Shown here one piece after another: positions 1-64,000 of a DNA stretch of 64,000 nucleotides. Origin of the DNA: a virus. The notes below the pieces were generated by a model. The model made no database searches. It had not been told where the DNA came from and worked only from the letters and a program-made list of their open reading frames with translations. The stretch lies in IMG/VR virus record IMGVR_UViG_3300046507_000747, positions 1-64,000 of that record, one strand, 5' to 3'. A program made the position numbers and the translations under genes. Each line of letters starts with the position of its first letter. The first letter of the stretch is position 1.

Positions 1-1457
1 AGCCCCCCGGCCTGCTCCTCGCAACGCTCCTGACTGCCCGTGGCGGCCCACAGCTCCGTGTCGACGTCGCGCACGCCCCACAGGTGATCACTGATCTTCT
101 GCACCTCGAAGCGCGGCGGCGCGACCTTCCGCACCCGGTCGCTGTTCCACTCGCCCGGCTCGGTCATCGGGTTGTCCGGGCCGATCTTCCGGGAGATGTC
201 CCGGCCCTTGATCACCTTGTACTCGAACGAGCCGTCGGCGTGGGTCTGGCCGACGCCGACCACCACGGCGGTGCCCTTGGGTGCCTGCACGCTGGTGGCC
301 CACGCCTGGACGGCGTGCCGCACGCGGGTGCCGACGGGCAGCGGGGCATGCCGGGCGGCCTCCTGGCGGGCGCGCTCGTCGAACTCGGCGCGGTGCTCGG
401 CGCGGGCGCGGTCGCCGCTCTCCCGCAGCTGTGCGCGGGTCTCGTCGCTCAGGCCGAACCGGACCTTCACCGGGCCCTCGGGCAGCTCCTGGGGCGCCTC
501 ACCCCGGGTCTGTGCGGCGGTGACGCCCTCGGGCAGCGGGGAGGTGCGCCAGGCGTGCAGGCGCTTGCCGATGACGCGGCCGTCGGTCTCCCATCCGGCG
601 GCGCGGAGGGTGTCGCGGTAGGTGCGCAGGATCTTGCGGCGCTCGGCGTCGGGGAGGCTGTTCCACATGTCGACGCCGTCGACCAGGTGGCCGACCAGGA
701 CGGCGCTCTCGCGGGCGTAGATCACGAAGCCGGTGCCGAACGCGGTGTCATCCACCCCGTCATCACTCCGGTTCGACAGCTCAGCCGGGATGTGCCCGGC
801 GGCCACGAGGGCGCCGTACGCGTCGCGGACATTGGCGTTGTCGGCGTACTCGGCCGGGATGCCGAGGGTGTGACCGGCGGGGATCACCACGCCCTCAACG
901 GCCGGGCGGGCGGGGGCCGCTTCCGTCGGCTCCTCGGCGACCATGCACGGCCACTCCACCCCCGGGCGCTGGGGGGTGAGCACGTGGGTACGCGGCCCGC
1001 TGTTCGTGCTGAGTCCGTGAACGGTGATGACGCCGCTCGCGTCGTCGCGGGTGGTACCCGTACGGGTCTCGTGCGCGGCGAGGCGCTCGGCCTCCTGGCG
1101 GTCCACGTCCTTGTGCGCGTAGACCGTGCCGTCGGCGTCGATGATGTCCAGGTGGTACGTGTCCGCGTCCGTCCACCCGCTGGGGGCGGCGGCCTGCTCG
1201 GGGGTCTTCTCCTGGGGGATGCGGGCGATGATCGCGGTCTTCTTCCAGCGGCGCGGGGGCCGCTCCTCGTCGGTCTCGGTCGACTTCAGGTGCACGAGCA
1301 GGAAGCAGCGGGACGCCTCCTCGATCTTCGTCACCGTGGAGGTGATGCCGCCGTTCCACATGACGCGGTCGCCGACCTCCAGGTTCTGGGCCTCGTCGGC
1401 GGGCACCCAGCCCATGCCCTGGATGCGGGTCTTCTTCGCGTTCTCGGGGGTGGCCAT
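1..1457 (-). CDS. Hypothetical protein, C-terminus cut by window edge
   Basis: The frame is open from an ATG at 1457 to the left edge with no stop, giving about 485 codons. The start has a good AGGAGG ribosome site about 7 bases upstream. The protein begins MATPENAKKTRIQGMGWVPA and then runs as a charged soluble protein with no membrane segment. I recognise no family. Third codon positions are almost all G or C, as in a real Streptomyces-like gene, and the antisense frame is only its mirror. It has its own dyad promoter at 1499-1527, so it forms the first gene of a separate transcript. The C-terminus lies outside the window. Confidence 0.75.
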   Translation of the reverse strand, partial: MATPENAKKTRIQGMGWVPADEAQNLEVGDRVMWNGGITSTVTKIEEASRCFLLVHLKSTETDEERPPRRWKKTAIIARIPQEKTPEQAAAPSGWTDADTYHLDIIDADGTVYAHKDVDRQEAERLAAHETRTGTTRDDASGVITVHGLSTNSGPRTHVLTPQRPGVEWPCMVAEEPTEAAPARPAVEGVVIPAGHTLGIPAEYADNANVRDAYGALVAAGHIPAELSNRSDDGVDDTAFGTGFVIYARESAVLVGHLVDGVDMWNSLPDAERRKILRTYRDTLRAAGWETDGRVIGKRLHAWRTSPLPEGVTAAQTRGEAPQELPEGPVKVRFGLSDETRAQLRESGDRARAEHRAEFDERARQEAARHAPLPVGTRVRHAVQAWATSVQAPKGTAVVVGVGQTHADGSFEYKVIKGRDISRKIGPDNPMTEPGEWNSDRVRKVAPPRFEVQKISDHLWGVRDVDTELWAATGSQERCEEQAGG

Positions 1458-1498
1458 TGCGGGCCCTCCTTGTGTTCCTTGGCGGGTTGACATGCCCC

Positions 1499-1527
1499 AC
1501 ACTATAGCAACATCTGTTGCGTGTCTA
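1499..1527 (-). promoter_or_regulatory. Dyad promoter A
   Basis: Read on the minus strand: TAGACA, a 17-base spacer, then TAGTGT. The spacer holds the inverted repeat GCAACA-GA-TGTTGC (1507-1520). It lies about 40 bases upstream of the gene starting at 1457. Four related copies occur at 3894, 6168, 6895 and 20818. A repressor bound to the dyad would block RNA polymerase directly; this is inferred from the layout. Confidence 0.65.
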
Positions 1528-1543
1528 CTGGGTCCGGGAAGAC

Positions 1544-1574
1544 GACGGCCCGCCCCGGTGTGGGGCGGGCCGTC
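1544..1574 (-). terminator. Hairpin terminator between two transcripts
   Basis: A 13-bp perfect GC stem (GACGGCCCGCCCC / GGGGCGGGCCGTC) with a 5-base loop lies just past the stop of the gene at 1581-2675 and before promoter A. It lacks a strong T tract, as is common for actinobacterial terminators. Confidence 0.7.
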
Positions 1575-1580
1575 CGCAGG

Positions 1581-2675
1581 TCAGAGGGGCTTATTCAGCT
1601 TGGTCAGGGGGCGCGTCCACTCCTCCGCCGGGTCCAACGAGCGGGGCTTGCCGGGCAGGTTGGGGTCTCCCTTGTACAGACGGCGGGAGGCGGGGGCGCC
1701 CCGGCGGGTGTCCGCCAGAATGGTTGCGGTCTTCTCCCCGCCCTCCTCGCCGAAACCGACGATCTCACCTGCGTACAGGAACCCATCGACGGTCTTGAAC
1801 TCGGCTCGCTGCCCCTGCCGCCAACGGCGCCCCTTGCTGTCGTAGGCGTACGGCACCGGAGCGGCCTGCGGCTTCTCCTCGGCCTCCTCCGGGGCGCTGG
1901 CGGCCTCCTGTGGGGCTTCCTCGATCTCATCCTCATCGTGGATGCCGAGGGGGTTGTCGTCGGCGTCGTACTGCTCGGCCTCCGCCTTCGCGGCGCGTTC
2001 GGCGCGCAGCTTGCGCAGACGGGCGGGACGATCCGGCGCCGACCCGGTGATGTGAAACAGGTGGTGCTCGATGGCTGGGGCGGGCTCCTCGAAGGTCCAC
2101 CCGTTGGCGGTCAGCGCCTCCCGTACGGGGGTGATGCCCTCCTCATCGTCGAGGGCGATCCGGATGTGGTCGATCTGGTCGACGACGTCCACCCCCCACG
2201 GCCCAGGCGCGCCCTCCCGCAAGGCGCGGGCGACGCTGGCGGCCCCGGGCAGGCCCTTGGGGCGGGCGGGCAGCTCCTCGCGCCGGGTGACGTACAGAGA
2301 AGTGCTCACCCAGCCGCCGACGGTCCGGTACTGCGAGACCTCGACGGCGTAACGGGGGGCGAGTGCGGCAGCGTAGTCACGAATGCGCTGTTCTTCCTCG
2401 GGGTGTGGGGGCAGTTTGCCGAAGTCGTCGGCGCTGAGCCCGAGCCGCGAAAGGCGCCGATCCACACTGTCCCAGTCTTCACGCCAGCTCACGGAGATGG
2501 CGTTGCGGATGCCCGCCTTGCTGACCTTGGCTCCGGCACCGCTGCCCCCCATACGACCGGTGTAGCGGGCGAGCTTGAACCCGGCGCGGTTGAGGTGCGC
2601 GGCGACGTGCACGACGGTGGGGTTGCCCCCGGGCTTGCCCTTGGCCGCCGGGGCGGTGTCGTCGGTGGTGGCCAT
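1581..2675 (-). CDS. Hypothetical protein, 364 aa
   Basis: The ATG at 2675 has a CAGGAGGGCC ribosome site. The soluble protein has a basic N-terminal half (about residues 10-110) and a middle segment containing VVDQIDHIRIALDDEEG. A Glu/Ala-rich acidic linker covers about residues 215-260, and a basic C-terminal tail contains YAYDSKGRRWRQGQRAEF. I recognise no family. It follows the gene ending at 2733 on the same strand, separated by a hairpin at 2698-2722. A strong terminator follows it, so it is the last gene of the transcript driven by promoter B unless the hairpin stops most polymerase. Confidence 0.7.
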   Translation of the reverse strand: MATTDDTAPAAKGKPGGNPTVVHVAAHLNRAGFKLARYTGRMGGSGAGAKVSKAGIRNAISVSWREDWDSVDRRLSRLGLSADDFGKLPPHPEEEQRIRDYAAALAPRYAVEVSQYRTVGGWVSTSLYVTRREELPARPKGLPGAASVARALREGAPGPWGVDVVDQIDHIRIALDDEEGITPVREALTANGWTFEEPAPAIEHHLFHITGSAPDRPARLRKLRAERAAKAEAEQYDADDNPLGIHDEDEIEEAPQEAASAPEEAEEKPQAAPVPYAYDSKGRRWRQGQRAEFKTVDGFLYAGEIVGFGEEGGEKTATILADTRRGAPASRRLYKGDPNLPGKPRSLDPAEEWTRPLTKLNKPL

Positions 2676-2697
2676 GGCTGGCCCTCCTGGTACTAGG

Positions 2698-2722
2698 GGC
2701 CCCGCCCTGGGCGGGCGGGGCC
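2698..2722 (-). terminator. GC hairpin in the 2676-2732 gap
   Basis: GGCCCCGCCC pairs with GGGCGGGGCC around a 5-base loop, between the stop of one gene and the ribosome site of the next. It may give partial termination or protect the transcript end; no T tract follows. Confidence 0.5.
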
Positions 2723-2732
2723 GGACGGGGGT

Positions 2733-3860
2733 CTAGAACTTCGGCCAGCGCAGCGACAGGGCCTCGAAGGGCTTGCGCTCCTCGGCCTTGCACTTGGCCG
2801 TGTAGGCGTCGAACTCCTCCGTCTGGAACGAGGCGGAGTAGCGGAAGCGCGGCGCCCAGTCCTTGCCGCCGAGGTCGCGCTTAGCCTTGGCGAGCGCCTT
2901 CGGCTCCAGCTCGGCCAGCACCTCTTCGGTGTCCTTGCCGCGCTTGTGCGCGATGGCCTCGATCAGCCGCAGGGCATAGGCGCGGTCCCGAGCCTCATTG
3001 GCGGTGCGCTTGTCGCGGTCGAAGAAGAACGGCGTCATGGCGGGGTCGGCCGTCAGGATCTGCTCGATCCGCAGGTTCTTGTACCGCTCGGACAGGCCGT
3101 CGGTGGCCTCGATGACGGCCGTGCGCTCGGTCTCGATCCGACTGCCGTGCCGGTCGCGGAGGGGGCCGCCGTCAAGGGCGGTGATGCCCTTGGCGGTCTT
3201 GTCGGCCGCGCGCTGCGCCTGCACCTGCTCGCGCTCCTCGCGGGCCTTGGCCGCCTCCTCCTCGTCCGGCGTGAACATCTTGGTGGGGAGGGTCTTCTCA
3301 TCGCCGACCGGCGCCGAGGGGTAGCAGGTGGTACAGGCGCGCCATCCGGCGGCGGCAACGATCTCGGCCTCGGTCTTGCCGGAGTACCGGACCAGCCACG
3401 CGAACTGAGTGCGCTCCTCGCCCTTGTGGCACTGGGTGCACTCGGTGCCGTTGTGGGCGTGGCCGTCGTAGCTCTGGGCCAGGAAGACCCTGTTCCAGCC
3501 GCCCCGGCGCCGGTACTCGTCGGTGTACGGCTTGATCTCGGCCGCCAGGTCTTCCAGCTTCCGGGACGCCATGGCCCAGTTGGTCAGCAGGCGGTCGACC
3601 TCGCGGGCGGTGTAGCTCTCGGCCTCGGTGTAGGGGGCGCGAGCCTTGATGATGGCCAGCTCCCAGACGCGCTCAGGGGAGAGCTTGAAGATCGGGCCCC
3701 GCGCGCCACGCACCCGGCGGGGCTCGTCGCCGACCGCCTTGTGCAGGCTGACCACCAGGGCGAGACGGCTGGACTCGGCCTGCGCCTCCTTGTCCCAGAG
3801 CTTCGACAGCTCGGTGTCGATCTCGACCGGGGTCATCTCGGTCAGGGGCTTATCGGTCAT
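2733..3860 (-). CDS. Hypothetical protein with a possible zinc site, 375 aa
   Basis: The ATG at 3860 follows GAGGAGCACACACG. The N-terminal third is helical and charged. The middle carries NGTECTQCHKGEE, and about 40 residues later WRACTTCYP. This pair of CxxC motifs with a nearby His could bind one zinc ion. A Lys/Glu-rich helical segment follows. No known family was recognised, so the zinc role is inference from spacing only. It is the first gene behind promoter B (3894-3922). Confidence 0.7.
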   Translation of the reverse strand: MTDKPLTEMTPVEIDTELSKLWDKEAQAESSRLALVVSLHKAVGDEPRRVRGARGPIFKLSPERVWELAIIKARAPYTEAESYTAREVDRLLTNWAMASRKLEDLAAEIKPYTDEYRRRGGWNRVFLAQSYDGHAHNGTECTQCHKGEERTQFAWLVRYSGKTEAEIVAAAGWRACTTCYPSAPVGDEKTLPTKMFTPDEEEAAKAREEREQVQAQRAADKTAKGITALDGGPLRDRHGSRIETERTAVIEATDGLSERYKNLRIEQILTADPAMTPFFFDRDKRTANEARDRAYALRLIEAIAHKRGKDTEEVLAELEPKALAKAKRDLGGKDWAPRFRYSASFQTEEFDAYTAKCKAEERKPFEALSLRWPKF

Positions 3861-3893
3861 CGTGTGTGCTCCTCTTGGCGGGAAGGTGGCTCC

Positions 3894-3922
3894 ACTCTAA
3901 GGCATCAATCGTTGCCTGTCTA
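3894..3922 (-). promoter_or_regulatory. Dyad promoter B
   Basis: Minus strand: TAGACA, 17 bases, TAGAGT. The spacer holds an imperfect dyad, GCAACG-AT-TGATGC. It is 34 bases upstream of the 3860 start and just downstream of the terminator at 3941-3971. It belongs to the five-member family described in the findings. Confidence 0.65.
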
Positions 3923-3940
3923 CTCGGGCAGGGAAACGCT

Positions 3941-3971
3941 GGTGGCGCCGGGCTTCACGCCCGGCGCCACC
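3941..3971 (-). terminator. Hairpin terminator after the DUF262 gene
   Basis: GGTGGCGCCGGGC pairs perfectly with GCCCGGCGCCACC around a 5-base loop. It sits between the stop at 4000 and promoter B, cleanly dividing two transcripts. Confidence 0.7.
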
Positions 3972-3999
3972 GTAGGGGAGACCACTGACACGGCCCCGC

Positions 4000-4557
4000 T
4001 TACCTGTCGTCGTCCTCCTCGCCCTGGGGCAGGCCACCCGTGTTGAGCAGGCGGAACACCTCCCTCTCGGCCTCGATCGTCGGCACCGTCACCTCGTCGA
4101 AGGGGATCGAGCGCGCGGCGAACCGGTTCTGTCCGCGCTTCGAGAGCATCGAGAAGCGCACGTAGGGGCCGTCCTCGTTCTCCTCGTAGACGGCACTCAG
4201 GCTCTCCTCCGGCCACCACGTGCGTGGCGCGGGGAACTCGTCGCGCAGGAACATCACGACCGTCTCCCAGCGCTGCTTGCCGTCGATGACGGCGTACATG
4301 GGATTCCCGGGCGCGTAGGGCTCGTAGCCGGGCTCCTTGAACTGAGTGCCGCGCTTGTTGACCGTGATCGACCCGACCGACAGACCACGCAGGAGCGACA
4401 TGACCAGCCGCTGACGGCGACGCACCCCCCATACGGCCTGGCGCTGGTACGGCGGGGCGAGGTCGACGCTGCCCAGCATGTTCTCCAGGGAGTGCAGGCT
4501 GAGGTTCTTCAGATCGCGGTGCAGCTCGGCCAGCGGGGCCCACGTCTGGAGGCTCAC
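4000..4557 (-). CDS. Stand-alone DUF262-domain protein
   Basis: A 185-aa protein read from a GTG at 4557 that overlaps the upstream stop in a GTGA junction. A longer frame exists, but its extra N-terminus overlaps the upstream gene and has poor codon use. PPYQRQAVWGVRRRQRLVMS and YAVIDGKQRWETVVMFL match the DUF262 fold found at the N-terminus of GmrSD-type nucleases, where DGQQR is the hallmark; here it reads DGKQR. The family is ParB/Srx-like and linked to nucleotide-dependent DNA targeting. No DUF1524 HNH nuclease follows, so it may act with a partner, act as a regulator, or be a decoy. Last gene of the operon behind promoter C. Confidence 0.75.
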   Translation of the reverse strand: MSLQTWAPLAELHRDLKNLSLHSLENMLGSVDLAPPYQRQAVWGVRRRQRLVMSLLRGLSVGSITVNKRGTQFKEPGYEPYAPGNPMYAVIDGKQRWETVVMFLRDEFPAPRTWWPEESLSAVYEENEDGPYVRFSMLSKRGQNRFAARSIPFDEVTVPTIEAEREVFRLLNTGGLPQGEEDDDR

Positions 4558-5042
4558 TGTCCCGCTCCCTCGGCGACGGCCGCGCCGTTCTCCTCGCGGT
4601 AGGCGTGGACGAGGGAGGCGAACTCTTCCGGGTACTGCTCGGCCAGTACGCGCCGGGCGTGCTCCTCGGCCTCCTCCTGGAGTGCCTTGGCGCGCCCCTG
4701 GTCGGCCGCCTCCTGCCAGGCTCGGGCCTGGGACGGCAGCACGTAGTAGTGACCGTTCGGGCGGCCCAGCCACCCCGGCGCGCCGTGCTCCTCCCAGCCC
4801 TCGCCCGTGCGCTTGACCAGCGAACCGTCGGCAACCATGCCTGCCAGCAGGCGCTTCAAGTTGGCCTGATGGACGTGCCACATGGCGGTCTGGCCGTCGT
4901 AGACGTGCTCGATGTTGTAGACGCGGGTGACGACCAAGCGGGCGACGTCGGCGACGGTTCGCAGGGTGTCGGGGTACTTCTCCAGAGCGTTCAGGACGTC
5001 GTCGCGGGTGACGTCGATCCTCTCGTCGGGCTTAGCCGTCAT
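4554..5042 (-). CDS. Hypothetical, probable winged-helix protein, 162 aa
   Basis: The ATG at 5042 follows GGAAGGACCACC. An upstream extension in the same frame is rejected because it lies in another gene and is Pro/Ser-rich. LKRLLAGMVADGSLVKRTGEGW followed by GRPNGHYYVLP resembles the recognition-helix and wing region of winged-helix regulators. A helical Glu/Ala-rich C-terminus follows. DNA binding is inferred, not shown. The 4-bp overlap with the DUF262 gene suggests coupled translation and possibly a shared function. Confidence 0.7.
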   Translation of the reverse strand: MTAKPDERIDVTRDDVLNALEKYPDTLRTVADVARLVVTRVYNIEHVYDGQTAMWHVHQANLKRLLAGMVADGSLVKRTGEGWEEHGAPGWLGRPNGHYYVLPSQARAWQEAADQGRAKALQEEAEEHARRVLAEQYPEEFASLVHAYREENGAAVAEGAGQ

Positions 5043-5292
5043 GGTGGTCCTTCCAGGTGGCGATGGCCTCGCTGGCGGGGCCTGTGTGGTGGTGTCGGGT
5101 GGTGCGGGCGGCGATGGCGGCGAGGGCGCCCCGGCCGCTGCCCTGAACGGCCGGGACCGGGTCGGCGGGCCAGACGGTGCGGGTGTGGCGCTCAGAGTGG
5201 AAACCCTGGTTCTGGTGCGGCTCTCGGGTGCACAGCGTGCCGGGCTGCTCGGGATGCTCGGCACCGCAGGTCTCGGCGGCCGGGCCGCTCAC
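5032..5292 (-). CDS. Small Cys/His protein, 86 aa
   Basis: Starts at a GTG at 5292 overlapping the stop of the preceding gene (GTGA) and overlaps the next start by 11 bases. The sequence has CGAEHPEQPGTLCTREPHQN and later HSERH, a Cys/His pattern like a small zinc-binding protein in which bound water or nucleic acid is unknown. Proteins with a C..H...C..H layout are common as anonymous genes in Streptomyces and their phages. No function is assigned. Confidence 0.6.
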   Translation of the reverse strand: MSGPAAETCGAEHPEQPGTLCTREPHQNQGFHSERHTRTVWPADPVPAVQGSGRGALAAIAARTTRHHHTGPASEAIATWKDHHDG

Positions 5293-6119
5293 TTGCCCGA
5301 CTCCTTAGCGGCGGCGATGATCACGTCGAGGTGGCGGAGTGCCTCGACCTGCTGCTCGTCGGTGATGCGGCCGACGGCGTTGAGGCCGCAGATGTACACC
5401 TGCGTCCGCAGGAAGCCGTTCGCGTGCAGCCAGCGGGTCACCCCGATGACGGAGTTGCTGTAAGTCAGCTCGACCAGAGGCTCGCCCGCGATCTTGTTGA
5501 GTCCGGCGACAGCCTCCTTGACCGGGACCAGGCGGGCGGCCTCGGACTCTCGTTCAGCCTTGCTGGCGGCGTCGCGGGCCTCCTGCTCGGCGACGGCGGC
5601 GGTGTAGGCGGCCTGCCACTCGCCGAACTGGGGGTGAGCGGCCAGCTTCTGGCGCAGCTCCTCGACGGTGCCGAGGCGGCCGACCTCCCGGGAGGCAGAG
5701 TTGAGCATGAGGCGCTGCGGCTCGTGGAGCTGGTACGGAGTGCCGAACTCGGCCAGGTTGGCATGCCAGTTGCCCCGGGGCAGGTCGACCCACTTCACGA
5801 CGATGGACCTGGCGCTCTTGGAGAGCACCCGCACGAGGTGGGTGCGCGGATGGCGCATGAGGATGTCGCGGGCGGTGTGGGTGCGCAGGGCGTTGCCGTA
5901 CGCGTCGTCCTCGACGACGACGAGGATGTCGTCGACCTCGACGTCGGCGGCGGCCTCGACGGGCGGGATGAGCAGCTCGGCGGCCAGGTTGCCGCGCCGG
6001 GCACCGTGGCGCTTCTCGTTGTTCTCCGGGTCGTGCGGGAAGAGCGAGGAGAAGATCGTGCGGCTGAGGTGCTCGGCGATGCGGTAGGGCTCGACGGCCT
6101 CGGTGGTCTCGGTGCTCAT
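5289..6119 (-). CDS. Hypothetical protein, 276 aa
   Basis: The ATG at 6119 follows GGAGAACACC. The first half contains VDDILVVVEDDAYGNALRTHTARDILM and RSIVVKWVDLPRGNWHANLAEF. A Lys/Glu/Ala helix covers about residues 165-205, and the C-terminal region contains RITDEQQVEALRHLDVIIAAAKES. There are no Cys motifs and no membrane segments, and no family was recognised. It heads a four-gene coupled operon (6119 to 4000) expressed from promoter C. Confidence 0.7.
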   Translation of the reverse strand: MSTETTEAVEPYRIAEHLSRTIFSSLFPHDPENNEKRHGARRGNLAAELLIPPVEAAADVEVDDILVVVEDDAYGNALRTHTARDILMRHPRTHLVRVLSKSARSIVVKWVDLPRGNWHANLAEFGTPYQLHEPQRLMLNSASREVGRLGTVEELRQKLAAHPQFGEWQAAYTAAVAEQEARDAASKAERESEAARLVPVKEAVAGLNKIAGEPLVELTYSNSVIGVTRWLHANGFLRTQVYICGLNAVGRITDEQQVEALRHLDVIIAAAKESGK

Positions 6120-6167
6120 GGTGTTCTCCAGGCGGCGGGATGGCGGGGCGTTGCTTCAACGAGGCCC

Positions 6168-6198
6168 ACTCTAGCGCAACAGCTGTTGCCCATGTCAA
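6168..6198 (-). promoter_or_regulatory. Dyad promoter C
   Basis: Minus strand: a perfect TTGACA, 19 bases, TAGAGT. The spacer holds the fully palindromic 14-mer GCAACAGCTGTTGC (6176-6189). It is the cleanest member of the family and lies about 50 bases upstream of the start at 6119. Confidence 0.75.
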
Positions 6199-6230
6199 GC
6201 AGTTCCATCAACACCCGCTAAACGAGCAGG

Positions 6231-6767
6231 TCAGACGGCCTTCGCGGGCTCGTACACGTACCAGCCGTACTCGATGGGCGTGTCCGTGAGCCGGACGAAG
6301 TCGCGCATGGCAGGACTGGAGTACCGCCCGACCCGGGGATAGCCGTCCTCGTCGGCGGCGACCGAGCACCAGTGCTCGGAGTCCCACTCGTAGACCTCGG
6401 GGGCGCTCCCGTTGCGCCAGTGCATCACGACACGGTCGCCGACGGCGGGTTCGTCAGGGATGACGCAGGGCGGGACGTCGGGCACCTCGTCGATCATCGA
6501 CTGTGGCAGGCGGGTGCGGAAGACGCGCACCGTGGTGTCGCCGCCCGGGAAGTAGGGGCGCACGGTGTGGCCGCCGTGAACATGGCGGAGGGTGAGGGCG
6601 TGTGTCGTCGTGACGTCGTTCAGCCGTTCCGGCAATTCGACGACGACGTGATTCTTGAACGTCGGGCTGGCGATTACACAGCCGGGGGTGAGTTCCTCGA
6701 CGCGGATCTTTTCCAGGTCGCTGGATTCAAGATCGGAAATGCACTTGCTGAGGGAAATGGTGTCCAT
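6231..6767 (-). CDS. Hypothetical protein, 178 aa
   Basis: The ATG at 6767 follows CAGGAGTCCCCGCC. The protein looks like mixed beta structure with many aromatic residues: VGDRVVMHWRNGSAPEVYEW and IEYGWYVYEP. There are no membrane segments and no recognisable motif. It is a single-gene transcript behind promoter D with a 5' leader of roughly 120 bases. No strong terminator is visible between its stop and promoter C. Confidence 0.7.
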   Translation of the reverse strand: MDTISLSKCISDLESSDLEKIRVEELTPGCVIASPTFKNHVVVELPERLNDVTTTHALTLRHVHGGHTVRPYFPGGDTTVRVFRTRLPQSMIDEVPDVPPCVIPDEPAVGDRVVMHWRNGSAPEVYEWDSEHWCSVAADEDGYPRVGRYSSPAMRDFVRLTDTPIEYGWYVYEPAKAV

Positions 6768-6894
6768 GGCGGGGACTCCTGACGGTGAAGGACTGGCGGG
6801 TGCCCTTTACTCGGTCGCCGGAATGTTCACGCTATGCGCTGGACCATGGCGGCGGTCAGCGCGAAGTGTTTACAACTCCGACGACAACGCCCCC

Positions 6895-6925
6895 ACTCTA
6901 GCGCACCAATTGTTGCGCGTGTCAA
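6895..6925 (-). promoter_or_regulatory. Dyad promoter D
   Basis: Minus strand: TTGACA, 19 bases, TAGAGT, with the near-palindrome GCAACAATTGGTGC in the spacer. It has the same layout as promoter C. Confidence 0.7.
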
Positions 6926-6953
6926 GAGCGGAGGCGGTCCACCGGGGGAGGGG

Positions 6954-7493
6954 TCAGCGGGCGCCCGCTGCCCACGCCGCGCGCGGGTCGACGACGGGCC
7001 TCTTTGGCGTGGGGAGGTACCAACGGCACCACATGCGCTTGCCGTTGAGGCCGGGCCCGTGGTCGACGCCGATGCCGTCGGAGCGCATGGCGATGAGCAG
7101 CAGGCCGCGCCCGTTCTCGGCGTCCTCGTCCATGTCGAGGAGCTGGTCGGCGGCCGTGGCCGGGTCCGGCAGGACGGGGATGTGGACGCCGTCTATGTCG
7201 TGTACGCCGAGTTCCACGTACCGGCGGCGCATGCCGAGGACGTTGCACTCGACGTGGAACCAGCGACGCAGGCGGGGGTCCTTGGCGTGTCGGATGGCGT
7301 TACCGGCCAGCTCGGATAAACACAGCTCGGCGGCCTCGGCGATGTCGCCGTCGAGCTGGCTGCGGTAGACCACAGAGCGGAACTCCTCGCGGGCGTGGCG
7401 GACGCTCGCTTGGTCAAGGGGGTAGAAGCTGCGGTATCTCAGGTGCCTGAGAGGACCCAGAGGTGGCGGCCCCGGGCTGAGCGGGGAGTGCAT
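6954..7493 (-). CDS. Anti-sigma-type HATPase (serine kinase-like) protein
   Basis: A 179-aa protein with the GHKL ATPase signatures ELAGNAIRHAKD (N box) and ENGRGLLLI (G2-like box), separated by a D-rich segment. This is the layout of the RsbW/SpoIIAB-like ATP-binding regulators abundant in Streptomyces, which phosphorylate or sequester regulators. The ATG at 7493 has GGGAG six bases upstream; a GTG at 7535 is possible but less likely. It diverges from the Scr1-like gene at 7693, and proteins of these families are often neighbours in Streptomyces chromosomes. The partner sigma or anti-anti-sigma factor is not in the window. Confidence 0.8.
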   Translation of the reverse strand: MHSPLSPGPPPLGPLRHLRYRSFYPLDQASVRHAREEFRSVVYRSQLDGDIAEAAELCLSELAGNAIRHAKDPRLRRWFHVECNVLGMRRRYVELGVHDIDGVHIPVLPDPATAADQLLDMDEDAENGRGLLLIAMRSDGIGVDHGPGLNGKRMWCRWYLPTPKRPVVDPRAAWAAGAR

Positions 7494-7580
7494 GTGTAAC
7501 TCCCGTTGCAAGATGGGCAGGTGAGACCTACTCACACCGATGCGGTACCTGGCGCAAGCGGGTTGTTACCCACCGTCGCG

Positions 7581-7620
7581 GAGAATTCTCTCGTACGCAA
7601 GCCCTGAGCGGAGAATTCTC
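7581..7620. promoter_or_regulatory. Two GAGAATTCTC palindromes, 30 bp apart
   Basis: Perfect 10-bp palindromes lie at 7581-7590 and 7611-7620, each inside the longer repeat CGGAGAATTCTCTC. The 30-bp period puts them on the same DNA face in the divergent region between 7493 and 7693. A third copy is at 14172-14181. They probably bind the adjacent helix-turn-helix regulator. Confidence 0.6.
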
Positions 7621-7692
7621 TCTACCGTGTGTTGGTCCAGGAGGGCTGCGAGGGTGCACACTGTGGGCCAGCACGCCAACTGGGGAGGACAC

Positions 7693-8577
7693 GTGCCGTA
7701 CAAGGCCCGCCGGGCGATCAGGAGGACGGTCCTCGGCAACATGCTCAACCGCGCCCGCGTAGCCGCCGACGTGGACGTTGAAGAGGTAGTCAAGGCCCTG
7801 GGTATCTCTCGGCCGGTCGTATACCGTCAAGAGGACGGCATCGCGCCCGTCACCGTGGAGAAGATTCCGCAGCTGGCCGAGCTGTACGGCGTCACCGATC
7901 CGGAGACGATCGCCAAGTGGACGAAGTGGGCCGAGATTTCGGCGACCAAGGGTCCCTGGGGTCCGTACGGCAACAGCCTCGGCCCCTCGTACGAGGACTA
8001 CGCCGACGTGGAATCCCTCGCCAGGGAGATCCGGGCGTTCGAGCCGGTCGTGATACACGGCCTCCTGCAGACGAAGGCGTACTCCGAGGAGGCCATCCGC
8101 GCCAGCGACACGGCGCTCACCGGCCCCGCCGTCGAGGGATGTGTCGAGAGGGACCGCATGAAGCTGCGCGAGGCCCGCAAGGCGATCCTCGAACGCGTGG
8201 AACCGGCTCCGCCCCGGCTCTGGGTCGTCCTCGGCGAGGCGGCTGTTCTGACGCCGCCGAGCGTCACGAACAAGGCGGCCCACCCCGACCAGGTCCGGCG
8301 TCTGCTCGATCTGGGCGAGATGGCGGCGACCATCCAGGTCCTGCCGATGGAGACCGGCCTGCACACTGGACTGGCTGGCTCATTCAGCCTCCTGACACTC
8401 GATGACAACATCGACATAATTTTCCGTGAGGGTTACCACGGCGACGGCTCTTTCAGTGACGACCCTGACCGAGTGCGCTCATATCGAGCCAGATATGAGC
8501 AGCTCATCAGTCAGGCGTTGTCTCCGGCAGAAACTCGCCGATACTTGCACGGACTCCTCAAGAACCTGGGGAGTTAA
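7693..8577 (+). CDS. Scr1-like / DUF5753 helix-turn-helix regulator
   Basis: A 294-aa protein from a GTG at 7693 with GGGGAGGAC just upstream; the in-frame extension to 7540 crosses the operator palindromes and is rejected. The N-terminal XRE fold contains VEEVVKALGISRPVVYRQEDG (about residues 33-53). The rest is the DUF5753 domain: FEPVVIHGLLQTKAYSEEAI and GLAGSFSLLTLDDNIDIIFREG. This family is typical of Streptomyces, acts as a DNA-binding regulator and is usually paired with a DUF397 protein, as here. Autoregulation through GAGAATTCTC is inferred. Confidence 0.88.
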   Translation: MPYKARRAIRRTVLGNMLNRARVAADVDVEEVVKALGISRPVVYRQEDGIAPVTVEKIPQLAELYGVTDPETIAKWTKWAEISATKGPWGPYGNSLGPSYEDYADVESLAREIRAFEPVVIHGLLQTKAYSEEAIRASDTALTGPAVEGCVERDRMKLREARKAILERVEPAPPRLWVVLGEAAVLTPPSVTNKAAHPDQVRRLLDLGEMAATIQVLPMETGLHTGLAGSFSLLTLDDNIDIIFREGYHGDGSFSDDPDRVRSYRARYEQLISQALSPAETRRYLHGLLKNLGS

Positions 8578-8603
8578 CGAAAGAGATGGAAGGAAAGGCA
8601 CAG

Positions 8604-8807
8604 ATGGCTGAGAAGCAGCACACCCCGTGGAGGAAGTCCTCCTACAGCGCAGGCAGCGGTGAAGCCTGCGTCGAGACCCGCAAGGGCCAGGTCGGCACTG
8701 ACGTCATGGACATCGACGTCGCCGACAGCAAGGACCCGGCCCGCAGCACCGTCATCACGGTGAGCCCGGCCGCCTGGTCGTCGTTCGTCACCAGCGTCAA
8801 GGGCTGA
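8604..8807 (+). CDS. DUF397 protein
   Basis: A 67-aa protein. The ATG at 8604 follows GGAAAGG; an alternative ATG at 8586 lacks room for a ribosome site. WRKSSYSAGSGEACVETRK, VADSKDPARSTVITVSPAAW and the final SSFVTSVKG are textbook DUF397. The family partners DUF5753/WhiJ-type regulators and may work as the antagonist in a regulatory or toxin-antitoxin-like pair. It lies 26 bases downstream of the Scr1-like gene in one operon, closed by the terminator at 8832. Confidence 0.88.
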   Translation: MAEKQHTPWRKSSYSAGSGEACVETRKGQVGTDVMDIDVADSKDPARSTVITVSPAAWSSFVTSVKG

Positions 8808-8831
8808 TGTAGCGGCCCCCTGGCACACGGA

Positions 8832-8864
8832 GACGCCCCCGGCAGATGAGTTGCCGGGGGCGTC
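8832..8864 (+). terminator. Bidirectional hairpin terminator
   Basis: GACGCCCCCGGCA pairs with TGCCGGGGGCGTC around a 7-base loop, between the converging genes ending at 8807 (+) and 8910 (-). Confidence 0.75.
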
Positions 8865-8909
8865 GTCGTTCCCAGAATCGGCCACGAGAAGCCGTCGCTC
8901 AAGACTGCC

Positions 8910-9383
8910 TCATCTGGGGGCCCCGGGGCCAGTGGCACGGTGCCAGGTGGCGCATTCGTTCGTGTCGAAGAACTCCCCTGCGCGCAGCTGGACATAGGCG
9001 TCGCCGGTCGCGGTGTCGGAGGCGATGACCGAGCGCCGCTCGAAGGTCGCGTCCTTGGAGGTGCGCCAGCTGCAGTGCTGGTTGCCCTGCGCGTGGTACA
9101 GGCCCGGCTGCACGTCGGCCGTCTCGGTGGTGCCGACGATGTAGACGCCGTCGCCGGGGATGGTCCAGGGGGTAGGGCCCACCAGCGTGCGCGGCGATGC
9201 AATGGCCGACGGTGACGGCGCCGGGGGAATTGACTGGGAGGCAATGGAGAACCCGGCGAAGAGGCAGGCGACTCCGGTTGCCACTGCCATTAGGTACGCG
9301 CGCTTTGGCATTCTGCGGTGTTCAAGCCGAAAGGACTCGGGGCGGGATTCCGGGTCATTTTCGGCAGTGGACTCCACACTCAT
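8910..9383 (-). CDS. Membrane-anchored or exported hypothetical protein, 157 aa
   Basis: The ATG at 9383 follows AAGGCAAGGAC. A hydrophobic segment (AYLMAVATGVACLFAGFSI, about residues 29-47) follows a short basic N-terminus. The remainder is a Pro/Ser linker and a beta-rich outer domain with GDGVYIVGTTETADVQPGLY and a Cys pair (HCSW, NECATW) that could form a disulfide. This type, an anchored domain starting with DGxYxVGxD/E, is common in Streptomyces as an unknown cell-surface protein. Its promoter at 9514-9542 resembles that of a replication-region gene at 53.9 kb. Confidence 0.75.
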   Translation of the reverse strand: MSVESTAENDPESRPESFRLEHRRMPKRAYLMAVATGVACLFAGFSIASQSIPPAPSPSAIASPRTLVGPTPWTIPGDGVYIVGTTETADVQPGLYHAQGNQHCSWRTSKDATFERRSVIASDTATGDAYVQLRAGEFFDTNECATWHRATGPGAPR

Positions 9384-9513
9384 GTCCTTGCCTTTTCTCT
9401 ATCGATACGTGCGCATTTATCGCCCTCATTACTCGATGCGTTCGCCCGGATGGCGGGTGGCCGGGCGGACCCAGAATGCGTCGAGACAGATAGTTGAAAG
9501 TCGCGGCATTCGG

Positions 9514-9542
9514 AACCTACCCCATCAAGGGGGTGGGTGCAA
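9514..9542 (-). promoter_or_regulatory. Promoter with CCCC dyad spacer
   Basis: Minus strand: TTGCAC, 17 bases, TAGGTT. The spacer contains CCCCC-TTGA-TGGGG, a potential operator. The arrangement closely matches the promoter at 53961-53990. Confidence 0.55.
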
Positions 9543-9811
9543 CGTTCGTGCAGGCCACACGCAGTGAAGAGAGATGAACTTTGTTCAGTTCTATCGTCAA
9601 CTTCTTGATGTGGACACACTTTTGTGAGAGCGATCCTGTGCTTGGACGGCTCCGTACCTCCCCTCGGTTCCGGCTCCCACGCTATCGAACCAGCGTTCGA
9701 ATGTGTGGGGCGACACGTTACTGACGAGTCAACAAAGCATGATCGAACATGGTTACGGCGGCTGCTGTGGAGAACCTGTGTGAGCTGCGTGCGGACGGGT
9801 AGGCGTGCGAC
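9543..9811. other. Intergenic stretch without a clear gene
   Basis: It holds two short inverted repeats, TGAAC-TTT-GTTCA near 9574 and TCGAAC-CAGC-GTTCGA at 9685-9700. An open frame from 9624 has poor codon use and no ribosome site and is not called. Confidence 0.5.
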
Positions 9812-10111
9812 ATGGGTATCGGCATGTCATGGGGTTCGGTCTATGGGCAGGCCTGGGGCGAGTTCCCGACCGTGGACGCCTGCGCGGCAGCGCTGTGCCG
9901 GTCTGTCCGACGGGTCTATGCCCGCGTCGGCCCGTCCTTCCGGGGTGCGCTCCTGAGGCAGTCTGCAGGCAGGCTGCGCTGCGAGATGTGCACGGACGGC
10001 CTGCACCGCGTGGTGCGCTGCCAGGAGTGGCACGGCGAGCACGGCGGCGTGTGGGTGTCGCTGTACCCGCGCTGCGACGAGAGACGTGCGGGGCCGCGAC
10101 ACCTCCGGTAA
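9812..10111 (+). CDS. Possible small Cys-containing protein, 99 aa
   Basis: It reads from an ATG at 9812, or possibly 9824, with no convincing ribosome site. GVYGQAWGEF-like aromatic residues and LRCEMCTDGLHRVVRCQEW suggest a small folded, perhaps zinc-binding protein. Codon use is acceptable but not decisive. It is followed by a palindrome and the coupled operon starting at 10152. It may be a decayed or non-coding stretch. Confidence 0.4.
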   Translation: MGIGMSWGSVYGQAWGEFPTVDACAAALCRSVRRVYARVGPSFRGALLRQSAGRLRCEMCTDGLHRVVRCQEWHGEHGGVWVSLYPRCDERRAGPRHLR

Positions 10112-10123
10112 CCTGAGTTACCG
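10106..10123. promoter_or_regulatory. Palindromic operator candidate upstream of the recombinase operon
   Basis: CGGTAAC-CTGA-GTTACCG has seven-base perfect arms and lies 28 bases before the first start of the coupled operon. No T tract follows, so an operator is likelier than a terminator. Confidence 0.5.
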
Positions 10124-10151
10124 TGACATTCAAAAATCTGAGGGGGACTTG

Positions 10152-10421
10152 GTGACCGCCAGCACCAGCAAGACCCGACTGCGCAAGATCGACACGGTCG
10201 ACGATGACAACGCCGTGGCGACGTACGAGGCCACCCGCGACGGCAGGGTCCTCGGCACCATCACGAAGTACGACGAGCCCGCCTACAAGATGACCAAGAG
10301 GGGGCCGCGCGACTACCGGCTCATCTCCTGGCGGCACAGCCTCGACGTGCCGTACAGCGCCCAGAACACGCGAGCCGCGTGCATCATCGACCTGGAGCGC
10401 ACGGCGGGGGTGACCTCGTGA
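10152..10421 (+). CDS. Hypothetical protein, 89 aa, first gene of coupled operon
   Basis: The GTG at 10152 follows GAGGGGGAC. The longer frame from 10086 crosses the palindrome and is not used. The sequence TYEATRDGRVLGTITKYDEPAYK followed by DYRLISWRHS looks like a small beta-rich protein. I recognise no family. Its stop overlaps the next start in a GTGA junction, beginning a chain of five such junctions that runs to the endonuclease gene at 12154. Confidence 0.65.
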   Translation: MTASTSKTRLRKIDTVDDDNAVATYEATRDGRVLGTITKYDEPAYKMTKRGPRDYRLISWRHSLDVPYSAQNTRAACIIDLERTAGVTS

Positions 10422-10456
10422 CCACCGTCGACGACGACGAGGAGGAGGCGTCGTGA
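10418..10456 (+). CDS. Putative 12-residue micro-ORF
   Basis: GTG at 10418 to TGA at 10454-10456 encodes VTTVDDDEEEAS. Both ends are 4-base GTGA overlaps with the flanking genes, the same junction type used by every other gene pair in this operon. It also contains the GAGGAGG ribosome site of the next gene. Either ribosomes translate it as a coupling bridge, or it is an incidental spacer carrying that site. Confidence 0.3.
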   Translation: MTTVDDDEEEAS

Positions 10457-10845
10457 CCTTCGAGGTGAAGCGCTGGCAGACGTACGTACCGTGCCGACCG
10501 CCGAGTTATGCATATCCCGGCAAGCCGTTCGTCATCGAGTGCGTGGTCGGCGACAAGGCCGAAGTATGGGATCCGACCGGCGGCCAGCGCATGGGCGGGC
10601 ACCGGTGGGTGGCGTTGCGCAACCTGCACGCGACCAACAAGACGAAGACGGGCAAGGAGCGTCTGACCGGCTGGTACCTGCACTGCGAGCCCCCCACCGA
10701 CCCTGTCAAGCAGGAGCTGTGCGGCTCGTGCTTCCTCTGGTTGGATCGCGATCAGTTCGGCGTGCTGGCCTGGGGGTTCGGGCACAGCACGTGCAAGCCC
10801 TGCAAGGCCGAGATCGAGGAGAGGTACGGCAAGATCACCTCATGA
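10453..10845 (+). CDS. Zinc-ribbon-like hypothetical protein, 130 aa
   Basis: The GTG at 10453 has GGAGGAGG just upstream. The N-terminal part is beta-rich and aromatic. The C-terminal part has LCGSCFLWL and, 20 residues later, STCKPCKAE: two CxxC pairs with an intervening His, suited to one zinc ion. A nucleic-acid or protein contact role is plausible but unproven. It overlaps the next gene by ATGA. Confidence 0.7.
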   Translation: MTFEVKRWQTYVPCRPPSYAYPGKPFVIECVVGDKAEVWDPTGGQRMGGHRWVALRNLHATNKTKTGKERLTGWYLHCEPPTDPVKQELCGSCFLWLDRDQFGVLAWGFGHSTCKPCKAEIEERYGKITS

Positions 10846-11156
10846 CGGAGAAGCGCAGGCTGCAGGTGAACCCCGATCCGCTCAAGATCGTCGAGGCCCG
10901 CCCCGGAGATGCTCCTGCCTCGGCGACCATGATGCTGGCCATCAAGCGTGGCGAGGCTTACCGCAACAGCACCCTCATGCGTCGAGTCAGCGTCCACCGC
11001 GAGGGCTGCCCGCGCATCCCTGCCCGCGAGTTCACCGGCTGGAGCGTCACACCTGCCTCCCGAGAGATCATTCAGAGAGTCCTCAACGAAGCCGACCGAT
11101 GCGGCGTGCCCACCGCCGTCTCCTGCCGCACTTGCGGCGGCTGGAGCGTGCTGTGA
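10842..11156 (+). CDS. Hypothetical protein, 104 aa
   Basis: The ATG at 10842 lies in an ATGA overlap with the previous gene, and its stop overlaps the recombinase start by GTGA. It is a small basic protein ending in VSCRTCGGWSVL, with a single CxxC and a conserved-looking tail. Position directly before the recombinase suggests an accessory such as a directionality factor, but it has no recognisable Xis/MerR helix-turn-helix, so this is only an idea. Confidence 0.6.
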   Translation: MTEKRRLQVNPDPLKIVEARPGDAPASATMMLAIKRGEAYRNSTLMRRVSVHREGCPRIPAREFTGWSVTPASREIIQRVLNEADRCGVPTAVSCRTCGGWSVL

Positions 11157-12157
11157 CGCTGCAGCCCATCGACGGCTCCACCCCTGCCGTCCGGCCGCGC
11201 CGAGCCCGGCTCTCGGAGTCGGCCCGGCGGCGCCTGCAAGGCTCGGTGCCCGATGAGACGCTGCGCGCGTACGCCCGGGAGTGGCCTAGGTTCGTCGCCT
11301 GGTGCGCGGCCGAGGGCGAGCCGTCACAGCCGTGCTCCACGGACGCCCTGACGAACTGGGTGGCCGACCGGGCCGACCTCGGCCACTCGGTGTCGGCGAT
11401 CAAGCAGGGCATCGCCGCCGTGGTGTTCTTCCACGACCAGGCCAACGTGGACGAGAAGCTGATGCCGGACACTGGCGACGCCTGGCGCATCGTGAGCCAG
11501 TACAAGAAGGAGCGGGCCGACGCCGGGTTCCGGCCGATGCAGGCCGCGATCGTCAACCCCGACGAGCTGCGGCGGATGGTGGCCACCCTGCCGCCCGGCC
11601 GCGTCGCCACGCTGCGGGACCGCGCCATCCTGACCGTCGGCATGTCCTCCTTCGCCCGGCGCTCGAACCTGGTCCGCTTCGACCGGCAAGACCTGGTCTT
11701 CCTCGACAACGGCGACGCCGACATGCTCAAGACCTACTCCAAGACCGACCAGGCGGCCGACGGCCACAAGGTCACCCTGCCCCCGGGCAGCCACGAGCTG
11801 TCCGACCCCGTCGGCGCGCTGCGAGCCTGGGTCGACGAGCTGGAGGCCCAGGGCATCACGGACGGCCCGCTGTTCCGACGCGTCTCCCGGTCCGACAACA
11901 TCCTCCCGTACCGCCTGGACGCGTCGTGGGTGAACACGCTGGTGAAAAAGACAGCGAAGGCGGCCGGGCTCAAGCCACCGAAGAACACCCGGCACTCAGC
12001 ACACACCCTGCGAGGCTCGGGCGCCTCGGCCGCATCCCAAACCGGAGCGTCGACCAGCGCCATCTGCGACCAGGGCGACTGGTCGAAGGAAGGCACGCAG
12101 GTACACATCTACGTCCGGCCGAAGGCGAAGGACAACGCCATGCGAGGAGTCCTGTGA
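11153..12157 (+). CDS. Tyrosine recombinase / integrase
   Basis: A 334-aa protein from GTG 11153. The N-terminal SAM-like core-binding domain (about residues 20-125) contains TLRAYAREWPRFVAWCAAEG. The catalytic domain shows the first Arg in MSSFARRSNLVRF, the box-II HTLRGSG and the final Tyr in VHIYVRPKAKD. This is the phage-integrase/XerC-like fold; it lacks an N-terminal AP2-like arm-binding domain, so it could be a stand-alone recombinase or resolvase rather than a lambda-type integrase. It is coupled to the endonuclease VII gene downstream. Confidence 0.85.
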   Translation: MTLQPIDGSTPAVRPRRARLSESARRRLQGSVPDETLRAYAREWPRFVAWCAAEGEPSQPCSTDALTNWVADRADLGHSVSAIKQGIAAVVFFHDQANVDEKLMPDTGDAWRIVSQYKKERADAGFRPMQAAIVNPDELRRMVATLPPGRVATLRDRAILTVGMSSFARRSNLVRFDRQDLVFLDNGDADMLKTYSKTDQAADGHKVTLPPGSHELSDPVGALRAWVDELEAQGITDGPLFRRVSRSDNILPYRLDASWVNTLVKKTAKAAGLKPPKNTRHSAHTLRGSGASAASQTGASTSAICDQGDWSKEGTQVHIYVRPKAKDNAMRGVL

Positions 12158-12600
12158 CTACACCCCTGATCGTTCCGCGTCCTCCTCGGACGGAGCCCGC
12201 CTGCTGGGAATGGGGTGTCACCGACTCTCTGCGATCCGCTGCTGGACGTCTCGGCATCCGCGACTTCAGGGGTTGCCTGGACCTGCTCGACCGTTGGCAG
12301 GATGAGCGGTGTGCCGTCTGCGGCCGAAGTACCGTACGGCGCGGTGAGGTTGTTGACCATGACCACGTAACGGCGCTTGTGCGCGGACTGCTGTGCCGCT
12401 CCTGCAACGGCCGCGAGGGGCACTCCGGCGATGCCCTGTTCGAGCAGTACCGCGAGCGCCCGCCTGCCGCCATCCTCGGCTTCAACGTGACGTACAACAG
12501 CCCGATCCACGGATGGGCCAAGCCAGAGCCCGAGGAGGAGGACGACCTCGACGCCTCACCGGTGTACGACCTGGCGAAGTTCCTTGCAAAGGGCGCATGA
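12154..12600 (+). CDS. Recombination endonuclease VII-like HNH nuclease
   Basis: A 148-aa protein from GTG 12154, overlapping the recombinase stop. The family hallmark is intact: ERCAVCGR (first CxxC), VVDHDH (catalytic DHDH), GLLCRSCN (second CxxC-like pair) and the downstream LFEQY. T4 endonuclease VII resolves branched DNA and mismatches before packaging, and many actinophages carry this short form. An acidic C-terminal tail is added. Last gene of the coupled operon. Confidence 0.88.
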   Translation: MTTPLIVPRPPRTEPACWEWGVTDSLRSAAGRLGIRDFRGCLDLLDRWQDERCAVCGRSTVRRGEVVDHDHVTALVRGLLCRSCNGREGHSGDALFEQYRERPPAAILGFNVTYNSPIHGWAKPEPEEEDDLDASPVYDLAKFLAKGA

Positions 12601-12675
12601 CACCGGAAAACGGAAATCCGTTGAACCGTTGAACCGGGATACACTGGTCGTCCACCACGATCGAGAGGGCGACCA

Positions 12676-13155
12676 GTGGTAACCAGCAGGTCCCGCAAGA
12701 GGCGCTACCAGCAGGAGCTGCAGCCCGCCGTACCGGCGCCGGAGCCCCAGCCGGAACCCGCGCCGGAGCCGCCCCCGGCCGACGAGGCAGGGCTGCAGCT
12801 GGACATGGACCTGGACTTCCTCATGCCGCCGATGGAGCTGCTCTTCGCTGAGGGCGCGGTCCAGTCCTCCCCGCCGAAGACGATCACGCTCGGTCCTCCG
12901 CTGGAGGCCCACTGGAAAAAGTTCGCCATGGCCAACCCCGACATGAAGGTGTTCGCCAAGTTCGTCCGGGCGGCCGTGCGCGTCGCCGTCCGGGAGTGGG
13001 AGGCGTCGGCGGAGGTGGCACGCGAGGAGATGCGCCGCGTCGGCGTTCCCGTGCAGCCGGAGACGGGCCCGCTGGTCCAGGCCCTCCGTGAGGAATACCG
13101 GATGGTCGCTGCCGAGATGGAAGAGGATCGCAGGGCCGCCCGCGAGATGGGCTGA
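12676..13155 (+). CDS. Hypothetical protein, 159 aa, Pro/Glu-rich N-terminus
   Basis: The GTG at 12676 follows CGAGAGGGCGAC. The first 45 residues are basic and then a PEPQPEPAPEPPP linker, followed by a helical domain with HWKKFAMANPDMKVFAKFVRAAVRVAV and a Glu/Arg coiled-coil-like end. No family was recognised. The 75-base leader holds CGGAAATCCG, the tandem repeat CCGTTGAACCGTTGAA and a TACACT -10-like box, so it is probably expressed separately from the operon before it. Confidence 0.65.
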   Translation: MVTSRSRKRRYQQELQPAVPAPEPQPEPAPEPPPADEAGLQLDMDLDFLMPPMELLFAEGAVQSSPPKTITLGPPLEAHWKKFAMANPDMKVFAKFVRAAVRVAVREWEASAEVAREEMRRVGVPVQPETGPLVQALREEYRMVAAEMEEDRRAAREMG

Positions 13156-13185
13156 CCGCGTTTTCATCGTTCTCTTACCTGTGCT

Positions 13186-13254
13186 GCCTCCTGCAGAGGC
13201 CCCCAGGGGATGAAGGGCCTGCTCCCAGGGCCCTGTTCCCTCTCTGCAGGAGGC
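13186..13254 (+). promoter_or_regulatory. Leader stem-loop that hides the ribosome site
   Basis: GCCTCCTGCAGAG (13186-13198) pairs perfectly with CTCTGCAGGAGGC (13242-13254). The loop of 43 bases holds inner hairpins CCCC-A-GGGG (13201-13209) and AGGGCC/GGCCCT (13214-13234). The right arm contains the GGAGG ribosome site, 6 bases before the GTG at 13260. Translation would need the 13-bp stem to open. Confidence 0.6.
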
Positions 13255-13259
13255 TTCTC

Positions 13260-13970
13260 GTGTTCGTGGTCGTCCAGAACCACTCCACCCGCGTGACCGA
13301 CGCCGACGCCGCCCTGATGGTGCGCGCAGTGGCCCATCAGGTCCGCTACGACGTTGCCCCGGCGTGGGGCTCCAAGACGGCCAGCGTCGTGTTCCTGCCC
13401 AAGGGGGCGGCCGTCCCGGCCGGGTCGTACGCGATCGGCCTCTACGACACCGCCGACCAGGCCGACGCGCTCGGCTACCACTCCGAGGAGGCCGACGGCA
13501 CGGTCTACGGCAAGGTGTTCGCCTCGCCGGTCCTCGACAACGGCGGCACGGTCCTGGAGGGCGAGCTGTCCGTGGCGGCCGTCCTGAGCCACGAGGTCCT
13601 GGAGACGTTCGTCGACCCTCACGTCCAGCTGTGGGCCTCCGACGGCGGCGACGGCTTGTACGCCTACGAGGCGTGCGACGCGGTCGAGGACGGCGCGTAT
13701 ATGGTGCACGTCGGCGGCAAGCAGGTCTCGGTCTCCAACTTCGTGTTGCCCGCGTACTTCGACGCCCAGGCCCCGGCCGGTACCCGGGTCGACTACCTGG
13801 CCCAGCTGAAGCGGCCGTTCGAGATCAGCAAGGGCGGCTACGCGGTGAAGATCACCCTGGGCCGCGACACCAAGGTCGACCAGGTCTTCGGCGAGCGCTT
13901 CCCCGAGTGGAAGAAGGCCTCGAAGCAGCACCCGCTGGCGCGGCTGGCGCGCCGGGCGCACAGCTCCTGA
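13260..13970 (+). CDS. Hypothetical protein with HExxE-type metal motif, 236 aa
   Basis: The GTG at 13260 sits behind the occluding leader hairpin. The motif VAAVLSHEVLETFVDPH (about residues 109-125) resembles zincin-type HExxx helices, with Glu and Asp as possible extra ligands, but there is no HExxH. Further acidic residues appear in EACDAVEDGAYMVHVGG and the domain is mostly beta strand. I believe similar SHExLExxxDP proteins occur in phages and environmental bacteria without a proven activity; peptidase is one possibility. A strong terminator follows. Confidence 0.7.
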   Translation: MFVVVQNHSTRVTDADAALMVRAVAHQVRYDVAPAWGSKTASVVFLPKGAAVPAGSYAIGLYDTADQADALGYHSEEADGTVYGKVFASPVLDNGGTVLEGELSVAAVLSHEVLETFVDPHVQLWASDGGDGLYAYEACDAVEDGAYMVHVGGKQVSVSNFVLPAYFDAQAPAGTRVDYLAQLKRPFEISKGGYAVKITLGRDTKVDQVFGERFPEWKKASKQHPLARLARRAHSS

Positions 13971-13981
13971 CGGCAGGCAGC

Positions 13982-14023
13982 AAGCAGGGCCCCTCTCCCG
14001 GATGGTGGCGAGGGGCCCTGCTT
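13982..14023 (+). terminator. Strong hairpin terminator
   Basis: AAGCAGGGCCCCTC pairs over 14 bp with GAGGGGCCCTGCTT and is followed by GTTTC, 11 bases after the stop at 13970. Confidence 0.8.
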
Positions 14024-14165
14024 GTTTCATGAGCGACGACAGCCACTACAGCGGACATGGCGGCGGAGTCCGCAGGCACCGCATCTGCTGTTCGGGGGCG
14101 TGGCTCTCCGGCCGTGAGGCCGAAGTGGGATCAGTATGCACCCGGTCGGGTGACATTTTCTCAGC

Positions 14166-14202
14166 TCTCGCGAGAATTCTCCGAGTTGGCATATGCCAAC
14201 TC
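14166..14202. promoter_or_regulatory. Nested palindromes: TCTCGCGAGA, GAGAATTCTC and a 20-bp perfect palindrome
   Basis: TCTCGCGAGA (14166-14175) overlaps GAGAATTCTC (14172-14181). A 20-bp perfect palindrome with core GGCATATGCC (14183-14202) abuts the stop codon of the minus-strand gene at 14203. No T tract follows in either direction. GAGAATTCTC links it to the Scr1-like promoter and the other two motifs recur at 14710-14750. Confidence 0.55.
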
Positions 14203-14400
14203 TTAGCGCTCCGGCGGGAGTTGCTCCAGCAGCCGTATGGCCACGTCGACCGCGTCGCCGCCGTCGGCGGCCACCAGGGCCTTGGGCCGGTTCACCGCGA
14301 GGTAGTTGTGCAGGCGCTGCAGGGCCGCCACGGCGCCGTCGTGGAGGGCGGTGGCGGGATCGGCCGCCGGGGGCGGCGGGAAGGCCCCAGAGCCGCTCAC
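14203..14400 (-). CDS. Small hypothetical protein, 65 aa
   Basis: The GTG at 14400 overlaps the stop of the 82-aa gene in a GTGA junction; a longer in-frame start inside that gene is rejected. An N-terminal Pro/Ala stretch precedes the helical ALHDGAVAALQRLHNYLAVNR and VDVAIRLLEQLPPER. No family was recognised. The gene pair 14203-14645 is flanked by matching palindromes, suggesting one regulated unit. Confidence 0.6.
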   Translation of the reverse strand: MSGSGAFPPPPAADPATALHDGAVAALQRLHNYLAVNRPKALVAADGGDAVDVAIRLLEQLPPER

Positions 14401-14645
14401 GGCACCCTCGCGAACGGGTCGGCCGCGTCGGTCGGCTCCAGCTTGTCGAGGTTCCTGTTCTCCCATGCCAGCCGCAGCTCGATCGACTTCGCCACAGACT
14501 GCGAGGCGTGCGGGCCCAGGTGGCCCTCGACAACCTCGCAGGAGTGGATCGCGAACTCTCCGGCGACCGGCTCACGGCAGGTCCGCTCGGGAAAAACGGG
14601 GAGACGTACCTCGGTACGGACGGGCTGCTTCTTACGGGGCGGCAT
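14397..14645 (-). CDS. Small hypothetical protein, 82 aa
   Basis: The ATG at 14645 follows AGAGGAGCCCACC. After a basic start (MPPRKKQPVRTEVRLPV) come RTCREPVAGEFAIHSCEVVEGHLGPH, with a Cys pair and a His that may bind metal, and a helical end. Anonymous C...H...HLGPH proteins are frequent in Streptomyces phages and chromosomes. It is the first gene of a two-gene minus-strand unit diverging from the DUF397-like gene at 14869. Confidence 0.65.
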   Translation of the reverse strand: MPPRKKQPVRTEVRLPVFPERTCREPVAGEFAIHSCEVVEGHLGPHASQSVAKSIELRLAWENRNLDKLEPTDAADPFARVP

Positions 14646-14709
14646 GGTGGGCTCCTCTCTCCACCCCCTGGAGCCCCGGCAGCCCCTGCAGACAGCGAGT
14701 CGTCAACCG

Positions 14710-14750
14710 GGCATATGCCGGATCGGAAGAGAGACTTCTCTCTCGCGAGA
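14710..14750. promoter_or_regulatory. Second GGCATATGCC / TCTCGCGAGA operator
   Basis: GGCATATGCC at 14710-14719 and TCTCGCGAGA at 14741-14750 repeat the two motifs at 14166-14202 in the opposite order. They lie in the divergent promoter region between 14645 and 14869. Confidence 0.5.
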
Positions 14751-14868
14751 ATATGTCATAGCTTCCTTCTTGTCGGCACGCTCCGTGATCAACCGGCTAC
14801 GCATGATCACGCTGCGTTGCCCTGCTCCGGCCCGTCCGGACCGGAGACCTTCGCACAGGAGGACAGCA

Positions 14869-15135
14869 ATGGACGCATCCGGTAAGGCCACCACCGACCT
14901 CTACGACCGCAAGATCGAGGGCCCCTTCTCGGCCCTCTGCGGCGGCGGCCAGGACAACGACGGCAACATGGAGGACTGCATCGAGATCGCCCCCCTCGTC
15001 GGCGGCGGCTACGCCGTCGGTGACACCAAGCTCCAGGGCGACTCGCCGCAGCTGCGCTTCTCCGAGGCCGAGCTGACCAAGTTCGCCCGTGGCTGGCTCG
15101 CCAAGAACGACGACGCCCCGAACGCCACCGCCTGA
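14869..15135 (+). CDS. DUF397-like small protein, 88 aa
   Basis: The ATG at 14869 follows AGGAGGACAGC. EDCIEIAPLVGGGYAVGDTKL and LRFSEAELTKFARGWL match the DUF397 pattern (CVE..., D(S/T)K, W/F anchor), with a longer, Cys-containing N-terminus. No Scr1/WhiJ partner is adjacent; instead a JmjC-type oxygenase follows. It may be a regulator subunit or, more speculatively, a substrate of that oxygenase. Confidence 0.65.
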   Translation: MDASGKATTDLYDRKIEGPFSALCGGGQDNDGNMEDCIEIAPLVGGGYAVGDTKLQGDSPQLRFSEAELTKFARGWLAKNDDAPNATA

Positions 15136-15230
15136 CGCTCCACCCGGCATGACGGGGCACCCGCGCCCGACGGCGGGCGCGGGTGCCCCTCCCGCACCTC
15201 TACCGCAGCCACTCCGACAGGAGACGCCCA

Positions 15231-16127
15231 ATGCCTCTCTCCGACCTGGTGGAAGATGTACCCGACCTCCTGGCCGCCTGGCCCGCCAAGCCTCGCGTCC
15301 ACCACCACGACCCCAGCGCCTTCCGCGACCTGCTCACCCTCAACGAGGCCAACGACCTGATCGACAGCGAGTGCATCCCCGCGCACAACGTCGTCCTCGT
15401 CGCGCCCGACGGCACCCTCGTCGACCGCCGCTCCTTCGTCGCGGGCGACATGCCCCACCCCGGCACCCTGCGAGCCCACCTCGACAACGGCGGCACCGTC
15501 TCCCTGCGCAAGCTGGAGAACATGCGCCCGCCCCTGTCCCGCCTGCGGGCCGACATCCAGGCCGAAACGGGCTGCCGCACCCACATCAACGCCTACATGA
15601 CCCCACCCGGCTGCCAGGGCTTCCGCTACCACTACGACCCCTACGTCACCCTCATCGTCCAGCTTGCCGGACGCAAGACATGGCCGGTACACGAGCCGTT
15701 CGTCGAGAACCCCGTACGCGAATGGGGCAACTTCATCACCCGAGGCTTCACCAACGAAGAGCACCACTTCCTCGCCAACACGCCTCCGGCCGCCAGCTAT
15801 ACCCTCGCCCCCGGCGACGTGCTCTGGCTGCCTCGGGCCTACGTGCACTCCCCCTACACCGAGGGCGACGAGACGTCCCTGCACCTGACCTTCGCCCTGG
15901 CCGCGCGCACCTTCCACTGGCTGGCGCAGCAGATGGTCGACGAGGCTCTCGCCCACGCCCTGGCGGACCCTGCCCTGCGCGAGGAAATCACCCCCTCCAG
16001 CCTGCTGGCCGACCCGGCCCCGGCGATGGACCGCATGCGCGAGTACCTCGTCGGCGCGCTGCATCTGGTGACGACGGACGACGAAATGTTGCCCATTGTC
16101 CGCAACGCAGTCCTGGCGACGGACTAG
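15231..16127 (+). CDS. JmjC / cupin-like Fe(II)- and 2-oxoglutarate-dependent oxygenase
   Basis: A 298-aa protein; the ATG at 15231 follows AGGAGACGCCCA. The metal-binding HxD is in FRYHYDPYVTLIVQLAGRKT (about residue 131), and the distal His is in WLPRAYVHSPYTEG (about residue 208). GRKTW and LHLTF fit the Cupin_4/RoxA-MINA53 family, which hydroxylates ribosomal or other proteins; members also act on natural-product peptides. The downstream helical region LAQQMVDEALAHAL resembles the dimerisation part of that family. Its genomic partners are a DUF397-like protein and an unknown protein. Confidence 0.82.
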   Translation: MPLSDLVEDVPDLLAAWPAKPRVHHHDPSAFRDLLTLNEANDLIDSECIPAHNVVLVAPDGTLVDRRSFVAGDMPHPGTLRAHLDNGGTVSLRKLENMRPPLSRLRADIQAETGCRTHINAYMTPPGCQGFRYHYDPYVTLIVQLAGRKTWPVHEPFVENPVREWGNFITRGFTNEEHHFLANTPPAASYTLAPGDVLWLPRAYVHSPYTEGDETSLHLTFALAARTFHWLAQQMVDEALAHALADPALREEITPSSLLADPAPAMDRMREYLVGALHLVTTDDEMLPIVRNAVLATD

Positions 16128-16136
16128 CCTGCTGCC

Positions 16137-16532
16137 GTGAAGCACTGGCATGCCTACTCGTACACCGGCCGTACCTACACGGACGCGATGATCCGGCAGA
16201 AGAAGGTCCCAGACAGCTACCCGCCGATCGAGATCAAGCACTGGCTGTCGAAACCTCGCAAGCACGTGGTGGAGACCTTCACCGAGATCGCTCCGATGCT
16301 CGCGTGGCTGGAGAGCGAGATGACCCCGATGCCGCCCCGGGACGAAGAGTTCTTCCCTCTGAAGGAGCGTCTGGAGTACTCGCGCCAGTGGCTGTCGCTG
16401 GGGGATGACGTGGTGTACGGCTACTACTCGGTGGGGGCGGGGCCGTGGGTGTCCCGTGCGCTGATCTTCTGCCCCCGGCGCAAGATGACTCCCCATGAGG
16501 AGCCGCCTCCCCCCTGTCCCCTGGGCACGTAG
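16137..16532 (+). CDS. Hypothetical protein, 131 aa
   Basis: The GTG at 16137 lies 9 bases after the oxygenase stop, so the two are probably co-transcribed. There are many aromatic and charged residues (MKHWHAYSYTGRTYTDAM, YSRQWLSLGDDVVYGYYS), no Cys pairs and a proline-rich tail. No family was recognised. A strong terminator follows at 16544. Confidence 0.65.
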   Translation: MKHWHAYSYTGRTYTDAMIRQKKVPDSYPPIEIKHWLSKPRKHVVETFTEIAPMLAWLESEMTPMPPRDEEFFPLKERLEYSRQWLSLGDDVVYGYYSVGAGPWVSRALIFCPRRKMTPHEEPPPPCPLGT

Positions 16533-16543
16533 CCCCCTCAGGC

Positions 16544-16587
16544 GACCCCGCCCGTGCGTCTCATCCCCGTGGCGCATGGGCGGGGTC
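16544..16587 (+). terminator. Hairpin terminator with T tract
   Basis: GACCCCGCCC pairs with GGGCGGGGTC and TTT follows. It closes the DUF397-like/oxygenase operon and may also serve the minus-strand gene ending at 16683. Confidence 0.75.
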
Positions 16588-16682
16588 TTTCGTGTGTGCA
16601 TAGAGAGGCGGGACCCGGGTACGCGCTCCCCAGGTCCCGCCGACTTCTCCCCTCCCCCCCCCGGAGTTGCCCGGCGGGACCG

Positions 16683-17111
16683 TCAAGCCTGTCCCGGCGG
16701 CTCGGGCATCGTGAAGGCGCCCATGCCCTTGATGGCGTCCTCGTGCCAGGTCCGGCGCTGGGGGCCGTTGGCCTGGATGAGCGCGACGACCTCGGCGAAC
16801 CACTGAGCCGGGGTGAGGATGGCCTTGCCTTCGCCGCACAGCCAGCAGACGGGTGTGCCGGGGGCGCCCATGTGGCGGGCGATGCTGCCCCACCAGCCGA
16901 GGGCGACGGCGCGGGCGCACTCGCTGCAGGCGACCAGCTCTTGGCCGTCAGGGGGGTCTGTGACGAGGGCGCCGTCCTTGGCCACGAGGGCGCCGGTGCC
17001 GAGGTCGATCACGGGGCCGTCGCCGCGCGCGCTCATCCGGCGCAGGGCGTCCTGCAGCTCGGGCGGGAGGTCGTCGAGGTCGAGGGGCTCGTCTGGCTCG
17101 GTGCTTCGCAT
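16683..17111 (-). CDS. Zinc-finger-like hypothetical protein, 142 aa
   Basis: The ATG at 17111 has no ribosome site but a TACGCT -10-like box 7 bases upstream, so the message may be leaderless; longer in-frame starts are less coding-like. The acidic N-terminus EPLDLDDLPPELQDAL is followed by ACSECARAVA and VCWLCGEGKAIL, two CxxC pairs for a probable zinc site. No family was recognised. It diverges from the recombinase-like gene at 17417, with a 19-bp inverted repeat between them. Confidence 0.6.
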   Translation of the reverse strand: MRSTEPDEPLDLDDLPPELQDALRRMSARGDGPVIDLGTGALVAKDGALVTDPPDGQELVACSECARAVALGWWGSIARHMGAPGTPVCWLCGEGKAILTPAQWFAEVVALIQANGPQRRTWHEDAIKGMGAFTMPEPPGQA

Positions 17112-17256
17112 GTGGGGGAGCGTAGCGAAACGGGGCGCGGCGCTGCTGGCCTTCGCTGTGGCGGCCGTGGCAGGATCGGGGTATCCGCCAGCGGCCCGCC
17201 AGCCGCCGAACCCTCCTGCAGCACCCCAGGCCATCCGGCGTTCCCACCCTCTTGAG

Positions 17257-17383
17257 CAACCTTACAAAACCTCGCGCAGGCCCACCCACCGGCCGGTGGC
17301 TGAGGTAGAAACGCGAAGTGCGGGACGGCGCCGCGCGCGCTTTCCCCTAGTGGGTGGTGGCCTTGCGAGGTTTTGTAAGGTTG
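17257..17383. repeat. 19-bp perfect inverted repeat, 89-bp spacer
   Basis: The left arm at 17257-17275 (CAACCTTACAAAACCTCGC) is the exact reverse complement of 17365-17383. It fills the divergent promoter region of the genes at 17111 and 17417, and the right arm overlaps a TTGACC -35-like box. It could be a paired operator, a looped repressor site or recombination half-sites. Confidence 0.7.
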
Positions 17384-17416
17384 ACCTCTCGGGCAGGGAC
17401 GGCAGGATGAGGAGGT

Positions 17417-18280
17417 GTGGATCCCTTGACGCTGCTCGACGACTGGCTGGCCAACGCGCCCCTGCGCCCCTCGACACAGATCGAGTACCGGCGCGAGGTC
17501 AAGCGCTGGCTCACGTGGTGCGCCTCCCGGCGCCCGCAGGCCGTCGACCCCTACCACGTCGGCCCCGAGCACGTCGCCCGCTGGGCCTACGAGGACCACC
17601 TGCGGTACTACTTCGGCGACGTCCCCTTCACCGGCCCCGAAGCCCTCGACGTCCTCGTCGCCGAATACCCCGAGGTCGCCAAAAGCCACGACCGGCGCAT
17701 CACCGCCCTCGTCCAGTACTACGAAGCAGCCCAGGACCGGGGCCTGGTCCTCACTCCCCCGCACCTGTACGACCTGCGCTCCGGCATCGACCGCGACACC
17801 GGCACACCCCAACGCCTCGACGCCCGCGAACGCGCCGCCTTCCTCAAGGCCGTCGGCGCCTGGGGCCCCCACCGCAGCCAGCACCACCAGCGCGACCAGC
17901 TCCTCGCCTACCTCCTGCTCGCCGGGCTCCGCCCCGCACAGGCCGTACGCCTCGACATGCGCCTCATGAACGAACAGCCCGACGGCAGCTGGCACTGCCG
18001 CGTCCCCGACGACCACGACGGCCCCGGCCGCCCGATGGACCTCGACCCCCTCGTCGGCGACGCCATCCGCGACTACCTCCCCCACCGACCCACCCCCAAG
18101 CCCGGCGAATGGGCCCTGCTCCTCTCCCGCACCGGCCGCCCCCTCTACAGCCGCTTCCCCAACGAACTCGTCCGCGCCATCGCCGACACCAACTCACGCC
18201 TCGCCCAACGCCCCCGCCCCGTCACCGCCGACGCCGTCGCCCACACCGGCCTGTTCGACGAACCCCAGGAGAACCCGTGA
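17417..18280 (+). CDS. Tyrosine-recombinase-like protein without its C-terminal catalytic boxes
   Basis: A 287-aa protein; the GTG at 17417 follows GAGGAGGT. The core-binding domain (RPSTQIEYRREVKRWLTWCA) and the first catalytic region (LLLAGLRPAQAVRLD) are recognisable. After about residue 250, where HxxR and the Tyr nucleophile should be, the chain ends PVTADAVAHTGLFDEPQENP. It therefore looks catalytically dead, perhaps a DNA-binding relic or a regulator. The stop overlaps the next gene by GTGA, so the end is not a recent frameshift within an otherwise open frame. Confidence 0.7.
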   Translation: MDPLTLLDDWLANAPLRPSTQIEYRREVKRWLTWCASRRPQAVDPYHVGPEHVARWAYEDHLRYYFGDVPFTGPEALDVLVAEYPEVAKSHDRRITALVQYYEAAQDRGLVLTPPHLYDLRSGIDRDTGTPQRLDARERAAFLKAVGAWGPHRSQHHQRDQLLAYLLLAGLRPAQAVRLDMRLMNEQPDGSWHCRVPDDHDGPGRPMDLDPLVGDAIRDYLPHRPTPKPGEWALLLSRTGRPLYSRFPNELVRAIADTNSRLAQRPRPVTADAVAHTGLFDEPQENP

Positions 18281-18606
18281 CCACCACGCCCGAAGACCTC
18301 GCCGCAGAGAACGCCCGCCTGCGCAGCGAGCTGGAGGCCGCCCAGGCCCTCGCCGCCGACGCCACCGAGTACCGCGTCCCCGTCCCCGAGAACGGCGGTG
18401 AGGAGCTGCTCGTGCGGCGCCAGGCGCTCGTGCACGGCCCCGGCTGGGCCGTGAGCACCATGGCCCGGGGCGGCGGCCGGGCCTGGACCACCGAAGGCTG
18501 GCAGGAAGGCATCAGCGCCCTGTCCGTCGACCGGCTGTTCTGCTGGCCCGATCCCGCCACCGCCATCAGCGAAGCACGCCGCGCGCTGGCCGAGGTGCTT
18601 CAATAG
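18277..18606 (+). CDS. Hypothetical protein with N-terminal coiled coil, 109 aa
   Basis: GTG 18277 in a GTGA overlap with the recombinase-like gene. A heptad-like helix EDLAAENARLRSELEAAQALA is followed by a compact domain EYRVPVPENGGEELLVRR and AWTTEGWQEGISALSVDRLFCW. No family was recognised. Translation coupling suggests it works with, or is regulated alongside, the recombinase-like protein. Confidence 0.65.
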   Translation: MTTTPEDLAAENARLRSELEAAQALAADATEYRVPVPENGGEELLVRRQALVHGPGWAVSTMARGGGRAWTTEGWQEGISALSVDRLFCWPDPATAISEARRALAEVLQ

Positions 18607-18654
18607 CCTCCACACCGGGCCGGGGAGGTCCCGGGCAGGAGGGGTGGGGAACTC

Positions 18655-19011
18655 ATGCGCAGAGTGGGCCTGTTGCTGGCGGCCGTCGCCACGGTGTGCG
18701 CCGCCACGGCGTGCAGCAGCGGTTCGGGTGACGGCAGCAGCAAGGACGCGTCGGTCTCGTACGGGGCGCAGTCCTGCTCGGACTGGACGGGACGCCTGGG
18801 GGACAGTGAGCGCTGGGATGCGGCCGAGGAGCTGCTGACCAGTGCCAAGGGGACCGACGGCACCGAGGGTGACCGGGCTCCGGCGACGAGCAGTATCGAG
18901 GCGTTCGAGAAGGGGCTGACCGACTCGTGCGACCGGGGCTCCAGTGATGACCTGCTCGCCACGGTGGCCGACGACCTGTACTCCTCGGACCGGGCGTTCT
19001 ACAGCTACTGA
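18655..19011 (+). CDS. Small putative lipoprotein, 118 aa
   Basis: The ATG at 18655 follows AGGAGGGGTGGGGAACTC. The signal peptide MRRVGLLLAAVATVCAATAC ends in a lipobox-like ATAC (Cys about residue 20), so it should be lipidated outside the membrane. The exported part is short, Ser/Asp-rich and has Cys in QSCSDW and DSCDRG that may pair. Temperate phages carry such lipoproteins for superinfection exclusion, but that is only a guess here. Confidence 0.75.
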   Translation: MRRVGLLLAAVATVCAATACSSGSGDGSSKDASVSYGAQSCSDWTGRLGDSERWDAAEELLTSAKGTDGTEGDRAPATSSIEAFEKGLTDSCDRGSSDDLLATVADDLYSSDRAFYSY

Positions 19012-19017
19012 GACGTG

Positions 19018-19057
19018 AGCAGGGCCCGGGTGAGCCGTCACGCTCATCCGGGCCCTG
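19018..19057 (+). terminator. Long hairpin terminator between converging genes
   Basis: AGCAGGGCCCGGGTGAG pairs, with one G-T wobble, to CTCATCCGGGCCCTGCT, followed by GGTTTC. Confidence 0.75.
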
Positions 19058-19101
19058 CTGGTTTCACTCTATCGGCCTAGCTCAGAAAATGTCTGGGGTG
19101 G

Positions 19102-20139
19102 TCAGGGGGTGGTCGTCTTGGCGGCCTTGCGCAGGCGGGAGGCGTAGGTCTCATCGACGTTGAGGAGTTCGCCGAGGAGCTTGTTGGTGATCTTGATGTC
19201 GTACGGGCTGGAGAGGGTCTCGACGTCGGCGACGTACTGGGCGGCCACGTCGAAGGGGCGGCCGTCGGCCGGGGCGGTGGGCAGGAGGCGCAGGAAGGCG
19301 TTCAGCTCGTCGTCCGGGACGATCTCGCGGCGGGAGTCCCGGTAGACGGTGGTGGTGATCTTCGGGAGGGGCTTGGCGGCGGGCAGGAGGCTGTCGGCGG
19401 TGAAGAGGGCGGTCGCGCCGCAGATCTCGTGCCGCTTGTGCGCCGGGGTGGGCGCGGCCGGGGCGTCGGTGGTGAGGTAGCCCTCCCAGGCGCGCGGGAC
19501 GTTCCGGCCCTTGTCCTTGCGGCGGTTGGCCTCGGTGCGGATGACGTAGTCCTGGGGCTTCTCCCAGAGCTTCACCAGGCGCCAGACGGTGAAGGTGCTG
19601 AAGGGGGCCAGCAGCCACCAGGCCAGGCGGATGACCGGGAGCGGGGCGGGGCGCAGTCCGGCGGCGATCTGAGCGGCGCGGCGGGCGGCCTTGGCGTCGC
19701 GCAGGCGGCCTCGCAGCATCATCTCGTGGCCGAGGATCCAGACGGCCGGTGCCATGCCGTGGAAGCCGACGGCGGTGGGGTGGGGCCAGGCGGCGCGCAG
19801 CTGCAGGCCGAAGGTGGCCATGGAGAAGGCGGCGACGATGAGGCGGATGCCCCAGGCGGAGCGGCCTGCCTTGATCTCGGCGACGGCCTTGCGGGAGTAG
19901 GCGAGGATCGCGACGTCGGCGAGGGCGGCGGCGACGGCGGCCTGGTGGTTGGTGTAGCCGACGGCGACGGCGAGGTCGTAGAGGGTCTGGTAGCCGAGGT
20001 AGAAGCCGCCGAGGGCCAGGAGGTAGATGAGGCCGTCAGTGGTGAGCTTGTCCCAGTCGGCCTGGGCGGCGCGGGTTCTCCAGGTGGTCCCGCTGCGGGA
20101 CATCGCGGCTTTGGTCACGGTAGGCTGGGTGGCAGACAT
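19102..20139 (-). CDS. DUF2637-type membrane protein, 345 aa
   Basis: The ATG at 20139 follows AGGAGCACGAGGGAAC. Four hydrophobic segments occupy about residues 35-175: GLIYLLALGGFYLGYQTLYD, AAVAAALADVAILAYS, WGIRLIVAAFSMATFGLQL and APAVWILGHEMML. A cytoplasmic C-terminal region follows, ending ITNKLLGELLNVDETYASRLRKA. This is the DUF2637 layout common on Streptomyces plasmids and integrative elements, where members are linked to transfer or spread. A conjugal translocase is not present, so its job here is unknown. The leader holds GGGAAATCCG at 20170-20179. Confidence 0.72.
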   Translation of the reverse strand: MSATQPTVTKAAMSRSGTTWRTRAAQADWDKLTTDGLIYLLALGGFYLGYQTLYDLAVAVGYTNHQAAVAAALADVAILAYSRKAVAEIKAGRSAWGIRLIVAAFSMATFGLQLRAAWPHPTAVGFHGMAPAVWILGHEMMLRGRLRDAKAARRAAQIAAGLRPAPLPVIRLAWWLLAPFSTFTVWRLVKLWEKPQDYVIRTEANRRKDKGRNVPRAWEGYLTTDAPAAPTPAHKRHEICGATALFTADSLLPAAKPLPKITTTVYRDSRREIVPDDELNAFLRLLPTAPADGRPFDVAAQYVADVETLSSPYDIKITNKLLGELLNVDETYASRLRKAAKTTTP

Positions 20140-20252
20140 GTTCCCTCGTGCTCCTGTGTTCCTTTAGGCGGGAAATCCGGGGCGATGGCCGTGTCGCTGC
20201 AGCGCCTCCGATGGGGTCCGTAACGGGGACTTTGTCGGGGGCGCTGTTTCGT

Positions 20253-20777
20253 TCAGCTGGCCTTGGCCTGGATGGTGTGGCCTTCGATGGCGGGCTTGGT
20301 GCGCTCGTGGATGGCCTGGTACAGCTCCTCGCGCTGTTCGGCGGGGGCCTGGATCATCGCGTAGAGCGGCTCGACGAGGTCACGCATGCCCTGCAGGACT
20401 TCCGGGCTCATGTACGCGGGGACGTCTTCGGGTTCCAGGTCCCTGGTGCGGGAGCGCCAGTTCAGCTTGGCGAGGTCGATGTCGCGCCTGCTCTTGAGGA
20501 TGCGGTTGAACTGGGCGCGCCACTTGTCGAATCCCCGGCCCTGGGCGCGCATGGTGTGGGTGGCGGTCTGGCCCTCGGCGAGGGTGAGTTCCGATCCGTC
20601 GAGGACGAGGTCTTCCAGGAAGCGGTCGACCTGCAGGAGCCGGGCGCGGAGCTTGCCCACCTCGTGGAGGGCGATCATGGCCGGAGTCATGGGGACCTCG
20701 GTCATGTCGACGTTGAACGGGTCCGGGTCGCTCGTCCTGCGCCCGCCCTGCGGGGGCGTCTTGCTGGCGGCGGACAT
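20253..20777 (-). CDS. Hypothetical helical protein, 174 aa
   Basis: The ATG at 20777 has AGAGGAGGCGCC upstream; the 23-codon extension runs into promoter E and is rejected. After a disordered start come predicted helices LHEVGKLRARLLQVDRFLEDL and FDKWRAQFNRILKSRRDIDL, and a C-terminal helical region rich in Glu/Gln. No motif is recognisable. It is the first gene behind promoter E. Confidence 0.68.
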   Translation of the reverse strand: MSAASKTPPQGGRRTSDPDPFNVDMTEVPMTPAMIALHEVGKLRARLLQVDRFLEDLVLDGSELTLAEGQTATHTMRAQGRGFDKWRAQFNRILKSRRDIDLAKLNWRSRTRDLEPEDVPAYMSPEVLQGMRDLVEPLYAMIQAPAEQREELYQAIHERTKPAIEGHTIQAKAS

Positions 20778-20807
20778 GGCGCCTCCTCTGTTTGTGGCGG
20801 TCAAACG

Positions 20808-20860
20808 GAACACCCCCACTCTATAGCAACTATTGGCGCGCTGCAAGAGTGGGGGTGTTC
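20808..20860 (-). terminator. 14-bp inverted repeat enclosing promoter E
   Basis: GAACACCCCCACTC (20808-20821) is the exact reverse complement of 20847-20860, with a 25-base loop. It follows the stop of the gene at 20876 and so can act as its terminator, while the loop and left arm carry the next promoter. Confidence 0.5.
20818..20846 (-). promoter_or_regulatory. Dyad promoter E
   Basis: Minus strand: TTGCAG, 17 bases, TAGAGT, with the weaker dyad GCGCCAATAGTTGC in the spacer. It drives the gene starting at 20777 and is the only family member found outside 1-7 kb. Confidence 0.6.
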
Positions 20861-20875
20861 GGCCCAGGTCAGAGG

Positions 20876-21694
20876 CTACTTCTGCTTGGTCTCCTCGACG
20901 AGGTTGAGGATGCTGGCCACGACCTGGACCGGGGCCTTGTTGCCGTCGTGGACCAGCTCGTCGACCTGGTTACGGAAGTCGCGCAGCGTCGTAACATCCT
21001 TCTCCAGGTCGGCCGCGTCACCGCTCGTGGCCTTGAAGGCGTTGAGCAGCTCGCTCAGCGGCGCGGCCACCGAGACGGGCAGGCCGGAGAGGTCGACCAG
21101 CGGCTCCTGCTTCTTCACCGGCTCGGCCGCGCGGGGGGCGGGCACCGGGGCGGTGTCGGCAGCGGCCTTCTTCGCCGGGGCCGGGGTGGTCTTCTTCGCC
21201 GGGGCCTTCTTGGCGGCCTTCTTCGCGGCCGTCGCCGTCCGCTTGCGGATGGCCTCGGGGCTGGTGCCCGCGATGCCGTGCTTCCTGCTGCGGTGGACGG
21301 CCAGCGCCGGGGGGTGCGTGGTGTTGAAGGGGTCCTTGACGTCCGGGTCCGCCTCGCACTCCGGGCAGACGCGCACCGGCTTGCCGTCCTGCTGGGCGGG
21401 AGCCTGCTTCTCCGGCTCCGGCTTCGGATCCGCCTTGCCCTGTGCGCGCTCGTGCGCGGCCAGCGCCGAGAGGAAGCCCCTGTCGGAGAGCACCTTCTGC
21501 AGCTGCGGCGGCGCCCAGCGGTTGGTCAGGGGCAGGACGATCTGCTGGCCCTTCTTCACGTTCGCGCCGGGCGGCGTCAGCTTGACGCTGGTGTCGCTGC
21601 AGACCACGTCCCAGCCCATGTCGTCGGCGTCATCCATGACGCTCTGGTAGTGGCTGGGCAGAGCCTTGGTGGCGGTGGTGGTGGCGGTGCTCAT
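20876..21694 (-). CDS. Lys/Ala-rich, probable DNA-binding protein, 272 aa
   Basis: The ATG at 21694 follows CAGGAGAACAGCTCGA. The N-terminal domain contains GWDVVCSDTSVKLTPPG and KKGQQIVLPLTN, a small beta fold. CPECEADPDVKDP followed by ALAVHRSRKHG has a C2H2-like zinc pattern. AKKAAKKAPAKKTTPAPAKK (about residue 157 on) resembles the basic tails of actinobacterial HU/histone-like proteins. A C-terminal helical domain ends in VVASILNLVEETKQK. DNA or virion-chromatin binding is likely but inferred. Confidence 0.68.
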   Translation of the reverse strand: MSTATTTATKALPSHYQSVMDDADDMGWDVVCSDTSVKLTPPGANVKKGQQIVLPLTNRWAPPQLQKVLSDRGFLSALAAHERAQGKADPKPEPEKQAPAQQDGKPVRVCPECEADPDVKDPFNTTHPPALAVHRSRKHGIAGTSPEAIRKRTATAAKKAAKKAPAKKTTPAPAKKAAADTAPVPAPRAAEPVKKQEPLVDLSGLPVSVAAPLSELLNAFKATSGDAADLEKDVTTLRDFRNQVDELVHDGNKAPVQVVASILNLVEETKQK

Positions 21695-21732
21695 TCGAGC
21701 TGTTCTCCTGACTGCTCCGGTCTGGCGGGACT

Positions 21733-23637
21733 CTAGAGCGTGGTGGGTGTGCTGGGGCGGAGGCCGAGGCGAGCGGCGTGGCGGGCCGTCCCGACAAAGG
21801 TGACCACCTCGGTCGCTTCCCAGCCGACTGCGGGCAGTTGCGGCATGAACCGCTTGTGCCGGTCGACGTATTGCAGCGTCATATGGGCCGTCCAGCCGTG
21901 CTCACTGGGAAGGCGGTACCCGTATCGCTCCAGGTAGTCGGCCAGACTGACGTGCATCTGTACCCCGCCAGGTATATCGGGGTGAGCCCACAGGACGTGC
22001 TGGTCTTTGTAGGCGTTGTTGAACGTGCCAACGCCTCCGATGTGGATCGTAACTGCCTTTTGCCGCATTGCCCAGGCCGAAACCAGTTGGGGCAGCAATG
22101 CCAGCTGCTCCTTGGTGTAGTCGGCCGCATTGCCCAGGTACGCCAGAGTGATATGCAGGTCATCGACCAATTGCCCGCCGTGCAGGGCGAGTTGCTCGGC
22201 CACCTCGGGCGGTGGAACGAACGCAACCATCACGCCATCGCCGTTCGCAACGGCAGCCGCCTGCCGCTGCAGCAGGCGCTCCTCGGCCTCGGTCAGTTGC
22301 AGGGAGGCGGTGTGATGCGTCGGCTCGGTCCACTCCTCGTCGGGACCGTGGACGGCAGGATGCTCGATATGAGGGCCGTTGTAGCCCCACTCGTTGATGT
22401 CGTTGCCGTCGGTGTGGACGTGCTTGGCCGGGACGGTGGCCTTGAGGACCGGCCAGTCTTTCGAGGGGTCGTCTGGATGCATGCCGTGCTCGCGGGCGTA
22501 CTGGGAAGACGTGCTGACCCAGTCTCCGGTGCGGATGTGGCTGACACCGTGTGGGACTGAGCGGTAGATGGTCACTGGGGTGTCCGGCTTCCCCTTGGTC
22601 CGGTGGACGGCCGCCAGGGATTCCTCGTGGGGCTCCCCAATGCTGCCCCAGTCGGGGTTGTCGAGGTCCTCCTGATTGAAGGCGCCCCCCTCCCCGCTGG
22701 GGTGGGTCGGATCGTGTAGCGGAGCATTGTGAGGGCCTGGAGCCCGGTGCATCATCTTGCCGTCGTCGTCCACGGAAGCAGTCTGCTGCAGGTTTGCCGT
22801 CCGGAAGAAGTCCGTCAGGCCGGACAGGCGCTTCTGGGCGGCCTCGTAGTTGTGGGGGCCGATGTGGCCGATGAACAGCCGGTGCGCGCTCTCGGGCGAG
22901 GTGGGGTTGCCGTCGGCGTCCTCGAAGCGGTGGGTGACGCGGTGCAGGAAGTCGGCGCGGGATGAGCGCCAGCCGCCGTTCTCCCACTGCCCTCCGTTGA
23001 GGGCGTGGTCGTACTTGTGCTGCTCGCCGCGTGCGAGGCGGTCGATGGTGTTGAGGGTCTTCTCCTGGACCTCGGGGTGGAGGCCGTCGAAGTCCTTCTC
23101 TGCGCCCTTGTGGAACTCCACCGGCAGGGAGCCGCCCTCGTGGCTGGCGCCCAGGCGCTGCTCGGCGTCGGCGACGTTGTGTCCGGCGTAGCCGACGTGG
23201 AGGGTCTTAGTGTCGGGGTCGGTGCGGTGGACGACCTGGTGGCCGCCGGAGGTGATGGCGGCGTGCCAGCCCTCCAGCGGGTGGGAGAGCGGGTAGCTGG
23301 TCACGCCGGAGCGGCCGTGCTGCAGGGCGGTGATGGTGTCCTGCACGTGGCGGGCGCCGCCTCCGAGGCGGTCGAGGTCGCCCTGCAGCTCCGGGTGGCG
23401 CTCTACTTCTGCTGCTGCGCGGACACGGCGGCCCGGTGCCGCAGCTCGTTCAGGCTGACCGGGCTGCGGTCGCTGGCCGTCTCGTGCCGGTGCAGCAGCT
23501 CGGCCTCGATATCCGGCGCGATCAGCTCCGGGGTGGTCGGCAGCTCGTCCTGCGGCAGGGTCGTTTCGTGCATGGTCCCCTCCATGGGAGGCATCGTACG
23601 CGCCACGGAAGTGGGCGACGGCGTTGAACTCGGTCAT
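21733..23637 (-). CDS. Modular protein: RelE-like, ADP-ribosyltransferase-like and 2H phosphoesterase domains
   Basis: The frame starts at an ATG in an ATGA overlap with the upstream gene. Residues 172-275 (VEFHKGAEKDFDGLHPEVQE, RVTHRFED, LFIGHIGPHNYEAA) resemble RelE/ParE toxins. Residues 355-420 carry TIYRSVP, WVSTSSQYAREHG and INEWGYNG, the R / STS / E-type pattern of ADP-ribosyltransferases. Residues 469-634 are a LigT-like 2H phosphoesterase with HITL (495) and HMTL (585). Residues about 16-78 read in a poorly coding frame because a better frame overlaps there (23403-23573), pointing to two compensating frameshifts or overlapping genes. Likely roles are effector or counter-defence. Confidence 0.7.
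   Translation of the reverse strand: MTEFNAVAHFRGAYDASHGGDHARNDPAAGRAADHPGADRAGYRGRAAAPARDGQRPQPGQPERAAAPGRRVRAAAEVERHPELQGDLDRLGGGARHVQDTITALQHGRSGVTSYPLSHPLEGWHAAITSGGHQVVHRTDPDTKTLHVGYAGHNVADAEQRLGASHEGGSLPVEFHKGAEKDFDGLHPEVQEKTLNTIDRLARGEQHKYDHALNGGQWENGGWRSSRADFLHRVTHRFEDADGNPTSPESAHRLFIGHIGPHNYEAAQKRLSGLTDFFRTANLQQTASVDDDGKMMHRAPGPHNAPLHDPTHPSGEGGAFNQEDLDNPDWGSIGEPHEESLAAVHRTKGKPDTPVTIYRSVPHGVSHIRTGDWVSTSSQYAREHGMHPDDPSKDWPVLKATVPAKHVHTDGNDINEWGYNGPHIEHPAVHGPDEEWTEPTHHTASLQLTEAEERLLQRQAAAVANGDGVMVAFVPPPEVAEQLALHGGQLVDDLHITLAYLGNAADYTKEQLALLPQLVSAWAMRQKAVTIHIGGVGTFNNAYKDQHVLWAHPDIPGGVQMHVSLADYLERYGYRLPSEHGWTAHMTLQYVDRHKRFMPQLPAVGWEATEVVTFVGTARHAARLGLRPSTPTTL
23403..23573 (-). CDS. Overlapping 56-aa reading frame with strong coding signature
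   Basis: ATG at 23573 follows GGAGGGGACC, ending at a TAG at 23403. The sequence MHETTLPQDELPTTPELI and LNELRHRAAVSAQQQK is acidic and helical. Almost every third base is G or C, whereas the overlapping frame of the 634-aa gene loses that bias exactly here. It may be a separate small gene, or the original middle of the large protein, entered by a +1 shift near 23590 and left by a -1 shift at the CAGCAGCAGAAGTAG end. Confidence 0.5.
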   Translation of the reverse strand: MHETTLPQDELPTTPELIAPDIEAELLHRHETASDRSPVSLNELRHRAAVSAQQQK

Positions 23638-26600
23638 GCTGCGGTCTCCAGGTCCGTGGCGGCGGTCCCGTCGTGGGCGTGTTTCCAGTCGATGAGCTGC
23701 TGCAGCGGCTTGCCCGGGGCCTTGTCGAGGGCCTTCCAGGTCGCGTTCGCAGGATCGTAGAGGCCCGACCCCTCGGGGCCGAAAGCGCTGTGGCGGTCAG
23801 CGTGGAGGTAATCGTACAGCGCGGCGCCCTCGCGCTCGCGGACTTCGTCGGGCAGCTCGGCGATGGCCTTGATGAGCTTCTGCAGGGCGTCGAAGACGTC
23901 CCAGGTGGACTCGGGCAGCTTCTCGGGGCCGAAGTCGTCGGGGACCTCGACCGGCTCGACGGCCCACTCGTCGCGGGTGATGTCGTAGGCGGCATAGGGC
24001 TTGAGTGCCTTGATGTCGTACGAGCCCGGGTTGACGTACCAGGTGGATTCCCAGGGACCGGTCTCTTTGCCGTCCGGGCCGGGGAGCATGCGGGCGTCGT
24101 CGTTCAGGCCCTCGCGCAGCTCGTCGGTGAGCTTGGCGTCGACTGCATCATCGGGCTCGCCGGTGAAGTGGTCGACGTGGTAGTTGAGGGCCTCGTGGTC
24201 GACGCCGATGAGGATGTCGAGGTCGTTGTTGCCATACCAGTGGGAGGCCTCGGAGCCGGTGAGGTAGACGCGGGCCCAGGACTGCCAGGAGTCGCCGTAC
24301 TTCGGTGTCCAGAAGCTGTTGAGCAGGCTCAGGAGGTGCTGGCGGACGATGGGGTGCATGCGGCGCTGCTCGTCGAACAGGCGCGGGTCCAGGCCCTTCT
24401 CCCCCGGCGCGAAGAAGTGGTCGCGGGGCAGCCATTCGTGGTGGTGCTTGTAGGGCTGGGTGTTGTCGGGGACCGGGGTAGCGCCGTGGCCGCCGTCGGT
24501 CAGTCGGCCATCGCAGGCGGCATCATCCGGGCTGTTGGCGGGGACGGTGCGGCCACCGTCGCAGTGGTAGCACTCGAAGCCGGTGTCGTGCTCGCCGGTG
24601 CCGCCGCAGCAGGGGCACGGCTTGGTCGCGGCGGCCTGGCGGCGGATGGGCTCGCCGTGGACCTCGACGGCGTCGCCGGTGCCGGTGCGCCACTCGTGCT
24701 TGTCGCCGCCGGGGAAGCCCTGGGCGCCGGGCCGGGGGCGGAGGTGCAGGACAGCGAAGTTGGAGGGGTCCTTCTTGGCGAACGCCTCGCGATCGTTGGA
24801 GGTGAACAGGACCGACGGCTTGCCATTGCCGGACCACTCGCGGGCTCGGGAGAACGCGCCGTACTCGTCGTGGCGTTCCTCGACGTTGGGGTCTCGTTCC
24901 CAGCCGGTGCCGACCTCTCGGCCGTCCTTGGTGACGCCGAAGTTCTTGTGGATGGTCGGGTGGGGGGTCCAGCCCTTTTCCTTGGCCTCGGTGTAGGTGG
25001 CGAAGCCGGGCTCCAGGCGCTTGCCGCGCCTCATGGAGTCCTGCGCGTATTCGTTGTGGCCGCCGGATACGCCGTGTTCGAACGCGTCGTGGAAGGGCTT
25101 CTCGGCGCCCTCGGCGTTCTGGGCTGCGCGGTGCAGGTCGGCGAAGGTGGTCTTGCCGTTGAGGTGGTCGTGGTATTCGTGCAGGGCGTCGAGCATGCTG
25201 TGGGCGTTGTCTTCGCGGTGGGTCATGGACAGCCACTCAGGGGTGCCGCCCAGGCCGTGGCCGCGCCTCTGACCGAGTTCGTCGCCGCTCCTGAGGCCGT
25301 GGGCGGCGACCCCAGCGGCGTCGGTGGTGGTGTGGTACAGCTTCTGCGGCAGCGGCTGCCAGCCCTTGCCCTCCGAGTGCTGGCCAGTCCAGTCGTCCCG
25401 GGTGTCCTCGCGGGCGTCGCCGGTGTAGCCATGCTCGCGGGCCTGCATGTAGTCGAGGTGCCCGAGGGACAGGCCGCGCCGGACGCGGCTCTGGTGATCG
25501 GACCAGTCCTCGCCCTCCCCTCGCGCGAAGGACTCCGCCCCAGCGACCGTGGTGAGGGTAGCCATAGTCCGACCGCGCTGGACTCGCTTGCCGTCGGCGT
25601 AGCTCTTCCACCAGGCCTTGCCGTCGGGCGTGCGGTCGCCGTGATCTATAGGCGTGCCCGGGTGGCGGCGCTGCATTTCGTCCATGAGGGCGGAGCCGAC
25701 GCCCTTGCGCTGGTGGTCCTCGTGAGTCTTCAGCTCATGGACAGTGATCTTGTTGTTTTTGCGGCGGGGCACCTGGTAGTCGAGGAAGCCCATTTCTTCG
25801 CCGGTCTCGGGGTGCAGGGCTTTGAGCTTGATCCTTGTCGGCCAGATCGAGCTGCCGGTGTCGGTCTCCTCGTGCTCAAAGTCGGGTGTGAGGGCGGCCT
25901 GCCGGGAGATGCTGTGGCGCTGCTCGATGCCTGCGCGGTCGGGGTGCCAGCGCAGCCAGTTCGTGGCGTCCTCGTGGCTCAGCTCGTGGGGCTTGACCCA
26001 ACCGTCGCGCACAACGCCGTCGGTCATGATGGCGTTGCTGTGGGCGTCGCTGTGCTCCTCGGGGGCGTCCCAGTCGACGTCGTCGAGGTCGTGGCCGGGG
26101 TAGTTGCTGTAGTGGTTGCCCGTTGCATGCTCGTGGGCGGCGACCGCGTGGGGGTCGGCGCCGTGCCACGGGGGCGGCATCTTGGCGTCACTGGCCGGGG
26201 CGTCGTGGTGGCCGTAGTCGATGTGGCCGTTGTTCTGGACCTCGGCGTGCTGGCCGACGGGGTGCCACTTCCAGTCGGGGTGGGTGCGCTCGGGGTGCAT
26301 CGGGATGGGGTGCCCGTGGGGTTCGTCCTGGCCGTGCCAGACGTAGGCGCCGTCGATGTGGACGTGGCTGCCGGGCTTGAGGCGGACTTCGGCCTCGTGG
26401 TCCATGGAGCGCGTGCGTCCGTCCCAGGACGGGTGGGAGCGGGGGATGGTCTGTGCGGCCGGGTCATCGACGCGGCCCTGCCAGAACATGCGGCGCTGGC
26501 CCTGGCCCGGGGGCGGGGTGAAGGCGGAGTCGGGGTTGACGCTCCAGTGCAGGCCGACGCCGGAGTGCTGCAGGGCGTCGTGGGGTGCGCCCTCGCGGGC

Positions 26601-26780
26601 CTCTCCGCGCCAGATGGTGGTACCCGGGACGGGGTTCTTGGCCAGCTGCAGGGCGCGGTGTCGGTGCTCAATGAAGTCCGGGTGGCCGAGGGCGTCCTCC
26701 TGCTCTGGCGGGAGCTGGGGGCGCGGCGAAATCTCGCCTGCAGCCCGCTGGAAGAAGCCGATCGCGCTGATGTCCGTCAT
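23634..26780 (-). CDS. Very large modular protein: GNAT, ADP-ribosyltransferase-like, zinc and nucleotidyltransferase-like parts
   Basis: A 1048-aa protein; the ATG at 26780 follows GGAGGTGCAGGG. About residues 52-165 (TTIWRGE, HWSVNPDSAF) weakly resemble an ADP-ribosyltransferase. Residues 312-385 form a GNAT acetyltransferase (ITVHELKTHEDHQRKGVGSA). Residues 480-710 include LYHTTTDAAG and LSMTHREDNA, again transferase-like. CPCCGGTG...CYHCDGG (about 722-743) is a DnaJ-like zinc site. TGSEASHWYGNNDLDILIG (about 841-859) fits the GS-x(n)-DxD nucleotidyltransferase signature. Next to the terminase it could be a virion-carried effector. No signal peptide is seen. Confidence 0.72.
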   Translation of the reverse strand: MTDISAIGFFQRAAGEISPRPQLPPEQEDALGHPDFIEHRHRALQLAKNPVPGTTIWRGEAREGAPHDALQHSGVGLHWSVNPDSAFTPPPGQGQRRMFWQGRVDDPAAQTIPRSHPSWDGRTRSMDHEAEVRLKPGSHVHIDGAYVWHGQDEPHGHPIPMHPERTHPDWKWHPVGQHAEVQNNGHIDYGHHDAPASDAKMPPPWHGADPHAVAAHEHATGNHYSNYPGHDLDDVDWDAPEEHSDAHSNAIMTDGVVRDGWVKPHELSHEDATNWLRWHPDRAGIEQRHSISRQAALTPDFEHEETDTGSSIWPTRIKLKALHPETGEEMGFLDYQVPRRKNNKITVHELKTHEDHQRKGVGSALMDEMQRRHPGTPIDHGDRTPDGKAWWKSYADGKRVQRGRTMATLTTVAGAESFARGEGEDWSDHQSRVRRGLSLGHLDYMQAREHGYTGDAREDTRDDWTGQHSEGKGWQPLPQKLYHTTTDAAGVAAHGLRSGDELGQRRGHGLGGTPEWLSMTHREDNAHSMLDALHEYHDHLNGKTTFADLHRAAQNAEGAEKPFHDAFEHGVSGGHNEYAQDSMRRGKRLEPGFATYTEAKEKGWTPHPTIHKNFGVTKDGREVGTGWERDPNVEERHDEYGAFSRAREWSGNGKPSVLFTSNDREAFAKKDPSNFAVLHLRPRPGAQGFPGGDKHEWRTGTGDAVEVHGEPIRRQAAATKPCPCCGGTGEHDTGFECYHCDGGRTVPANSPDDAACDGRLTDGGHGATPVPDNTQPYKHHHEWLPRDHFFAPGEKGLDPRLFDEQRRMHPIVRQHLLSLLNSFWTPKYGDSWQSWARVYLTGSEASHWYGNNDLDILIGVDHEALNYHVDHFTGEPDDAVDAKLTDELREGLNDDARMLPGPDGKETGPWESTWYVNPGSYDIKALKPYAAYDITRDEWAVEPVEVPDDFGPEKLPESTWDVFDALQKLIKAIAELPDEVREREGAALYDYLHADRHSAFGPEGSGLYDPANATWKALDKAPGKPLQQLIDWKHAHDGTAATDLETAA

Positions 26781-26836
26781 CCCTGCACCTCCAGCCCTTC
26801 ACGTCGGTGAAGAGCTGGTGGACATGGGAATGGGAG

Positions 26837-26866
26837 AGCCCCCCGGCGGTACCTGTCCGGGGGGCT
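26837..26866 (-). terminator. GC hairpin in the gap after the terminase gene
   Basis: AGCCCCCCGG pairs with CCGGGGGGCT over a 10-base loop. The rest of the 26781-27075 gap holds no convincing gene. Confidence 0.6.
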
Positions 26867-27075
26867 TCTCGTGTCTCGTGAGACGTTTTAAGTAGTGGTC
26901 AGTCCCGCCAGACTCCACCACACCCCGGCGCCATCCAGCCGACCTGATCGGTCAGTCACCGGGTGGCACGTTGAGGCACGCCTGCCAGCTGCAGTGCTTA
27001 CGCCGCAGCCCTTATTCACGAGACGACGCCATCGTGCCACGGAGTTTTCCTCTCGGGCAAGGCAGCCATTCCTGC

Positions 27076-29277
27076 TCAGCGGCGATATCCGGACCTTGTG
27101 CGACCGAGACCTTGATCCCAGCCCTGGCGTCCGGTACGGGTGCGCGTGAAGGATCGCAGAGCGTCCAGGCGGCCCTGCATGTCCTGGTCAGGCATGGCCA
27201 GGTCAGGGGTGCGGGCGCTGGATCCGTGCAGGCCGCCCATCATGGCGCCAGTGGGCATGGCGCCGTTGAGCATCTCCTTGTAGCCCTCGATCCAGTCGCC
27301 GATGAGGGCGAAGGTTGTGATCATGATCGCATCGGCGATGTCCTTGGTCTGGACGGGGCCGATGGTGGGGTGATCGACGCGGTTAATGCCGGGCTTCTTC
27401 TGGAGGAACTTCAGCTCCAGCATGCCCTCTTCGTGCTCGGGCGCGTGGACGAGGCCCATGTTGATCGCGGCCTTGAAGGTCTCGGCGTAGCGCCAGTTGA
27501 GCTGGTTGGTGGCTGTGCGCTCCCAGATGTTGACCTTCTTGGGCAGGCGCGTTCTGGCGGTCCGCTTGACGAGTGACTGGATGGATCCGACCGACTGGTA
27601 CTGGTCGAAGGTGAAGTCCTCGGGGGCGAAGGGGACGATCATGTCGTCCCAGATCCAGTCCTCGACCTCCTCGTAGTCGATGGTGTGGCCAGGAAAGTCG
27701 GCCGGATCGAAGTAGTGGATCTTGTCGAAGACGACGTGGGGGCGCCCCTCGGCGTCGATCTCTGTATGGGCGAGGGCGACGCCGAAGCGGCAGTTGACGG
27801 AGCTGGGGTCGGCGTGGCCCTTGTACGTGTAGGCAAGGATGCCCTGGGTGGTGGGCAGGATGAGCGGGCTACCGTAATCGGCGGGGCGCTCGTGCCACGG
27901 ACCGAAGACGGATTCGACCTTGTCCGGATTGAGGTAGGCGTCCAGGACGGTGGCCCACTGGGCTCGGCGCTCGACGGCGAAAGTGTCGGGGTCGGCCTTC
28001 TCCAGTTTGCGCATCTCTTCGTCGAAGTTCTGGATGGCGCCCTTGAGGGGCTTGAAGCCGGGCGGGTCGCAGTCGACGTACTCGCCGTTGTCGCCGGTGA
28101 ATCCCTCGGGGAAGAGGGGCAGCTCGTGGGCGATCTGCCAGTCGAGGTAGACGTCCCAGCTGGGGAGCTGGATCATCATGACGTTCGCGTAGGTGGGGGT
28201 GCCGTCGTCCTCGTAGCTGGTGGCGCGCAGCCAGTTGTCGTAGAACTTGCCGCTCATCTCCCATGGCGAGCTGGGCTCGACGATGAAGCCGTCCTTGCCG
28301 AACTGGTCGAGGGAGGGGGTGGAGGCGTCGTAGACCTCTCCGGCGGAGCGGTTGGCGCCTGAGTTGACGACGTGGGCCATCTCGTCGAAGCCGAGGATCA
28401 TGGAGGCGGGGCCACGGCCTGCCATGACGGTGGATTCCTTGGGCAGGATGTGGAAGGTGGCCATGTCCATGGCGGTCTTGATGCCGCGCTTGCGCATGTC
28501 TTCCATGCGGATGAAGTCGTTCGGCGCGTAGACGGAGAGCTTCTCGCCGAGGCTGTCGGCGATGTACGGGGCGAAGCACGGGCCGCCGGTAACGACGTTG
28601 ACGAGGTCGCGCCACAGGTTCTGCTTGGCCTGGTCGCGCTTACCGGCGAAGATCAGCACGGCGAGCTTCTTGTCGCGGTCGACGCCGTAGAACTCCTGGG
28701 GGTCGCCCTTGGCCATGTAGCACCACAGGACGTAGGCCATGGCCAGGGCGCTGATGTGGCCCTTGCCTGCGCGGCGGCCCATGACCAGGAGGATCTCTTT
28801 GAACCAGCTGTAGCCGAGGGCCTTGCAGGCGCGCATGCGGCCCAGGAGGTCCGGGGAGCCGGACAGGGGCATCTTGGGGGCGTCCTCGTTGCCTTCCAGC
28901 AGGGCCTGGGCGGCGATGGCGTCGAGGGCCTCGGTCATGATGCCGTCGACCTCGGCTGCGAGGGCGTCTTCGGGGCTGGTCTCGGCGAGTTCGGCGGCGC
29001 GGGCGGCGCGCTGTTCGTTGGAGGACTTGGCGGTGCGGTAGGACTCGTCCCACTCGGCGACGACCCGGTAGTCGTAGTCCGTGAAGAGGTCTTCACGCAG
29101 GAAGAAGACCTTCAGGAGAGTGGCCTGCCTCGGGTAGAGGTTCGGCCGGTTCAGGTACCTCTGCGAGACCACGAACGTAATCGGGTCGGGGACCTCCAGG
29201 CCCAGGAACAGCTGGTGGATCTCCGTCGGATCGAAGTTCGCCAGGGGCGAGTTGTCCTCGTTGTTCTTGCTGGTCAT
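27076..29277 (-). CDS. Terminase large subunit
   Basis: A 733-aa protein; the ATG at 29277 follows GAGGAGGGCCGCCGCC. The ATPase domain has the Walker A LLVMGRRAGKGHIS and the Walker B MILGFDEMAHVV, with DEM as the catalytic pair. The C-terminal half has acidic clusters such as VVFDKIHYFD and IADAIMITTFAL expected of the RNase H-like nuclease that cuts the packaged DNA. An N-terminal extension of about 150 residues precedes the ATPase. No portal or capsid gene follows, which is unusual, and the candidate small subunit lies about 4 kb upstream. Confidence 0.88.
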   Translation of the reverse strand: MTSKNNEDNSPLANFDPTEIHQLFLGLEVPDPITFVVSQRYLNRPNLYPRQATLLKVFFLREDLFTDYDYRVVAEWDESYRTAKSSNEQRAARAAELAETSPEDALAAEVDGIMTEALDAIAAQALLEGNEDAPKMPLSGSPDLLGRMRACKALGYSWFKEILLVMGRRAGKGHISALAMAYVLWCYMAKGDPQEFYGVDRDKKLAVLIFAGKRDQAKQNLWRDLVNVVTGGPCFAPYIADSLGEKLSVYAPNDFIRMEDMRKRGIKTAMDMATFHILPKESTVMAGRGPASMILGFDEMAHVVNSGANRSAGEVYDASTPSLDQFGKDGFIVEPSSPWEMSGKFYDNWLRATSYEDDGTPTYANVMMIQLPSWDVYLDWQIAHELPLFPEGFTGDNGEYVDCDPPGFKPLKGAIQNFDEEMRKLEKADPDTFAVERRAQWATVLDAYLNPDKVESVFGPWHERPADYGSPLILPTTQGILAYTYKGHADPSSVNCRFGVALAHTEIDAEGRPHVVFDKIHYFDPADFPGHTIDYEEVEDWIWDDMIVPFAPEDFTFDQYQSVGSIQSLVKRTARTRLPKKVNIWERTATNQLNWRYAETFKAAINMGLVHAPEHEEGMLELKFLQKKPGINRVDHPTIGPVQTKDIADAIMITTFALIGDWIEGYKEMLNGAMPTGAMMGGLHGSSARTPDLAMPDQDMQGRLDALRSFTRTRTGRQGWDQGLGRTRSGYRR

Positions 29278-29334
29278 GGCGGCGGCCCTCCTCGCCCATT
29301 GGGGCGCCGGAGCGGCCTCTCACAGCAGCCAGCA

Positions 29335-29352
29335 ACCGTTATCCGACCGTTA
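29335..29352. promoter_or_regulatory. Tandem ACCGTTA repeats upstream of the terminase gene
   Basis: ACCGTTA occurs at 29335-29341 and again at 29346-29352, an 11-bp period (one helical turn). It lies 58 bases before the terminase start in the 314-bp divergent region 29278-29591, which also holds the hairpin AACGGGCTC/GAGCCCCGTT near 29384-29408. Confidence 0.45.
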
Positions 29353-29508
29353 CAAATGAGGTGCGGGCAGCGCTCCCGGCCGAAAACGGGCTCTTCCGGA
29401 GCCCCGTTCGTTCCCCGGCGCACCCCCGTCGCCGCTCCGGCCGCGCTCCGGCCGCCGAATCGCCGAAACAGGCTTCCTCAGCCCTCCCCCGGCCGCCGGG
29501 CAGGGGCT

Positions 29509-29536
29509 TTGACCTGGGGCTTCGCTCCCCTACTGT
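29509..29536 (+). promoter_or_regulatory. Promoter for the 68-aa plus-strand gene
   Basis: TTGACC, 16 bases, TACTGT, followed 55 bases later by the ATG at 29592. It is a good match to a housekeeping-sigma promoter. Confidence 0.65.
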
Positions 29537-29591
29537 GGTCTCACCGGGTTGGCCAACCCTCCTTGTAGACACACGAGTTGAGGAGCCCGAG

Positions 29592-29798
29592 ATGGCGAAG
29601 AAGAAGCTCACCGGCACGCTGACGGTCACCTTCAAGGTGAAGCAGACCGACGGCTCCGTCCCCGAGACGCTGGACGCCCTGGAGGAGTGGGTCGAGAGCG
29701 AGTGGGGCGGCCTGGAGGTCTACGTCGCCGACCCCGGCGAGGAGGACGAGACCGTGGTGGAGCTGGAGATCGAGAAGATCACGGTCACCACGAACTGA
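29592..29798 (+). CDS. Small acidic hypothetical protein, 68 aa
   Basis: The ATG at 29592 follows GAGGAGCCCGAG. MAKKKLTGTLTVTFKVKQTD is followed by LDALEEWVESEW and VVELEIEKITVTTN, an alternating beta-alpha-beta pattern with a net acidic middle. It is the only plus-strand gene between 19 and 56 kb, with its own promoter and terminator, suggesting an independently expressed protein such as a lysogeny-stage or counter-defence factor. Confidence 0.7.
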   Translation: MAKKKLTGTLTVTFKVKQTDGSVPETLDALEEWVESEWGGLEVYVADPGEEDETVVELEIEKITVTTN

Positions 29799-29810
29799 CC
29801 CGGGCGCAGC

Positions 29811-29846
29811 GAGGCCCCTCCCCGGTGCTCGTCGGGGAGGGGCCTC
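29811..29846. terminator. Bidirectional hairpin terminator
   Basis: GAGGCCCCTCCCCG pairs perfectly with CGGGGAGGGGCCTC over an 8-base loop, between converging genes. Confidence 0.8.
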
Positions 29847-29857
29847 GGGCTCTTGGG

Positions 29858-30337
29858 CTACTTCGCCGGGCTGGTCACCGACGGCTGGCCCTGGACGCCG
29901 GAGACCAGCGGCACGCCGTTGGCGCCGGAGGGGATGTAGACCACCGAGGAGTTCTTGCCGCTCTTGGCGATCTCCTTGAGGGCCTCGGTCATCTCGAACT
30001 GCACGTACAGCGGGGTCAGGGTCTTGGCGATCTCGTCCTGGGACTCGCGGATGCCCTTGGCGTTCTCGAACCGGATCTGGGCCTGCTGCTGGGCGACCTT
30101 GACCCGCTGCTGCTGGTTCTTGATCTGGATCGCGGTGACGGTGACGTCGTTGCTGGCCTTGATCCGGGCGACCGTGGCGGCGTTCTTGGCGTCGGTGACC
30201 GACTGGTAGCGGCCGAACGCCTTGAAGCCCGCGACGGCGCCCATGATGATGCCTATGAGCACCAGGAGGCTGACCAGGGCGTAGACGCCGATGCGGACCG
30301 GGCTGATGCCGTCGTTCTCGCGGCGCGTGTCGTACAT
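29858..30337 (-). CDS. Small SPFH/prohibitin-like membrane protein
   Basis: A 159-aa protein; the ATG at 30337 follows AAAGGGGAACCCC, and an upstream TTG is less likely. One membrane helix (VYALVSLLVLIGIIMGAVAGF, about residues 19-39) precedes a long Gln/Ala coiled coil (KNQQQRVKVAQQQAQIRFENA). The end, YVQFEMTEALKEIAKSGKNS followed by SVVYIPSG, resembles the C-terminus of stomatin/prohibitin proteins. The usual SPFH core domain is mostly missing. It may scaffold a membrane patch or modulate lysis or defence. Confidence 0.65.
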   Translation of the reverse strand: MYDTRRENDGISPVRIGVYALVSLLVLIGIIMGAVAGFKAFGRYQSVTDAKNAATVARIKASNDVTVTAIQIKNQQQRVKVAQQQAQIRFENAKGIRESQDEIAKTLTPLYVQFEMTEALKEIAKSGKNSSVVYIPSGANGVPLVSGVQGQPSVTSPAK

Positions 30338-30376
30338 GGGGTTCCCCTTTTTCAACGGTTCGACGGAAAAATGGAT

Positions 30377-30646
30377 TTACGGTTTCCGGTGGTGGTTCGG
30401 GCAGACCTTGAGGTGGTCCAGGAGCCGGGCCAGGTACTCGGCCGGGTAGGCGGAGTTGCGCTTGCCGCCGCAGCAGGGCGTCTCGGCAACGGTGTGGATG
30501 CCGACGAAGCCGGTGCCGCTGGAGGTGAGGATCTCCAGGAACATGCGAACGCGGTCGACCTGCTCGCCGCAGTTCCCGCAGCCCTGAGGGATGATCGCGA
30601 CGGTGACGCTGTCGTCGTCCCAGTCGCGCAGGCGGCTGTCCTTCAT
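30377..30646 (-). CDS. Cys-rich zinc-finger-like protein, 89 aa
   Basis: ATG at 30646 in an ATGA overlap with the preceding 45-aa gene. The sequence contains IPQGCGNCGEQVD, ETPCCGGKRN and VCPNHH: two CxxC-like pairs and a terminal CxxHH, enough for one or two zinc ions. No family was recognised. The last bases, including the stop, are part of a 16-mer also found at 60505-60520. Confidence 0.6.
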   Translation of the reverse strand: MKDSRLRDWDDDSVTVAIIPQGCGNCGEQVDRVRMFLEILTSSGTGFVGIHTVAETPCCGGKRNSAYPAEYLARLLDHLKVCPNHHRKP

Positions 30647-30780
30647 CGGCGGCCCCCGCGCGACAGCTCGTACCAGCGCCAAAGCTGCGCGGTGCTGTAC
30701 TTCACGTGCCAGTCCGGCATGTCGTCGTGGAGGTAGGGCAATCTGAGCCGCCTGACCAGGAATGCGCGCAGGTAGCTCAT
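30643..30780 (-). CDS. Very small basic protein, 45 aa
   Basis: ATG at 30780 overlapping the upstream stop by one base (TGATG), and the stop overlaps the next ATG (ATGA). The protein MSYLRAFLVRRLRLPYLHDD continues to WHVKYSTAQLWRWYELSRGG. It is basic and aromatic, with no recognised family. The double coupling and good codon bias support a real gene. Confidence 0.6.
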   Translation of the reverse strand: MSYLRAFLVRRLRLPYLHDDMPDWHVKYSTAQLWRWYELSRGGRR

Positions 30781-31253
30781 CAGTGGGGGTGGTCTCCGCG
30801 CGCGGGCTCCTCGGAGGCGATGACGCCCTGGGTGCCGAGTTCGAGGATGTCGCGGGTGACCTCGTGGACCTTCTGGTCGTGGTCGAAGGCCTTCTTCGCG
30901 ACGCGCCCGGCGATCTGGATGTCGGGGATCTGGCGGCCGGTGAGGCCGCGCGCGAACCGGTCGTACTCGGCCTTCCAGCTGATGGTGATGGCGAACCCGA
31001 GCTGGTGGACTCGTTCCTTGGCCTCGCGCTCGAACTCCTCCTTGTCGAAGGCCTTGGCGGAGTAGCGGGTCAGCATGCTCTCGAAGAGGGCTTCCAGCTG
31101 GAGGATCTCGCTGTCGAGGATGTCGCCCTGGGCGGTCTCGCTGCGCTGGTGGACGCCGCCGTACTCGCGGTCGAGGAAGTCCGGGCCGGGGGCGGCAGCC
31201 GGGCTCTGGACGCCGGGCGGGAGGATGAGGCCGGACTGGTGGGGCGTGCTCAC
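30780..31253 (-). CDS. Hypothetical protein, 157 aa
   Basis: GTG 31253 in a GTGA overlap. A proline-rich start is followed by a helical charged domain containing ILQLEALFESMLTRYSAKAF and FEREAKERVHQLGFAITISW. The C-terminus is Glu/His-rich. No family was recognised. It is coupled to the MazG-like gene upstream. Confidence 0.65.
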   Translation of the reverse strand: MSTPHQSGLILPPGVQSPAAAPGPDFLDREYGGVHQRSETAQGDILDSEILQLEALFESMLTRYSAKAFDKEEFEREAKERVHQLGFAITISWKAEYDRFARGLTGRQIPDIQIAGRVAKKAFDHDQKVHEVTRDILELGTQGVIASEEPARGDHPH

Positions 31254-31906
31254 GAGGACTCCTTGGTTCCGTGGGAGGGGTGGTTGTCGAAGCCGAACGG
31301 CCGCAGGCGCACGACTCCCGGCGGGATGGACTCGTCGCAGACCACGGGGAACCCGAACAGATCGCCGGGGATCATCGGGCCGCCCAGGCGCCGCTCGGCC
31401 TCCCGGATGCGGAACCGGGACTTGAAGTCGTCCAGCGAGTCGGGGTGGACGGCGACCTCCTCGACAGGCTCCGTCTTCTTGACCGTCAGCTCTCCCCGGA
31501 GTCCGGGCTGGCCGGTGAGGGCGCAGCGGGTCTCACACGGGGAGACGACCTTGCAGGAGATGCACAGCCCGTTGTCTGCAGACGCAGCGTGCAGGTGCAG
31601 GGCGGCGCTGATGCGGGCCTGGGTGGCGGCGGCCTCCATGCGGATCTGCATGGCGTAGGTGGCGCCGTCCAGGAGTTCGTCGAGCAGGTCCTGGTGGGGG
31701 TCGCGGCCGTTGAAGGTCTGCAGGGGGCGGCCGTACCTCTGGATGCCCAGTGCCCGGCGCTCCATGATCTTGGCGGCCAGATTGTTGGCTCCGGCGCCAA
31801 GACGCGGGCTGGCCAGGATGTGTGCGATGAGAGCGTCCTGGACGTTCTCATCGCCCTCGGTGGGCAGGGGCTGGTCGCCGTCTCGCTGGCGGAGGTTCTC
31901 AGTCAT
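31250..31906 (-). CDS. MazG-like nucleotide pyrophosphohydrolase (tentative)
   Basis: A 218-aa protein from an ATG at 31906 in a TGATG overlap with the 27-aa gene. RRALGIQRYGRPLQTFNGRD followed by LLDELLDGATYAMQIRMEAA resembles the YG.PL...GRD...E..D...Y signature of phage MazG-like all-alpha hydrolases. Such enzymes would alter nucleotide or alarmone pools. A Cys cluster (CISCKVVSPCETRC) follows, which is not part of that family and may bind metal. Confidence 0.5.
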   Translation of the reverse strand: MTENLRQRDGDQPLPTEGDENVQDALIAHILASPRLGAGANNLAAKIMERRALGIQRYGRPLQTFNGRDPHQDLLDELLDGATYAMQIRMEAAATQARISAALHLHAASADNGLCISCKVVSPCETRCALTGQPGLRGELTVKKTEPVEEVAVHPDSLDDFKSRFRIREAERRLGGPMIPGDLFGFPVVCDESIPPGVVRLRPFGFDNHPSHGTKESS

Positions 31907-31989
31907 CAGTGGTTGTCCAGCCAGAAGAGGAAGGCGCAGAAGCCAAGCCAGGCGATCGTGCAGATCGTGCGGCGGGCGTTGTCGGACAC
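31906..31989 (-). CDS. 27-aa single-span membrane peptide
   Basis: GTG 31989 follows CAGGAGAACCC; the stop overlaps the next ATG (TGATG). The peptide starts VSDNARRTICTIAWLGFCAF and ends LFWLDNH, a short basic head, one hydrophobic span and a polar tail. Size and layout fit tiny phage membrane peptides (lysis, signalling or protease modulators), but nothing identifies which. Confidence 0.55.
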   Translation of the reverse strand: MSDNARRTICTIAWLGFCAFLFWLDNH

Positions 31990-32006
31990 GGGTTCTCCTG
32001 TGGTGG

Positions 32007-32999
32007 TCAGGCGGCGGCGACGAGGGCGTGGCAGGAGTTGCAGCGTTCGGCTTCGTCGACCACGACGGCTCCGGCGATGTGCTGGAGGGTGGCGCGCAGC
32101 TTCCGCTTGTCGGGGTCCTGCAGGATCTTGGGGGCGTTGGCGGTGTTGGCGATGGCCAGCGTCATGTCGAGCAGGGTGGGTTCGTTGTTGCGGGAGAGCG
32201 CGACGGTGATGTCGGCGAGCGGCCTGACGGGCATCTTGTGCTCGGCGGCGACGCGGTGCAGGCGGATGATGCGGTCGCCTGCGACGGAGGTGTTGGCCAG
32301 GCGCAGCAGGTGCTGGGCGTCGTTGTGCAGGCGGGCGTCGGCGCGCAGGGCCTCGGCGGCGAGGCGTTCGCCGACCTTGTCGACGGAGACTCCCCGTGAG
32401 TCGATCTTGAGGGAGGGGTCGGGGATCTCGATCACCGTGGTGGTGTCCTCGTGGAAGAGGATCGGCGCGACGATGGGGGCGAGGTTCTGCCTGCGGTTCT
32501 GGCGGAAACGCAGGCCGCCCTGGATGCCGTCCTCGACGTGGTGGGCGAGGACGTCCAGGTGCAGTTCGTCGGGGGTGATCCAGGCGTCCAGCACGGTGGA
32601 GGAGGCCGGGTAGAGCCGGTGGGCGATGCGGACGAACTCCTCGGCCTCCAAGCGGGGCTTGGTCGGCTTGCGGACGTCGGTGATGCCCCGGTCGTTGTAG
32701 GTGATCGTCACCTCGCCCTCCGCGTGGGTCATCCGCATGTTCATCACGAAGTGCCGTTCCTCGGCGGTGATGCGGCGGAAGTACGCGGTGGGGATTTGGT
32801 AGAAGGCGCAGAGCAGCTCGATGGCCTGTTCGTCCAGGGTGATCTCGTGGTCGCCGAGGAGGATGGAGGGCTCGTGCTTGGCCTCTCGGGGGAAGTCGAC
32901 CGAGGGGACGCAGGCGTCGGAGGTCCACTCGCGGTCGCGGTTCTTCCAGGCGAGATCGAGGTCGGCGAGGGTGGTGGTGGATGGCTCGCGGAGGTGCAT
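32007..32999 (-). CDS. Hypothetical phage protein, 330 aa
   Basis: The ATG at 32999 follows GAGGAGAACAGCCCGTC. The protein contains FYQIPTAYFRRITAEERHFV, VTITYNDRGITDVRKP and GLRFRQNRRQNLAPIVAP. A C-terminal CNSCHA sits in a mixed-fold sequence of the type seen in anonymous actinophage replication-region genes. It is possibly DUF932-like, but this is not certain. Two CCGCCAG leader elements precede it. Confidence 0.65.
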   Translation of the reverse strand: MHLREPSTTTLADLDLAWKNRDREWTSDACVPSVDFPREAKHEPSILLGDHEITLDEQAIELLCAFYQIPTAYFRRITAEERHFVMNMRMTHAEGEVTITYNDRGITDVRKPTKPRLEAEEFVRIAHRLYPASSTVLDAWITPDELHLDVLAHHVEDGIQGGLRFRQNRRQNLAPIVAPILFHEDTTTVIEIPDPSLKIDSRGVSVDKVGERLAAEALRADARLHNDAQHLLRLANTSVAGDRIIRLHRVAAEHKMPVRPLADITVALSRNNEPTLLDMTLAIANTANAPKILQDPDKRKLRATLQHIAGAVVVDEAERCNSCHALVAAA

Positions 33000-33062
33000 G
33001 ACGGGCTGTTCTCCTCTGGCGGAAGGAGTGGTGGTGGTTTCCGGCTGGCGGACCAGAGTTTT

Positions 33063-33710
33063 TTACATTTGTTGCTGGTTGCTTTGTGCCATGGCGAGCA
33101 GCACGGGATTTCTGCTGAGCGCCTGGGCGAAAGCCTGCCGGTTCTCTGGCGGGATGAACTCGACAGCGGTCTTCATGTACTCCATGAGGATTGCGCGCCA
33201 CTTCTTGTCGTCCAGCCCGCCCTCGACAGAAGCGTCGATCTTCTGCTTGAGGTCGATGGCCTTCATCAGGTCGGTGGCGCCGAGTTTGATTTCTCCTCGT
33301 TGAAGGGCGTCGAAGCCCTTCAGGACGACCATATCCAGGGCGGAGAGGTGGTCTGCGACACGGCCGCCAAATTTTTCTATCTCGTCGCCGAGTGCCTCGG
33401 TGCGGCGTTCGAGGATGGCGGCCTCGGCGCGAGCACCCAAGGGGAGGTGGCGGTCGGTGTGGCTGCGCAGGGCCTTCTCGGTGGGGTGGCCGAGGGGGCC
33501 TTCCTCCATGTCCTTGAGCCAGGCGAGGATGGTGGGCCGGGTGTAGCCCTCCAGGATCCATGCCTCGATCTGGGCGCGGTGGGGGGACTGGCAGACGCGG
33601 CAGCGGAGGCCGGTCTTGGCGGGCACGGTGCGGTTGCCGACGCGCACCATGACCATGCTGACCGGGCCGGAGGTGTCGGGGTCGAGGACCTCGGGCAGGT
33701 TGTCGCTCAC
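33063..33710 (-). CDS. Candidate terminase small subunit or helix-turn-helix protein
   Basis: A 215-aa protein, GTG 33710 in a GTGA overlap. The N-terminal LRCRVCQSPHRAQIEAWILE...TRPTILAWLKD...KALRSHTDRHLP pattern (C..C, helix-turn-helix, final RH..RH) is typical of actinophage DNA-binding proteins. Some of these are annotated as terminase small subunits. A helical C-terminal oligomerisation-like region follows. It lies 4 kb before the large subunit. The alternative is a transcription factor. Confidence 0.5.
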   Translation of the reverse strand: MSDNLPEVLDPDTSGPVSMVMVRVGNRTVPAKTGLRCRVCQSPHRAQIEAWILEGYTRPTILAWLKDMEEGPLGHPTEKALRSHTDRHLPLGARAEAAILERRTEALGDEIEKFGGRVADHLSALDMVVLKGFDALQRGEIKLGATDLMKAIDLKQKIDASVEGGLDDKKWRAILMEYMKTAVEFIPPENRQAFAQALSRNPVLLAMAQSNQQQM

Positions 33711-34000
33711 TCTTCGGCCTTCAGCGGGACTCTGTGCTGCGGCCGGGCGACGCCTTCGGCGGCGTTGAGGTGCGGGTGCTGGCGGTTGATGGCCCGGTGG
33801 AAGGAGCCCTTGCGGACGGCTCCGTCGGGGGTGCCGCCGGGCACGAAGACCTCGCGCTTGAGGCGGTTCTGCAGCATGTACTCGGTGAGGATCAGCGCCT
33901 TGGCCTCGGGGTCTGGGTTGTCCAGGAAGGACTGGCGCAGGATCGCGTTGGCCTGGGCTTCGAGGTCGGCATCGACGCCGTTACGGATGCGGTCGCTCAT
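33707..34000 (-). CDS. Hypothetical protein, 97 aa
   Basis: ATG 34000 in an ATGA-type overlap with the sigma-like gene, and its stop overlaps the next start. An N-terminal helix DADLEAQANAILRQSFLDN is followed by a basic, His-rich tail. No family was recognised. It is translationally coupled on both sides to DNA-binding proteins. Confidence 0.6.
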   Translation of the reverse strand: MSDRIRNGVDADLEAQANAILRQSFLDNPDPEAKALILTEYMLQNRLKREVFVPGGTPDGAVRKGSFHRAINRQHPHLNAAEGVARPQHRVPLKAEE

Positions 34001-34389
34001 GCTGCCACGACCTCCAGCCCCTCGTCGGCGCTGCCGTTGCCGGGGATGACGCCTGCCTTGATCAGCTCGTTGAGGCGGACGAGTCCCTGGGTGGCGTAGG
34101 AGGCGACGGGGTTGTCCTCGGAGACGCCCATGAGGCGGGCGACTTCCCGCTCGGGCCGGTTCTCAATGAGAAACAGCTGAATTGCCTCGCGCTGGCGAGG
34201 AGAAAGCAGGTGCTTTCCGTTTTCGCCGCGCCTTTCGACGGCGTTCTTGTAGAGGTGGACGATGTCGTGGATGCAGTACTCGGTACCGTCCGGGCCAGTT
34301 ATCGTGTCCATACCCTCCGTTTCATAGAGGGTGTTCCACGCCTGGAGATGCCGGAACAGTTCCCGGAGCACGCGCACGTCAATGGTCAT
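33997..34389 (-). CDS. Sigma-region-4-like helix-turn-helix protein
   Basis: A 130-aa protein; ATG 34389 follows AAAGGAACCCGCCTGC. Residues about 63-115 (LLSPRQREAIQLFLIENRPE, REVARLMGVSEDN, LVRLNELI) match the sigma-70 region 4 helix-turn-helix. There is no region 2, so it cannot be a full sigma factor; it may redirect or inhibit the host polymerase, as small phage sigma-like proteins do. The leader holds a hairpin and a Lac-like AT-rich stretch around 34460-34500. Confidence 0.7.
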   Translation of the reverse strand: MTIDVRVLRELFRHLQAWNTLYETEGMDTITGPDGTEYCIHDIVHLYKNAVERRGENGKHLLSPRQREAIQLFLIENRPEREVARLMGVSEDNPVASYATQGLVRLNELIKAGVIPGNGSADEGLEVVAA

Positions 34390-34499
34390 GCAGGCGGGTT
34401 CCTTTACTGACGCGTGGCGGTCGCGCCTTCCCGGATGTGCATGTGGCGGCAGCACATCTGGAATTCTGTGTCAGCATAAGCAGGCCCCCGCCCGCAACT

Positions 34500-34524
34500 C
34501 CAACTTTTCGTCGATCGAAGTTGG
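34500..34524. repeat. Inverted repeat between two minus-strand genes
   Basis: CCAACTT and AAGTTGG bracket an 11-base centre. It lies just past the stop at 34539 and before the promoter region of the sigma-like gene; it is either a weak terminator or an operator. Confidence 0.45.
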
Positions 34525-34538
34525 ACCACAGACAGGAC

Positions 34539-35267
34539 TCAGGCCGTCAGGGAGTCCTTCAACCTCTGGCCGAGCAGCTCCATGCCGTCGACCAGGTGCT
34601 CGGCGGCACGGGAAAGCTCGGCCTGGAAGATGCCGAAGTAGCGGTGGTCGGCGGAATGCAGGCGGCCTCGCTGGGTGCGCTCCTCGACGGTGACGCGGCC
34701 GGTCGGCGCGACGAACCCTTCGGCCATGGCCTCCTCCCAGCGGGCGCGGGCGAGCATGGCGGGCATGCGCTTCCAGTTGTCGACCTTCAGGCGCCATTCC
34801 AGCAGGCCCATGGTGATGGAGAGCATGAAGCCCTCCTTCTCCCTGTCGGTGAGCTTGGAGTAGTCCTCGATGTAGGCGCCGGACGGGAGTCGCTTCCACA
34901 CTGGCCAGCCGAAGATGTCGGTCTCGATCTCCCCGGTGCTCTCGTTCACGACCGGCTCGCGGGCGATGCCCCAGATGTCGTTGAGGATCAGGAAGATGCC
35001 GGGGAACTCACGGTGGATGATGCCGTCGGCCAGCTCGGCCAGGCCACGGACGGAGGCGCCGTCCTCTTCGAGCCAGTCGTGGCGCATCCGTGCGGTGCGG
35101 GAGTAGTTCGGCCGGGTGAAGTCCCGGGCGCGGTCGGGGTCGATGTCCGGGGTGAGCGGCTCGTCGGCCTCGTGGGCGAGTCCGTTGATGACACGGTTGG
35201 CCTGCTTGACGGCCTGCGTGTCGCTGAGGAACTGGGCGAACTCGGCGACGTCCTCAGCGCTGTTCAC
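34539..35267 (-). CDS. Hypothetical protein, 242 aa
   Basis: GTG 35267 in a GTGA overlap with the resolvase gene. It is a soluble helical protein with RMRHDWLEEDGASVRGLAEL, FLILNDIWGIAREP and GFMLSITMGLLEWRLKVDNW. No catalytic motif was recognised, and it is probably a conserved phage protein. Its coupling to the RuvC-like gene suggests a role in recombination or packaging. Confidence 0.65.
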   Translation of the reverse strand: MNSAEDVAEFAQFLSDTQAVKQANRVINGLAHEADEPLTPDIDPDRARDFTRPNYSRTARMRHDWLEEDGASVRGLAELADGIIHREFPGIFLILNDIWGIAREPVVNESTGEIETDIFGWPVWKRLPSGAYIEDYSKLTDREKEGFMLSITMGLLEWRLKVDNWKRMPAMLARARWEEAMAEGFVAPTGRVTVEERTQRGRLHSADHRYFGIFQAELSRAAEHLVDGMELLGQRLKDSLTA

Positions 35268-35908
35268 GCGGCGGCCTCCAGCTCTACGGCGGCCTCCTGG
35301 GCCTGGCGGTGCTTCTCGTCGAGGAGCCAGGCCAGGGCGAGCATGCAGGCGTCGCGGACGTGCTCGTTCCAGGGCATGAGCTTGCCGCTGGCCTCGGGCG
35401 GGGTGATGTACGCCTCGACGGCTTCCTTGACGTGGGCCTTGGTGACGGGGTTCTGGCTGCTCCCGGCCCGGCCGACGATGAGCTTCTTGGCGTGGCGGTT
35501 GTCGACCATGACGGCCTTGCCGTCGGTGGCGCGGTGCACCTCGCGTCCGGCCAGGATGATGGACTCGGTGCGCTTGCCGTGGACCGGGGGCCGCTCGTAG
35601 ATGATGTTGTCGACCATGGAGGCGTAGCCCTTGCGGTGGTAGGCGATGCCCGCGTGGATGTCCTCGGCGCGGGCGTAGTTGCCTTCCCAGCTCTGCTGGT
35701 CGGTGGCCGAGGTGGAGGGGCGGATCATGCCGGTGGCCAGCAGGGTGATGCCTTCGCCCCAGGAGCGGAGCAGGACCATACCGGTGTTGTTCAGGGACTG
35801 GTCGAAGGCCTGCACCGTGGCGACGGCGAAGTCGCTGAAGACGGGCGGGCGGAAGGCGTTGCGGCGGGCGAGGCGCTCGACGGCGGGTATGGCGAGCTGG
35901 TTCTTCAC
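35264..35908 (-). CDS. ruvC: RuvC-like Holliday junction resolvase
   Basis: A 214-aa protein; GTG 35908 lies downstream of GGAGACCCCT. The RNase H-like motifs are in order: first Asp in VQAFDQSLNNTGMVLL, Glu in NIIYERPPV, Lys-rich helix VTKAHVKEAV, and Asp in VRDACMLALAWL. This is the RuvC catalytic set. The enzyme would cut branched DNA made by the phage RecA pathway. Endonuclease VII at 12.2 kb offers a second, unrelated resolvase. Confidence 0.78.
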   Translation of the reverse strand: MKNQLAIPAVERLARRNAFRPPVFSDFAVATVQAFDQSLNNTGMVLLRSWGEGITLLATGMIRPSTSATDQQSWEGNYARAEDIHAGIAYHRKGYASMVDNIIYERPPVHGKRTESIILAGREVHRATDGKAVMVDNRHAKKLIVGRAGSSQNPVTKAHVKEAVEAYITPPEASGKLMPWNEHVRDACMLALAWLLDEKHRQAQEAAVELEAAA

Positions 35909-35943
35909 AGGGGTCTCCGATGGCGGTCAGAGGAGGCGGAGGC

Positions 35944-36783
35944 TCAGGCGGCGAGCCCGGTCTTGACGGTGCAGCGGGTGGCGGGGCACTTGCGGGCCTT
36001 GGCGCCGCCGGGGCAGCAGGCGACGGGCGGCGGGGTCCCGGCGTCTACGTGGGCGAGGACGGTGCGGTACTTCGCCTCCAGGCGGGCGATGTACAGGTCG
36101 TCGCGGGGGATGGTGAACTCGCGCATCACCCAGCCCTCGCTCATGGCGAGGAAGAGGATGAGCGCCTTCTGCTTGCCGGTGCAGGCCATGTACTCCTGGG
36201 CTTGGCCGTAGTACTTCGGCCACTTGATCTTGAAGGCGTCGAGGTCGTTGTTGTCGATGTGCCTGATCACCGGCGGGGCGCAGGTCTTGAGGTCGAAGAT
36301 GCCGTCGCCGGGCTCGCACCAGCCAGGGATGTCGAGCAGGCCGTCCATGTGGCCGCGTCGGCGGAGGCGGTCGTCGCGGACGCCCCACTCGTCGCACTTG
36401 CCGTTGCCCTTGCCGTGGGGCTTGCCGCAGCACACGCAGGTGCCCTTCGGGGGGACGAGCAGGCCGAGCTTGATCATGACGGTCTGGACGACCTCGTGCA
36501 TGACGGTGCCCATGAGGACGCTCATCCGGGGTCCGTAGTCGAACTCCGGCTCGTCCCACTTGTCCGGCTGGGCGAGGTAGTAGTACAGCTGGCGCTCGTC
36601 CATGGTCGGGTGGGTCGAGGGGTGGAACCAGCCGTCCGGCTCGCGCTTGGCGGCGTACGAGCGCAGGCGCACGACGAAGTTGGTGGGGAAGGCGCACTGC
36701 TGGATGGCGTTCTCGATGAGCGGGATGAGCACCAGGTCGCTGCCGATGGAGCCGACCCGGCGGAAGGAGGGGGTGAACGTCAC
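35944..36783 (-). CDS. Cas4/RecB-family PD-(D/E)XK nuclease with Cys cluster
   Basis: A 279-aa protein, GTG 36783 in a GTGA overlap. MGTVMHEVVQTVM (His-containing motif I), RRGHMDGLLDIPG (motif II Asp), GIFDLKTCAP (D-x-K) and YYGQAQEYMA (motif IV helix) follow the Cas4-like order. Extra Cys occur in CVCCGKPHGKG and near the C-terminus in CCPGGAKARKCPATRC, which may ligate an iron-sulfur cluster or zinc. Actinophage members act as exonucleases in recombination; it is not evidence for CRISPR, as no array or Cas1 is present. Confidence 0.8.
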   Translation of the reverse strand: MTFTPSFRRVGSIGSDLVLIPLIENAIQQCAFPTNFVVRLRSYAAKREPDGWFHPSTHPTMDERQLYYYLAQPDKWDEPEFDYGPRMSVLMGTVMHEVVQTVMIKLGLLVPPKGTCVCCGKPHGKGNGKCDEWGVRDDRLRRRGHMDGLLDIPGWCEPGDGIFDLKTCAPPVIRHIDNNDLDAFKIKWPKYYGQAQEYMACTGKQKALILFLAMSEGWVMREFTIPRDDLYIARLEAKYRTVLAHVDAGTPPPVACCPGGAKARKCPATRCTVKTGLAA

Positions 36784-37190
36784 GTGGTCGGCCCTGTCTT
36801 CGTCTTCTCCGGGTACAGCTCGACTACCTTGAGGGCTTTCGTCAGCATGGAGGCGGCTTGCAGCACCGTGAGTTCGTCAGTGCCCTTCGGCAGTCGCTCT
36901 CGGGCCAGTTCCAGGGCCAGCTCCTCGCGTGTCTTGGGCTTGGTCTCGGCCTTGTCGCTGCGGATCCAGGAGATCCAGTTCCAGGTGTAGACGCCGAACT
37001 TGACGGCGGCGACGGCGAGGAAGCCCCACTGGAGGGTGGCGAGCGAGTACGCGATCCAGACGGCCTGGGTGAACATCGCCCACAGCCAGCCCTTGGCGTT
37101 CTTCTTGCCGACGGCGCGCAGGGCGACCAGGCCGACCACGTCGAGGCTGGCGAGGATGTAGTTCCAGTCGTCTGCCATGTCAAGGTGCAT
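36780..37190 (-). CDS. Small PnuC-like membrane protein, 136 aa
   Basis: The ATG at 37190 follows GTGAGACCTCATC. Three hydrophobic segments (YILASLDVVGLVALRAVG, WLWAMFTQAVWIAYSLATL, FLAVAAVKFGVYTWNWISW) have the GW...W.IY and YTWNW features of PnuC vitamin transporters, but only half the usual length. A cytoplasmic charged tail with ELALELARERLP follows. It may be a truncated transporter or a membrane regulator. Confidence 0.55.
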   Translation of the reverse strand: MHLDMADDWNYILASLDVVGLVALRAVGKKNAKGWLWAMFTQAVWIAYSLATLQWGFLAVAAVKFGVYTWNWISWIRSDKAETKPKTREELALELARERLPKGTDELTVLQAASMLTKALKVVELYPEKTKTGPTT

Positions 37191-37204
37191 GATGAGGTCT
37201 CACT

Positions 37205-37660
37205 TCACTGATCAGCGTTGATGAGGTTGCGCGCGAGTTCTACGAGGACCGGGATGCAGCGCGGGCCCTGTTCGATGAGCGCCTGCAGGATGGGCTTGGC
37301 CTTGTGCCAGTTCTCGGCGGCGTCGCGCATCTCAGCGAAGTCCAGGAGGTCACAGACGGCCAGGTCGGCGTGGACTTCCAGGGAGGCGTTGTTGTAGAAG
37401 CGGAGTGCGAGCATGGGCAGTTCGCCGCTGGCTTGCTCTCCGGCCTTCTCCCACATGGCGCGGGTGATGCTGATGGACTTGGCCAGGGTGGACTTGCCGT
37501 CGACCGCGAAGGCGAAGGTGCACGTCGTCCGGTCATGCTTGGCGTCCATCTGGTCGCGCCACTGGTTGCCGCTCCCCCGGGTCTGGCGCATGCCCAGCAC
37601 CTCGGCCAGCCGTTCCTCGTGCGCGTCGCCCATGCGCTTGTTGAGGCCCTTGTCGGTCAC
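37205..37660 (-). CDS. PD-(D/E)XK-type nuclease
   Basis: A 151-aa protein; GTG 37660 in a GTGA overlap, and a longer in-frame start is rejected because it lies in the upstream gene. GDAHEERLAEVLGMRQTRGS (Glu helix and Gly-Ser turn), DQMDAKHDR (Asp) and FAFAVDGKST (D-x-K) follow the order of Hjc/VRR-Nuc-like endonucleases. The usual central E-x-K is D-G-K. It may act as a resolvase or nick-processing enzyme. Confidence 0.6.
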   Translation of the reverse strand: MTDKGLNKRMGDAHEERLAEVLGMRQTRGSGNQWRDQMDAKHDRTTCTFAFAVDGKSTLAKSISITRAMWEKAGEQASGELPMLALRFYNNASLEVHADLAVCDLLDFAEMRDAAENWHKAKPILQALIEQGPRCIPVLVELARNLINADQ

Positions 37661-37842
37661 GGCTTGACCCCCGCGAACCGACGGCGCAGGCGCCAGGCCG
37701 AGAAGCCGTTGACCGGCTTCCAGCGGTATCCGTCGGCGGTGCGGTAGACGCGCCTCCAGAAGGCTCCGCATCCGGCGCAGCGGGTGATGAGGGTTGCGCA
37801 GGGCTCCGGCGGGGGGAGGTGGTCGCAGGAGTGCCAGGTCAT
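37657..37842 (-). CDS. Small zinc-ribbon-like protein, 61 aa
   Basis: ATG 37842 in an ATGA overlap, stop overlapping the next GTG. MTWHSCDHLPPPEPCATLIT and RCAGCGAFWRRVY provide C..H and CxxC for one zinc, and the C-terminus is strongly basic (AWRLRRRFAGVKP). Nucleic-acid contact is plausible. No family was recognised. Confidence 0.62.
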   Translation of the reverse strand: MTWHSCDHLPPPEPCATLITRCAGCGAFWRRVYRTADGYRWKPVNGFSAWRLRRRFAGVKP

Positions 37843-38252
37843 TCGGCGTGGCCCTTCCGGACGCAGACGAGCTTGGCGGGCTGGGGCCAGTGCCAGACCA
37901 CGGTCATGTCCGGGATCGGCTGGTTGTGGCAGGCGCAGCGGATCGGCTCGTCGCTCTCGATGTAGATCATCTTCTCCGGCGGGTTGTCCGGGTCGACGGG
38001 CAGCGCTTTGGCCGGGCCGTACCGGCGGACGAGGTGGCTGGCGGTGATGCCCATGAAGGCGCCCAGGACGATGGCGGTCAGGGCGGCCATGATGCCGAGC
38101 TTGTAGTGGATGTCCTGGGAGATCTGGTTGAGGTCGACCTGCTGGCCGACCACGTACCAGGCGTAGGCGATGACGAGGGCGCACAGGCTCATGACGGCGT
38201 AGAAGAACCAGGGCTCTCCAGCGATGGCCCATGCGCGCTTGAGGCGGTTCAT
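37839..38252 (-). CDS. Two-span membrane protein, 137 aa
   Basis: ATG 38252 in an ATGA overlap with the RecA gene. Hydrophobic segments WFFYAVMSLCALVIAYAWYV and LGIMAALTAIVLGAFMGITA lie in the first 75 residues. A polar domain with RCACHNQPIPDMTVVWHWPQ follows, whose Cys/His may bind metal. No family was recognised, and its position within replication genes is odd for a membrane protein. Confidence 0.62.
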   Translation of the reverse strand: MNRLKRAWAIAGEPWFFYAVMSLCALVIAYAWYVVGQQVDLNQISQDIHYKLGIMAALTAIVLGAFMGITASHLVRRYGPAKALPVDPDNPPEKMIYIESDEPIRCACHNQPIPDMTVVWHWPQPAKLVCVRKGHAE

Positions 38253-39376
38253 GCGGCTTCCTCCAGGATCTCGCCGGTGCTGGGGTCGACTCCGTCGGGG
38301 ACGTCGTCGTAGGAGACGGTGTGGTCGGCCTTGACGTCACCGGAGATGGAGACGAGGGCCTTCTCCCGGATCACCTCGACCAGTTCGGGGCGCTCAGCGA
38401 TGGCGGCCTCGACGCCGGGGCGTCCGCCCTTGACGGTGCTGCCGTCGGGGAACTCGTACGAGACGGTGGACAGGCGCTTGATGGCGCCGGTGGCGATGCC
38501 GAGGGTGATGGCTTCGTCGGCGCGGTCGATGCCGACGGGGCCGTACTTGTCGGTGGCGACGTTGCGGAACCAGAAGTCGGCCACGCGGCCCTGCGGGGCG
38601 AGCTTGTTGCGTTCGACCCGGGCGCGGATCTGGCGGGCGACTTCCAGCTCGGCTGGGGCCTTGGAGACGGCGTCGGTGATGGACACCTTCTTCGTCGGTT
38701 CGCCGGTCCGGCTCATCTTGATCTTCGTGGTGGTGTTGTACTTCAGGGCGCTCGGTCCGGCGGACTTCTGGCCGCCGCGCGGGTTGCCGATGTCGGCCCG
38801 GTACTGGTTCACGAAGATCACGGCTGCGTTGTTCGCCCGGCACAGGCCCGCGACGCGCTTGACCATGCGGGAGATGACCTGGGAGTTCTTTCCCATGGCG
38901 GAGTCCTCTGCGCGCTTTTCGAAGGCGGCCTTGGACTCCATGCCGCCGACGGAGTCGACGGCGACGAGGGAGATTTCTCCATCTCGGAGGAACATGCTGA
39001 TCTGGTCGGAGACGTCCTCGGAGTGGTCCGGGTAGATGTGGACGAACCGGTCTTCGTCGAGGTCCAGGCCGAGCTTCTCGGCCCACTCGAAGTCGAAGGA
39101 CTGCTCCATGTCGATGACCGCGACGCCCCGGTCGGGGAACATCCGCTGGGCGTCGACCATGGCGAGGATGCACTGGGTCGTCTTGCCCATGCCCTCGGGT
39201 CCGACGATCTCGTGAGTGCGCTTCAGGGCGAACCCGCCGCCGAGGGCGTAGTCGAGGGTGAGGCTGCCGCTGGATATGAAGGTGGGGCGGACCATCGCGT
39301 CGCGCCGGGTGACGCGGTCGCCGTAGACCTTGGTCAGGTCCGCGCGCAGCTTGGCGAGACGGCTCTTGGGAGGCAT
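38249..39376 (-). CDS. recA: RecA-like recombinase
   Basis: A 375-aa protein; ATG 39376 follows AAGGAGACCCCGCACC. Walker A is VGPEGMGKTTQCI and Walker B is SLVAVDSVGGM. The RecA features PNQ-like IFVNQYRADIGNP and KSAGPSALKYNTTTKIKMSR (the loop that contacts DNA) follow. It would drive strand exchange for phage recombination or recombination-dependent replication. The C-terminal region diverges and is acidic. The gene heads a coupled run to 36780 and is preceded by two (A)CCGCCA leader elements. Confidence 0.88.
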   Translation of the reverse strand: MPPKSRLAKLRADLTKVYGDRVTRRDAMVRPTFISSGSLTLDYALGGGFALKRTHEIVGPEGMGKTTQCILAMVDAQRMFPDRGVAVIDMEQSFDFEWAEKLGLDLDEDRFVHIYPDHSEDVSDQISMFLRDGEISLVAVDSVGGMESKAAFEKRAEDSAMGKNSQVISRMVKRVAGLCRANNAAVIFVNQYRADIGNPRGGQKSAGPSALKYNTTTKIKMSRTGEPTKKVSITDAVSKAPAELEVARQIRARVERNKLAPQGRVADFWFRNVATDKYGPVGIDRADEAITLGIATGAIKRLSTVSYEFPDGSTVKGGRPGVEAAIAERPELVEVIREKALVSISGDVKADHTVSYDDVPDGVDPSTGEILEEAA

Positions 39377-39451
39377 GGTGCGGGGTCTCCTTGCGGGGAG
39401 TAGCTGATGGCGGTCAGCTGTGGCCAATGGCGGTTGGCTCGATTTCGCAGC

Positions 39452-40090
39452 TTACGCTGCAGGACTGACAGTGGCCTGGTTCTGGCCTTCCAGGATTTGC
39501 GCGGCCTGGCCCATCTCCCACTCAAGGGCCATCTCCAGCAGCGCCAGGCGCCTCAGGACGTACCTCTCGGACTGGTAGTCGCCAGGAGGGGCGGTGCGCG
39601 GGTCGCCGTACACGCGGCCCTCTTCGATGCGCAGGATGCTCTTGCTGGTGGACTGGATGCCGTAGCCCAGGGCTCCCCGGCTCATGCCGAAGGACATGCG
39701 GGATGCCTGGATGGCCTTGCCGAGACGGCGCCAGGCGGCCTGCGGGTAGGTGGAGCGGTCGAGGTTGGTGAGCGTCTCGTCCCGGAAGTGGGGGACGGAG
39801 GGGGGCGCGGTCGGGAACATGGCGGCCGTCAGAGCCTTGTCGACGTGGGCGCGGGCGGTGCCCTCCTCCCAGCCGAGGGCCTCATCGAGGCGAGAGAGGC
39901 TGAGTCGGCCGAGGCCCTCGGCGACGTCCGGCGGGATGAAGCCGCTCTCCAGGGCTGCGTACTGACGGACGGTGAGGCCGGTGTGCTGAGCGACGGAGGC
40001 CTGGGAGATCTGCAGGCCGTTGCGGGTCGCCTTGGCTGCGACACCGAGGGGGGACCAGTACGGGTGGCTGATGGAGGAGATGATCGACAT
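39452..40090 (-). CDS. Protein with two XRE-like helix-turn-helix regions, 212 aa
   Basis: ATG 40090 lies 11 bases after the polymerase stop. The first candidate region is QISQASVAQHTGLTVRQYAA (about residues 27-46) and the second is ASRMSFGMSRGALGYGIQST (about 135-154) followed by KSILRIEEGR. This is the duplicated XRE-like layout of some Streptomyces regulators. The gene lies between polymerase and RecA, so it may auto-regulate the replication operon. Its operator was not identified. Confidence 0.62.
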   Translation of the reverse strand: MSIISSISHPYWSPLGVAAKATRNGLQISQASVAQHTGLTVRQYAALESGFIPPDVAEGLGRLSLSRLDEALGWEEGTARAHVDKALTAAMFPTAPPSVPHFRDETLTNLDRSTYPQAAWRRLGKAIQASRMSFGMSRGALGYGIQSTSKSILRIEEGRVYGDPRTAPPGDYQSERYVLRRLALLEMALEWEMGQAAQILEGQNQATVSPAA

Positions 40091-40101
40091 GGCGGTGCCT
40101 C

Positions 40102-43100
40102 TCACAGGGGCTGGTAGGTGACGAGGGACAGGCCCCGGTCGTTCTTGCGGAGTTCGGCCAGGCAGAGGGCGCCCTTGGTGAAGCGACGCTGCTCGACGGC
40201 CCAGGCGTCGCGGAACACGGCGACGCGGAGGGTGGACAGTTCGGTCTCCAGGGTCAAAAAGCCCATGTCGCCCGTCCTGTGCGGGCGGGCCCCGGCGACG
40301 ATCGCGGCGACGTAGTAGGTGCCGTTGGGTCCTGCGGCCAGCTGCTCGGCCTGGGCACGGCAGACCGCGCGGTCGTTGGGGTCCAGGTCGTCGAACGGCG
40401 TACTGGAGAGGTAGGTGCCGAGCATCTCGTGCTCGATAGTCCGGATGTCCACGGGGCTGTAGGGCTCGACCGCCTCGATCTGCAGCGGCGGCGGCGCGGT
40501 GTACTGGCGGCACGCCTTGGTGCAGCGCTTGGGCAGCGGCTTGCGCTTGAGGGTCTTGCCGGTGCGCGGGTTGACCGGGGCGGGCTCGCTGGCCCAGTTG
40601 AAACTACAGGGCAGGGCCGTCGACTCGAACAGCTCGATCTTGTGGACGCAGCGGGCGTCCTCTTTGGTCTTGGCAGCCAACAGCTTGGCCTCCAGTCCGC
40701 GCCGGTTGCTGACGAGCGTGTCGAAGGCGCCGATGCGCGCGAGAAGGGCGACGACGCCCGCGTTGGCCTTGGGGCTCTTGCGGGTCTCGAAGTCCTCCCA
40801 GGAGGCGTACGGCTGGGTCTCGACGAGGGCCTTGACGGCGACGTCGCCGACGCCCTTGACGGAGCCGAGGCCGTAGCGGACGGCGTACTGCTCGGGGTCG
40901 GCGGTGAAGCCGGGGCCGGAGGTGTTGATGTCCGGGGGGAGTACCTCGACGTCCAGGCGCCGGGCCTCCTTGACGAACTCGGGGACGCGGTCCTTGTCGA
41001 CGGTGGACATGGCGGAGACGAGGAACTCGCGGGGGTAGTTGACCTTGAGGAACGCGGTCCAGAACGCGAGGAACGCGTAGGCGTAGGCGTGGCTCTTGTT
41101 GAAGCCGTACTTGGAGAACTCGGCCATCTGGGACCACAGGCGCTCGGCCTGCTCGCGGGGTATGTCGACGCGGGAGAGGAACTCCTGCCCGGCGTCAGCG
41201 ATGGCGGAGATCTTCTTCTTGCCCAGGATCCGGCGGACGCCGTCGGCCTCGGACTCGTCGTACCCGGCGAGGAGCTGTGTGACGGCCATGACCTGCTCCT
41301 GGTAGATCATCGCGCCGTAGGTGGGGGCGAGGACCTTCTCCAGGCGGGGGTCGGGGTAGGTGACGGCCTGTTCGCCCGCGCGGCGGCGCAGGTAGAGGTC
41401 GGTCAGGCCGGAGTTCATCGGGCCGGGCCGGACGATCGTCACCATGTCGGCCAGCTCGGCGACGTTGCGGGGGCGCATGCGCTCGCACAGGCGGGTTCCG
41501 GAGTGGGTCTCGATCTGGAAGACACCGACGGTGTGGGCGGCCTGCAGCTCCTCCCAGACCAGGGGGTCCTCGAACTCGACCTCCCACGCCTCCAGGTCGA
41601 TCTCGTACCGGCGCTGCTCGCGGACCAGGTCGAGGGTCTCCTGGATGGTGTCCAGGGTGCGCAGGGTGAGGATGTCGAACTTGACCAGGCCGATCGCCTC
41701 GACGTCACCCATGGCCCACTGGGTGACCATCTGCTCTTCGCCGTCGATGGTGCGCATCGGCAGCCAGTCGGTGAGCGGGGCGCCGGTGGAGATAACCACC
41801 CCGGCCGCGTGGCGGCCGTAGGACTTCAGGCGGCCGACCAGACGCTCGGCCATGGCGAACAGCTCGGGGTAGCGGTCGGCGAACGGCTGCAGCTGCTCGC
41901 CGTGCTGGACCCAGAGGTCCTCCCAGGACATGCCGAGCCCGGCGGTGCCCGCTTCGGCCTCGTCGATCAGGGCGGAGACCTGGCGCAGGTCGGCCGCCGC
42001 GCCCTCGGGGAGGGAGGACGCCAGCGCGCGGACCAGCTCGTTGATGACGGCCTTGTTCTTCAGGCGCAGCTCGGAGCCGATGGAGACGACGTTGCGCTCG
42101 CCCCAGCGCTCGCGGAGGTAGCCGAGGATATGGGCCTTCTTGCTGGCGGGGAAGTCGACGTCGAAGTCGGGCAGGCCCGCACGGCCGCGCGTCAGGAAGC
42201 GCTCGAAGAGGAGGTCATGCTTGACCGGGTCCAGCGAGGTGATGCGGGCGAGGTAGGCGACGAGGGAGCCGCCGCCGGAGCCGCGTCCGGGGCCGACCAG
42301 AATGCCGTGGTCCTTCGCCCAGCCAACATAGTCCGCGACCATCAGGTAATAGCCACAGAACCCTTTGTCGACAAGTAGCTCCATCTCCCTCGCGTACCGG
42401 TCTCGGTAGACCCGCTCGGTGTCGGAGAAGTCCTGGGCGTTGGCGGGCAGTCGGTTCCAGTTGTCCAGGCACAGCTCGCGCAGGCGCCGCTCGTCCTCGG
42501 CCGGGTCACCAGTGAAGGACGGCGTGGTCGTCTCGCCCTCGATCCGGGCGTCGCAGCGCTCGGCCAGCGCCCGGGTGTTTGCGATGGCCTCCTCAACGAC
42601 GTCCTGGCCGAGGTAGGCGAGCCCGGCGCGGACCTCGGCTTCGCCCATGACGTAGAGGTTCAGGTCCTCGGCGAAGAGGTCGCCTTCGTCCTGGACGTCC
42701 TTGTTGGTCTGGCAGGCGATCCAGACGTCGTGGGCGTGGGCGTCGTCGGCGGTCGGGAAGTGGGAGTCGACGGTGGCCAGCAGCGGCAGGTTGAACTCGC
42801 GGGCCAGGGCGACCAGGGCCGTGTTGAGCTTGACCTGGTCGGGCATGTCGTTGGGCTGCAGCTCGACGTACAGGCGGCCGGGGAACAGGTCCATGAGCCG
42901 GGTCAGGCGCTGGAGGGCCAGGTCGGCGTCGCCGTTCTTGATGGCGACGGCCACCGGGCCGCGCAGGCAGCCGGTGGAGGCGATGACGCCCTCGCTGAAC
43001 CGGCCGAGGGTGTCCCAGTCCATGCGGGGCCGGTAGTAGAGGCCGTCGCGGAAGGACTCGGTGCTGGCTGCCCAGATGTTGCGCAGGCCGGTGTTGTCCA

Positions 43101-43779
43101 TGGCGAACAGGCAGACGTGCCAGTAGTCGTTGCGAAGGCTGGCCTGCATCTCCTTGTCACCCGGCTCGGCGCGGATGACGCGGTCGTCGCACAGGTACGC
43201 CTCGATGCCGAAGATCGGCTTGACCCCGGCCTTGTCGGCGGCACGCTGCAGCTCGGGGTGTCCGGCGCAGGTGCCGTGGTCGGTGATGGCGACGGCGCTC
43301 TGGCCGTGGCGGGTGACCTCACGGAGGATTTCGTCCATGCGGGACAGGCCGTCGAGGGGGCTGTACTCGCTGTGGGTGTGCAGGTGCACGAACCCGCCGG
43401 GGCGAGTGCCGGGTGGGCTGTCGAGGGCTTCGAGCTGGTCGAGGACCTCGTGGTAGGTGGGGATGCCGTCCTCGTCGTCGAAGATCGCGGAGCGGCTGTA
43501 GGCGAGGCACAGCCTGTCGCTGCCGAGGTCTTGTTCCTCGACTCGGTGTGCCGGGACGGCAGTGACACCGTCCTCCAGCGCCTCCATGACTCCGGCCGCG
43601 CCGTCGTTCAGTGCGCGGCGCCATGTCAGGTGGGTGACGATGACGGGCGCGGCAGCGGGGACGAGCAGCCAGCGGGTGCCGTCTTCCTCGTGCTCGACGA
43701 GTGCGGGAAGCTGGGCGCGAAGTTCGCCAACCTGCACATAAGGGGCGTCAGGTGCGTAGGAGCTGATGAGGCGCAGCAC
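40102..43779 (-). CDS. dnaE: DNA polymerase III alpha-like subunit (C-family polymerase)
   Basis: A 1225-aa protein; GTG 43779 follows AAGGACCACCACC. An unusual N-terminal extension of about 128 residues precedes a PHP domain (HLHTHSEYSPLDG, AITDHGT). The palm carries PDFDVDFPASKKAH and ATPase-free catalytic region VRPGPMNSGLTDLYLRR. Finger and helix-hairpin regions follow (YGFNKSHAYAYAF). The OB-like end contains HEMLGTYLSSTPFDD. This is a full-length DnaE with a phage-specific front end. No beta clamp or epsilon subunit is visible, so it probably uses host partners. Confidence 0.9.
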   Translation of the reverse strand: MLRLISSYAPDAPYVQVGELRAQLPALVEHEEDGTRWLLVPAAAPVIVTHLTWRRALNDGAAGVMEALEDGVTAVPAHRVEEQDLGSDRLCLAYSRSAIFDDEDGIPTYHEVLDQLEALDSPPGTRPGGFVHLHTHSEYSPLDGLSRMDEILREVTRHGQSAVAITDHGTCAGHPELQRAADKAGVKPIFGIEAYLCDDRVIRAEPGDKEMQASLRNDYWHVCLFAMDNTGLRNIWAASTESFRDGLYYRPRMDWDTLGRFSEGVIASTGCLRGPVAVAIKNGDADLALQRLTRLMDLFPGRLYVELQPNDMPDQVKLNTALVALAREFNLPLLATVDSHFPTADDAHAHDVWIACQTNKDVQDEGDLFAEDLNLYVMGEAEVRAGLAYLGQDVVEEAIANTRALAERCDARIEGETTTPSFTGDPAEDERRLRELCLDNWNRLPANAQDFSDTERVYRDRYAREMELLVDKGFCGYYLMVADYVGWAKDHGILVGPGRGSGGGSLVAYLARITSLDPVKHDLLFERFLTRGRAGLPDFDVDFPASKKAHILGYLRERWGERNVVSIGSELRLKNKAVINELVRALASSLPEGAAADLRQVSALIDEAEAGTAGLGMSWEDLWVQHGEQLQPFADRYPELFAMAERLVGRLKSYGRHAAGVVISTGAPLTDWLPMRTIDGEEQMVTQWAMGDVEAIGLVKFDILTLRTLDTIQETLDLVREQRRYEIDLEAWEVEFEDPLVWEELQAAHTVGVFQIETHSGTRLCERMRPRNVAELADMVTIVRPGPMNSGLTDLYLRRRAGEQAVTYPDPRLEKVLAPTYGAMIYQEQVMAVTQLLAGYDESEADGVRRILGKKKISAIADAGQEFLSRVDIPREQAERLWSQMAEFSKYGFNKSHAYAYAFLAFWTAFLKVNYPREFLVSAMSTVDKDRVPEFVKEARRLDVEVLPPDINTSGPGFTADPEQYAVRYGLGSVKGVGDVAVKALVETQPYASWEDFETRKSPKANAGVVALLARIGAFDTLVSNRRGLEAKLLAAKTKEDARCVHKIELFESTALPCSFNWASEPAPVNPRTGKTLKRKPLPKRCTKACRQYTAPPPLQIEAVEPYSPVDIRTIEHEMLGTYLSSTPFDDLDPNDRAVCRAQAEQLAAGPNGTYYVAAIVAGARPHRTGDMGFLTLETELSTLRVAVFRDAWAVEQRRFTKGALCLAELRKNDRGLSLVTYQPL

Positions 43780-43822
43780 GGTGGTGGTCCTTGCGCGTGG
43801 AGGGTGGTGAAGGTTGACCGGG

Positions 43823-43884
43823 CCGCCCCGGGGAAGAACGCAGCGCTGAAACGCTGAGCGCCGTATCTGACGGCACCGGGGCGG
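43823..43884 (-). promoter_or_regulatory. Structured leader before the polymerase gene
   Basis: CCGCCCCGG (43823-43831) pairs with CCGGGGCGG (43876-43884), enclosing CAGCG-CTGAAA-CGCTG. It occupies most of the 128-bp gap between the probable SSB and dnaE and could terminate or attenuate transcription. Confidence 0.45.
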
Positions 43885-43907
43885 ACCGGTGTCTGTGTGC
43901 GCCTGGA

Positions 43908-44897
43908 TCAGGCGGCGGGAGTCTGCGGTACGCCGAGGTTCGCGATGCGGCTGCGCAGGTCGCCGGAGATGTCCGCCGGACCGCTGTCGGCGGCCGAGAG
44001 GTTCACCATGCCGCCGGTGGCCGCCGTGGCGGCGACGATGGTGCCGTCCTTCTCGACCGTCTTGGTCGGGTCGAAAAAGCGGGCGTAGTACTCGTCGGAG
44101 GCCTTGTCGGCGACGATGCCTTCCAGGCTGACCTCGCGCTCGGCGACGGCCTGGAGGTACTTCTCCCAGATGGGGGTGCCCGGCTTGATGAGGTTCTGGC
44201 CGGTCGCCGGGTCCGTGATCGGGTCGATCGGGACGATCTTGTACTCGGTGTCGGTGCCGGTGCCGCTGCGGGTGACGCTGAAGTCCCGGTCGACGACCGT
44301 CCCGTACAGGCCGTGGAGGGCCTTGAAGTGGGCGAAGAAGCCCTTCATGGGCTGGTTGATCACCAGGATGCGGGGGTACTTCAGCTTGTTGCCGGTGGGC
44401 TTGCCGTCGGAGCCCAGCTCGTCGACCTCGTCGATCTTGTCGCGGATGCCGACGACGACACCCTGCTTGGCCGGGCCTCCGAGGGCCTCGCTGCCGTCGC
44501 CACGCACGATCTCCCGCTCGATGGCGAGGGCCCACACACGGGGGCGAGCGGTGGCGGGCTTGCCGAAGGAGTTCTTCAGCTTGCCGTCGTCGATGTAGCA
44601 GTCCTGGTAGTGGCCGCCGAACGCCTTGTCGTAGCGGCACACCGAGGTCATGTTCTTGGGCCACTTCTCGGCATCCTTGGGGCCCGGCTTGGTGGGCACA
44701 AACGAATGCTGGTTGACCCAGATCCAGTCGTCGTGGTCCGTGAGGAGGCGGACGACTGCGGAGTCGCCGTCGTCCTTGAGGCCGAAGTAGTCGGGGCCGC
44801 GACGGCCGCTGGAGGAGACGCTTGCCTCCTTCTCGGCCTGCTCGGCGGCGGTGCCGCCTCGGCGGAAGTTGATGACGGGGCTCGTGTTGGCGGTCAC
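43908..44897 (-). CDS. Probable single-stranded DNA-binding protein
   Basis: A 329-aa protein; GTG 44897 follows AGGAGCCTTC. PDYFGLKDDGDSAVVRLLTD, WVNQHSFVPTKPG and TSVCRYDKAFGGHYQDCYID are consistent with the beta-rich core and Cys/His site seen in T4 gp32-like and actinophage SSB proteins. VFIN-like turns and an acidic or Ser-rich C-terminus (SGPADISGDLRSRIANLGVP) follow. It sits immediately before dnaE in the same operon. The family assignment is from pattern and context. Confidence 0.55.
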   Translation of the reverse strand: MTANTSPVINFRRGGTAAEQAEKEASVSSSGRRGPDYFGLKDDGDSAVVRLLTDHDDWIWVNQHSFVPTKPGPKDAEKWPKNMTSVCRYDKAFGGHYQDCYIDDGKLKNSFGKPATARPRVWALAIEREIVRGDGSEALGGPAKQGVVVGIRDKIDEVDELGSDGKPTGNKLKYPRILVINQPMKGFFAHFKALHGLYGTVVDRDFSVTRSGTGTDTEYKIVPIDPITDPATGQNLIKPGTPIWEKYLQAVAEREVSLEGIVADKASDEYYARFFDPTKTVEKDGTIVAATAATGGMVNLSAADSGPADISGDLRSRIANLGVPQTPAA

Positions 44898-44935
44898 GAA
44901 GGCTCCTGATGATCTTTGATGGCAGGTGAAGCCAG

Positions 44936-45685
44936 TTATGCGACGACGGCAGTGGCAGCTGCCGTAATCAACTCCCCGGTCACCGTGGCCTCTTCGTGGA
45001 GAAAGACGACGGGAATTCCGATGTCTCGCACCACGAGGAACGGCAGGTCGTTGGCGGCGTGGAACCCCACCGCGAAGTGGGGGCATCCACGGCCCGTCAG
45101 GGCCTGCGCGAGCCCTTCCCGCCACTGGGCCAGCCTGTCGACGTCGTCGCAGGTAGAGGCCAGAAGCAGGTAGGAGTACGGCCATGCGGCCGGGGGGTCG
45201 GATCGGGGATGGCGGTCCCTGTCTCCGTCATCATCAAAGCCTTCGGTGGAACCCGAAGCAAGAAATTGAAGGACCGGATTTCCGGTCTCCTCAGCCAGAG
45301 TTTCAATAATGTCTCTGGCGGTTCTTCCGGTGCCGAATTCGGCGTTCTCCTGGGCGGCTTGGGCGGCTGCCTTGCGGAGGATGGCCTGCACGGCCGCGCG
45401 GTCCACGAAGGTGGTGCCGGGCTGCTTGCGGTCGTAGGCGGCCCGGCGCTCGCGGTTGATGAGCACCTTGAAGATCTCGGTCAGCTCGGCGTTGTTGGGG
45501 CCGCCGAGGGCCTGGTACGCCTCGCGGATCTCCCGCTTGGTCGCCGTCGTCGGCACACCGAGCCGGGCGTAGTAGCCGTTGACGTCGTGGACGACCGGCG
45601 CCGGGCGGGGCGCGGTGGGTACCAGGCTGCTGCCGGTGGAGATGATGATGTGCTCGGGACGGCCGTTGATGCGCAGTCCCGTCAT
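44936..45685 (-). CDS. J-domain-like protein without HPD motif, 249 aa
   Basis: ATG 45685 follows GGGGGAGTAGGCG. Residues about 36-86, NGYYARLGVPTTATKREIRE and EIFKVLINRERRAAYDRKQP, are a J-domain, but the HPD tripeptide that activates DnaK is replaced by GGPNN. The C-terminal part (SYLLLASTCDDVDRLAQWRE, VRDIGIPVVFLHEEA) is an unknown globular domain. It may bind Hsp70 or replication proteins without stimulating ATP hydrolysis. Confidence 0.65.
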   Translation of the reverse strand: MTGLRINGRPEHIIISTGSSLVPTAPRPAPVVHDVNGYYARLGVPTTATKREIREAYQALGGPNNAELTEIFKVLINRERRAAYDRKQPGTTFVDRAAVQAILRKAAAQAAQENAEFGTGRTARDIIETLAEETGNPVLQFLASGSTEGFDDDGDRDRHPRSDPPAAWPYSYLLLASTCDDVDRLAQWREGLAQALTGRGCPHFAVGFHAANDLPFLVVRDIGIPVVFLHEEATVTGELITAAATAVVA

Positions 45686-45688
45686 CGC

Positions 45689-45832
45689 CTACTCCCCCTC
45701 GTTGTCCTCGCCCGTCTCCTGGACGAGCGCTTCCCACTCTGCCGGGGTCAGCGCGCGTGCGATCTTGGACGTCAGCGCGTCCTCGACCTGGTCTCCGACG
45801 GCGGTGATCTGGCCGGTGCCGAACTTGAGCAT
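45689..45832 (-). CDS. Small acidic protein, 47 aa
   Basis: ATG 45832 follows CAGGAGGAACGT; the stop lies 3 bases before the J-domain start. MLKFGTGQITAVGDQVEDAL and SKIARALTPAEWEALVQETG with an acidic end. Good codon bias and tight packing support it. No family was recognised. Confidence 0.62.
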   Translation of the reverse strand: MLKFGTGQITAVGDQVEDALTSKIARALTPAEWEALVQETGEDNEGE

Positions 45833-45876
45833 ACGTTCCTCCTGGGGTGGTCACCCCTTGGGCCGCCCGGGGCGAC

Positions 45877-46980
45877 TCAGACAGCGCACCGGCCGGGATG
45901 CACGACCTGGAAGCAGAGGTGGCAGTAGAGGACCTTCGGCTTCTCCCAGACCTGCCAGGGCACCGCGTACTCGTTGACGAGGACGTCGTACAGCGCATCG
46001 GACATCTCGGCGGGGTCAGCAGCGAAGGGGCTCTGCACGACCCAGTTCTGGCACCAGGCGGAGGCGCGCTGCGGGGCACCAGGGAAGAACTTGCCGTTGT
46101 AGGTGCGGCCTGCGACGGCGCGCCATCCGGCGTCGTCGTTGTCCATGAACCAGATGAGCTTCTTGCGGCCTCGCACCAGGTGCTCGATCTGCTCGTCGGT
46201 GACGACGGCGCCGAAGGTTCCCTCGATGTTGCTGTGGTGCTGGTGGCGGAGCTGACTCATGGGCGACTCGACGACGACGACCTCGTGCCGCAGGAACTCG
46301 CGGCCGAAGATCGTCTCGTCGCGAGGGAAGCCGGGGGTGCTCAGGTACTTCGGTGCGCTCGGGTCGGCAGCGGGCAGGCGGCGGGACTGCCAGCCGACGA
46401 GCTGGCCTTCCCAGTAGTGCGGGATGACGGCGCGCGGGCCGGTGCGCACCCGGGCCTCGGGCGGTCCCATGAAGCCGTCGGGGTCGAGGCAGATGCCCAT
46501 CCGCTCGCAGGTCTCGATCGGGATGCCGCGCTCGCGGGTGATGTAGTCGGGGACGCCCTGCCAGCGCTCCAGCATGCGGGGGCTGTAGACCGGCATCGGC
46601 GGCCGGGACTTCGGCGTGTAGAGGGCGTCGAAGAAGGCGAGCATGTCGGGCAGGCCGACGGCGCGGGTGAGTCCGGCTTCGCCGAGGAGCCATTCGCGGG
46701 CCTCGTCGATGGTGGTGTCGCCGCGCACCGTGGCGATGAGCCACAGGATGGTGCCGCTGGAGTCACATCCGAGACAGTGGAACAGCAGCTTCGAGGCCGA
46801 CAGGGCGGCGGTGGGGTTGCGCTCCTGGTCGTTGTGGAAGGCCCCGACCGGGCACGGGATGATCAGCTCGTCGCGGACCTGTCGCTTGACCTGGATGCCG
46901 AGGGAGTCGAGGACGTCCTTGGCGATCTGGGCCTTGTGCTCGTCGGGGAGCGCGGTGAGCTGGTCGAGGTCAGTCGTCAT
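45877..46980 (-). CDS. dnaG: DNA primase (DnaG-type zinc and TOPRIM regions)
   Basis: A 367-aa protein starting at ATG 46980, overlapping the upstream gene by 11 bases. The zinc domain shows IIPCPVGAFHNDQERNPTA and LFHCLGCDSSGT (CPxxxxH...CxxC). TOPRIM motifs follow: VVVVESPMSQ (Glu) and LIWFMDNDDAG (DxD). The protein is shorter than bacterial DnaG and lacks the C-terminal helicase-interaction domain, as in phage primases. It would prime lagging-strand synthesis together with the DnaB-like helicase at 47868. Confidence 0.82.
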   Translation of the reverse strand: MTTDLDQLTALPDEHKAQIAKDVLDSLGIQVKRQVRDELIIPCPVGAFHNDQERNPTAALSASKLLFHCLGCDSSGTILWLIATVRGDTTIDEAREWLLGEAGLTRAVGLPDMLAFFDALYTPKSRPPMPVYSPRMLERWQGVPDYITRERGIPIETCERMGICLDPDGFMGPPEARVRTGPRAVIPHYWEGQLVGWQSRRLPAADPSAPKYLSTPGFPRDETIFGREFLRHEVVVVESPMSQLRHQHHSNIEGTFGAVVTDEQIEHLVRGRKKLIWFMDNDDAGWRAVAGRTYNGKFFPGAPQRASAWCQNWVVQSPFAADPAEMSDALYDVLVNEYAVPWQVWEKPKVLYCHLCFQVVHPGRCAV

Positions 46981-47269
46981 AGGAGTCGACGGCCTTGATG
47001 CGGGCCAGGTCGGCCGGGGAGGCCACGCGCTCGCTCCAGACGTACCCGCAGGAGGCGCAGCCCCGGCAGAGGTGCTCTGTGGTCTCGTCGGGGACGTCCC
47101 CTGGGGTGTCGCTCATGGCGACGATGGCGTCGCGGCGCTCCTTGCACATCCCGACGACCACGGTGTCGTGGTACTCGGTGACGGGGAACTGGGTGAGGCA
47201 CTTCGGGCAGCGGCTCTCCGGGTCGCCGGTGAAGGCGATGAGCCACGGCCCCAGTGCGGTGGAGGTCAT
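46970..47269 (-). CDS. Zinc-ribbon-like protein, 99 aa
   Basis: ATG 47269 in an ATGA overlap. RCPKCLTQFPVTEY and CRGCASCGYVW provide CxxC and CxxCxxC for zinc, with an acidic end. It overlaps the primase start. No family was recognised; a nucleic-acid contact role is possible. Confidence 0.62.
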   Translation of the reverse strand: MTSTALGPWLIAFTGDPESRCPKCLTQFPVTEYHDTVVVGMCKERRDAIVAMSDTPGDVPDETTEHLCRGCASCGYVWSERVASPADLARIKAVDSYDD

Positions 47270-47871
47270 GCGGCGACCTTCGATTCCTTCTGGGAAGCGC
47301 GCTCGGCCGCGCGCTGGACGCGGTGCGCCTCGCGGCAGGTGCACTCCGGGTGCGGGGCGAGCTGGAGTTCGTTCTTCTTGAAGTGCGCGCGGTAGCCGCG
47401 TTCGGTGCCGCAGATGGGCCGCAGGGGGGCCTGGAAGAGGCTGACGCGGCTGCCGGGGATCTCCTCGTACTGCTGCTGCTCCTCGGCCCGCCTGGCGGCT
47501 GCTGCGGCCTTCTCCTTGCGCTTGCGCTCCTCGGCGGCCTCCTTGTACGCCTGCTGGCGGGCGTTGTGGGCCAGGCGGCAGGGCTCGCAGTCCTCGCCCG
47601 CGTCATTGTGACGGCGGTAGGCCATCTCGCTTTCGCAGTCCGGTGGGAGAAGGTCGGCTTCGGTGATGCCGAGGGCAGCCCAGCGCTCTCCCTGGGTCTC
47701 TCCGCCCCAGATGCCCCACTCGCGGCCCTCGCGGCCAGCACGACGGCAGGCCAGCTCCACGGGGCAAGTGCCGCAGATCCGCAGGGCCTTGCGGGCGGCC
47801 TTGGTCTCGCGTGTCTTGCCGGTGTCGAACAGCTCGGGCTGGACGGCGCAGGGGAAGGCGTAGGCGGTCAC
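47266..47871 (-). CDS. WhiB-like protein with extra C-terminal domain
   Basis: A 201-aa protein, GTG 47871 in a GTGA overlap. The N-terminal 70 residues carry the four Cys and turn of Wbl proteins: FPCAVQPELFDTG, RICGTCPVELACRR and EWGIWGGETQGERW. WhiB family proteins hold an iron-sulfur cluster and bind the primary sigma factor; phage members reprogram host genes. The rest is a helical basic region (RKRKEKAAAAARRAEE) and a CTCREAH motif, not part of the family. It sits between helicase and primase. Confidence 0.85.
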   Translation of the reverse strand: MTAYAFPCAVQPELFDTGKTRETKAARKALRICGTCPVELACRRAGREGREWGIWGGETQGERWAALGITEADLLPPDCESEMAYRRHNDAGEDCEPCRLAHNARQQAYKEAAEERKRKEKAAAAARRAEEQQQYEEIPGSRVSLFQAPLRPICGTERGYRAHFKKNELQLAPHPECTCREAHRVQRAAERASQKESKVAA

Positions 47872-49172
47872 AGGGTCACCTCGCCGAGGACGTGCTGGGT
47901 GCCGTACCAGGGCTCCCAGGCGCAGCGCCAGTTGGTCAGGTCCATGCGTCGGGACGCGAGCATTTGAAGGGTGGCCATACCGGCAGCGACCTCGGTTTCT
48001 GAGCGGATGAGGCCGAACACCCAGGAGCTGTAGCGCTCGATCGCCGAGGAGTCGGCGATGTGCTGCATCTCCAGTCGTCCGGCCTTCTGGGCGGCGGCGA
48101 CGCCCTCACGGTTGATCTGGCAGTTCAGGAGCACCGACGGCATGTAGCGGCCGGTGGTGATGAGCGTGGACAGCTCGTTCATCAGCTCGGCGATCGTTTC
48201 GTGCTTGGGCCGCCGGGGGTTGGGGTTGGGGTGCTGGATGTGGGAGAGCTGGTCGATGATGATCGACTTCGCCCCGTAGGACTGGGCCTGGCGGATGAGG
48301 GCGGCGGGGGTGCGCAGGCCGTCGTCCGGGGAGAGGACGTGCAGGCCGTCCTTCAGGTCCTGCTCGTTCTCGGCGAGCCAGGTGCGGACTCGGTCGACGT
48401 CCTCAGCGGCGGCCGTGCCCTTCTGGTACTCGCGGTAGTCGACGCAGCAGATCTGGCAGGCGAGCCGGTCGTACGTCATCTGCACGCTGTTCTCCAGCGT
48501 GTAGAGGACGGTCTCCCGGTCGCGCCGCCACTCGGTGTTGGCGACGTGGGTGGCGCTGAACGACTTGGCACCCTTGGGCGGGGCGCACCAGGCGCAGATC
48601 TCGCCCCCGTGGACGCCGAGGGTGTGATTGTCGACGGCCTCCATCCCGAGGGACATGCCGGTGACGACCTTCGGTGCGGCGGCGCGCTGGTCGTAGCGGG
48701 CGAGGGAGTCGCGCAGTCCCTGGACGCCTTCGACCTCGTTCTGCCGGTTGCGGACCGACATGGAGAGGCCGTGGAAGGCGGCGGCGGCCTGGTGGACGGC
48801 CTCGACGCGTTCGTGCGGCTCGGCGTTGGCCATCGCGACGGCGGCCTCGCGCTGCAGGCGCTGGGACTCGGCCAGGACGTACTGGCTCTGCAGGTACTCG
48901 ATCGCCGCGAAGACCTCGTCGACTTCGAGGTCCTCGTCCGGCAGGACGATGTTGCACTGCTCCAGCCGGTGTCCCCACTGCTCCTGCAGGAGTTCGCGGG
49001 AGGGCGCCTTGGTGCGGCCGGAGCGGTAGAAGTAGGAGACCGTCCACTCGACGACGTCGCGCATGCCGGTCGTCGGGATGCACGCCGGGTCCAGGCCTGT
49101 GTCGGCCAGCTGCTCCAGCGCGTCTACGTCGGTGAGGCTGGCGTAGAGGACGGTCTCTGCGTGCATGGTCAT
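47868..49172 (-). CDS. dnaB: DnaB-like replicative helicase
   Basis: A 434-aa protein, ATG 49172 in an ATGA overlap. The N-terminal helical domain is followed by a RecA-like core: Walker A region EICAWCAPPKGAKSFS, ENSVQMTYDRLACQ (H2-like), Walker B SIIIDQLSHIQ and the sensor-like VLLNCQINREG and SWVFGLIRS. The Walker A reads APPKGAKS, both classical glycines replaced by alanine, so it departs from GxxxxGKS. It would unwind the fork together with the DnaC-like ATPase at 50030. Confidence 0.8.
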   Translation of the reverse strand: MTMHAETVLYASLTDVDALEQLADTGLDPACIPTTGMRDVVEWTVSYFYRSGRTKAPSRELLQEQWGHRLEQCNIVLPDEDLEVDEVFAAIEYLQSQYVLAESQRLQREAAVAMANAEPHERVEAVHQAAAAFHGLSMSVRNRQNEVEGVQGLRDSLARYDQRAAAPKVVTGMSLGMEAVDNHTLGVHGGEICAWCAPPKGAKSFSATHVANTEWRRDRETVLYTLENSVQMTYDRLACQICCVDYREYQKGTAAAEDVDRVRTWLAENEQDLKDGLHVLSPDDGLRTPAALIRQAQSYGAKSIIIDQLSHIQHPNPNPRRPKHETIAELMNELSTLITTGRYMPSVLLNCQINREGVAAAQKAGRLEMQHIADSSAIERYSSWVFGLIRSETEVAAGMATLQMLASRRMDLTNWRCAWEPWYGTQHVLGEVTL

Positions 49173-49408
49173 GCGGTCACCTGTGGGAACGCCAGGCCCT
49201 TGGCGACGGCCAGGGCGACTGCGTGCGTGCGGTTGTCGGCGCCGAGGCAGGGGCGGATGCGGTAGCGCCAGTACTCGCGGACGGTGTGGACGCTGATCTC
49301 CAGGTCGCCAGCGATCTCGGCGTCGCTGTACCCCCCGCTCGCGAGCTGGACGATGTCCCCCTCCCTCGGCGAGAGGGGGTCCCCGAGAGTCTTGGCCGCC
49401 AGGGTCAC
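49169..49408 (-). CDS. LuxR-type helix-turn-helix protein, 79 aa
   Basis: GTG 49408 in a GTGA overlap. The single domain LSPREGDIVQLASGGYSDAE followed by IAGDLEISVHTVREYWRYRI is the LuxR/GerE-type DNA-binding fold, without a receiver domain. It lies in the middle of the replication genes and could regulate them. The operator is unknown. Confidence 0.8.
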   Translation of the reverse strand: MTLAAKTLGDPLSPREGDIVQLASGGYSDAEIAGDLEISVHTVREYWRYRIRPCLGADNRTHAVALAVAKGLAFPQVTA

Positions 49409-50028
49409 CGGGCGCCCTGCGGGAGGCTGTCGACGTCGGCGGCGACCATGCGCAGCGCCACGGCGAGCCCGGCCAGCTCCATGTTGCCCTCGGCGTGCTT
49501 CATGACCTCACCGGCCAGGTGGCGCACGGAGTCGCCCGGGGTGCGCTGGCGGATGAAGGTGACGAAGTTCGGCGTCTCGGCCTGCTGGCGGGCCCTGTTC
49601 AGCTCGGTCTCGTACCGCTCGGCCGTCTGCTTGGCTTCCTCGGTGCGCTGCTTCCACATCCGGCACTGCTTGATGAGGTTGTCGTTGCGCTTCTGCAGGT
49701 CGATCAGGGCCTGGTTCGCGGTGGCCAGCTCGGACTCGGGGCCGCGCATGGCGGCGGCGATCTCGCCGACGCGCTTCTCCAGTTCGAGGACGGCCGTCTT
49801 GGAAGTACCCAGGAGGGTGCTCAGGGTGCGGACCTTGTGGTCGACGACGCGTACCTGCTCGGCGGCCTTCTCAGCGGTCATGCCCGCCTTCGGGGTGTAG
49901 TGCCGGGTGACCTGGTTGTTGGCCGTGGCCTCCCAGGCAGCGGGCAGGCCCATGGACGCCGGAAGCGTTCCCCCTCGGGAGTTGGCCGTCCTGGGGATAG
50001 ATGCGAAAAGCTCGTCGTCAAAGCTCAT
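49405..50028 (-). CDS. Coiled-coil hypothetical protein, 207 aa
   Basis: ATG 50028, one base after the loader's stop. The central 100 residues (VGEIAAAMRGPESELATANQ, ALIDLQKRNDNLIKQCRMWK, AKQTAERYETELNRARQQAE) are a long coiled coil. The flanks are short and polar. No catalytic motif was seen. Placement between the DnaC-like and LuxR-like genes suggests a structural or loading accessory. Confidence 0.65.
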   Translation of the reverse strand: MSFDDELFASIPRTANSRGGTLPASMGLPAAWEATANNQVTRHYTPKAGMTAEKAAEQVRVVDHKVRTLSTLLGTSKTAVLELEKRVGEIAAAMRGPESELATANQALIDLQKRNDNLIKQCRMWKQRTEEAKQTAERYETELNRARQQAETPNFVTFIRQRTPGDSVRHLAGEVMKHAEGNMELAGLAVALRMVAADVDSLPQGAR

Positions 50029-50029
50029 G

Positions 50030-50878
50030 TCATACCGCCGTGATGGGTCGGGCCAGGCCGAGTTCGGCTTCCTGGCGGGAGAGTTCGCGTCGCACCGGCC
50101 GGTAGTCGGTGCCGGGGATCTCGATGAAGTCGGCGGACTCGCTGAGCAGGCTCATCGCGTAGACGCCGTAGCCCTGCTGGATCTCCTGGGGAGATCGGTT
50201 ACTGGTGATGATCGTGGGCGCGGCATCGGAGACGCGGGCGCGGATGATGCGGTCGACCATGTCCTCGACTACGTCGATCCGGCCCTTGTTCTCTTTGCCC
50301 ATGTCGTCCATGGCGAGGACGTCCACGTTGCGCACGCGGCGCGTCCAGTGCTCGCGCTCGTCCTTGTCGCGCCAGGTGGAGGTGAAGAGGTCGATGACGT
50401 CGTTGAACTGCGAGAAGTGGGCCTGAAATCCGTTGGCCATGAGGAACTTGCACAGCAGAGCGAGGAAAAGCGTCTTGCCGGTGCCGGGGTCCTTGGACCA
50501 GAGGATCAGGTTGCGTCCGGTGGCTATGTTGCGGGCCGCCTGGAGGGCGTAGCCCATGACCTGTTCAACGATGTGCTGCGGAACAGTCTTGATGTCGTCC
50601 CAGCCCAGGCGCTGGTAGTTCATTGGGATGCCCGCGTTGAGGAACCACAGGTGCATGAGCCACTGGTCGCGGCAGTCGCACTCGTAGGTGACGACCTCCT
50701 CCGTGCGGCGGTTTGCGGCGTCGTCGGCGTACCAGCGGTAGGTGTTGCTGTCCCGCTTGAGGCAGGTCAGGCAGGTGTCCTTGGGGCTGGTCCATAGGCG
50801 GGGGCGGACGGCCTTGAGCCGGTCGAAGTCCGGGTTGGACAGCGGCTGGCAGGACGGAGGAGGCGGAGGTCGTTTCAA
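50030..50878 (-). CDS. dnaC: DnaC-like AAA+ ATPase (helicase loader)
   Basis: A 282-aa protein. The best start is a TTG at 50878, with AAGGA 8 bases upstream; no ATG or GTG precedes the conserved part. An N-terminal Cys/His region (CLTCLKRDSNTYRWYADDAA, CDCRDQW) could bind zinc. The AAA+ core has Walker A LWSKDPGTGKTLFLALL, Walker B VLAMDDMGKEN and TIITSNRSPQEI (sensor I-like). It is typical of the DnaC/IstB family that loads DnaB. Confidence 0.82.
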   Translation of the reverse strand: MKRPPPPPSCQPLSNPDFDRLKAVRPRLWTSPKDTCLTCLKRDSNTYRWYADDAANRRTEEVVTYECDCRDQWLMHLWFLNAGIPMNYQRLGWDDIKTVPQHIVEQVMGYALQAARNIATGRNLILWSKDPGTGKTLFLALLCKFLMANGFQAHFSQFNDVIDLFTSTWRDKDEREHWTRRVRNVDVLAMDDMGKENKGRIDVVEDMVDRIIRARVSDAAPTIITSNRSPQEIQQGYGVYAMSLLSESADFIEIPGTDYRPVRRELSRQEAELGLARPITAV

Positions 50879-50925
50879 GGTGGCGGTCCTTGATGAAGGC
50901 CCAGTGGCGGCCGGGCGGTGGTAGA

Positions 50926-51177
50926 TCAGAAGGTCTTGCGGAGGACGCTGTCGGCGCAGGGGGTGCCCTCCAGGTCGTACGCCTGAAGGATCTTGAACCG
51001 CTGGATGTGCGTGTTGAGCAGCTCTTGCTCCCAGCGGTGCATGGCGTCGTGCCACTCCTCCACGTTCAGGAGAACGTGGCCTTCGGGGCCGCAGCAGCGT
51101 TCTGAGCCGTCCTCGATCTCCAGGCCGCCGTCGATGGGGCGGACGTAGGAGTTGGGGCAGCAGGCGGGCTCAGGCAT
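50926..51177 (-). CDS. Small Cys-containing protein, 83 aa
   Basis: ATG 51177, 8-base overlap with the upstream gene. MPEPACCPNSYVRPIDGGLE, SERCCGPEGHVLLNVEEW and HRWEQELLNTHIQRFKILQA. CC and CCG near an H could bind metal; the rest is helical. No family was recognised. Confidence 0.6.
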   Translation of the reverse strand: MPEPACCPNSYVRPIDGGLEIEDGSERCCGPEGHVLLNVEEWHDAMHRWEQELLNTHIQRFKILQAYDLEGTPCADSVLRKTF

Positions 51178-51568
51178 CGGCCAGCCGCTCGCTGATCGGG
51201 CCCGCGAAGAAGTCGTCGTTGCCGATGGTGAAACGGGTGACGGTGACAGGCGACTGCCGCCAGTAGCCGTCCTGCTGCTCGAAGGCGAAGCGGGCGATGG
51301 GCCCGGCCTGGTTGCCCCAGCGGGCGGCGAAGCTCTTGAAGATCGAGTTGACCGTGTGGGCCTCGCGGCGCGGCTGGGGGCCGTGGCGCTCGGCGACCGA
51401 ACGCATGACGTAGTCGCGCAGTTGCTCCCAGGACCAGTCCATGGGGGCGTTGAGGAGGTCGGTGGCTGCCATGGCGACAGGGCCGGGCGCGGCGGCCGGG
51501 CGGATGGTCACCGGCGGTGCAGCGGGCACGGCGGCCTTGCCGTAGGCAGGGGCGGAAAAGTCGAGCAC
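51170..51568 (-). CDS. Hypothetical protein, 132 aa
   Basis: The GTG at 51568 has GGAG 5 bases upstream and is preferred to the GTG at 51598. The chain contains MDWSWEQLRDYVMRSVAERH, VNSIFKSFAARWGNQAGPIA and ARFAFEQQDGYWRQSPVTVT, a compact mixed domain. No family was recognised. The 123-bp gap upstream (51569-51691) holds three CCGCCA elements and a TTGCTC-17-TTAGCG promoter-like pair. Confidence 0.6.
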   Translation of the reverse strand: MLDFSAPAYGKAAVPAAPPVTIRPAAAPGPVAMAATDLLNAPMDWSWEQLRDYVMRSVAERHGPQPRREAHTVNSIFKSFAARWGNQAGPIARFAFEQQDGYWRQSPVTVTRFTIGNDDFFAGPISERLADA

Positions 51569-51691
51569 GAGGTCTCCAACCTGGCGGTGGCTGGGCACGG
51601 CAAGATGGCGGTCTGCCGTGGAAGAGGGCCTCCTGGCGGTGAAGGCGCTTTGACGCTAACCGCCGGTCCAGGTCGAGAGCAAGAAACTGCT

Positions 51692-52573
51692 CTACCAGAG
51701 TTCTCCGGCCATCAATTGGCGCTCGATCTCGCGCAGCTGGTAGCGGTTCAGGAACGCCCACAGGGCCTGCCAGGCGGCGTCCGGGCCGGGGGTGACGGGC
51801 ATGAACGGGCCGGGGCCGGTGGGGATCATCTCGTACGGGACGTCGCGGAGGTCGACGAGCTGGCGGTAGACCGCGATCTCGCCCTTCTCGCGGGCCTCGA
51901 TGATGGCCGGGTGCTCGACGGCGCCCAGGTCCCATCCGGCGGCCGTGAGGTGCTTGAGGGCGTAGACGTCGCCGATGCCCTTCACGCCGGGGATGCCGTC
52001 GGAGGCGTCGCCGGTCAGGGACATCACGAGGGGGCGCTGGGCGGGCGTGCAGCCGTAGCGCTCGATGACCTTGTCCTCGTCCCAGCGGTCGGTGGGGGTG
52101 TTGTAGCTGGAGATGCGGATCTGCGTGCACGGGTGGCCGGTCGGGGTCTCGCCGACGAGCTGGAGCATGTCCTTATCGCTGGAGAGGATGACGACCGGCT
52201 CGTGGGCGTAGCGCCAGTGCGCGGCGATGAGGTCGTCGGCCTCGAACCCTGGCAGATAGGTCCAGGGGACCCGGGCGAGGGAGAGGAACTGCCGGACGAG
52301 CCTGCGGGTGACGCTGCGGTACTCGTCGGTGACCTGGGGCCGGTTGGCTTTGTACTTCGGGTAGATCTGCTTGCGCCAGTCCGGTCCGCTGTCCCAGAGC
52401 ACCATGACGCGGTAGGGCTTCTCCTCGCGTATGTAGCGGGAGATGGTCTTGATGAAGACGACCAGGGCGCTGGTGTCGGTGCCGTCGTCGCTGTGCATGG
52501 CGGAGCGGCGGGTGGCCTCGACGGCGCGTATCAGGATGTTGTTGCCGTCGATGAGCAGGGTGGGGCGCATCAT
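51692..52573 (-). CDS. 5'-3' exonuclease (FEN / PolA N-terminal type)
   Basis: A 293-aa protein, ATG 52573 in an ATGA overlap. LLIDGNNILIRAVEATRR (first Asp), VMVLWDSGPDWRKQIYPKYK, FEADDLIAAHWRY (EADD) and VILSSDKDMLQLV (DKD) are the standard FEN-1/T5 exonuclease motifs. SLTGDASDGIPGVKGIGDVY (GDxSDNIPGV-like helix-hairpin-helix) follows. It would remove flaps and RNA primers, which a DnaE polymerase cannot do alone. Confidence 0.85.
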   Translation of the reverse strand: MMRPTLLIDGNNILIRAVEATRRSAMHSDDGTDTSALVVFIKTISRYIREEKPYRVMVLWDSGPDWRKQIYPKYKANRPQVTDEYRSVTRRLVRQFLSLARVPWTYLPGFEADDLIAAHWRYAHEPVVILSSDKDMLQLVGETPTGHPCTQIRISSYNTPTDRWDEDKVIERYGCTPAQRPLVMSLTGDASDGIPGVKGIGDVYALKHLTAAGWDLGAVEHPAIIEAREKGEIAVYRQLVDLRDVPYEMIPTGPGPFMPVTPGPDAAWQALWAFLNRYQLREIERQLMAGELW

Positions 52574-53064
52574 CCCTCGCGCTTCTTGGTCCGGGCCCAG
52601 TACTGGCGGGCGATGGCGAGGAGGATCTGGCACACGCGCTGAAGTTCGTGGCCGTCGATGTCGCCGCGCTCGTACAGGGCGCAGGCGAGGCGTTCGACGT
52701 CGGGCAGCGTGTACCGCTTGGGCACCGTGGCGCCCCCTCGGGTGACGCTGCGGAACTCCAGGGGCTCGCCGTTCAGGAGGAGGGGCCAGGTCTTCGTGTC
52801 GCCGGTGGCGAGCCTGTAGGGCTTGCCCTTGAGCTGGCGCTTGAGCCAGTCGAGCTGTCCGGCGAACGCGAAGCAGGCGACCTCGCCGACGCCGAAGTGC
52901 GGGACGGCCAGCGGCGGGGTGCCGGGGGCGACCGCGTACTTCGGGTCGGTCTCCACGGGAAAGTCAGTGTCGTACAGGATGTACCGGCCGCGCTTGGGAT
53001 CAGAGACCCGGGCCGTGAGGTCTTCGGGCTCGACGATGATGGGCTCCATGGTCAGGGGAGGCAT
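52570..53064 (-). CDS. Hypothetical protein, 164 aa
   Basis: ATG 53064 follows GGAAGGACGAAT. IIVEPEDLTARVSDPKRGRY and VACFAFAGQLDWLKRQLKGK lie in the N-terminal part, and a helical C-terminus contains LPDVERLACALYERGDID. No family was recognised. The stop overlaps the exonuclease start. Confidence 0.62.
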   Translation of the reverse strand: MPPLTMEPIIVEPEDLTARVSDPKRGRYILYDTDFPVETDPKYAVAPGTPPLAVPHFGVGEVACFAFAGQLDWLKRQLKGKPYRLATGDTKTWPLLLNGEPLEFRSVTRGGATVPKRYTLPDVERLACALYERGDIDGHELQRVCQILLAIARQYWARTKKREG

Positions 53065-53153
53065 ATTCGTCCTTCCACATGCCGCGAGCCTCCGCCCGGG
53101 TCAGGGGCGGAGGCGGCGGGGGCTGTAATGGTGTCGTAAAGATTGCGGGGTGC

Positions 53154-53906
53154 CTAGCGCAGGTTGATGCTCAGCGTGCCGTGCTTCACCGTGCTGATCT
53201 TGCTGACGATCTCCTGGTAGCGGGCCATCTTGTTCTTGAGGGTGAGCACGCGCTTGATCTTGTCGAGGTCGATGACGTGCTGGGTGCTGGTGATCGCGCG
53301 GAATTCGGCGCGGGTGATCTTGCCGCTTTCCAGGAGGTCGAGCAGGGCGTCCATGCTCCACTCGACGGTATCCTTGGCCTTTTCGCGGGTGAAGTGCTTC
53401 AGGCCGTCCTTGATGTCGGCGCGCTCCGGGTTTCCGGGTGAGGCGATCAGGTAGTGGCCCTTGGCGCTCTTCGGGGTCTTTTCGGGGTCGATCTTCTTGT
53501 GCTCTTCGGCGACGACGTCGAAGTGGACCGAGACCATGGTGTGGATCTCGTTCTTGCGTGCCGTCAGCGCCTTCATCGCGGTGTCGATCTGGATCTTCTC
53601 GATGCGCAGCTTGGCCAGCTCGGTGTTGTTGAGGAGTCGGCGGCTGGCGGGGGGCTTGACCTTCCCGAAGACCTTGGGGATCTCCTCGATGGCCAGCATG
53701 AGTTCGCCGGTGACCAGCTCGACGACGGAGGCGGTCTTCACCGGCTTGTCGGGGTCGATGGGCTGGATGGTGGCCAGCCTGGCCAGGACGTCGGAGAGGT
53801 TGAGGCTGGGGTCGTTCTTCAGCTCGACGCCGAGCTTGTCGAAGTCGAACGGGAGGGAGGGAACGAGTTCGGTGCTGGTGGATTCCGTGGCGGAGGCGGA
53901 AGTCAC
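53154..53906 (-). CDS. Hypothetical helical protein, 250 aa
   Basis: GTG 53906 follows AGGAGCAATAAC. The protein is mostly helical with KLRIEKIQIDTAMKALTARK, FDVVAEEHKKIDPEKTPKSA and RAEFRAITSTQHVIDLDKIK. The Lys-rich patches may contact nucleic acid. No family was recognised. It has its own promoter at 53961-53990, so the replication run may be split here. Confidence 0.65.
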   Translation of the reverse strand: MTSASATESTSTELVPSLPFDFDKLGVELKNDPSLNLSDVLARLATIQPIDPDKPVKTASVVELVTGELMLAIEEIPKVFGKVKPPASRRLLNNTELAKLRIEKIQIDTAMKALTARKNEIHTMVSVHFDVVAEEHKKIDPEKTPKSAKGHYLIASPGNPERADIKDGLKHFTREKAKDTVEWSMDALLDLLESGKITRAEFRAITSTQHVIDLDKIKRVLTLKNKMARYQEIVSKISTVKHGTLSINLR

Positions 53907-53960
53907 GTTATTGCTCCTGTGCGTGTGAGGTTATTCGCTCTTGGCGGAGAACGTGGTTTC

Positions 53961-53990
53961 ACCATACCCCCTGGAGGGGGTGGGTGACAA
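53961..53990 (-). promoter_or_regulatory. Promoter with CCCCC-N4-GGGGG spacer
   Basis: Minus strand: TTGTCA, 18 bases, TATGGT. The spacer holds CCCCC-TCCA-GGGGG. It drives the gene at 53906 and shares sequence and layout with the promoter at 9514-9542. CGGAAATCCG follows upstream at 53997-54006. Confidence 0.65.
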
Positions 53991-54011
53991 GAAAAGCGGA
54001 AATCCGGATTC

Positions 54012-56156
54012 TCAAGCGGCGGCGGGCAGCTCGCTGGTGAAACCCTGGTAGAAGGCGACGATGTCGGCCAGTGCCGTGGTGACTGGAGCGGGAGGGAGGG
54101 CCTTGACGATCTTTCGGCCGTAGGGCTTGCTGGCCAGACGCGGGTCCATGATCGCGACGACGCCGGAGTCGCCCACGCTGCGGATGAGGCGGCCGTACGC
54201 CTGCAGGAGCGTGAGGGTCATGGACGGCACAACCAGGTCGGCGAAGGCGTTGCCGCCCTGGCGCTCGATGGCCTCGCTGCGGGCCTTGTGGATGGGGTCG
54301 CTGGGGACGGCGAAGGGGAGCTTGTCGACGACGACGAGGCGGCAGGTGTTGCCGGGGAAGTCCATGCCGGTCATGAAGGAGCGCAGGCCGAACAGGACGG
54401 AGTGCTCGTCGGCGCGGAAGCGTTCGGCCATCTCCTTGACGCTCATGTCGCCGCCCTGGACGAAGGTGGCGTAGCCGTCGGCGCGCAGCTGGCCGCCGAT
54501 GACGTTGTAGGCCTCGGTCATGGCCTTGCGGGAGGTGTAGAGGAGCAGAGCCCCTCCCCCGGCGGCCCGGACGAGTTCGAGGGTGGCGGCCGACACCCAG
54601 CTCTCCCACTCCCCCCGCGTGTCTCCTGCGGGGACCGGAACATCGGCGGCCGGGTGGAAGGTGAGGGCCTGGTGGCGGTAGTCGAAGGGGCTGCCGACGT
54701 CGAGGGTGGCGGCGGTGTCCTTCAGGCCGAGGCGGCGGGCGATGTAGTCGAAGCGGTGCGCTCCGGTGCCCGCGCTGAGGGTGGCCGACATCAGGACGGC
54801 CGGGTAGCGGCTCCACAGCTCCTCGCGGAGGTAGGAGCCGACGCCGATGGGCGCGGCCTTGATCATCCAGCGCTTGCCGACGGTCATGCGCTCGTTGCCG
54901 TACATCTCGGCCCAGCGGACCATCTCGTTGGGGTCAGCGAGCATGACGGCCTTGATGTTGGCCAGGAAGTTGCGGCCGACGGTGATGATCCGATTGCGGA
55001 TCGCCTCCTCCTTCTCCTGGTCGGAGGAGTCGGCGATCTTCCGCTTGACGACGCGCTGCCGCAGCACTTCGAGCGCCATCCACAGCGCCACGAACCGGTC
55101 GGCGTGGTCGCCGATGAACTCAGCGTCGATGGCGCCGGTCTGGTCGTGCGCCAGCTGGTCGGCGATCGGCTGGGTCAGCGCGTCAATGGCGGTGATGACG
55201 TCCTGGTGGGCGTCGTAGCTCTTCCCGACGCGCTGCTCGTCCACGTCCTCGTGGACGGCGAGGAAACTCATGGCCTGGTCGGCCCACTTGAGCAGGCCAC
55301 CCTGCTTGATGTCGAAACCGAGGTGGTTGGTGGCCTGGTCCTCCAGCTCGTGGGCCTCGTCGATGATCAGGCCGTCGTAGTCACCGAGGAGGGCGTGGAT
55401 CCGGGGGCCTTCGCCGTCGTCTCCGGCGGTCTCCCGGGCGATCTTGGTGTCGGTGAGCAGGACGGCCAGGTTGGTCGCGACGATGTCGGCGCCCATGGCG
55501 GCGTCCTTGTGCCGCAGGCCGAAGCACTGCTCGGCGAAGCCGCACTTCGAGCGACCGGGGCACTCGTCGCTGGAGGCGGACACCAGCGGCCACTCGCGGC
55601 GCTGATCGACTGGCGTGGTGACGTCGTCGCGGTCGCCGGTGTGGGAGAGCTGGCCGTTCTCGTCCGGCGCGATCTCCTCGCGCAGCGCCTGCAGGTTCTC
55701 GATCGCGGGGGTGTCGGCCATCTTGGCCAGGCAGATGAAGTTCCCGATGCCCTTGAGCGGAGCCCAGGTGAAGTCGATGCCGACCTCGGCCAGGACCTCC
55801 TCCAGCCAGGGGAGATCTTTCTTTGTGTACTGACTCAGGAGGGCGTTGGTCGCGGTGGCGACGACGAACCTCTTGCGGGGCACATCCGGACCCCCGGCGC
55901 GACTGGCGAGGATCGCGGCGACGAGGGCGGCGTAGGACTTGCCGGTGCCGGTGCCCGCCTCGGCGACCAGGTGCATGGGGTCGTGCTCAGTGAGGTCCTG
56001 GGTCAGCGTCAGCTCGGTGGCCTGCGCCAAGTGCTCCTGCTGCGGGCGGCGGCGGTAACCCGGGAGGTGCTTCGCGAACAGCTCTTGCAGGGACAAAAAG
56101 GTCGCAGGCGGAGCGGACGGCATGGAGGGCCCCTTGAAGGTGGTGATGCTGCTCAT
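54012..56156 (-). CDS. dinG: DinG/Rad3-type DNA helicase
   Basis: A 714-aa protein from ATG 56156. Walker A AEAGTGTGKSYAALVAA, DEAH box GLIIDEAHELED, and a four-Cys iron-sulfur cluster region (CLAKM and CPGRSKCGFAEQCFG). C-terminal motifs are VLMSATLSAG, LLYTSRKAMTEAY and YGRLIRSVGDSG (Q/R-x-x-GRxxR-like). This is an XPD-like superfamily 2 helicase acting 5'-3'. The start lacks a strong ribosome site. It heads the long minus-strand replication region. Confidence 0.88.
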   Translation of the reverse strand: MSSITTFKGPSMPSAPPATFLSLQELFAKHLPGYRRRPQQEHLAQATELTLTQDLTEHDPMHLVAEAGTGTGKSYAALVAAILASRAGGPDVPRKRFVVATATNALLSQYTKKDLPWLEEVLAEVGIDFTWAPLKGIGNFICLAKMADTPAIENLQALREEIAPDENGQLSHTGDRDDVTTPVDQRREWPLVSASSDECPGRSKCGFAEQCFGLRHKDAAMGADIVATNLAVLLTDTKIARETAGDDGEGPRIHALLGDYDGLIIDEAHELEDQATNHLGFDIKQGGLLKWADQAMSFLAVHEDVDEQRVGKSYDAHQDVITAIDALTQPIADQLAHDQTGAIDAEFIGDHADRFVALWMALEVLRQRVVKRKIADSSDQEKEEAIRNRIITVGRNFLANIKAVMLADPNEMVRWAEMYGNERMTVGKRWMIKAAPIGVGSYLREELWSRYPAVLMSATLSAGTGAHRFDYIARRLGLKDTAATLDVGSPFDYRHQALTFHPAADVPVPAGDTRGEWESWVSAATLELVRAAGGGALLLYTSRKAMTEAYNVIGGQLRADGYATFVQGGDMSVKEMAERFRADEHSVLFGLRSFMTGMDFPGNTCRLVVVDKLPFAVPSDPIHKARSEAIERQGGNAFADLVVPSMTLTLLQAYGRLIRSVGDSGVVAIMDPRLASKPYGRKIVKALPPAPVTTALADIVAFYQGFTSELPAAA

Positions 56157-56517
56157 GGCGGTGAGCAGGAAGGTCCTGGCGTGAGCGCGACGCTACACAG
56201 CGGCCCCGGGCGGAGTCGCGTTTTTGCTCCGGCGGATTTCCCGACAGGGGGTCAGCGGGGCGCGCCTGCAGGTTTCATGCGCAGGGTCCGTGCATCTGAC
56301 ACCACAGAAGTACTAGGGTGACCACGCGACCATCGTCGGTACCGCCCACCGAGGGTCGCGTCCGCTTCACCTGGCTCCAGAAACACCAACGGCCGCGTCG
56401 TCGGGATCCCCATCCCTCAGCGGCCGTCCGACAGAGACCTTGGCCGGTCATCTTCTGTCGGTGGGGCCAACAACCTGATATCCGAACAAGATCGCTACGA
56501 CCATGGAGGTTGCTGGC
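56157..56517. other. Divergent intergenic region
   Basis: No confident gene. It holds CGGATTTCCC (56233-56242), a TAGCGT -10-like box for dinG at 56190-56195 and an AT stretch GCGTTTTTGCT (56218-56228). It separates the minus-strand replication run from the plus-strand 56.5-58.7 kb genes. Confidence 0.45.
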
Positions 56518-56811
56518 ATGAGCCAGCCTACCCAAGAACAGCCCTCGGTGTACACGACCCGAGGCCATGACACGCCGCTGCAGGCCCGCGCCTGCAATCC
56601 GTTCAGGGGGCGGCTGTCCATTTCTGCCCTCGATGATGTTCAATGTCTTCCGGACGACCGGGCCCGCCAGCCTGGAGCCACCACCACAGACCACCCCCGG
56701 GCACAGGCGTGCCCGAACCCGCCAAGGGGGCTGACGATGCACGGACTTCCTCAGGAAATGCTGGAGGGGCGCCCGGAGACCTCCATCTCCGTGACGCCCC
56801 TCTTCGCTTAG
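56518..56811 (+). CDS. Possible small protein, 97 aa
   Basis: ATG 56518 has GGAGG eight bases upstream. MSQPTQEQPSVYTTRGHDTP followed by LSISALDDVQCLPDDRARQP and HGLPQEMLEGRPETS is polar and disordered-looking. Third-position GC is only moderate, lower than in neighbours, so it may be recently acquired or non-coding. A CGGCC-CGAA-GGCCG hairpin lies just after the stop. Confidence 0.4.
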   Translation: MSQPTQEQPSVYTTRGHDTPLQARACNPFRGRLSISALDDVQCLPDDRARQPGATTTDHPRAQACPNPPRGLTMHGLPQEMLEGRPETSISVTPLFA

Positions 56812-56917
56812 CGGCCCGAAGGCCGGTGGGAGCCTCTCCGCCAAGAGTGCGCTTCCCACAAGGGATTACCAGTCCCTCAGACGACGCGACCTAGTCGGTC
56901 AGACCATCGCCTCCACG

Positions 56918-58366
56918 GTGGTCGGGCCCTTGTCCCCAATGCCAATAGAGAGGGCACCTCCCGCCGTGCCACGCCAGTTTACGGGCCACGCACCCGTGCC
57001 GCACGCCAGCCAGGGCGAAAAACTCGCCAAAATTAGGGGAACCGCCGCCTCCGTCGGCGCGTCTCCACTTGATCTTCACCCTCAGCACTGGCTCCGCCGG
57101 TTCCCCGCACTCTCCCCGCGCATGACGGCCCTGATGGACCAGGGTGACGTCGGACTGCGCTACGGAACGACGGACTCCACCTCGTCCAAGAGGGCCAAGT
57201 CCCAGCACCGGCACGCCGTCATGTCGGCCGCCGCCGCCGGTGCCGTCCGCAGCGGCTGGACCAGCGACCAGTTCGCCGAGGCCATGATCGACTGGCCTTC
57301 GCGTCCCGGCGGCTTCGTGCGCGAGATGAGCCAGCCGTCGGCCGAGCGGTACCTGGACAAGATCTGGGAGCGGGCCCGCCACCACGTCAGCTTCACCAGC
57401 GTCGTCGGCTCCCGCGAGGACGCCGTGATCGAACTGGTCGCGCTGCGGGACACCATCGCCTCCGCCAACTGCTGGCGGGGCACGTCCGGTTCAACCGATC
57501 TCCGCGTTCTGATGGCCCACTGGCACGCCGCGAAGAAGGCCGGTGGCCGGATGTACACCCTGGCCCACCGTGAGGCCGCAGAGGGCGCCGGGTGCACCGC
57601 CAACACCGCGTACCGGGCCTCCAAGCGCCTGGTCTCCGGGGGCTGGCTGAAGCTGGTCGAGGTGGGTACCGCTGACAAGGGATCGACCTGGTACCTGAAG
57701 GACGGTTCTCAGCAACGACACACTCCCCGGGGGGCGCAGCCTGGGGGGGCACAGTCGAATGTATCGATGGTGAGAAACGGTGAGCTGGACGGTGCCGTCA
57801 TCGAGCGCCTGATGAGCCTGGACGCCTTCGCCCACCGGGGCCTTGGAGCCTCTTCCCTGAAGATCCTGGCCGCCCTTCACCTGCGGGATCCCCAGTCCGT
57901 CGCGGAGCTGACCCAGACCGCCATGGCCAGCTCCGCGACCGTCTACCGCAAGCTCAAGGTGCTGACCGAGCACGGTCTGGTCGAGCGCCAGGACGGCCTG
58001 TGGGCGCTCACTGAGACGGCCGCTGAGGCCCTCGCAGGGGCCTGGGAGGGCTGGGACACCGTGGCGGCCGAGGTCGGCACGTACGGGACCGCCTGGCGCC
58101 GTCAGCAGGCCCACAAGGACCAGCGTGCGGTGTGGCACGGCATGGTCGTCCCCCGTATGCGCGAGCGCCGGATGCCCGACGTGGTTCCCGTACGGGGTGA
58201 CGAGGTCGACCGGCGGTGCAGGTGGGGCAGCGAGGTCATCGACCGGGTGACCGGCGAGGTCATCGAGGACTTCGTCGTGGCGTCAGATGGCCGGTACCTG
58301 CTGCTCGTTGAGGACCTGGACTACGACGAGCTGGTCCGCCGCAACGCCCTCGCCTGCGCCGCCTGA
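56918..58366 (+). CDS. Two-winged-helix protein, possible replication or partition protein
   Basis: The frame opens at GTG 56918, but codon use is poor until about 57060 and a GGCGA-AAAAC-TCGCC hairpin lies at 57014-57029; ATG 57122 (MTALMDQGDVGLRYGTTDST) may be the true start. The middle contains YTLAHREAAEGAGCTANTAY with ASKRLVSGGWLKLVEVG, a winged-helix, and ILAALHLRDPQSVAELTQTA with LVERQDGLWALTET, a second MarR-like one. It resembles actinobacterial plasmid Rep/helix-turn-helix proteins in layout only. A 43-bp inverted-repeat arm interrupts the linker between the two domains. Confidence 0.62.
   Translation: MVGPLSPMPIERAPPAVPRQFTGHAPVPHASQGEKLAKIRGTAASVGASPLDLHPQHWLRRFPALSPRMTALMDQGDVGLRYGTTDSTSSKRAKSQHRHAVMSAAAAGAVRSGWTSDQFAEAMIDWPSRPGGFVREMSQPSAERYLDKIWERARHHVSFTSVVGSREDAVIELVALRDTIASANCWRGTSGSTDLRVLMAHWHAAKKAGGRMYTLAHREAAEGAGCTANTAYRASKRLVSGGWLKLVEVGTADKGSTWYLKDGSQQRHTPRGAQPGGAQSNVSMVRNGELDGAVIERLMSLDAFAHRGLGASSLKILAALHLRDPQSVAELTQTAMASSATVYRKLKVLTEHGLVERQDGLWALTETAAEALAGAWEGWDTVAAEVGTYGTAWRRQQAHKDQRAVWHGMVVPRMRERRMPDVVPVRGDEVDRRCRWGSEVIDRVTGEVIEDFVVASDGRYLLLVEDLDYDELVRRNALACAA
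57706..57748. repeat. 43-bp inverted repeat, left arm
   Basis: Starts TTCTCAGCAACGACACACTC and ends CGCAGCCTGGGGGG. It is the exact reverse complement of 58739-58781, with 990 bp between the arms. It lies inside the two-winged-helix gene and encodes its linker. A shared TCGAATGT just beyond each arm extends the similarity. Confidence 0.85.
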
Positions 58367-58423
58367 CTGCCCAGCAAACCTTCATGTAGCCGCATATTCG
58401 CTGATCAGATGGCATGCGTGGTC

Positions 58424-58453
58424 TTGCCAGCCTGTTTCCGGTCTGCTTAGTGT
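58424..58453 (+). promoter_or_regulatory. Promoter for a leaderless message
   Basis: TTGCCA, 18 bases, TAGTGT, then only 6 bases to the ATG at 58460. The predicted transcription start coincides with the start codon and no ribosome site is present. Confidence 0.6.
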
Positions 58454-58459
58454 GCCCCC

Positions 58460-58738
58460 ATGCAGAGACCGATCGCCGCCACTCGGTGCCTGTCCTATGA
58501 CGACGCCACCGCAGTCCTTCCAGACATACGCCAGAACCTCAAGTACCGGGGTCTCACCCGTGATCAGTACGGCCTGTGCGCTGAAGTCGGCCGGTACGGA
58601 CGAGGCTGGGCTGTCTATGTGGGATTCCAGCGCTCCGCTGACGTCCACGAGGCCACCCAAGCCATCACCGCCGACTACCCAGATCCCAAAGACAGGTCTC
58701 TGATCTGGGGTTTCTCAGCTTTGACACATTCGATATGA
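58460..58738 (+). CDS. Small hypothetical protein, 92 aa, likely leaderless
   Basis: ATG 58460 with no ribosome site but a well-placed promoter. The chain MQRPIAATRCLSYDDATAVL, LTRDQYGLCAEVGRYGRGWA, VYVGFQRSADVHEATQAITA is mixed alpha-beta. No family was recognised. The stop at 58736-58738 abuts the right arm of the 43-bp inverted repeat. Confidence 0.6.
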   Translation: MQRPIAATRCLSYDDATAVLPDIRQNLKYRGLTRDQYGLCAEVGRYGRGWAVYVGFQRSADVHEATQAITADYPDPKDRSLIWGFSALTHSI

Positions 58739-58781
58739 CCCCCCAGGCTGCGCCCCCCGGGGAGTGTGTCGTTGCTGAGAA
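58739..58781. repeat. 43-bp inverted repeat, right arm
   Basis: Exact reverse complement of 57706-57748. It begins directly after the stop codon of the 92-aa gene and precedes the terminator at 58834. Confidence 0.85.
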
Positions 58782-58833
58782 ACTGGGTACCTGCCCCCTG
58801 AGCGGCCCTCCACCAGCCCGGAGGTGCCAACAC

Positions 58834-58872
58834 AGCAGGGGCCCTCGGGAGGTCATCCAGAGGGCCCCTGCT
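58834..58872. terminator. Bidirectional hairpin terminator
   Basis: AGCAGGGGCCCTC pairs perfectly with GAGGGCCCCTGCT, between the plus-strand genes and the converging SNF2-type gene. Confidence 0.8.
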
Positions 58873-58873
58873 G

Positions 58874-60427
58874 CTACGCCACCAGGTAGCTCCGGCGCCG
58901 CTGTACGGCCCCCACGTGGCCTTCCGCGCCGGTGTCGCCCAGGAACCGGTCGGCCATCTCGTTGCGAGCCAGCATGGACTCCACGATCCCCTCCTCCACG
59001 GTGCCCTGCAGGACGAACGTGGTGCAGGTGATCGAGGCCGCCTGCGAGGTGATCCGGTCGATCCGGCCGAGGCGCTGGGTGCGGGTCTCGTAGGTCAGCG
59101 CCGACTCGTACTCGACCAGGTAGGTGGCCTCGGGAAGGTTGATGCCGTCCTTGCCCGCGTCGCTGGTCAGGAAGACGCAGGGCTCGGGGTCGGCACGGAA
59201 GCCGGTGCGGGCCTGCTCGCGGTCGGCACCGGCCATGGAGCCGGTGTAGAGGTAGCTGCGGATGCCCTCCTTGCGCAGGGCCTCGGCGAGCAGCGGCAGG
59301 GCGGACGGCCCGAACTGGGAGAAGACCACGGCCTTGTCGCCCTGCCCGTGGACAATGGATGACAGGTACTCGACAAGCTCCTCGGTCTTCCTCGACGGCA
59401 GCGACCGCAGGTACTCCACCCCATACGCCCGGACCAGCTCCATGGCCAGCTGAGACGTTCCGGCGGCGGCCGAGTGGGCGAGGGCCATCGGGTGCGCGGC
59501 GATCTGTCTCAGGGCCGCGTGCAGGCCGGGGACGGGCTGCTGGGGGTCGACCTGCAGGGACGCCACCTCGTCGTAGAGCCGCCCCTGCTCCCGGCCCATC
59601 TGCAGCGTGCGGAACTCCTCGATCCGCCGGGGGAACAGGTCGCGGACGTCCGGGTCCGTCTTGCGCTTGCGCCAGATGTGCGGCCGGGCCAGGGCGACGA
59701 ACTGCTCGACGCCGTCGTCGGAGTAGCGCGGGCGGCCGTAGTCGTCCCGGCTCTTGATCACCGCGTCCTCGAACACCTTCACCGTCGGCATGGCGGCTGG
59801 GACGAGGAGCCGGAGCAGGTTGAAGCCGTCCTCGTAGGACCGGCTGATCGGAGTGGCCGTCAGGCCGACGACGCGCAGGTCCTTCTGGCACCGGCGCAGC
59901 TGGGTGAGGGCGTAGCCGTGGGCCTTGTAGAGCTGGCTGGAGCGGTTGCGCAGCTTGTCGGACATCTCGTCGTAGACCACGAGGACGCGGCGGCCGTCGG
60001 CCTGGGCGGCCAGCAGGGCCTGCAGGACGGGCCCCGGCTCGGGGACCCGGGTCCGCTTCCCCTGGGGAATGGAGAAGCGCGCCAGGTCGGCGCGGAGCGT
60101 CTCGTAGGTGCTGATCACGACGCGGGGCAGGCCGCGCTGCAGCGCCTTCATCCGGCCGGGGCCGTGGTGGACGGCGGCCGTCAGCGTGGTGAAGGCGCCG
60201 AAATCCTCGTGCCACTCGGTGAGCTTGTTCTGCTTGCACACGAGCAGGACGAGGTCCTCGGCGCCGTCCTGCTTGAGGAGCGCGGCGAGCGCCATGGCGA
60301 TGACGGACTTGCCGATGCCGGTGTCGGCCACGAGCAGGCCGGAGCGCCGGGCGTAGGCGAACGCGGTGCCTTCTTGCTGGCACGGGTAGAGGCCGTGCGG
60401 GCTGTGGAAGACGGGCGGGGCGTCCAT
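58874..60427 (-). CDS. SNF2-type superfamily 2 DNA helicase
   Basis: A 517-aa protein from ATG 60427, with a TACCGT -10-like box 7 bases upstream and no ribosome site (possibly leaderless). Walker A VADTGIGKSVIAMALAALL, DEMS-type box VLVVYDEMSDKL (replacing DEAH), GLTATPIS (motif III) and a C-terminal half with KAVVFSQFGPSALPLLAEAL, FLTSDAGKDGINL and TRTQRLGRIDRI (QRxxRxxR-like motif VI). It may remodel or unwind DNA-protein complexes at the fork or in recombination. Confidence 0.82.
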   Translation of the reverse strand: MDAPPVFHSPHGLYPCQQEGTAFAYARRSGLLVADTGIGKSVIAMALAALLKQDGAEDLVLLVCKQNKLTEWHEDFGAFTTLTAAVHHGPGRMKALQRGLPRVVISTYETLRADLARFSIPQGKRTRVPEPGPVLQALLAAQADGRRVLVVYDEMSDKLRNRSSQLYKAHGYALTQLRRCQKDLRVVGLTATPISRSYEDGFNLLRLLVPAAMPTVKVFEDAVIKSRDDYGRPRYSDDGVEQFVALARPHIWRKRKTDPDVRDLFPRRIEEFRTLQMGREQGRLYDEVASLQVDPQQPVPGLHAALRQIAAHPMALAHSAAAGTSQLAMELVRAYGVEYLRSLPSRKTEELVEYLSSIVHGQGDKAVVFSQFGPSALPLLAEALRKEGIRSYLYTGSMAGADREQARTGFRADPEPCVFLTSDAGKDGINLPEATYLVEYESALTYETRTQRLGRIDRITSQAASITCTTFVLQGTVEEGIVESMLARNEMADRFLGDTGAEGHVGAVQRRRSYLVA

Positions 60428-60527
60428 GCAGGTCACGGTAGGTGCCAGGGGGCTAGAGATGGATTTGGAGATTTATTTATCTGGTGATGCGTCGAGAAAA
60501 ACGCAAATCCATTTTTCCGTTGACGAG

Positions 60528-61445
60528 TTACTTGATCCGGTCGAGTCGGAGCCAGCTGCCCGATCCGAGAGTGGCGGTCTGAGCGGCGGTGCCGCTGGCG
60601 AAGGTGACCACGAGGTTCCCGGCGGTGGCGGCGGTGATCAGCGTTCCGTGCAGGGAGACCGCCTTGTTCGCGCCGGAGCCGGACCAGCTGTCGGTGGCGG
60701 TGATGGAGGCGACGTAGGTGGCCGTGTTGTCGCCCCAGACCATGGTGGCGCCGGACGGGCCGGTGAAGGAGTGGACGAAGCTCACGCCGGACGGAGACTG
60801 GACGACCAGGAACGCGGTCATCTGGTACGTGGCCCCGGCTTCCACGGGGATCGTGAGCGAGGCCGACGCCTGCTGCGTGACGGTGCTGTTCGTCTCGGCC
60901 GCCGCAGAGAGAGCGCGCGCGGGCACCAGGCCGCGCACGTTGCCGGAGATGTCCCGCATCCGGATCGGCACGCCCGCTGCCGATTGGCTGTAGATCACCG
61001 ATCCGCCGGAGGGATTGGTGGTGGGGACGGTCGTGGCGTCGGCCAGCTGGATCTCGCCGACGCCGTTGTCCCCGAGCGTCGAGGCGGTGCCGACACGGAC
61101 CGACTGGGAGAAGGCGGGCGTGCCCGAGAACGTCGGGTTCCCGGAGAAGGTGCCCGACATGGTGCCGCCGCTCGCAGGCAGGGCCCCCGTGATGCGGGAG
61201 TCGTTGCCCGCTGCGTAGGTACCGGCGGCGGTACCGGCGACCGGTATCTGGCCGAACGCGGCAGCGTCGTTCGCCGCAGTCCCGTTGGCCAGGTTGGTGA
61301 TCTTCTGGCCGTTCAGGGCGACGGGAGCGGTAGGGGCGACCAGCTGGTCCAGCCGCTTGCTGGTGATCTGAGTCTGCAGATCGGTGAGCGCTGCGTTGAG
61401 CGGCACGTCCCAGTTGAGGGTGCCGGTGGCGACGGTGTTAACCAT
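60528..61445 (-). CDS. Tail fibre-like or minor tail protein
   Basis: A 305-aa protein from ATG 61445, one-base overlap with the upstream stop. The low-complexity N-terminus NGQKITNLANGTAANDAAAF is typical of phage tail fibres. The middle is Gly/Ser/Thr-rich, and the C-terminal part (GATYQMTAFLVVQSPSGVSF, GSWLRLDRIK) is a beta sandwich suited to a trimeric receptor-binding tip. Last structural gene before a non-coding gap of about 100 bases. Confidence 0.75.
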   Translation of the reverse strand: MVNTVATGTLNWDVPLNAALTDLQTQITSKRLDQLVAPTAPVALNGQKITNLANGTAANDAAAFGQIPVAGTAAGTYAAGNDSRITGALPASGGTMSGTFSGNPTFSGTPAFSQSVRVGTASTLGDNGVGEIQLADATTVPTTNPSGGSVIYSQSAAGVPIRMRDISGNVRGLVPARALSAAAETNSTVTQQASASLTIPVEAGATYQMTAFLVVQSPSGVSFVHSFTGPSGATMVWGDNTATYVASITATDSWSGSGANKAVSLHGTLITAATAGNLVVTFASGTAAQTATLGSGSWLRLDRIK

Positions 61446-63037
61446 TACTGGCCTCCAAACTTGCCTGAGCCGTAGGCGCCGCTGCCGAAGCCGGTCAGGG
61501 GGTCGTTCCGCGAGCGGACGAGGACTCGTCCGAGCTGTGGCGTGAAGACAGCCGAGTTGACCTGCAGGGTCAGGCGCAGGTACTTCGTCCCGCTCGGCAG
61601 CGGGCGTGCGTTGGCCAGCCAGGTTTGGTACCAGGAGGCCGTGGTCGCGGTCATCGTTTGCCAGGCCAGCGGGATGGTGGTCCAGGTCGCGTTGTCCGGT
61701 GAGACCTGGGCGACGACCTCGGTGGCGAGGGTGGCCGGGTCCGGTCCGCTCAGCTGCCAGGAGAAGACGTGGGCGCGGAAGTCGCGGATGCCGGTCCTCT
61801 GCTGGTAGGTGACCCAGCCCGTTCCGGCGCCGTTCCGCTTGGCCCGGTTGAGGTCGCCCGCCTTCGAGCCGTCGGAGTCGCCGGTCTCCAGGACCAGGTT
61901 GGGGTCGTGGGCGTACGACTTCGTCCAGTCGGCCAGCTCGTCGTCGATCGCGCCGTCGGTGAGGTACACGAGCCCCAGCTGATCGAGGGCGGACAGCAGG
62001 GACAGCAGCGCTGTCCGGCCTGGCGTGGACGTGATGACGCCGCTGCTGCTCACCAGGGGCTGGGTGCTTCCGGCCGCACCGAACACGCCGATGGGGCTGG
62101 CGGGGCCGCCGAGGACCGCGTCCTGGCGGGCGGCGAAGAACCGGGACATCACCGCATTGCCCAGGACGGCGACGCTCCAGTTCAGCCAGCTCAGGTCAGG
62201 CAGCGTGCCCTGGCCGACGATGACTTTGCCGTCGGAGGTGATCTGGGCGCTGGAGCCGACGGTGATGGTGTTGGCGGCCGGTGCCGTCACACCAGAGCCG
62301 ACCACCACGGCACCGTCCGGTGCAGCGGCTGGCGAGGCGGCACGGCCGAGGGCTACCTGGTTCGGCTGGCCGGTGTTGGTGGCGGCGCCGAGGGCGACGC
62401 TGGAGTCGGTGGCATTGGCCGTGGCACCGGCAGCGACCGCGTTGGGCCCAGCGGTCGCCCGGCCGAGGATGACCGCGCCATCGCCGCCCGGGTGGGCATC
62501 GGACCCGATGACCGCCGTGTCCTTGCCCTGCGCACCGGTGGGCGTATGGCCGAACCAGGTCTGGCCCGGGTAGATGTCGGTGAGGTCGGGGCTGCCCAGC
62601 ACCGTGGAATGGGGCGCGTCGCCCTCGTGCTCGTGGAAGCGCAGGACGTCCAGCACCTGCCAGACGGCCGAGCCGTCCGGGGAGACGGCCAGCATGGCCT
62701 CGCTGGACAGGTTGTCGGCCGAGCCGATGTGTACCGGCTCATCGCTGCGGACGGTGGCGGCCGGGGCCGGGACGATGTCGACGCCGGAGCGGGTGAAGGT
62801 CGCGCCGCCGGGCAGCAGCGCCTGCACGGTCACCCGCAGCGGGTTGTCCGTCCACAAGTTGATGACGGCCGAGTCGACCAGGATGGGCCACTCCTGGGGA
62901 GCGCCGCCGTACGGGTCCAGGTACACCGGCTCGTCGATCGGATTGCCGGTGTCCAGGTCGAGCAGCGTCACCTCGGCGTACGGGTACGGCGCGCCGGAGG
63001 AGTCGACCAGCGGCAGGTACAGGTGGCAGCGGTCCAC
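61445..63037 (-). CDS. Tail fibre protein with YadA-like head repeats
   Basis: A 530-aa protein from GTG/ATG 63037. The N-terminus (MDRCHLYLPLVDSSGAPYPY, EVTLLDLDTGNPIDEPVYLD) looks like a baseplate-attached beta domain. Residues about 165-270 (AVILGRATAGPNAVAAGATA, DSSVALGAATNTGQPNQVAL, GAVVVGSGVTAPAANTITVG) are short repeats like the trimeric YadA head left-handed roll. The C-terminal 200 residues form beta-sandwich carbohydrate-binding-like domains. It should be a trimeric fibre. Confidence 0.78.
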   Translation of the reverse strand: MDRCHLYLPLVDSSGAPYPYAEVTLLDLDTGNPIDEPVYLDPYGGAPQEWPILVDSAVINLWTDNPLRVTVQALLPGGATFTRSGVDIVPAPAATVRSDEPVHIGSADNLSSEAMLAVSPDGSAVWQVLDVLRFHEHEGDAPHSTVLGSPDLTDIYPGQTWFGHTPTGAQGKDTAVIGSDAHPGGDGAVILGRATAGPNAVAAGATANATDSSVALGAATNTGQPNQVALGRAASPAAAPDGAVVVGSGVTAPAANTITVGSSAQITSDGKVIVGQGTLPDLSWLNWSVAVLGNAVMSRFFAARQDAVLGGPASPIGVFGAAGSTQPLVSSSGVITSTPGRTALLSLLSALDQLGLVYLTDGAIDDELADWTKSYAHDPNLVLETGDSDGSKAGDLNRAKRNGAGTGWVTYQQRTGIRDFRAHVFSWQLSGPDPATLATEVVAQVSPDNATWTTIPLAWQTMTATTASWYQTWLANARPLPSGTKYLRLTLQVNSAVFTPQLGRVLVRSRNDPLTGFGSGAYGSGKFGGQ

Positions 63038-63046
63038 GAAGGCTCC

Positions 63047-64000
63047 TCAGGAAGTCGGCATGGTGGGGTCGGACACCAGCGGCTGGAAGTGGATGTAGCG
63101 CCACTGCGAGGTGCCGGTGGACGGGCTGCGGAAGCCGACGCCCTTGCCGCCTGCCAGCGTGGTGACCAGGAGGAAGGTCTGGGAGACGCCGTTGACGTAC
63201 ACCCGGATCTGGCCGGGCCAGTTCCTCACCGCGACGTGGTCACCGGCCACGATCGGCGTGGTGAAGGTGAAGAACTTCGACAGGGTGCCGTTGATGCACG
63301 AGTACAGGCCGGTCGAGGTCATCTGGTAGTAGTTGTTTGCATCTACCTTTCGCCACACCAGGCCGCCCTCGGCCGTCGCGGTGCCCCAGCGGGTCGTCAG
63401 CACCCCGTACTGCCAGTCCACGTTGAACGAAGCCGTCGCGTTGGCGGCGAGCAGCACGCCGTCCTTGCTGGCCGTGGCGACGCCGTTGACGTTCCATGCT
63501 TCGCCGGACGCCGTCACCGTCAGTCCGTTGCTGTTTGACGGCGGGGGCTGCACGGCGGTGGGGCCCATGTCGTAGTAGAAAAAATCTCCGCTGGCGGGCT
63601 GCAGCGCGTCCCACTGGTACAGCGCGGTGTCGGTGCCCCGGTAGTCGGCGCCCATGAAGCTGCCGGAGGCCGACATGTCGGAGAACACGGCGGTGTTGGT
63701 GGTGCCGTCGGCGTTGCGCTTGTAGGCGCGCGGCGCGCGGAACGGGAAGCCGATGCAGTTGTCGATCAGGCAGAAGACGTTCTGGCCGAAGGTGGACAGC
63801 GTGTACGAGTGGGGGTTGCCGTCCCACGGCTTGATCGCGGTGGGCAGCGTGATCGCGGCCGAGTCGGCCTTCTCGGCGTCCCATGGACCGACCGCGTTGC
63901 CGGAGCCCGGGATGGTCTGGCGGACGCCGATGGAGTTGTTGCCCTGGGTCAGCGCCACGTACGTACGAGCAGCGCTGGTGCTCTGCCAGATGGTGCCCGG
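63047..64000 (-). CDS. Tail fibre-like protein, N-terminus cut by window edge
   Basis: The frame stays open to the right edge: before the internal GTG at 63958 it continues as PGTIWQSTSAARTYVALTQG. The visible 318 residues are beta-rich (YTLSTFGQNVFCLIDNCIGF, GLTVTASGEAWNVNGVATAS, GDHVAVRNWPGQIRVYVNGV), typical of a concanavalin-like or galactose-binding fold in fibres. Upstream tail genes are expected beyond the window. Confidence 0.72.
   Translation of the reverse strand, partial: PGTIWQSTSAARTYVALTQGNNSIGVRQTIPGSGNAVGPWDAEKADSAAITLPTAIKPWDGNPHSYTLSTFGQNVFCLIDNCIGFPFRAPRAYKRNADGTTNTAVFSDMSASGSFMGADYRGTDTALYQWDALQPASGDFFYYDMGPTAVQPPPSNSNGLTVTASGEAWNVNGVATASKDGVLLAANATASFNVDWQYGVLTTRWGTATAEGGLVWRKVDANNYYQMTSTGLYSCINGTLSKFFTFTTPIVAGDHVAVRNWPGQIRVYVNGVSQTFLLVTTLAGGKGVGFRSPSTGTSQWRYIHFQPLVSDPTMPTS

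Follow-up and report, generated by a model that had tools for sequence, protein, structure and literature searches.

A two-winged-helix protein (up to 482 aa from a GTG start) is encoded at positions 56918-58366 (plus strand) of the viral DNA analysed here (the window; 64,000 nucleotides, part of an 89,753-base virus record), and one arm of a long perfect inverted repeat lies inside its gene, with the other arm about 1 kb away, which raises the question of what such a sequence does within a reading frame. The earlier note had left the choice between an invertible switch, a recombination or replication site and the trace of an old insertion. The comparison of relatives presented here favours the replication site: the repeat belongs to a dyad on which the locally encoded protein probably acts in cis, and this site is most likely a replication origin within the gene of its own putative initiator.

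The repeat itself is real, 57706-57748 being the exact reverse complement of 58739-58781 (43 bp), and with one mismatch allowed the arms lengthen to 57706-57751 and 58736-58781. Exact inverted repeats of at least 20 nt in the whole window comprise this pair and one 20-nt palindrome (14183-14202) and none besides, exact direct repeats of at least 20 nt are absent, and the 41-mer common to both arms occurs twice in the window and in none of 100 dinucleotide shuffles. The arms are nevertheless only part of the relevant unit, since each belongs to a dyad of approximately 70 bp in which two inverted half-sites, TGTGTCNNNGCTGAGAA and its inverse in both window dyads, flank an asymmetric G-rich core of approximately 37 bp containing GGC-GCA-GCC and, directly after it, six or seven consecutive G. 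In the left, intragenic dyad (57705-57776, plus strand), the half-sites lie at 57706-57722 (minus strand) and 57760-57776 (plus strand, two mismatches), and the GGC-GCA-GCC mini-hairpin (57733-57741, plus strand) is followed by a G7 tract (57743-57749). The right dyad (58711-58782, minus strand) is a second copy in the opposite orientation 1 kb downstream, situated between a 92-aa ORF (58460-58738, plus strand) and a convergent SNF2-type helicase gene, with half-sites at 58712-58728 (minus strand, overlapping the 3' end of the ORF) and 58765-58781 (plus strand) and its mini-hairpin at 58746-58754 (minus strand); the two copies match at 90% over 73 nt. The right arm does begin immediately after the stop of the 92-aa ORF (arm from 58739, stop at 58738), as had been noted, but the dyad to which it belongs starts earlier, because its first half-site precedes that stop. 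At up to three mismatches the half-site is found four times in the window, all within the two dyads, against a chance expectation of 4.63, so that the count alone proves nothing and it is the placement that matters.

ORFs similar to the 92-aa ORF are present in five relatives (L006, L007, L078, L020 and L080), and the ORF has no match in Pfam or PHROG. A strong hairpin (58833-58873; 18-nt arms, 94%), probably a terminator, separates the right dyad from the convergent helicase gene. Another inverted repeat (57894-57944; 20-nt arms, 85%) falls within the part of the winged-helix gene that encodes the second winged helix; a blind dyad scan ranks it above the linker dyad.

The stretch that joins the two winged helices is coded by the left dyad (by the left arm, in the earlier note), and this linker is disordered in the structural model (residues 266-283, pLDDT < 50). 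Differences at four-fold sites are fewer in the dyad than in the rest of the gene in six phage-plasmids (0.186 versus 0.419), twelve chromosomal genes (0.192 versus 0.433) and five plasmids (0.082 versus 0.542), and among gene segments ranked for slowed four-fold sites the one holding the dyad is placed 4 of 524, 20 of 510 and 1 of 448 in phage-plasmids, chromosomal genes and plasmids, respectively. The chromosomal clade reads the second half-site in another frame, and the half-site spacing differs by 2 nt (50 versus 48 nt). By these patterns, the dyad is conserved as DNA and not as protein, and a conserved protein linker can be a by-product of a DNA site.

The same is indicated by pairing within the dyads. 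In 24 aligned dyads, whose copies are related and not independent, 93.3% of cells pair, compared with 81.7% after shuffling and 17.9-39.7% after sliding, and the covariation score is 0.275 versus 0.098. The mini-hairpin stem is kept in 24/24 through a G-C to C-G change between clades, which is probably a single inherited change, and the loop is GNA in 23/24. Single-strand folding of the dyad is not exceptional in general, with z values of -2.15 and -4.28 for the window copies, -3.61 for L007, -1.63 for L009, -0.74 for L081 and -0.63 for L031. Complementarity is lacking in the bases that separate the two parts of each half-site, a pattern more in keeping with protein binding than with a single long hairpin; an RNA element was set aside, and Rfam gave no match over 56150-60600. 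The blind dyad scan, in which the linker came first in only 20 of 73 genes against about 6 expected from its share of the length, and second in the window, is weak on its own and counts among the points against an origin.

Homologues of the gene were gathered from viral contigs (five loci, then nine of which four were new), from one genome per species (59 loci) and from plasmids, where tblastn with the two-winged-helix protein matched 23 records and 10 more records were examined. After removal of duplicates (L003, L004, L008 and L079), 76 distinct loci remained, 43 of which entered the tree, with split reading frames left out of the alignments. Four groups were recovered: the window falls in a phage-plasmid clade (support 100/99), next to which stands a clade made up mostly of chromosomal loci, and the others are a plasmid clade and a more distant pSCL3-type clade. 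Outside the last of these, the dyad is present in the linker of 62/65 distinct loci (49 by a strict motif and 13 with small departures judged by eye), which belong to phage-plasmids, large plasmids and Streptomyces chromosomes; the exceptions are L020 and L080, without an intragenic dyad, and L071, without the left half. The half-sites are GTCTCANNNCTGGNCCAC-like in plasmids, TTCTCAGCAACGACACA-like in phage-plasmids and of the form GTCTCG/GTCTCA...GGNCCAC in the chromosomal clade. A different dyad occupies the same linker position in the pSCL3-type clade, clearly in 6 of 11 loci and weakly in three, and was not seen in two. Additional motif hits in the chromosomal clade (L022, L025, L035, L045 and L074) were rejected as dyad copies, as they represent conserved DNA with a start-like GTG approximately 1.4 kb downstream, and a 14-base scan of the viral contigs was discarded because the matches listed were chance ones.

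The site was found only in this gene and its immediate surroundings. Four whole plasmid records (0.32-0.54 Mb) each contain exactly two zero-mismatch half-sites, the inverted pair in the winged-helix gene; the L016 plasmid record has the dyad, with no match to the consensus half-site. In chromosome-clade genomes the core pattern occurs once per known gene copy (8/8), and the exact phage-type dyad was found in six viral contigs, 6/6 of which carry the gene. When seven viral records were scanned whole, four half-sites were found in the five records with phage-type dyads, alongside a few stray two-mismatch hits; L080 gave two half-site hits, both outside its dyad, and L081 gave none because its half-sites differ. 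The inverted second copy approximately 1 kb downstream was observed, within the flanks examined, in the phage-plasmid clade only. In L020 and L080, the intragenic dyad is gone and the rest of the protein is intact, while the downstream dyad is kept with the same 53-nt half-site spacing. The linker peptide is therefore dispensable, either dyad position seems to be enough, and the intragenic and downstream dyads seem, as far as the comparison of these loci goes, to be redundant in this lineage.

That the dyad never leaves the gene of this two-winged-helix protein suggests that the protein binds it, and the setting of the gene points to replication. The window contains a replication gene cluster with a DnaB-like replicative helicase (47871-49172, minus strand), a DnaC-like helicase loader (50030-51055, minus strand) and a primase, and its proteins also include an exonuclease and a UvsX-like recombinase. 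The nearest named relative, pRLB1-9.1 (L083), is a circular Streptomyces plasmid of 154 kb that encodes an HK97 capsid, a baseplate, ParA, a DnaB-like helicase and DNA polymerase III alpha, and is thus a phage-plasmid; the RefSeq start of its homologue lies approximately 65 codons later than the start used here. Where its replication cluster has a 1256-aa DNA polymerase III alpha, the window has an open frame of 1520 aa (40105-44664), possibly owing to an insertion or an intein. The same plasmid (20814-21032) carries an annotated ATP-grasp RiPP gene (tgmA) with an ATP-grasp partner.

Among the 24 window proteins scanned, the two-winged-helix protein is the only one with PHROG matches to replication initiation proteins, and these are weak (phrog_8102 at 1e-4 for the window protein). 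Across 34 family members, the O-like phrog_678 and phrog_391 were matched by six and four, respectively (E about 1e-4), and phrog_8102 and phrog_270 by seven and six. Matches to transcription regulators are equal or stronger (phrog_2440 in 15/34 members; MarR and IclR in Pfam), and homologues are annotated as HTH or MarR-type regulators. The PDB fold matches are many and are generic winged helices; in a comparison with iteron-type plasmid Rep proteins (RepE/RepA, two winged helices), two chains of solved initiators appear among them, 4pql_B with Z 7.8 and rmsd 3.2 over 85 residues and 4pt7_B with Z 7.5 and rmsd 3.2 over 86; the absence of a fold family from the VIA-align lists does not exclude it. 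Foldseek returned no match at E<=0.001 for the protein model, the phage collection gave no matching record for the protein, and no characterised homologue was found. A search of the open-access literature returned nothing on this gene family or on a dyad within such a gene.

One site per replicon (where the exact motif fits), the replication cluster, the weak O-like matches and a ParA with a partner of its own together favour a replication origin. The protein would form a dimer or a larger oligomer on the inverted half-sites, and the dyad would serve as the replication origin of the phage-plasmid or as its initiator-binding part, the left site lying in the gene's own linker and the right site being the second inverted copy. 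Least certain is the further step, in which the G-rich core, with its mini-hairpin and G-run, might be opened or structured so as to load the DnaC-like loader and DnaB-like helicase.

Several features are not those of a classical origin. No iteron-like direct repeats were found in 55-62 kb, and no AT-rich unwinding element was found at the left dyad, which sits in GC-rich DNA. The highest AT content over 60 bp within 56.5-59.5 kb is 0.53, beside the right dyad; the maximum for the window, 0.63 over 60 bp, is near 60.47 kb (60456-60530), in the gap that separates the helicase gene from the gene after it. DnaA-box-like sites show no enrichment (9 versus 6.25 expected), and the curve of cumulative GC skew along pRLB1-9.1 does not turn at the winged-helix gene. 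It also speaks against an origin that chromosomal homologues retain the dyad, although a chromosome needs no plasmid origin.

Among the closest known arrangements is that of phage λ, whose origin, as outlined in PMC6022878, sits within gene O at the point where a flexible linker connects two protein domains. As in λ, the cis site lies within the gene of a DNA-binding protein at the interdomain linker (in the 62/65 loci here, where the initiator role is putative), the phage has a helicase loader and a helicase, and the protein tolerates in-frame changes of the segment. The same source gives oriλ four 18-bp iterons with hyphenated symmetry and a 39-bp AT-rich region, whereas the window has a single large dyad whose core is GC-rich and which recurs in inverted form 1 kb away, and its left site lacks an AT-rich element. 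As the iterons and AT-rich region are missing, the site is not filed as a member of the oriλ type, and homology of the protein to λ O is only weakly indicated.

Streptomyces replicons offer further comparisons. PMC13152386 calls rep1 of the Streptomyces linear plasmids with rep1/rep2 origins the iteron of their replicon. The linear plasmid pSLA2, of this type, has its origin inside rep1. Like the present system, this type belongs to actinobacterial replicons, and its origin sequences are described as linked to the rep gene; it has iterons and the helicase Rep2, whereas the window site is without direct-repeat iterons. RepA of the theta plasmid pWTY27 is described as binding a discontinuous inverted repeat of approximately 105 bp (IR2) with an unprotected loop, for which the authors propose a folded stem-loop (PMC3583192); in that account IR2 lies beside the rep gene and overlaps direct repeats, whereas the left dyad of the window lies inside the gene. 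A mycobacterial extrachromosomal prophage kept as a plasmid is reported to have RepA, an HTH replication protein, for which the available text describes no intragenic dyad (PMC7157519). The window protein differs from it also in having no match in the phage collection. An HTH replication protein is likewise found in pZL12, a Streptomyces phage-plasmid that is kept as a plasmid.

It is conceivable, though we hold it only tentatively, that the site represents a new class of origin, in which a single G-rich dyad, marked by a mini-hairpin of GNA type and by a G6-7 run, lies in the disordered linker of its own initiator and is common to phage-plasmids, large Streptomyces plasmids and Streptomyces chromosomes, its core being able over evolution to turn, to duplicate in inverted form beside the gene and to leave the gene with the neighbouring copy taking over. 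If the dyad is an origin, it would supply a sequence signature for where replication starts in many large Streptomyces plasmids and phage-plasmids, in a family in which, according to PMC13152386, Streptomycetaceae replicons are still to be characterised. The series of intragenic only, both, and downstream only would then make the question of an origin within an initiator gene testable.

The best rival is a parS-like centromere, in which the winged-helix protein would be a centromere-binding protein working with ParA and the dyad its partition site, a reading that we regard as unlikely. ParA genes are present near the homologue on plasmids and in the chromosomal clade, a single site or few sites per replicon would fit, the structures similar to the second winged helix include the pNOB8 centromere-binding protein (Z 9.2, rmsd 2.9, 70 residues), and the first winged helix resembles TubR (Foldseek E 0.052), but these fold matches are generic. 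Furthermore, an overlapping gene for a separate partner accompanies ParA on L010, L013 and pRLB1-9.1, and also in an ORF reading of L024, which leaves the winged-helix protein free to be the Rep; these partners have no Pfam match and are therefore ParB-like by position only. On pRLB1-9.1, moreover, ParA is encoded approximately 17 kb from the winged-helix gene.

An autoregulatory or roadblock operator, at which a regulator binds inside its own gene and downstream of it, would agree with the annotation of homologues and with the regulator matches in Pfam and PHROG described above, but is improbable. The dyads lie in mid-gene and between converging genes rather than at promoters, and no sigma-70-like promoter was found near them, which is a weak test for actinobacteria. 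One site per replicon also argues against a regulon, which would need sites elsewhere, and on the four whole plasmids no exact half-site occurs outside the gene.

A switch, in which recombination between the arms flips the segment of approximately 1 kb and truncates the protein, is very improbable. Inversion of 57706-58781 in silico does end the frame in ...SYRMCQS, as the earlier note had predicted, yielding a truncated product of 284 aa, and 43 nt of inverted identity suffices for homologous recombination. However, all six distinct genomes with both copies (the window, L005, L006, L007, L019 and L078) have the same orientation and an intact frame, so that a switch is not supported; L003 and L004, contigs identical to the window over 2.1-2.2 kb at the repeat region, share the arrangement and are outside this count. 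The inverted-junction pattern of window-like phages, searched with exact flanks that test near relatives only, had no match in the viral contigs. The genes adjoining the dyads are helicases, the winged-helix gene and the 92-aa ORF, with no recombinase among them, and the one integrase recognised among the 24 proteins scanned (11099-12154) is more than 45 kb from the repeat. The lone intragenic dyad of plasmids and chromosomes, in addition, has no partner for recombination.

The two copies do evolve in concert, the core difference being 0.128 within genomes and 0.244 between them (3/720 pairings are as low as 0.128, among genomes that are related), which reflects gene conversion or rare recombination; gene conversion accounts for it without a switch. 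The core of L081 matches plasmid cores only if reversed (score 21.0 versus 5.4, the highest among 300 shuffles being 8.7), and the five cores examined from the chromosome clade behave in the same way (10.1-11.5 reversed versus 3.1-4.3). The interior of the dyad has therefore turned at least once, with the gene staying open. Concerted copies and inverted cores keep a recombination site alive as an option, with the replication site favoured.

A mobile repeat (IS, MITE or attC-like), or what is left of an old insertion, would be in keeping with the two copies, the core in either orientation and the clean loss of the linker copy in relatives, but has hardly any probability, as no transposase was found near the dyads in the window, the sequence is not dispersed (two copies per phage-plasmid and one per gene elsewhere, the exact phage-type dyad only in the six contigs with the gene and the exact plasmid-type half-sites confined to it on the four whole plasmids), and any insertion would be old, its position in the gene being the same in phages, plasmids and chromosomes and its sites constrained in three clades.

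Finally, two observations concern the chromosomal clade. Chromosomal copies, as at L031 (4878-7882), lie in a module made up of the winged-helix gene, an HTH_58 gene and a ParA-like gene, which resembles a plasmid maintenance cassette in a chromosome. Six loci with split frames (L065, L066, L067, L068, L070 and L073) have a C-run of six or eight in the linker core, usually seven, possibly a slippage or phase-variation spot, decay or sequencing error.
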